In this document: positions 1 through 20,492 of the stretch, one piece after another
Layout of the letters: every line of letters begins with the position of its first letter
Numbering within the stretch: the stretch's first letter is position 1
Source of the DNA: a virus
DNA length: 20,492 nt
IMG/VR virus record: IMGVR_UViG_3300033273_000811
Coordinates: 1 to 20,492 of that record
Direction: 5' to 3' (one strand)
Notes under the pieces: model-generated
Database searches by the model: none
What the model was told of the DNA's origin: nothing
Seen by the model: the letters and a program-made list of their open reading frames with translations, nothing else
Program-made: the position numbers and the translations under genes

Positions 1-540
1 AAACTTAGAATGGGAACATTCTCATCAAGGGTGATTCTATTCAATCCTTTTGACTGCACATATGAAGTTGTTGAAAATGAGTTGAGTGAGTATGAGAAGG
101 ATCTAAAAACAGCAGGAAAGAACTTCCCCAAGACAAATGATGAGTTCAACATTCCAGGTAAAGAAAAAGAGTTTTCAAGAACGACTTACTATCTCAAAGA
201 TGTAGGGTCAACACCATCAGGTGATACGAATCAGCAGATTGAAAAGTCTGACACTGAGAACTTTGAGTATAAAAATATATTAAACCAATCCATTATGAGG
301 TATAATCAGTTTTTGACATTTACTGCTGACATTACCATCCCAGCTGACTATTCATTGCACGCTGGTGATATGATCCACCTAGATGTTCCACTGCTTGAAG
401 TTGGACAGACAAAAGATACAAGCAGGATGGATGGAGGTCTATATATTATATCCGATGTCACACATAGGGTGACACCACAAGAAACAACCACTAGACTAGG
501 ATTGGTTCGAGACACATCCGGTAAAAAGAGGCAAGAGTAA
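1..540 (+). CDS. Baseplate hub protein, gp27-like (C-terminal part, 5' end outside window)
   Basis: The frame is open from base 1, three codons ahead of the first ATG at 10, so this is probably the C-terminal part of a longer protein and not a 176-aa gene. The stretch GTFSSRVILFNPFDCTYEVV resembles the second half of phage hub proteins, where a 'G-x-(Y/F)-(A/S)-x-(K/R)-(L/V)-I-x-(F/D)' strand is followed by a Tyr-rich segment. The end, GGLYIISDVTHRVTPQETTT followed by RLGLVRD, is the usual closing beta strand pair of gp27/gpD-type hub proteins. In T4, gp27 forms the trimeric hub that holds the gp5 spike. A gp5-like gene two positions downstream fits that role. The stop overlaps the next start (TAATG), implying translational coupling. 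The family call is from pattern memory; another hub/tail protein is possible. Confidence 0.6.
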   Translation, partial: KLRMGTFSSRVILFNPFDCTYEVVENELSEYEKDLKTAGKNFPKTNDEFNIPGKEKEFSRTTYYLKDVGSTPSGDTNQQIEKSDTENFEYKNILNQSIMRYNQFLTFTADITIPADYSLHAGDMIHLDVPLLEVGQTKDTSRMDGGLYIISDVTHRVTPQETTTRLGLVRDTSGKKRQE

Positions 541-767
541 TGGAAAGTATAGAAAAGCACATCGAAGAGGATAAGAAAATCCTCCAAGACCCCACAACAA
601 ATCCACAAATGCGTCGTCACATTGAAGGCGAACTGCATGAACTTGAAGAATACGTAGAGCACCACAAGAAAGAAATCGAAGCTGGAGATCATCATGATCC
701 CAGTTACTTGGAACTTTTCTGTGATCAGAATCCATCTGAACCAGAATGCTTAATTTATGACGATTGA
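540..767 (+). CDS. Small acidic, His-rich protein in the hub cluster (function unknown)
   Basis: This is a 75-aa protein starting on the ATG that overlaps the previous stop (TAATG) and ending in a stop that overlaps the next start (TGATG). It is therefore almost certainly made together with its two hub-gene neighbours. The N-terminal ~50 residues are highly charged and look helical (EEDKKILQD, EGELHELEEYVEHHKKEIE), possibly a short coiled coil. The C-terminal part is acidic with a His-His-Asp cluster (AGDHHDPSYLELFCDQNP) and two cysteines (about residues 61 and 69). I recognise it only as the kind of small conserved protein cyanophages carry beside gp5. A role as an assembly partner or chaperone of the hub is inferred from position alone. 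Confidence 0.75.
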   Translation: MESIEKHIEEDKKILQDPTTNPQMRRHIEGELHELEEYVEHHKKEIEAGDHHDPSYLELFCDQNPSEPECLIYDD

Positions 768-2533
768 TGGAGTCAAATTCGCTATTTAATCCTGGATTCC
801 TTGGATCTAGTTTCAACTGGTGGATTGGTCAGATTCCTGACGATTCCTACTGGAGGGATAATATTACCCCTACTAAGTTTGAAGGTCCAGATGGAACCAC
901 AGGATGGGGATACAGATATAAAGTAAGAATCCTTGGTTTACATGATCGAGATGAGGAGACAATCCCATCCGATCAGTTGCCATGGGCACAGGTAATGTAT
1001 CCTGTCACTGCTGGTGGTGGACAGGCTGCATCTTTTCAAACTCCTAATATCAGACAGGGCAACTTTGTATTCGGATTCTTCCTTGATGGATCTGATATGC
1101 AGGTCCCTGTCATCATGGGAGTGCTTGGCAATAACGCAAAGACAAACCTCAAAAAAACTGTTACCAACTTTGAGGGTGCAAGCGGATATCAGAAAAATGC
1201 GGTCGAGAAAGCGAGTCCAGTCAAACCACCAGATAGAGATCTTAGCATTGTCCAGGGAGAGCGAGCTGAAGTAGAGGCATCTGATCAGGTTCATCGCGTT
1301 AATGCGGGAGAAGTCATACGAGAAGAACTACTATGTGAGAAGATTCCACTTGCAACTCCTGAGAATGCAGTACAGTCTGCTATGAAGAACATGCAGACTG
1401 AGATAGAGAATCTCACGTCTAAAATCAGTAAGTATTTGAACTCAATCACGAGTTACGCTGATGCTGTTTCTTTCCGTGGACAAAACCCCCAGATCTTGAT
1501 TAAAGATGCGTCCAAGGTGATGGCAAAATATACTAAGCCCATCATGGATCAAATGATGGCACACTCACAGAAGGTGCTAAATGCAGAGTTAACAAAAGTT
1601 GTATCTGCACTACCTTCGAGTGAGAGATATCTTTTTTCAGAGATGAAGGAAGAGATGAATGAAATGGCTCTTTGTCTCTACAATAAACTTACCAACAATC
1701 TATCAAATAAAATCGAAGGACTTCTCCTTGATGCACTGGATATTGATAATCTGATCGCTCAAGCAAGAGGAAATAGATCTGATGGAAAAGAGAATCCTTT
1801 TGGAGATGGAAACATACCGAAGACTCCAGATGTTCCGATGTGTGCTGCTGAGCAAATCGTAGCAGATGTCATCATCTCAAACATTGAAGAAATACAGGAA
1901 AACAATGACACTATGATCGAGGGTGTCAATGAATTTTTGAAAGACATTACTGATAAAGTTGCTGGTGTTCTCGGTATTGTTGATCAAATCAGTGACGGTC
2001 TTGGTATTATTGGAGCACTCTCACAACTTGGAAATATTAAAACAAGTATGGCAGCAGCAATGTTGTTTAATAACTTAAGTGTTGAAGTGTTTGGTTGTGA
2101 GTTGAAACCAAACGAGGCGGTGTCAGATGAATACATGCTCTGTAGTGGTGGATCTGGCAAACCTGACTCAAATCTCCCCTCAGAAAAAGCATTGGACGAA
2201 AAAACTGGTAAATCTGATGGCGGTGCGCCCCCAACACCTGATCCTCCAGGATTTGCACAACCAGGACCTGATACAAGGGCAGTGGGTAATGAGACTACGA
2301 CACCTCCATCTGAAGATGTTAAGAATGCGACCACTGTTGATGAAAGTCCAACCGAACAAGGTGGGCAAGGTGGATTACCGCTTGGATCCACGACCATCCG
2401 TGACGGTGGTGCCCGTCAACGAGGAGGAACTGCTGTATCGAATAATGAAAGTAGTGTAAGAAATAGAAGAAGAAGAGGTGCAGGTGTGAGATCGAGAGAT
2501 CCAGTGCCACCAGTTCAGAATGAAGGTGGTTAA
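767..2533 (+). CDS. 5: Baseplate hub/spike protein, gp5-like, OB-fold N-terminus, no lysozyme domain
   Basis: The ATG at 767 overlaps the preceding TGA; the TTG three bases earlier is a less likely start. The product is 588 aa. Residues about 20-130 match the gp5/VgrG-type OB fold: a WGYRYKVRILGLHDRDE strand, LPWAQVMYPV, then GNFVFGFFLDGSDMQVPVIM ending in GVLG. Residues about 195-345 are long amphipathic helices, and 370-450 are a second helical part. From about residue 458 the chain is Gly/Pro/Ser/Thr-rich, probably disordered, and ends with a basic NRRRRGAG cluster. T4 gp5 (575 aa) has OB, lysozyme and triple-stranded beta-helix domains. Neither a lysozyme domain nor octad beta-helix repeats are visible here, so despite similar length the architecture differs. 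It probably sits on the gp27-like hub. Confidence 0.75.
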   Translation: MESNSLFNPGFLGSSFNWWIGQIPDDSYWRDNITPTKFEGPDGTTGWGYRYKVRILGLHDRDEETIPSDQLPWAQVMYPVTAGGGQAASFQTPNIRQGNFVFGFFLDGSDMQVPVIMGVLGNNAKTNLKKTVTNFEGASGYQKNAVEKASPVKPPDRDLSIVQGERAEVEASDQVHRVNAGEVIREELLCEKIPLATPENAVQSAMKNMQTEIENLTSKISKYLNSITSYADAVSFRGQNPQILIKDASKVMAKYTKPIMDQMMAHSQKVLNAELTKVVSALPSSERYLFSEMKEEMNEMALCLYNKLTNNLSNKIEGLLLDALDIDNLIAQARGNRSDGKENPFGDGNIPKTPDVPMCAAEQIVADVIISNIEEIQENNDTMIEGVNEFLKDITDKVAGVLGIVDQISDGLGIIGALSQLGNIKTSMAAAMLFNNLSVEVFGCELKPNEAVSDEYMLCSGGSGKPDSNLPSEKALDEKTGKSDGGAPPTPDPPGFAQPGPDTRAVGNETTTPPSEDVKNATTVDESPTEQGGQGGLPLGSTTIRDGGARQRGGTAVSNNESSVRNRRRRGAGVRSRDPVPPVQNEGG

Positions 2534-2540
2534 TAGGGTC

Positions 2541-2548
2541 AATAAATA
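2541..2548 (+). promoter_or_regulatory. Late promoter motif AATAAATA
   Basis: AATAAATA lies in the only gap (47 bases) between the gp5-like gene and the large gene at 2581, 32 bases before its ATG. It differs by one base from the T4 late promoter TATAAATA that is read by the phage sigma factor gp55. The same motif with A or G in first position recurs at 10666, 18959 and 19722, always shortly ahead of a structural gene. Confidence 0.6.
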
Positions 2549-2580
2549 TGAATATAAAAGTGCTTAGAAGTCATTCATAA

Positions 2581-5500
2581 ATGTCAAAGCCATTGATCAG
2601 AGCAGATCAACTTAATGCATCTGTATCTGGAACATCTAGTTTTAATATTCTTGAACCAGCAGATGATGATCTGATTCGTGTTGGTTATATTTCAACTGAT
2701 CGTGGATATATTAAAGGTATTGGCAGGTGCGAAGCAAATGAGATCGCAAAGAAAGATCCTGGTATAAGGTTTATAGTTCAGACAAGAGACTTTGTTAAGT
2801 ATATCAATATCAATCAAGTCAATGAACTTACTATTGATGATGTAGCACCTCAAGAAGAGTGCTCTGGTATTCAACTTGATACTGATTGTGGTCCTCCGAA
2901 GGTTGTCTTATCTGGTGGTGGAGGAGTTGGAGCAAGGGCAACACCCGTAGTAGGAAATGATGGTAAAATACTGAGTGTTGTAGTTACCGATGGTGGATTT
3001 GGATATAAGTATCCACCTAAAGTAAAGGTGCTTGATAAGTGTGGTATTGGTGCTGGAGTTGTTGCTCAGGCATTTACTGGCACGATATCAGAAACAACAA
3101 TCATATATGATCGCGAGTCTGACTTTGAGGAGTATGAGATTTGTGATCCAGGCGAAGATCTAAACTCTCCAGTATTTGATGTAAGTGGGAAGGAAGTTAA
3201 TAAGTTTGATGTAAAGTCATATTTTAGCAAGGATAAAGACCCATATAGAGATATCATTCTCGATTACCAACGTAAACTAAGAGAGAACGAAAGAAAACCT
3301 TTCTGGTCTACGAGGATGAATCCTCCTCTTAGAGTTATTGGTAACGGAAAAGAGGATAGAACAAAGTATGATGTTGTTCACTATGCGTGGGGTGGTGAAC
3401 AGGTAACAGTTCCTTCTAGCAATCCAAAAAACTTTGAAGACGTTCAGTTTAAGATCTTTACTTCAGGTGGTCACGATAGAGGCATGGCATTTAGATTTGC
3501 CTCTGAGGATGGATCGCACAAGTTTACCATTAAGGCAGATGATTTCAAAGAAAATACAGAAATCGTAATCACTAAGGGTATCAAAAGAAACACAAAGTAT
3601 TTTGTCACCTCAACTGGAAGATACAAAGGTGCTGGTGTTGAGCAAGGTCTTGCTAGTAAACTTGGAAAGAAACCAAAAGAAATAAAAACGAATGGTCCTA
3701 ATAAAGAAGCAACTGGAGATACAATCTTCTGTGACTTTGCAAAGTCTGCTAACGACAATGATGACCTCCAAGTCAAATGCACACAGGGGACATTTACCGC
3801 TAGTAATAGAGACAAAATAAAAGGTCACGATACGTATCAACTTGTTTATTTCCTTGGCAATGACAAGGATTTCAAACCTGAGAGACAAAAAAATGTGATT
3901 CATGACAGTTTCATGAATCGTTATGCAATATCTCCAGTTCCTCCGTCTAATGTTCCCGGAAGTGATTTTGCAGGAATACAATATACTTTTGAATGGGAGG
4001 AATCTTTCCCTTATGATGGCGAGTACAAGTTCAATGCCATGGCTGATAACATCAGTCAGGTATATATTGACAATGAGTTGGTTCTAGAGACAAAAAGATT
4101 TAAGGGTGGACCAGACAAGTTCAAAATGTTTGTCCGTGAGGGAATCCATAAGATTAGAGTTGACTTATTTAATGTCCCTCAGGAAAGAGAGATTACTATC
4201 ACTGAGGCAGTTGAAACTCAGGCAGCTAGCAATGAGATTGCTGTCATTTATAAAGGCATGTCAAAAGGTGCTGGGTTAAAGACAAGATCAAATGTTGAGG
4301 TTGTTATTGATGATGACATTAAACCAAGTTTTGATGAGAACGCATCTTTCCGTATCCTTAGCTCAACAAATAATGCTAGATTTTCACCCGATGGTAAAAA
4401 GATAATATATGATGGTAGTGGATCTATTACAATCAGATACAAATATGATGATAATCCCAGGACATCTGGATTAGCTGTCACTGACATCGAAGTTGGTGAT
4501 ACTACATGGAAAAGGGAATTTGATAGAAGATGGGATGCATCAGGAAAGAGTAGATTTCAGAGAAGCCAGTTTGAATTTGATCCAAACTATGATCCAGATA
4601 ATCCTCCATCATATGCAAAGAAATACAGAGAAAAAGGTAGGGTAACAAAGACTGTCAATGTCAAAGGGATTGATGCTCCCCCACCGACTAGTGGTGACAT
4701 TCAAAAAGTCACTGTTTTTGATACTCTCTCATCAATCAACAAAGCAGATAGAAAACTTTTTAGAATAAGTCCAGAAGCAGGAAAGGACGCTGCTTTTGTT
4801 AATCGTTTTGGAGTACTTCCATTTGATATCACTGCACCGGAGTCTTTAAGTGATGACTATGCTGGAACACATACTATTCGTTGGTATGATTTAGACTTCC
4901 CAGTGGATGGTAACTATAATATTGAGGTTGCAGTTGATGATAATGTCAACCTTAGATTCGTTAATAAAAATGGTGAAGAAACCTCCATTGAAAAAAGAGG
5001 ATTCACTGCTGCTGTTGAGGATGGTGGAAGGGCGATTGGCAAGTCAACTGACGCAAAGTTTTTTAGAGCGGGTAAGTATACTTTAATCGCAGAACTATTT
5101 CAAAGAAGCGGTAAGAGATTAGCAAAGGGAAACCCGATGGTTCTTGCTGTCAAAATAGCGACATCTTTCATCGAGAGGACTGAGATTGTAAAACAATCCT
5201 GGAATGAAAATCCCATGGGAGCTGCGCTGACGATTGATGCTCCTCCAGTTCCAAACTTAGAAATACCACCACCAAAAGCAGAGGGAAGATGTCCTAATAA
5301 TCCTTTCTGGACAACTAGATTTCCTGCAAAGGAATATTGGTATCCAGTGGTTGTTCCTAAGAGATGGGGTAAGTTTATGAATAGACATGCCATCTCTCCT
5401 CTTCCTCCTTTGGCAAGTAAGAGCACTGATGGTGGTGGTGTTGTATACACAACCAGTTGGGACATCGATGTTCCCTATCGCGGATTCTTTGGTTTAAGAT

Positions 5501-7266
5501 CTACAGTAGACAATGGCGGTAGAATCCTGATTGATGGTGTCGAGGTAGCGAGAGGTGGTCTTGACTTTAGACCTAATGATGGGATCACAGGATTCAGAAA
5601 TGAACCAGGCATCAAAAAGATTTTCATCGAAGAAGGTAAGCATGAGATTACCGTTGAGCTTCTTAATGAAGACACAGAGGGTCGTCAAAAGTTCAAACAA
5701 AAAGTTTTCAGCACTGCAGACTGGGCAGTGCCGCAGACAGTTAGTGAGGGTGAATCAGAACATGAAATCATTTACATTGGTCTTCATCCAAAGAATAAAA
5801 AACTAAATGTCAGTGAAGACCGTAAGACTGTCAGACTCAGAGATGGAGATGGTAATGATACAAACTCAAGACTTGAAATTCTAAGTGGCGATGTTTCATT
5901 CTCAGCAGATGGTAAGAAACTCATAGGAAAGGGTGCTGTCAAGATAAGATTGTCATGGAAAGATGATCCAGGTAATGCTGGTCTTGCTGTAAGGCAAGTA
6001 AGGATTATTGGAGGACCTGGACCTGATAACGTTAGACTCCTAGGATCAAATAGAAACTTTAGTAAAAAAAGGGGACAAGATACAGACACTTTTACTCTGA
6101 CATCAAAACCTATCGTTACAGGAGAAGCAGCACTTACGGGCGGAACAGCAAGGCAAGGTGTAACATATGAGGGACCAGCTCTTGCTTCATATCGAGGTGG
6201 GACTCTAGGTGCTTTCCTTACACCCGCTTTCACGAGCGATGAACAGTATCTTTCTGAGTTCCAGGGAACGACATGGAATATGAAATGGACCGGTGTCAAC
6301 TTTCCAAAAGATGGTGGATACACCATCAGGATCGAAGGAGATGATATTGCTACACTTAGAATTGATGGACAGCAAGTTGCCGAAGCCAGAGTGTTCCAAG
6401 GAGTTAAAGAATTTAATACAAATCTAACTGCTGGAAAGAAAACAGTTGAAATCGAACTCTTTAATCAGGGTGAAGATGTAGGAACCTTTAGTGGAGGAAA
6501 TCCAACAGTCGTCGGTGCTATCATTGATTATAATGGCACACGAGGAACGGGAAAATCAAAATCATGGGATGATAATCCTATCGGAATCTCTGCAGAGTTG
6601 ATTCCACCACCTTGTCCCAGAAATATTGATGGCAAAGGTGTTGTTGATAACATCACAGTCATTGATCCTGGTAATGGATTTACTCCACCACCACCAGGTC
6701 CACCAGATCCAGATTCTGGATCCTTCCCAGTATCTCTTGAGTTGGATTCAGTGACACTCACTGGTAATCCAATCAACTACAACTGTGGAGTTGATCAGAT
6801 TGTGATTGAACCTGCAAATGGTGCTGTTCTTTCATATGAGTGTGATACCTTTGGAAGAATCACTCAGGTCAATGTTGAAAATCCAGGACGAGGATTCCAA
6901 ACACTTCCAAATATTAGAATGATCACTGATACTGGAGCGGGATTTTCCGCAGTTCCAAACTTTAAAGTTGTTGTTGACCCACTTGACGAAGTTGGTCTGC
7001 TTCAAGTCACAGACCTTCCAGGAATCAAACGCACTGGATTTGTCAATGGTCGTCCTTACTATGGTGCTGTCTACATAGAAGGAGGCTTGAAGTTTGCAGG
7101 ATTCTTTGCTACAGTGGGAACACCTGTGCAGGTATATGATACTCTGCAGGAGAGTATTGATGCTGAGGTCACTACACCTCCATCTGCAATCCAGAGACAG
7201 GGTACAGACATTAGAGCAAATGATCCAAGACTTGATATTCCTGATACTCCCGATCAACTTATTTAA
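2581..7266 (+). CDS. Giant virion structural protein with four PA14-like modules
   Basis: This 1561-aa protein is probably a fibre or baseplate-periphery protein. Residues about 95-155 and 1435-1480 carry a strand-turn repeat (GKILSVVVTDGGFGYKYPPK; GRITQVNVENPGRGFQTLPN). In between are four PA14-like beta-sandwich modules, at about 440-530, 741-845, 934-1030 and 1201-1295. Each follows the pattern 'P-x-x-G-x-Y/F ... (A/V/E)-D-(D/N) ... IDG/IDN ... G-x-H/K-x-(I/V)-x-V-x-L-(F/L)-N'. A second unit (SPDGKK ... DDNPRTSGLAV; SADGKK ... DDPGNAGLAV) occurs twice, near 600-640 and 1104-1147, as do PFW(S/T)TR (240, 908) and SWxxNP(M/I)G (873, 1328). PA14 domains often bind carbohydrate, so glycan contact is possible but inferred. 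A Pro-rich linker (PPPPGPPDP, about 1369-1377) follows the last module. No enzyme motif is seen. Confidence 0.8.
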   Translation: MSKPLIRADQLNASVSGTSSFNILEPADDDLIRVGYISTDRGYIKGIGRCEANEIAKKDPGIRFIVQTRDFVKYININQVNELTIDDVAPQEECSGIQLDTDCGPPKVVLSGGGGVGARATPVVGNDGKILSVVVTDGGFGYKYPPKVKVLDKCGIGAGVVAQAFTGTISETTIIYDRESDFEEYEICDPGEDLNSPVFDVSGKEVNKFDVKSYFSKDKDPYRDIILDYQRKLRENERKPFWSTRMNPPLRVIGNGKEDRTKYDVVHYAWGGEQVTVPSSNPKNFEDVQFKIFTSGGHDRGMAFRFASEDGSHKFTIKADDFKENTEIVITKGIKRNTKYFVTSTGRYKGAGVEQGLASKLGKKPKEIKTNGPNKEATGDTIFCDFAKSANDNDDLQVKCTQGTFTASNRDKIKGHDTYQLVYFLGNDKDFKPERQKNVIHDSFMNRYAISPVPPSNVPGSDFAGIQYTFEWEESFPYDGEYKFNAMADNISQVYIDNELVLETKRFKGGPDKFKMFVREGIHKIRVDLFNVPQEREITITEAVETQAASNEIAVIYKGMSKGAGLKTRSNVEVVIDDDIKPSFDENASFRILSSTNNARFSPDGKKIIYDGSGSITIRYKYDDNPRTSGLAVTDIEVGDTTWKREFDRRWDASGKSRFQRSQFEFDPNYDPDNPPSYAKKYREKGRVTKTVNVKGIDAPPPTSGDIQKVTVFDTLSSINKADRKLFRISPEAGKDAAFVNRFGVLPFDITAPESLSDDYAGTHTIRWYDLDFPVDGNYNIEVAVDDNVNLRFVNKNGEETSIEKRGFTAAVEDGGRAIGKSTDAKFFRAGKYTLIAELFQRSGKRLAKGNPMVLAVKIATSFIERTEIVKQSWNENPMGAALTIDAPPVPNLEIPPPKAEGRCPNNPFWTTRFPAKEYWYPVVVPKRWGKFMNRHAISPLPPLASKSTDGGGVVYTTSWDIDVPYRGFFGLRSTVDNGGRILIDGVEVARGGLDFRPNDGITGFRNEPGIKKIFIEEGKHEITVELLNEDTEGRQKFKQKVFSTADWAVPQTVSEGESEHEIIYIGLHPKNKKLNVSEDRKTVRLRDGDGNDTNSRLEILSGDVSFSADGKKLIGKGAVKIRLSWKDDPGNAGLAVRQVRIIGGPGPDNVRLLGSNRNFSKKRGQDTDTFTLTSKPIVTGEAALTGGTARQGVTYEGPALASYRGGTLGAFLTPAFTSDEQYLSEFQGTTWNMKWTGVNFPKDGGYTIRIEGDDIATLRIDGQQVAEARVFQGVKEFNTNLTAGKKTVEIELFNQGEDVGTFSGGNPTVVGAIIDYNGTRGTGKSKSWDDNPIGISAELIPPPCPRNIDGKGVVDNITVIDPGNGFTPPPPGPPDPDSGSFPVSLELDSVTLTGNPINYNCGVDQIVIEPANGAVLSYECDTFGRITQVNVENPGRGFQTLPNIRMITDTGAGFSAVPNFKVVVDPLDEVGLLQVTDLPGIKRTGFVNGRPYYGAVYIEGGLKFAGFFATVGTPVQVYDTLQESIDAEVTTPPSAIQRQGTDIRANDPRLDIPDTPDQLI

Positions 7267-7268
7267 AG

Positions 7269-7910
7269 ATGACAGAACCCAGAAATCAATCTAGCGCCAA
7301 TAATAGGGAGCAAGGAAAATCAAACTACGACGGCACTGTTATTAGCAGCAGCAGACATGCTTGTGTCTCCATGGGTAAAGTCCACAAACCTGGTGATGTA
7401 ACATCTGCGTTTTGTGTTGAGACCGCTGATGGAAAACATAATTTTTTCATGGATGCGGATGGACAAAGAAAAGGATGGACCACAAGCACAAGTCCTGGTG
7501 TTTTTCAAGTTGAGTGTGGTGAACATCCAGATATTGAAGATGTTGATGAAAAAGAGGCTCTTGACAGTTTGGTTTTCATCTGTAAAAATGGTAATACTTT
7601 AATAAGAAATAAGAATGGTAAAATACGATTAGAGGCCACTGATATTGAAATGATCGCCACTGGCGAGGGATCTTCTAAGGGCAACATACGTATAGACGCA
7701 AAAGAAACTGTTGATATTAAATGCAAAAAACTTAACGCTGATGCAAAATCTCTTATAAAATTGACAACACCTGGTGTGGTTGATTTATCAGCAAACGCCT
7801 GTATGAAAATCTATGCCTCAATCATTCGTGGTGTTACTGATGCGGTGAAGGTCAAAGATGGTGATTTTGGTGGCAAAAAAATCCTTGAATCAAATAACAA
7901 AACAGTATAG
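7269..7910 (+). CDS. Beta-helix/spike-like virion protein
   Basis: The ATG is two bases after the previous stop, so it is co-transcribed with the giant PA14 gene. The product is 213 aa. Residues 1-100 contain a possible small beta domain (VSMGKVHKPGDVTSAFCVET, GKHNFFMDADGQRKG). From about 110 on, short strands repeat with G/N/D turns: NGNTLIRNKNGKIRLEATDI, GNIRIDAKETVDIKC, KSLIKLTTPGVVDLSANACM. This pattern resembles the C-terminal beta-helix of gp5/VgrG spikes. Because the gp5-like protein upstream shows no beta-helix, this gene may supply the spike shaft as a separate chain; that link is inference. It could also be a minor tail protein of unrelated role. There is no signal peptide or membrane segment, and no metal-binding HxH tip motif is obvious. 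Confidence 0.65.
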   Translation: MTEPRNQSSANNREQGKSNYDGTVISSSRHACVSMGKVHKPGDVTSAFCVETADGKHNFFMDADGQRKGWTTSTSPGVFQVECGEHPDIEDVDEKEALDSLVFICKNGNTLIRNKNGKIRLEATDIEMIATGEGSSKGNIRIDAKETVDIKCKKLNADAKSLIKLTTPGVVDLSANACMKIYASIIRGVTDAVKVKDGDFGGKKILESNNKTV

Positions 7911-7918
7911 GAGTAAAT

Positions 7919-8773
7919 ATGTCTTTTAATCTTGATGACGTATGTGTTGGTGGTCAACTAAAAGTTGGAACCGGTATCGTCCCCGCCATTAAAGAAGGGG
8001 ATGAGAGAATCAATGGTTCGGTTTATGCTAAAGGACCAGTAGTTTTTGGCGGACCTACAGAGTTTGATCAAAATAGAGCTACCTTAATGGTTGGCAGAAC
8101 TAGAAATAATGATAAAGATTGTGATCCAGCAGATCATTCGCTTTGGTCAAAGGGAAACGTGTATATCCAGGGTGACGATGCGTTTACACAAAATACCCTG
8201 ACTATCAAAAGTGAACTTGACACTGCTATCAATGTCAATAATGTTACAACGATTGATAGTAAGGGTGATGCTATCTTTGCGATCGGCACCAATGGGCAGA
8301 CACTTTCTTCCAGATTTTCTGCAGCAGATGCAAGACCAAAACCATTCGATATCAAACACCCATCAAGAGACGGATATCGTCTTCGCTATGCCTGCGTTGA
8401 GGGACCTGAGGTTGCTGTTTATTATAGAGGTCGCGTAAAGAACGAAAAGGTAATCATTCTTCCAAGTTACTGGAAAGATTTTGTGTATGAAGATAGCATT
8501 TCTGTGCAGTTGCAACCTATTGGTGCTCATCAGGATGTGATTGTAAAAAGATGGGACAGCGAAAAGATCTACCTCCAGTCGAAAGGTGGTATGCCCATCG
8601 ATTGCTTCTTCCATGTTTATGCTGAGAGAAATGACATCAATCCTTTGATCACTGAATATGAAGGTGAGTCGTGTCAGGACTATCCTGATCCTAATCACCA
8701 TCAAATCCCTGAGAGTGATAGAAACTACAAAGATCCCAACTACGCGAGAGAGCAGAACACAAGAACTAAGTGA
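7919..8773 (+). CDS. Tail-fibre-type structural protein with conserved CVEGPE C-terminal domain
   Basis: A clear ribosome site, AGGAG at 7909-7913, lies five bases before the ATG. The 284-aa protein begins with short repetitive strands (VCVGGQLKVGTGIV, INGSVYAKGPVVFGG) typical of fibre shafts. Residues 141-175 hold a block I recognise from many marine phage fibre-type proteins: KPFDIKHP, then RLRYACVEGPEVAVYYRGRV, followed by ILPSYWKDFVYEDSISVQL and IGAHQDV. The tail (250-284) is polar and rich in D, N, P and H. The block resembles the region just before chaperone-type fibre ends, but I see no Ser-Lys S74 dyad, so I do not call a self-cleaving domain. The stop overlaps the GTG start of the oxygenase gene by four bases. 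Confidence 0.7.
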   Translation: MSFNLDDVCVGGQLKVGTGIVPAIKEGDERINGSVYAKGPVVFGGPTEFDQNRATLMVGRTRNNDKDCDPADHSLWSKGNVYIQGDDAFTQNTLTIKSELDTAINVNNVTTIDSKGDAIFAIGTNGQTLSSRFSAADARPKPFDIKHPSRDGYRLRYACVEGPEVAVYYRGRVKNEKVIILPSYWKDFVYEDSISVQLQPIGAHQDVIVKRWDSEKIYLQSKGGMPIDCFFHVYAERNDINPLITEYEGESCQDYPDPNHHQIPESDRNYKDPNYAREQNTRTK

Positions 8774-9315
8774 GAAAACTAATCTTCGTTGAAGACAATT
8801 TTATTAGCGAAGAAGATTGTCAAAGATATATCAAACTATCAAAAGAAAACCAAAATCCGATACCCTATGGTGATGTAAGTCGTGGTGGTGACACCTATCT
8901 TACGACTGTAGAATGGGAAAACCAGGGTGCTCGGTATCTTGGTGGTGATGTTGACAGTGTTGTTCCATCCGAGGACTCTGTTATTGCAAGGGTTAATGAA
9001 CTGTGTAAGTCATTTGATAGTGAGATAGAACTTGATTATGTGGGTGTGGTTCGTTGGCCTGTTGGGACATTTATGAAACCACATGTGGATGACAACAATA
9101 TTCACAACCCTGATGTTTTCGCTGCGATGCTTTACCTTAATGATGACTTTGAAGGTGGTCACACCTTGTTTGAACAGTATGATATCAAACCAGAGGTGGG
9201 TAAACTCATCGTGTTTTCCAACTCTCAACTCCTACACTATGTCAGCAAGGTGGAGGGCAGTGAAAGATTTGTCCTATCATTCTGGTATAAGAGGTTGACA
9301 CCCCCCACTGATTGA
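8770..9315 (+). CDS. 2-oxoglutarate/Fe(II)-dependent oxygenase (prolyl 4-hydroxylase-like)
   Basis: The start is GTG at 8770, overlapping the fibre gene stop as GTGA, which implies translational coupling. The 181-aa product has the complete catalytic set of the superfamily. The iron ligands are H105 and D107 (MKPHVDDNN) and H156 (NSQLLHYVSKV), and R166 (GSERFVLSFWYKR) is the 2-oxoglutarate anchor. The double-stranded beta-helix core is visible in AAMLYLNDDFEGGHTLFEQ and KPEVGKLIVFSNS. Such enzymes oxidise a substrate while converting 2-oxoglutarate to succinate and CO2; the compact form resembles prolyl/lysyl hydroxylases. They are frequent in cyanophage genomes but their substrates are unknown. 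Its place behind fibre genes suggests a virion protein as target, which is inference. Its 3' end contains the -35 box of the next promoter. Confidence 0.88.
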   Translation: MRKLIFVEDNFISEEDCQRYIKLSKENQNPIPYGDVSRGGDTYLTTVEWENQGARYLGGDVDSVVPSEDSVIARVNELCKSFDSEIELDYVGVVRWPVGTFMKPHVDDNNIHNPDVFAAMLYLNDDFEGGHTLFEQYDIKPEVGKLIVFSNSQLLHYVSKVEGSERFVLSFWYKRLTPPTD

Positions 9316-9323
9316 CCTAAAAT
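9295..9323 (+). promoter_or_regulatory. Sigma70-type (early) promoter, TTGACA-17-TAAAAT
   Basis: A perfect -35 box TTGACA (9295-9300) is followed by exactly 17 bases and TAAAAT (9318-9323, 5 of 6 to consensus). It overlaps the end and stop codon of the oxygenase gene. Transcription would start near 9330, just ahead of the small gene at 9347. Early genes of T4-like phages use host sigma70-type promoters, so this would give the downstream island its own early expression. Confidence 0.65.
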
Positions 9324-9346
9324 AAGCAGGTAATCAAACAAACCCC

Positions 9347-9529
9347 ATGCAAGACGAGTATCTCACCCGCTGTGTCGTTGACCCCGTGAGTCGCAAGTTC
9401 TTCCTCTATTCCAATGAGGGTGATGAGCGTGTTGTTGACTGCGAAACCGTGGATCAGTTCATGGCAGTGCTTGAGTTGGTGCGTGACAAGTGTGAAGAGG
9501 ATGTGCTGGCATACAAAAACCCCCTCTGA
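9347..9529 (+). CDS. Small conserved cyanophage-type protein, unknown function
   Basis: This is a 60-aa acidic protein, first gene after the 9295-9323 promoter. Its sequence, with TRCVVDPVSRKFFLYSNEGD followed by a helix VDQFMAVLELVRDKCEE, looks like a compact beta-beta-beta-alpha fold. I recall close relatives as unnamed proteins of T4-like cyanophages, but cannot confirm this here. There are two cysteines near residues 31 and 49 and no catalytic motif. The Shine-Dalgarno match is weak. Codon use is richer in GC than the downstream small genes. A role in early host takeover would fit the promoter but is only inferred. Confidence 0.7.
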   Translation: MQDEYLTRCVVDPVSRKFFLYSNEGDERVVDCETVDQFMAVLELVRDKCEEDVLAYKNPL

Positions 9530-9556
9530 GCAAAAATGACTTTTAATTCCAAAAAA

Positions 9557-9584
9557 GGCGGAAAAAAAATCCCGCCAAATTTTT
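9557..9584 (+). terminator. Weak hairpin with T-run, possible partial terminator
   Basis: GGCGG (9557-9561) pairs with CCGCC (9572-9576) across a 10-base A-rich loop, and a TTTTT run (9580-9584) follows after AAA. The upstream A-run could extend the stem past a bulge. The T-run is displaced by three bases from the stem, so termination would be partial at best. It lies between the 9347 and 9627 genes and could lower downstream transcription. Confidence 0.3.
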
Positions 9585-9626
9585 ACCCTGAGGGGTTTTA
9601 CGAAGAAATCATCAAATGCTACGAGT

Positions 9627-9779
9627 ATGAGACCCGAAACCCGACAATCTATGGAAATGTTATTCGCAGCGAAGTGGAACTTACCCAAAGCAGCGAAGAA
9701 TGCAGGTCTGACCAATAAGGAGATGAAAATCACCTTTAATGAATATTGTACGTTTCATCCCCCGACATACAATGGATGA
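9627..9779 (+). CDS. 50-aa small protein, probable conserved phage protein
   Basis: This short gene is hidden between longer competing frames. It starts at ATG 9627 and encodes MRPETRQSMEMLFAAKWNLP, continues KAAKNAGLTNKEMKITFNEY and ends CTFHPPTYNG. The composition (amphipathic helix, KAAKxxGLTxKEM turn, Pro/Tyr end) is protein-like and resembles the helix-turn-helix spacing of small DNA-binding proteins. That resemblance is weak and I do not claim DNA binding. I have an impression of similar small proteins in cyanophages. The ribosome site is poor; an alternative in-frame ATG is at 9651. It overlaps the start of the next gene, by 8 bases if that gene starts at 9772. Confidence 0.6.
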   Translation: MRPETRQSMEMLFAAKWNLPKAAKNAGLTNKEMKITFNEYCTFHPPTYNG

Positions 9780-10047
9780 TCTGAGGATTTATTGTCAGAA
9801 TGAACAAGATCAACTCAATGTTGTATCCTTCTTAGAGGAGAATTTTCCAGATGTCAAAGTCTGCACTTGGGATCCAGATCCTGTAGATACTGGATCCTGG
9901 GGAATGTTCGTTGATGAGTTTGAACCTGATTTATGGTCAAAACTTGTACAACACCTTGAAAGTGAAGATTGTTGGGTTTATGAAGATATGATAGAATTGT
10001 ATCTTGAGACTGATGACGGTATTAAAGAATATACGTCTGACTTTTAG
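9772..10047 (+). CDS. Small acidic protein, unknown function
   Basis: I prefer ATG 9772 (91 aa, beginning MDDLRIYCQNEQDQLNVVSF). The upstream in-frame ATG at 9739 would add 11 residues encoded on top of the 9627 gene in another frame. The protein is strongly acidic and Trp-rich (VCTWDPDP, TGSWGMFVDEF, DLWSKLVQHL, EDCWVYEDM). It appears to alternate beta strands and helices, and no family motif is recognised. The TAG stop shares its last base with the first base of the tRNA gene, so the mRNA and tRNA are packed without any gap and tRNA processing would cut the message exactly at its stop codon. Function is unknown; expression probably follows the early promoter at 9295. Confidence 0.65.
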   Translation: MDDLRIYCQNEQDQLNVVSFLEENFPDVKVCTWDPDPVDTGSWGMFVDEFEPDLWSKLVQHLESEDCWVYEDMIELYLETDDGIKEYTSDF

Positions 10048-10130
10048 GGAGCGTGGCGGAATCGGTAGACGCACCAGACTTAAAATCTGTTAACCTTGTG
10101 GTTGTGGGGGTTCAAGTCCCCCCGCTCCTA
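10047..10130 (+). tRNA. tRNA-Leu (anticodon UAA)
   Basis: All arms fold. Acceptor GGGAGCG (10047-10053) pairs with CGCTCCT (10123-10129), with a G-U first pair. The D arm is GCG/CGC, and the anticodon loop CTTAAAA (10079-10085) carries TAA at 10081-10083. A class II variable arm AACC-TTGT-GGTT is present, and the T arm GGGGG/CCCCC encloses TTCAAGT. The discriminator is A (10130), as expected for leucine; CCA is not encoded. The first anticodon-stem pair is a C-U mismatch. Unlike the usual cyanobacterial tRNA-Leu(UAA) gene, it has no group I intron. It would serve UUA (and UUG) codons, which are frequent in the gene just downstream. Confidence 0.93.
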
Positions 10131-10132
10131 TC

Positions 10133-10139
10133 CTAAATA
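10133..10139 (+). promoter_or_regulatory. Possible late promoter motif CTAAATA
   Basis: CTAAATA lies three bases after the tRNA and 22 bases before the ATG at 10162. It matches the core of the T4-like late element (TAAATA) but lacks the ATAAATA form seen at the other four sites. It could allow late transcription of the two following small genes. Confidence 0.35.
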
Positions 10140-10161
10140 CAGTGGGGTACGCTATAGACCC

Positions 10162-10431
10162 ATGAAATATCAAATACAGACAAAGTATTGTTGGTATGAC
10201 AACAAGAAACAAATTGTCTTGATGTATTTGATACAAGGAGTTCCGTTCACTTTTGATGATTTACCAGAATACGCAATCCACGACCCAGAAATCATTGAGT
10301 TAGCCAATAACACAAAGTGTTGGAACGTTGAAGAATTGTATCGAGCATCAATGTATCTAATGGCAGAAGAATGCCATCCTATGTGTTTTGAGTTAGAATT
10401 AGAAAACCCTGAGTTATTACCTGTTGACTAA
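10162..10431 (+). CDS. Small acidic protein, unknown function, AT-rich with TTA-biased leucine codons
   Basis: The frame is open back into the tRNA, but the first sensible start is ATG 10162, giving 89 aa (MKYQIQTKYCWYDNKKQIVL onward). The N-terminus looks like a small beta sheet, followed by helices (DPEIIELAN, NVEELYRASMYLMAEECHP) and an acidic C-terminus (FELELENPELLPVD). Of ten leucines, six are TTA, three TTG and one CTA, whereas the neighbouring structural genes use many CTT, CTG and CTC. This fits the adjacent tRNA-Leu(UAA) and suggests a different origin from the structural genes. Its stop overlaps the next possible start (TAATG). No domain is recognised. Confidence 0.7.
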   Translation: MKYQIQTKYCWYDNKKQIVLMYLIQGVPFTFDDLPEYAIHDPEIIELANNTKCWNVEELYRASMYLMAEECHPMCFELELENPELLPVD

Positions 10432-10601
10432 TGATCATCAACCTGTGGTATAATCAAGTAATGAAAGAGTGGCGTTGGTCACTTACAGAAACAGGAGTAA
10501 TGACCCAGCATTCTGGTGGTCAAGAAGAACTCCGTGATGCTATGAATGATGTTGCAAATACAGTCGAATATATACTTGACAATGAACTAAAAGACGGGTA
10601 A
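10431..10601 (+). CDS. Short protein, unknown function (start uncertain: 10431, 10461 or 10500)
   Basis: An open frame of 56 codons runs from ATG 10431, which overlaps the previous stop (TAATG), to TAA 10601. The internal ATG at 10461 begins MKEWRWSLTETGVMTQHSGG and continues QEELRDAMNDVANTVEYILD; it sits right behind a TGGTATAAT promoter element and may be the real start. A third ATG at 10500 has AGGAG two bases upstream, which is too close to be convincing. From 10461 the product is 46 aa: two or three beta strands then one amphipathic helix, acidic. Its 3' part contains the -35 box of another promoter. I cannot assign a function. Confidence 0.5.
   Translation: MIINLWYNQVMKEWRWSLTETGVMTQHSGGQEELRDAMNDVANTVEYILDNELKDG
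10446..10454 (+). promoter_or_regulatory. Extended -10 promoter TGGTATAAT
   Basis: TGG followed by a perfect TATAAT (10449-10454) is a consensus extended -10 element, which can work without a good -35 box. A TTGACT at 10424-10429 is present but at 19 bases, longer than ideal. Transcription would start near 10461, which is the A of an in-frame ATG. Confidence 0.5.
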
Positions 10602-10604
10602 TAT
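10576..10604 (+). promoter_or_regulatory. Sigma70-like promoter TTGACA-17-TAATAT
   Basis: A perfect TTGACA (10576-10581) is followed by exactly 17 bases and TAATAT (10599-10604, 4 of 6 to consensus). The predicted start is near 10611. The only thing downstream before a strong terminator is about 50 bases with no gene. Confidence 0.4.
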
Positions 10605-10610
10605 ATAAGT

Positions 10611-10660
10611 GTGTGAAGGAAGTCGCTAAAGGGTAACCGCTTTGTCGGTTGCCCTTTTTT
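10611..10660 (+). ncRNA. Candidate ~50-nt small RNA between promoter and terminator
   Basis: The stretch from the predicted start of the 10576-10604 promoter to the terminator holds no open frame of note. The RNA would have about 20 single-stranded bases (with GAAGGAAG, purine-rich) followed by the terminator hairpin. That layout is typical of small regulatory RNAs, but it could equally be a terminator leader or a non-functional promoter match. It is a prediction from promoter and terminator spacing only. Confidence 0.25.
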
Positions 10661-10663
10661 CTT
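10631..10663 (+). terminator. Strong intrinsic terminator closing the small-gene island
   Basis: GGGTAACCG (10631-10639) pairs with CGGTTGCCC (10646-10654): nine pairs, one of them U-G, around a six-base loop CTTTGT, followed directly by TTTTTT (10655-10660) and CTT. It separates the early-type island from the late promoter at 10666. Confidence 0.9.
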
Positions 10664-10665
10664 AT

Positions 10666-10673
10666 GATAAATA
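10666..10673 (+). promoter_or_regulatory. Late promoter motif GATAAATA
   Basis: GATAAATA comes three bases after the terminator T-run and 29 bases before the ATG of the 1966-aa structural gene. It is one base from the T4 late consensus TATAAATA and identical to the site at 18959. It would restart transcription after the terminator late in infection. Confidence 0.65.
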
Positions 10674-10702
10674 ATCTGTAACGGACTATAAGTATTAATA
10701 AG

Positions 10703-13700
10703 ATGGGTCTCTCCAGATTAGATAATTTTCTGAAATCGTCGCGTGGTACTATTCTTTATGTCAATCCTAACGACCTAGATGCAACTGATAGTATTGAAAA
10801 CCAGGGCAATTCGCTGACTCGTCCGTTTAAGACGATCCAGCGTGCATTGCTTGAAGCTGCAAGGTTTTCGTACCAAAGAGGACTGAATAACGATAGATTC
10901 GCTAAGACAACGATTCAGGTTTATCCTGGAGATCATGTCATTGATAACAGACCTGGTTTCATACCAGATGGAACGAACAACTATAGATTACGAAACGGAA
11001 CGACATCCGATAATCTACCAGCATTTGACCTGAGCACTAATCTTGATCTGGCGTCCGCAGATAACAATCTCTTTAAACTCAATAGTATTCATGGTGGTGT
11101 AATCATCCCCAGAGGAACCTCACTGGTTGGTGTTGATGTTCGTAAGACCAAGATTCGTCCGAAATATATCCCAAGTCCAACAAATAGCAATATTGAGAGA
11201 TCTGCAATCTTCCGTGTCACTGGAGGTTGCTACTTTGGTCAGTTTAGTATCTTTGATGCAGATCCAAATGGTGTTTGCTTCACAGATTATACGACAAACA
11301 CATCTGTTCCAAACTTCTCACACCATAAACTGACAGTTTTTGAATATGCTGACGGTACAAACAACGTCAGCATTAATGATGCTTTCCAGACCTTCACTGC
11401 AGACAGAACTGACCTGCAGATGTATTATGAAAAAGTCAGTTTGGTATATGGTCAGTCATCAGGTCGCTCTATTGAACCTGATTATCCATCCACTTCACTT
11501 GATATTGAACCTAAGATTGACGAATTCCGTATTGTTGGTTCAACTGGTGAGTCTGTAGGCATCTCAAGTATCAAAGCAGGCGATGGCACCACATCAACCA
11601 CCAGTATCACCGTAACTACTACAACTGCAGTTCCTGGTCTGGATGTTGACACTCCATTCCGTATCTCAGGTATCACTGCATCTGGATATAATGGTCAACA
11701 TGTCGTTAATGAAAAACTGAGCAGCACTCAGATCCTGTATAAGGTTCAGACTGCACCTGATACTGCATTGCCATCTGCAACTGGTGCAACGATTGCACTT
11801 GTATCCGATACTGTTACATCTGCATCACCTTATATTTTCAACTGCTCATTGCGTTCTGTCTACGGTATGTGCGGTATGCACGCTGATGGATCAAAGGCAG
11901 ACGGATTTAAGTCTATGGTTGTGGCACAATACACTGGTATTGGTCTGCAGAAAGATGACAATGCATTCCTTAAGTACAACTCAACCACTGGTGTATGGGA
12001 TGACAACACCGTTGCTGGTAATGAAGCGATCAGCACCGATTCAAGAGCAGTTTACAAACCAGATTATGAAAACTTCCATATTAAGGTAAGTAATAAAGCC
12101 GTCATTCAGGCAGTTTCTATCTTTGCGATTGGATATGCTGAGCAGTTCTTAGCAGAAAGTGGTGCAGATATTGCAATCACAAACTCTAACTCCAACTTCG
12201 GTGCAAGAGCACTGGTTGCAAAAGGATTTAGAAATGATGCGTTTGCACAAGATGATGTTGGATATATCACTCATATCATCCCTCCTAAAGAAGTTCCTCT
12301 GACTGAGACTGCGATTGAGTTCCAGTCAATCGATGTTAATAAGACACAAGCACTGACTGGTGTTGGTTCTACCGGACATTTGTTCCTGTTCAACCAGACA
12401 AATGCTGATGTCAAACCCGAGACAGTCGTCCAAGGATATCGCATCGGTGCAAGAACTAATGATACTCTGAGAGTTCTTGTTTCCTATGGTTCGAGCACAA
12501 CTGAGTATACTGCTCGTATCACAATGCCCGACTCAGAACTGAGTGGGGAGAAAACTTTTGATGTTAATCGAAGTGTAACAGGCATTAATAGTATTGGTTC
12601 ATATAGTGATGGTGGCAATGCGAATGTCGTCACCTTATCAGCAGCTCACAGTTTCCTGAACGGGGAATCTGTTCGTGTACTGAGTGATGATGGTCACCTC
12701 CCTGACGGATTGACTCCTAATACCGTATATTTTGCTATTACGGAAGGAACTGGTATTTCCACAAATACTAATATTAAGATCGCAAAGACTCTGACTGACG
12801 CTCAGAACAACAATCCTGTCTCCATTAATGAGAAAGGTGGTGTACTGAAAGTTGTATCTAGAGTATCTGATAAAGTCGCTGGTGATCTTGGACATCCTGT
12901 TCAGTATGACAGCACTAATGGTCAGTGGTACATTAATGTATCAACCGCATCTACAGAAAACAATATCTATTCAACTATTGTTGGTCTCGGATCAACAGGA
13001 TTGGGATCTGCAACTCCTAGAACGTTTGTCAATAGAAAGTCTGACAGAAGAAACGCTAACGATACATTGTATCGTGCAAGATATGTTATCCCATCATCTG
13101 CTGGTGGCGCAGTAGCAAGACCACCAACTGATGGATTCATCATCCAAGAATCAAACACTGGTATTGGTGCAACTGATGCTGAGATTCAAACTTACTTTGG
13201 TAGTGGATCAATCACCAATGTAAACCAGCAAAGAAACTTTAGATTTATTGCTGATGCAACTTGGGATGGCACGAATGCTCTGATTACAACTGAACTGCCA
13301 CACAACTTGACTGATGGTGCTCAGGTTGAACTGGTCAATATTAAGAGTGCTAACAACACAACTGGAACTGCTAACACTGGTTTCAACAGAACTTATGATG
13401 TCATCGGAATCAGTAGTGCAACTCAGTTTATTGTTGGACTAGCAACTGATCCTGGATCATTCTCTAGTGATACATCTTCAAGAACCACATCTCTTCCATA
13501 CTTTAAGAAGAAGAGACTGAACAATACATTCTATGTTTACAACCACTCTGAGGTTCAACCATATATTGCTGGTGAGCAGGATGGCATTTATTATGTCACG
13601 ATGCTCAACTCCACTAACTCTCCTACTATCTCTCCATTTACTGCTGAGAAGTTCTCTCAACCAGTCAAAGAGTTGTTCCCACAGACAAGCAGAGATAATC

Positions 13701-16603
13701 CAGTTGGTGATCCTCCAGCATCCAAGTGTTTTGCTTCTCCATCACTGATTGGTGATGTTGTCATCAACGATGTAAGAAACAGTGTCACTAGAGAGAGTGT
13801 TGATAAGTATTTCCGCGACACTGATGTTGGTGTAGGTATCACTAATATTGTTTCATCTGGAACTGCACATACGATTACATCTGTTATTGATCATGGACTT
13901 AATCGTGTGACATCACTGTCAATCGTCAGTGGTGGTGCTGGATATGGATCTGGTGCAGCTGGTGATCTCTATAATGCTAAACTGGTTGCCATCGGTTCAT
14001 CCACAACTGGTAAGCACGCCACTGCTAAGATTACATTTAACTCTAGCGGAACTATCACTGCTGTCAAAGTAATGAACGGCGGTGCTGCTTATGGTGTTGG
14101 TAATACCATGGCAGTTGTGGGTGTCGCTACTACATCTGGATATTCTCAAGCAGTTGTTCAGGTATCAAACATCTACGACAACGTAGGAGACTCAATCCGT
14201 GTGCTTGGTGTTTCTTCTGCATCACTTCAGAATTATAACGACCTTTATCGTATTACTGGTGTTGAAATCGGTGCTGCAACATCAGTTACTGTGGCTGCGG
14301 CAAGCACGATTGTTGGTCTGTCTGAAGCAGGCATAGGTTTCACTGATACTCAGAATGCTTACTTCTATCTGACTGGTGAAGCACTACGTATTTCAGCATT
14401 GGATTACACCAGCAGCGGTGGTATTGCAACAGTCACAACTTCAAACCGTCACGGACTGAAAGTCAACAGTAAGGTTAGATTTACTGGTGCGGATCAAGCA
14501 CTTTACAATGGCGACTTCATTGTTAAAGAGAACCTCAGTCTGACTTCATTCTCAGTCAATGTTGGAACTGGAACCACAGCACCAACGATGTCTGGCACGA
14601 TGTTTGGATATCGTGAGGGTTATTCATCTACAGACGGTTCTTTGACCATTGATGATGAAAGCCTGAACGGAAGAATGGTTCCTTCTTATGCAGGTATTAC
14701 TACAACTCTTGCTGCTAACGTTGATAATGCAACCACTGCAAATGTCAGTTTGACTGACCTTTCAACACTGGATGTCAACATCGGTGATTATCTGATGGTT
14801 GATGATGAACTTGTTCGTGTTAAGACTACAACTACAGGTTCTAACCCAATCTCTGTGTTCCGTGGTGTTCTCGGAACAAAGGCAACAGCACACGATATTA
14901 ACTCTGTCGTTAGAAGAGTTAGAGTTGATCCCGTTGAATTGAGAAGACACTCAATCAACAGGGCATCTGGACATACATTTGAGTATGTTGGATTTGGTCC
15001 TGGTAACTACTCAACTGCTCTGCCACAGAAACAGAATCGTGCGATCTCTGGTAAAGAAGAGATTCTGTCACAGTCCACCAAGCAAGATGGTGGTGTGAAC
15101 TTCTTCACTGGAATGAACGATAAGGGTATTTCGTTCTCTGGCAACAGAAAACTCAGCACTTTGACTGGTGTTGAAGAAATCTTTGATACCCCAGTTCGCA
15201 CTGTGACTGGTGAGGACATTGGTAATGACTCTTCCATCAATATTGTTAGCCCACTAGAGGGTAGATTCTCTCGTTCCATCATTGTTGAGGGTGGATCTGA
15301 TAATAAGGCAACTTCCGAGTTCAATGGTCCTGTAATCTTTAATGAGAAGGTTACCTCACTCTCAACTAAGGGTGTTGAGATGGACTCGCTCTTCCTGCAG
15401 GGCGGTGCTACAGTTTCGCGTAAGTATACCGTTGGATTTGCTACTCCAACACAAGCAGGAAACTACGGAGATATTGTTTTCCAAGGTAGACCCACTAAGG
15501 GTGGTAACTCTGGTTGGATCTATACCACTGATAATGATTGGTATCGCTTCGGCACAATCAGTCTTTCACTGCTAGATCAAGGTCTGGTTGGTCTCTATGA
15601 TGGTGTTGGTATTGGAACCACATCACCTAATCCAGAGGGTGGCACCAAGAGAAAACTTCTGGTTGGTTCTGGCACCACACAATTCTCCGTTGATGATATT
15701 GGCGTTGGTATCGGAACCACCGCAAATGAGTACAAACTCCACATCATTGGTAACCAGAATGTTGTGGGATATGTCACAGCATCTTACTTCATAGGTGATG
15801 GTTCTGGTATTACAAACATCAACGCATCTAACACTGGTTGGACACAAATCACTGGTGGCATCTATGATACAGCACTTGGTGTCGTTGGTGTTGGTACATC
15901 AGTTCCTAAGTACAACCTTGAGGTTGGTTTGGTTGGAATGGGTTCAACCGCATTCCAAGTCAATGGAGACTCTAGATTCATTGGTCTAACGACTGCTGCT
16001 AACGTATTTGTTGGTGGTGCTCTGACCGCACTTGGTTCTTACAACATTGAGAATGTTTCTTCGGGTGTCATTCGCGCATCTTCTGTTGGCATCGGAACCA
16101 CAAATCCAGTACAATCATTCCAGGTTGGAAGCGGAACTACAACTCTGCTTACGGTCACTGGTATTGGTTCGGTCGGTATCGGAACCACATCACCAACCGT
16201 TGATCTACAGGTTGATGGACACTCACAGTTCAAGACTTACTCTGAAACTGTCGGTGTTGCTACCGTTGTATCTGGTGTTGTTACGATTGACTTGTCTAAC
16301 GCACAATCGTTCATCTGTACCGCAACCAGTGCGATCACGCAGTTCACTGTATCCAATCCACCATCCGGTTCTTCTTCGTTCACTATCAGACTGACACAAG
16401 GAAGTTCCGCAGTCGCGGTTGGTATTGATACATTCAAGACATCTGGTGGTGCTGATATTCCAGTTTACTGGCCAGGTGGACTCGCGCCGATAGTTACGCC
16501 GACAGCAGACGCGACAGACATCTACTCATTCAAAACATTTGATGGTGACAACCTATCATCAGTCGGTCTGTATGGCGTCGTTGGAGGTCAGAACTTCTCA
16601 TGA
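10703..16603 (+). CDS. Giant virion structural protein, pectin-lyase-like N-terminus and fibre-like C-terminus
   Basis: This 1966-aa protein starts MGLSRLDNFLKSSRGTILYV, a start I associate with a large structural protein of T4-like cyanophages. Residues about 14-60 contain NSLTRPFKTIQRALLEAARF and then TIQVYPGDHVI, the opening of parallel beta-helix (pectin-lyase-like) folds. The helix probably runs to about 260 (GGVIIPRGTSLVGVDVRKTK). Many Ser/Thr/Gly beta repeats follow, with a G-G-x-x-Y unit near 1075-1140. From about 1633 VGIGTTSP-type shaft motifs recur four times. The C-terminus (DIYSFKTFDGDN ... YGVVGGQNFS) matches a common fibre end. A role as a long fibre or host-contact protein fits; no enzymatic residues are identified. 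The stop overlaps the next start (ATGA). Confidence 0.8.
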   Translation: MGLSRLDNFLKSSRGTILYVNPNDLDATDSIENQGNSLTRPFKTIQRALLEAARFSYQRGLNNDRFAKTTIQVYPGDHVIDNRPGFIPDGTNNYRLRNGTTSDNLPAFDLSTNLDLASADNNLFKLNSIHGGVIIPRGTSLVGVDVRKTKIRPKYIPSPTNSNIERSAIFRVTGGCYFGQFSIFDADPNGVCFTDYTTNTSVPNFSHHKLTVFEYADGTNNVSINDAFQTFTADRTDLQMYYEKVSLVYGQSSGRSIEPDYPSTSLDIEPKIDEFRIVGSTGESVGISSIKAGDGTTSTTSITVTTTTAVPGLDVDTPFRISGITASGYNGQHVVNEKLSSTQILYKVQTAPDTALPSATGATIALVSDTVTSASPYIFNCSLRSVYGMCGMHADGSKADGFKSMVVAQYTGIGLQKDDNAFLKYNSTTGVWDDNTVAGNEAISTDSRAVYKPDYENFHIKVSNKAVIQAVSIFAIGYAEQFLAESGADIAITNSNSNFGARALVAKGFRNDAFAQDDVGYITHIIPPKEVPLTETAIEFQSIDVNKTQALTGVGSTGHLFLFNQTNADVKPETVVQGYRIGARTNDTLRVLVSYGSSTTEYTARITMPDSELSGEKTFDVNRSVTGINSIGSYSDGGNANVVTLSAAHSFLNGESVRVLSDDGHLPDGLTPNTVYFAITEGTGISTNTNIKIAKTLTDAQNNNPVSINEKGGVLKVVSRVSDKVAGDLGHPVQYDSTNGQWYINVSTASTENNIYSTIVGLGSTGLGSATPRTFVNRKSDRRNANDTLYRARYVIPSSAGGAVARPPTDGFIIQESNTGIGATDAEIQTYFGSGSITNVNQQRNFRFIADATWDGTNALITTELPHNLTDGAQVELVNIKSANNTTGTANTGFNRTYDVIGISSATQFIVGLATDPGSFSSDTSSRTTSLPYFKKKRLNNTFYVYNHSEVQPYIAGEQDGIYYVTMLNSTNSPTISPFTAEKFSQPVKELFPQTSRDNPVGDPPASKCFASPSLIGDVVINDVRNSVTRESVDKYFRDTDVGVGITNIVSSGTAHTITSVIDHGLNRVTSLSIVSGGAGYGSGAAGDLYNAKLVAIGSSTTGKHATAKITFNSSGTITAVKVMNGGAAYGVGNTMAVVGVATTSGYSQAVVQVSNIYDNVGDSIRVLGVSSASLQNYNDLYRITGVEIGAATSVTVAAASTIVGLSEAGIGFTDTQNAYFYLTGEALRISALDYTSSGGIATVTTSNRHGLKVNSKVRFTGADQALYNGDFIVKENLSLTSFSVNVGTGTTAPTMSGTMFGYREGYSSTDGSLTIDDESLNGRMVPSYAGITTTLAANVDNATTANVSLTDLSTLDVNIGDYLMVDDELVRVKTTTTGSNPISVFRGVLGTKATAHDINSVVRRVRVDPVELRRHSINRASGHTFEYVGFGPGNYSTALPQKQNRAISGKEEILSQSTKQDGGVNFFTGMNDKGISFSGNRKLSTLTGVEEIFDTPVRTVTGEDIGNDSSINIVSPLEGRFSRSIIVEGGSDNKATSEFNGPVIFNEKVTSLSTKGVEMDSLFLQGGATVSRKYTVGFATPTQAGNYGDIVFQGRPTKGGNSGWIYTTDNDWYRFGTISLSLLDQGLVGLYDGVGIGTTSPNPEGGTKRKLLVGSGTTQFSVDDIGVGIGTTANEYKLHIIGNQNVVGYVTASYFIGDGSGITNINASNTGWTQITGGIYDTALGVVGVGTSVPKYNLEVGLVGMGSTAFQVNGDSRFIGLTTAANVFVGGALTALGSYNIENVSSGVIRASSVGIGTTNPVQSFQVGSGTTTLLTVTGIGSVGIGTTSPTVDLQVDGHSQFKTYSETVGVATVVSGVVTIDLSNAQSFICTATSAITQFTVSNPPSGSSSFTIRLTQGSSAVAVGIDTFKTSGGADIPVYWPGGLAPIVTPTADATDIYSFKTFDGDNLSSVGLYGVVGGQNFS

Positions 16604-18960
16604 GCGATCAGGATTTTTTCCGTCTTATTCCTACCAAGTTGGACCTCAATGGTCCAATCTTGGGATTCTCAACAAACCCAGTCGGAGTCGGAACCACTAA
16701 TGGTGGTTCTGTAACTCTTTCTGGTATTGCAACAGCAGAGTTCCCTAACTCTGCTAATAATGATGGTTCTATTTCATATCAGTGGTATGAGGTAGGTGAG
16801 GGTGCTGTATCAAATGGTGATAATGTCACTGGAGCAGCAACCACTACGATTACATTATCCAATCTCTCTACACCAGGAGACAATGGAAGACAGTTCTTCC
16901 TGAGAGCAGATTACCAACCTGCCCAAAGAACAACGGGTAATGCGGTTAATGATCCTCTAGATTCTGACACAGCAACGATCACTGTTGATCCTTTGATTGA
17001 GATTGTTGCTCAACCATCAAACAGACAAGCACTTATTGATACTGATACTACTTTTACTATTAATGCAAGTTTGACAGATTCATCGTATGAAACTCCCCTT
17101 TCATATCAATGGGCACTTGAGGGAGAAGATATTGATGATGGAACAGTAACCACTGAGGTTAGTGCAACAAATGTTGATATTACATATACTTCTGACGATG
17201 CCATTGATCTTCCTTCCGATGCTACAGATGTCATAATCACAGTTGCGGGAGGAAAAGGCGGAGGTGGTGGTTCTGACGCTGGTGGCAGTGGTGGCAGTGG
17301 TGGAAATGGAAGAGCTGCGAAGTTTACTTATCCTGATGGTGCTAGAACTCTTACGATAAGAGTTGGAAATAGAGGTAATGGTGGAACAAGTGGTGGTAAT
17401 AATGCATTTGGTACAGGCGGATCAAGCACCGTAGCAGATGGTGGTAATGGTGGTGGTGCTGGACAAAACGGTTGGTCCGGTGGTGGTGGAGGAGGCGGTG
17501 GTGCCTCTGGAGTATATGATTCAGAAACAGATTCATACACTATCGTCGCTGGAGGCGGCGGTGGCGGTGGTGGTGGTTCGCACAATCGTGGTGGAAGTGG
17601 AGGAGGAACTGCTGATGGTTTTTCAACAACTACATCAGTTTCAGTAAGTGATGGTGATGCTGGACAAACTAAATCTGGTGATGGTGGCGGCGGAGGCGGA
17701 GGAGGCGGTGGTGCCTCTGGTGGATCAGGAGGAAGTTCTGGTGAAGATAATAGTAATGGTGGTTCTGGGGGTAATGGTGCAGGTTCAAAATATGTAAGCT
17801 CAGTCGCAACTTTAGATTCGCAATGGGAGAATGATGGTGACGGATATGTAAATCTAAAGTTCACCACCGCGACCGACATTCCTGGTGTAACAGTAACCAG
17901 AACAATTACTAATGTTGTTTCTGGAACAAATACGGAAACCCTGACTATTAGATCTGATAGTGTTGGTATTCAAACCGTGTCTGTTAGACTTACTCAATCT
18001 GATGCGACAAACTCACCACTTACGAGTGATACGGTAAACTTTGCAGCGGTGTCTGATGCAAATCAATACAATGTAAATGTAGAGGCAATCGGTATTGCAA
18101 ATACTGCAACACTTTCATCAGTCAATCTCTTTAACGGAGATTACACTTTCTATACTTCTGGAAGTGATGCTGCAGAATCAAGAATCACAAACTACTACAG
18201 CATCTATGCACCTGACAAAGATCTGAGTGTTGAGATGGACCTTTACGGTGGTAAGGGATATGACAAAGGTTCTTACACTGGTGGAGAAGGTGGATTCTCT
18301 CGTGTCAGATTTACAATGGAACAGAATGTTGAATATGTGATTGCGGGATTATCCACATCTGTCAACGCACCATTTGTGTATAGAAAAGCACAGTTGATCG
18401 CTGCTGTCGGAGGCGGTGGTGATGCTGGTGGATCTGGTAATGGTGGTTTCGGCGGTGGAGTTGGCGTTTCTGGTGAAGGTGGTAGCGGTCGTGGTGCTGG
18501 ATCTGGTGGATCTGCATTTGATGCAGGCACACTCCCTGCGAATGGAATCTTTGGATCTAGAACATCATTGACTGCAACTGCACCCGACACAAAGGCTACC
18601 ACTCCTTCAGGCGGTAGAGCACTGAAGTGTACCAGAGGTGACTATTGGAGAGATCAAGGATTCACTGCTTGCGAAGATGTTACAACGGGTCAAGCACGCA
18701 TTTCAGATGGAACTGTAGTCGCTAATACTGCTTCTATTACCAGAGGTTACAAGGATGGATATAGCATCATTCAAACTGATGGCAGAGGTGACTCTGGTGG
18801 TGGCGACGGCGGTGCTGGAGCAACAGGTGGTAATGGAGGAACCAGCGATTCTGGTGGTGGAGGAGGATCAGGATACACTGATGGATCTGTCACCGTGGTA
18901 GATGCGAACCTTGGTGGTGGTGATGAAAATGCTCGTGTGGTATTGAGAATCGTAACCTGA
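16600..18960 (+). CDS. Ig-like and glycine-rich virion protein, probable receptor-binding adhesin
   Basis: The 786-aa product is translationally coupled to the giant gene upstream (ATGA). Residues about 35-125 and 130-215 look like Ig-like domains (SISYQWYEVGEGAV; PLSYQWALEGED), and a third beta domain is near 420-485. Residues 217-396, 550-646 and 728-780 are glycine-rich, with runs of up to nine Gly. They have a sheet-flanked layout (DVIITVAGGKGGGGG; TIRVGNRGNGG; YTIVAGGGGGGGGG). This resembles glycine-rich domains of some phage adhesins (gp38-type, polyglycine helices) and of ALK/LTK receptors. Such regions probably pack as polyglycine II helices at the fibre tip. Receptor binding is inferred from this and from position. 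An exact 23-base direct repeat lies within the first Gly block. Confidence 0.75.
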   Translation: MSDQDFFRLIPTKLDLNGPILGFSTNPVGVGTTNGGSVTLSGIATAEFPNSANNDGSISYQWYEVGEGAVSNGDNVTGAATTTITLSNLSTPGDNGRQFFLRADYQPAQRTTGNAVNDPLDSDTATITVDPLIEIVAQPSNRQALIDTDTTFTINASLTDSSYETPLSYQWALEGEDIDDGTVTTEVSATNVDITYTSDDAIDLPSDATDVIITVAGGKGGGGGSDAGGSGGSGGNGRAAKFTYPDGARTLTIRVGNRGNGGTSGGNNAFGTGGSSTVADGGNGGGAGQNGWSGGGGGGGGASGVYDSETDSYTIVAGGGGGGGGGSHNRGGSGGGTADGFSTTTSVSVSDGDAGQTKSGDGGGGGGGGGGASGGSGGSSGEDNSNGGSGGNGAGSKYVSSVATLDSQWENDGDGYVNLKFTTATDIPGVTVTRTITNVVSGTNTETLTIRSDSVGIQTVSVRLTQSDATNSPLTSDTVNFAAVSDANQYNVNVEAIGIANTATLSSVNLFNGDYTFYTSGSDAAESRITNYYSIYAPDKDLSVEMDLYGGKGYDKGSYTGGEGGFSRVRFTMEQNVEYVIAGLSTSVNAPFVYRKAQLIAAVGGGGDAGGSGNGGFGGGVGVSGEGGSGRGAGSGGSAFDAGTLPANGIFGSRTSLTATAPDTKATTPSGGRALKCTRGDYWRDQGFTACEDVTTGQARISDGTVVANTASITRGYKDGYSIIQTDGRGDSGGGDGGAGATGGNGGTSDSGGGGGSGYTDGSVTVVDANLGGGDENARVVLRIVT
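17488..17720 (+). repeat. 23-base direct repeat pair in the Gly-rich coding region
   Basis: Bases 17488-17510 and 17698-17720 are identical (core GGAGGCGGTGGTGCCTCTGG). The offset is 210 bases, an exact multiple of three, so recombination between copies would remove or add 70 residues in frame. Confidence 0.85.
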
Positions 18961-18966
18961 TAAATA
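18959..18966 (+). promoter_or_regulatory. Late promoter motif GATAAATA
   Basis: GATAAATA overlaps the stop of the adhesin gene and lies 31 bases before ATG 18998. It is identical to the site at 10666 and is followed by a purine-rich ribosome site (GGGGGGAGAG, 18979-18988). Confidence 0.6.
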
Positions 18967-18997
18967 ATTAAAATCTATGGGGGGAGAGTGAACCCTA

Positions 18998-19723
18998 ATG
19001 GCTGTCAATAAGAATTTTGTAGTCAAAAATGGTTTAGAGGTCAACACTAACCTCTTACTCGCTGATGCTGATAACAGTCGAGTTGGTGTTGGCACATCTG
19101 TACCTTCATTTACCCTCCATGTTTTTGGTGGCATTGGCGTAACTGATGTCAGTGTCACAGGTGTTACTACATTATCAAGCGATCTTAAGGTTGGATCAGG
19201 CGGAACTGGATTTGTTGTCACAACAGATTCAGCAACTGGTGCTGGTCAATCTGTTGGTATCAGAACTGGTTTCCCCGAATATACTTTAGATGTCCGTGGT
19301 CCTGTTAGTACAGGCACCACGGCATTGTATGTTTATGGTGATACCAGAATCACAGGTGACCTATTTGTTGATGATATCACATTTGATGATGCAACGATGC
19401 AGGACCTTACGGTCACTGATACATTAACAGTTGCAGGTGTAACCACTCTTGCAAGTGGTGGTGGTATATCCACTGTTGGTGGTCAACTTTATGTTGCAAG
19501 TGACATCAATGCTATTGGTGTTATTACAGCAACATCATTTATTGGTCTTGGTCAAATTGGTGTCGCATCTGAAGGCACCTTTGTTGGAACTGGTGTTACC
19601 TTAGTTGACTTTAAAACAACAACCGGAACTAACATCAACTCAGTTGATATATCTTCTGGTATTGCATCAGTAACTATCCAACCAGGTGTTTCACTTGGAC
19701 TCGCAATCGCTCTCGGCGGTTAA
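18998..19723 (+). CDS. Tail-fibre-type structural protein
   Basis: This 241-aa protein begins MAVNKNFVVKNGLEVNTNLL, an opening typical of small cyanophage fibre-type proteins. It carries fibre shaft units of the form VG(V/I)xTxxPxxxLxV: VGVGTSVPSFTLHVFG and VGIRTGFPEYTLDVRG. Short strand repeats follow (DTRITGDLFVDDITFDD; GGQLYVASDINAIGVITATS). The same unit occurs in the C-terminus of the 1966-aa protein, so the two may form similar trimeric beta-structured rods. There is no recognisable receptor-binding tip or chaperone domain; the C-terminus (VTIQPGVSLGLAIALGG) is short and hydrophobic. A strong purine-rich ribosome site precedes it, and its own late promoter motif lies upstream. Confidence 0.7.
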   Translation: MAVNKNFVVKNGLEVNTNLLLADADNSRVGVGTSVPSFTLHVFGGIGVTDVSVTGVTTLSSDLKVGSGGTGFVVTTDSATGAGQSVGIRTGFPEYTLDVRGPVSTGTTALYVYGDTRITGDLFVDDITFDDATMQDLTVTDTLTVAGVTTLASGGGISTVGGQLYVASDINAIGVITATSFIGLGQIGVASEGTFVGTGVTLVDFKTTTGTNINSVDISSGIASVTIQPGVSLGLAIALGG

Positions 19724-19729
19724 TAAATA
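19722..19729 (+). promoter_or_regulatory. Late promoter motif AATAAATA
   Basis: AATAAATA overlaps the stop of the preceding gene and lies 19 bases before ATG 19749. It is the same form as at 2541. Confidence 0.55.
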
Positions 19730-19748
19730 CATTTAACACTAAAGAACA

Positions 19749-20288
19749 ATGGCAGAAGCTTTTTCAAATAAGGTCGTGAGAGCGGCGGGAATTGTGACCA
19801 CCTATTCAGGTAGCTCTGTGGGTATTGCTAGCACCGCTATTACGGTGACAGCAAACACTGGTATTGGCGTTTCTGACTTGGTTGATAACGGCAACTTTAT
19901 TGCTGGAACCAGGGTTCACTCAATCAGTGGCACTACGATCTTTGTTGATCGTGCTTCTACCAACACTGCAGCGGCATCTAATCAAACGGTTAGATTCCTT
20001 GGTCCCACGACTGCATATACATCACCTGCAGCAACCAAGAGTATTTTGATTGGTGGAACATTCGCTAATAACACCAACAACTCAGTTAATCTGACACTAG
20101 AAACGCTGGATGCCAGCACTGGAATCACCGTTGCCATTGCGAGTAAGATTCCTGTTCCTGCTGGAAGTTCATTCGTCATCTCAGATACAGGTAAGACATT
20201 ACTTGAGGCAACTGATGAATTGAGAATTTATTGTGATACGACGAGCGCAATCGACGCATCACTCAGCATCCTGACAGGAGTCTCCTGA
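19749..20288 (+). CDS. Small beta-rich virion structural protein
   Basis: This 179-aa protein begins MAEAFSNKVVRAAGIVTTYS and is rich in Thr, Ser, Ala and Ile. Residues about 20-75 form a repeat-like beta region (SSVGIASTAITVTANTGIGV, GTRVHSISGTTIFVD). Residues 90-179 look like a small beta-sandwich domain (TKSILIGGTFAN, VNLTLETLD, VPAGSSFVISD, LRIYCDTTSAIDASLSIL) of the type found in head or tail decoration proteins. Its place between two fibre-type genes suggests a virion part. The exact role is unknown. The ribosome site is weak despite its own late promoter motif. Cyanophages commonly carry such a gene in this setting, judging from memory. Confidence 0.65.
   Translation: MAEAFSNKVVRAAGIVTTYSGSSVGIASTAITVTANTGIGVSDLVDNGNFIAGTRVHSISGTTIFVDRASTNTAAASNQTVRFLGPTTAYTSPAATKSILIGGTFANNTNNSVNLTLETLDASTGITVAIASKIPVPAGSSFVISDTGKTLLEATDELRIYCDTTSAIDASLSILTGVS
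20275..20287 (+). promoter_or_regulatory. Palindrome enclosing the ribosome site of the next gene
   Basis: CAGGAGTCTCCTG is a perfect odd-centred palindrome containing the AGGAG site (20276-20280) for ATG 20290. In RNA it can form a five-pair stem (CAGGA/TCCTG) with a three-base loop, which would hide the ribosome site. Ribosomes finishing the upstream gene (stop 20286-20288) would open it, tying the two genes together in translation. Confidence 0.4.
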
Positions 20289-20289
20289 T

Positions 20290-20492
20290 ATGGCAGATAG
20301 AAACGGATATATTGGAAGAGCACCGAGTGATTCATCGGTTGTTGTTGCAAGACAAACATTTCAACCCACTGGAATCACAACAACGTTTACCTTTGCATCG
20401 GGGTATACGATTGGATACTTAGATGTTTTCCTCAATGGTGCTAAGCAGATTGAGGGTCAAGACTATGATGCCAATAATGGTTCTACCTTTGA
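20290..20492 (+). CDS. Tail-fibre-type protein (N-terminal part, cut by window end)
   Basis: The frame begins MADRNGYIGRAPSDSSVVVA and stays open to the end of the window (67 full codons). The visible part includes GITTTFTFASGYTIGYLDVF followed by LNGAKQIEGQDY. This is the 'x-D-V-F-L-N-G-x-(K/Q)-L/I-x-x-G-x-D-Y' motif found at the start of many phage fibre proteins, where it forms a small beta domain before the shaft. AGGAG lies nine bases upstream of the start, inside a small palindrome. Total length and C-terminal domains cannot be judged. Confidence 0.75.
   Translation, partial: MADRNGYIGRAPSDSSVVVARQTFQPTGITTTFTFASGYTIGYLDVFLNGAKQIEGQDYDANNGSTF

Follow-up and report, generated by a model that had tools for sequence, protein, structure and literature searches.

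The small-gene island beside the gp5-hub operon of a T4-like marine cyanophage opens with a conserved sigma70-type promoter, closes with an intrinsic terminator followed by a late-promoter motif, and gains and loses genes at particular slots between these signals. Judged from this arrangement, the hot-spot near gp5 probably forms a pre-late transcription unit within the late structural module, with insulated slots for gene gain and loss.

Organisation of the locus

The window, i.e. the whole stretch of DNA analysed, is a virus record of 20,492 bases, whose nearest relatives in the phage collection are the Synechococcus phages S-SM2, Bellamy, and SynMITS9220M01. The island was delimited by the −35 box of its promoter and the last base of the late-promoter motif; it sits between the gp5-hub operon and a tail fibre of 1966 aa (Table 1). 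The gp5-type hub, which shares 39% identity with the S-SM2 hub, is located four genes upstream of the island, i.e. the island lies near gp5. The motif ATAAATA was found in four copies in the window, all on the plus strand and 26-38 nt 5' of a structural ORF.

Table 1. Features of the island and of its surroundings (positions in the window).
Feature	Position	Strand	Remarks
gp5-type baseplate hub/lysozyme	764..2533	+	phrog_33098, 4.7e-151
Late-promoter motif ATAAATA	2542..2548	+	upstream of structural genes 2581-9315
2OG-Fe(II) oxygenase-type gene	8770..9315	+	directly left of the promoter; variable among relatives
sigma70-type promoter	9295..9323	+	TTGACA-N17-TAAAAT; shares sequence with the final codons of the 2OG-oxygenase ORF; RNA start expected near 9330
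Start-region element GGTAANCAA	9329..9337	+	GGTAATCAA in the window; at about the expected RNA start; 48 promoters
phrog_662 / DUF7294	9347..9529	+	60 aa; first island gene
ORF in another frame	9536..9718	+	overlaps phrog_1308; no PHROG match
Conserved sequence GACTTTTAATTCCA...	9538..9590	+	between phrog_662 and phrog_1308; G-rich/A8/C-rich tract
phrog_1308	9627..9779	+	50 aa
phrog_14216	9772..10047	+	91 aa; accessory gene
tRNA-Leu(UAA)	10047..10130	+	Rfam tRNA, 58 bits
phrog_4134	10162..10431	+	89 aa
phrog_2818	10431..10601	+	56 aa
Intrinsic terminator	10628..10657	+	12-bp stem; T-run to 10660
Late-promoter motif GATAAATA	10666..10673	+	for the tail fibre gene at 10703
Tail fibre, phrog_529	10703..16603	+	right border

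A conserved promoter opens the island

As the sequence-only reading had proposed, the island opens with a near-consensus sigma70 promoter, which scores 11 out of 12 with a spacer of 17 nt and is the highest-scoring of the 40 promoter-like sites in the window. The number of these sites is not above chance (shuffle mean 46.6), and the promoter is convincing because it is conserved in relatives, not because of its scan score. To compare relatives, we retrieved 80 IMG/VR loci by the N-terminus of the tail fibre and then located the first small gene in each of them. A promoter scoring at least 10/12 was observed 5' of this gene in 53 of the 56 non-redundant loci, with a spacer of 17 nt in 51, compared with 2.1% of random windows and with zero to three loci for each of six control genes from the same loci. 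The spacer bases diverged among relatives, whereas the hexamers and the start-region element were retained, the latter with 1.1-1.5 bits in most columns. The promoter was absent from P-SSM2 and from the L039 and L080-type loci; P-SSM2 and the L080-type loci kept the first gene, and the L080-type has a CTAAATA motif upstream instead. A palindromic operator in the spacer was rejected as a general feature (mirrored columns paired at 0.27, versus 0.23 after column shuffling, in the best test). A spacer palindrome is clear in Syn9 (ACACCCT-GGAC-AGGGTGT) and in one other locus, L100.

The first gene and its promoter were also found in Syn9, whose gp21 corresponds to phrog_662 (E 6.9e-32); this gene directly follows gp5 and lies under a perfect 12/12 promoter (TTGACA-17-TATAAT) with the GGTAANCAA element. 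The island unit therefore spans at least two cyanophage lineages. A scan with Syn9 gp21 as the query returned four loci only. The Syn9 island (gp21-gp31; NC_008296, 18.6-21.1 kb) resembles that of the window in its position, its first gene, its tRNAs, its sigma70 promoter with GGTAACCAA, and a late motif upstream of the structural gene that follows. It differs in carrying, among other genes, one for a Phd-like antitoxin, in having a further 12/12 promoter at 19075, and in the lack of a clear terminator at the right end. According to the T4-GC annotation, the first island gene is GC341 in S-SM1 and Syn19 and GC29 in S-SM2, both of which are phrog_662.

The GGTAANCAA element is present at other genes as well, including Syn9 psbA, where TTGACA-17-TATGAT and GGTAAACAA reproduce the promoter-plus-leader layout of the island. 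The promoter and its element might form a dedicated regulatory element of the phage, recognised by a factor of phage or host origin, perhaps the putatively HTH-like phrog_1308 protein of the island itself. Such an element would act at the gp5-adjacent island and, in Syn9, at psbA, at a tRNA-linked gene, and perhaps at cobS (which has a weak −35 box), and the island would be both a gene docking site and a regulatory hub; we consider this proposal rather unlikely.

A terminator and a late promoter close the island

The strong intrinsic terminator that had been read at the right end (12 pairs, −17.9 kcal/mol, z = −5.8) was corroborated by the relatives. It recurs in most islands longer than 1 kb, as two main sequence families, and in an alignment of 22 islands, 7 of the 17 predicted pairs exhibited changes on both sides that preserved pairing (covariation). 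No terminator was detected by the scan in seventeen short islands and in several longer ones. Since these islands have no scanned terminator and the P-SSM2, L039, and L080-type loci have no promoter, the insulated layout is common, not universal.

The late motif was also recovered, at the fibre gene of all 47 non-redundant relatives (2.5% expected by chance), in most cases 36-40 nt upstream of the start codon; in the window it starts five bases after the T-run and not three, as had been stated. The layout had furthermore been described as self-contained, which holds for the island's putative own promoter and terminator but not for its left side: the stretch from the late promoter at 2542 to position 9295 showed no credible terminator. 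Late read-through into the island would therefore be expected, and the island is probably transcribed in the late phase as well as ahead of it.

The open left side, the location of the island on the same strand as the late genes, and the window's chance-level count of promoter-like sites would all be compatible with an island that is a plain part of the late operon and whose promoter-like and terminator-like sites are inert. We regard this as most improbable, as it does not account for hexamers and a start element that are retained while the spacer diverges, for the absence of promoters at the control genes of the same loci, or for the compensated changes in the terminator stem.

Small genes and tRNA of the island

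Five small genes with PHROG matches and a tRNA gene were identified, in agreement with the sequence-only reading, plus one overlapping ORF. None of the genes in the window's island encodes an endonuclease or an integrase. The phrog_662 protein has a predicted beta-beta-beta-alpha fold without significant match. By tblastn, phrog_1308 was found in 329 phage records and is therefore widespread; its predicted structure consists of three helices (mean pLDDT 83), for which the top fold matches are mostly HTH/homeodomain DNA-binding domains, none of them significant (best E 0.5). A weak match to the Fis-type HTH_8 domain was obtained for 2 of its 28 members (E 0.09); the phrog_1308 protein may be HTH-like. 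Searches by sequence or by fold gave no significant relative of solved structure for either phrog_662 or phrog_1308. The start of phrog_14216, a gene that just three of the compared loci contain, fits better at 9772 than at 9739. A weak match of this protein in PADLOC (E 0.006) was not used.

Two further candidates were rejected. A conserved RNA fold 3' of phrog_662 was not found by RNAalifold in 25 sequences, and the hairpin of the window was no better than shuffles. The ORF overlapping phrog_1308 was not retained as a separate conserved gene, because most relatives lack its start codon; some of its frame resembles coding sequence.

Gain and loss of genes among relatives

The distance from the first small gene to the start of the fibre gene ranged from 310 to 3742 nt across relatives, and the tRNA sets differed, with up to five tRNAs. 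One locus nearly identical to the window (L010) lacks exactly phrog_14216, between phrog_1308 and the tRNA. The order promoter, phrog_662, phrog_1308, tRNA-Leu, phrog_4134, phrog_2818 was retained in most islands, and gaps of more than 250 nt were located after phrog_2818 (19 of the 55 distinct islands), phrog_1308 (7 of 48), or phrog_4134 (5 of 53). The stretch just 5' of the promoter was also variable, with a gap of 2-2480 nt. Among the cargo of the larger islands, Mom-family DNA-modification proteins accounted for 5 of the 10 proteins scanned. Further cargo comprised a protein with a NUMOD3 motif, one of HNH type, a 2OG oxygenase, and an S74 peptidase domain.

The island had been viewed as an exchangeable cassette, whose contents might be seen to swap between fixed borders in related phages. 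The borders are indeed conserved and the contents vary between fixed signals, but the block is not swapped as a whole: its four core genes and tRNA-Leu are found in the same order in most relatives, and extra genes occupy separate slots. Because the core order is kept and the extra DNA lies in particular slots, we describe the locus as a conserved mini-operon with insertion slots and not as a swapping block. Genes presumably enter the slots by homologous recombination between co-infecting phages, which we take as the default assumption.

That the island is a mobile cassette transferred in one piece, for example by tRNA-directed site-specific recombination or by homing endonucleases, is very unlikely. 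The tRNA of the island, the HNH and NUMOD3-motif genes of some islands, and the tRNAs noted at non-syntenic regions by Sullivan et al. 2010 (PMC3037559) would be in line with such a cassette; the retained core order with additions in separate slots, the presence or absence of single genes, the lack of endonuclease and integrase genes in the window's island, and the single fixed genomic position of the locus in the relatives examined all speak against it.

Proposed mechanism and timing of transcription

The coding (plus) strand of S-SM2 contains 29 promoter sites scoring at least 11/12, versus 2-5 in shuffles, and these strong promoters are concentrated in the regions of small genes and replication. 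Four strong sites fall within the structural blocks (about 5-42 kb and 61-105 kb), two of them inside large ORFs; only the island promoter and a site at 36829 precede a gene start. This distribution supports pre-late expression of the island, since the late genes of these phages use a gp55-type NATAAATA motif (PMC2984593).

In the mechanism that we propose for a pre-late unit, host RNA polymerase with the housekeeping sigma factor would initiate at the conserved promoter ahead of gp55-dependent late transcription, and a single RNA would cover phrog_662, phrog_1308, the tRNA, and the remaining small genes. Termination would keep this RNA from reaching the tail fibre gene, and transcription would restart late in infection at the neighbouring late promoter. 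Small genes could then enter or leave at several slots with no disturbance to the late genes; they would be free to come and go because the promoter and the terminator insulate the fibre gene.

The term "early", as first applied to the island, is better read as "pre-late", since host-like promoters may drive middle genes in T4-like cyanophages; "pre-late" is the only class that we infer, early and middle not being separable by sequence. In 2016, Doron et al. reportedly found host-like promoters at middle genes of Syn9. We find it fairly probable that the same island unit belongs to the middle class, in which case host-like promoters with GGTAANCAA would act together with psbA and the replication genes after a separate early phase. 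The promoter layout of Syn9 psbA, which is that of the island, points in this direction, as does the exclusive location of the metabolic genes of P-HM2 in the middle cluster (PMC5082946); the sigma70-like motifs upstream of T4 early-gene homologues in S-PM2 and Syn9 (PMC2984593) point the other way.

Relation to known variable regions

The locus belongs to an established kind of region. Among the four hot-spots of Synechococcus-enriched genes in Sullivan et al. 2010, the one given first is "near gp5 with tRNAs"; these authors also state that tRNAs co-occur with non-syntenic regions (PMC3037559, as excerpted). Proximity to gp5, tRNA genes, and variable gene content were all found in the window and its relatives, and the locus belongs to this hot-spot. 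The excerpted account shares with the window's island the gp5 hub, the tRNAs, and the small variable genes, and includes S-SM2, which carries this island, among its genomes; in that excerpt the hot-spot is described without a conserved promoter and start element, a common first gene, or a slot structure (PMC3037559). A family-wide promoter with GGTAANCAA, a first gene shared across lineages, and slots were absent from the literature examined, in which Weigele 2007, Millard 2009, and Doron 2016 were covered in part, and we make no claim that these features are unpublished.

Two other types of region were compared. The g15-g18 hyperplastic region (Millard et al. 2009, as cited in PMC2984593) likewise places variable genes in the structural module, but sits elsewhere: in S-SM2, gp15-gp18 are at about 88-98 kb and the island at 21.5-23 kb. 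The window's island was accordingly rejected as this region, since it lies between gp5-side genes and the tail fibre instead. In T4-like phages, the flexible genes of hyperplastic regions mostly remain under early or middle promoters (Nolan et al. 2006, as summarised in PMC3037559), a likeness to the island; what sets the island apart from those regions as summarised there is that its promoter and first gene are conserved, with change confined to part of the cargo. A plastic region that divides the baseplate module has also been described in some cyanomyophages (PMC7029224).

The island supplies a molecular frame for a known site of gene turnover in cyanophages. Its conserved start and stop signals would permit the turnover of small genes for host takeover, DNA modification, and tRNAs amid the tail genes, without breakage of the latter. 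The presence of the same promoter element at Syn9 psbA provides a link, open to testing, to the regulation of photosynthesis genes in the course of infection.

Putative regulatory elements

The sigma70 promoter was absent before phrog_662, the first gene of the island, in three related loci and in the phage P-SSM2. In loci of the L080 type, a CTAAATA motif stood upstream of phrog_662 in place of this promoter, and the gene might thereby have come under late control. CTAAATA was also present directly past tRNA-Leu in the window; as this single match was below chance expectation, it was not taken for a promoter.

The -10 of the island promoter together with its start element GGTAANCAA, conserved about where the island RNA should begin, recurred in Syn9 upstream of cobS, with a weak -35, of gp203, which adjoins tRNA-Arg, and of psbA. 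An inverted repeat, a candidate operator, was observed within the promoter spacer of Syn9-type islands; the second gene of the Syn9 island encodes a Phd-like antitoxin.

The phrog_662/phrog_1308 interval contained a conserved sequence, found at the same place in most relatives and composed of GACTTTTAATTCCA followed by G-rich, A-run and C-rich tracts, for which no common RNA fold was found among relatives. Moreover, an ORF overlapped phrog_1308, giving two frames; a LYKEILECYDYE-like peptide in the upstream frame was kept in relatives despite a changing start codon, and the overlap possibly reflects translational coupling.

Coordinates of the features (Syn9 coordinates, genes and repeats in the order listed)
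Feature	Locus	Position	Detail
phrog_662 without sigma70 promoter	L080, L082, L087	upstream of 4691	
phrog_662 without sigma70 promoter	L090 (P-SSM2)	upstream of 6294	
CTAAATA	window	10133-10139	
-10 + start element	L091 (Syn9)	18651	
-10 + start element	L093 (Syn9)	30405	130405, cobS
-10 + start element	L094 (Syn9)	12105	162105, gp203
-10 + start element	L094 (Syn9)	15837	165837, psbA
Spacer repeat	L091	18628-18656	ACACCCT-GGAC-AGGGTGT
Spacer repeat	L100	about 2950	ACACCGC-CCCA-GCGGTGT
Conserved sequence	window	9538-9590	
Upstream ORF	window	9536-9718	
Overlapping frames	window	9536-9779	
Mom-family gene	L020	4261-4914	
Mom-family gene	L031	2931-3572	
Mom-family gene	L055	4286-4897	
Mom-family gene	L072	4291-4899	
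Mom-family gene	L075	4285-4905	
Oxygenase-type gene	window	8770-9315	

Cargo and extent of the variable zone

Between phrog_2818 and the tail fibre gene, the cargo of related islands included Mom-family DNA-modification proteins (Pfam PF25680, E-values of 1e-20 or better). Left of the promoter, the window carries a 2OG-Fe(II) oxygenase-type gene, which was missing or replaced in most relatives; the variable zone therefore reaches past the island.
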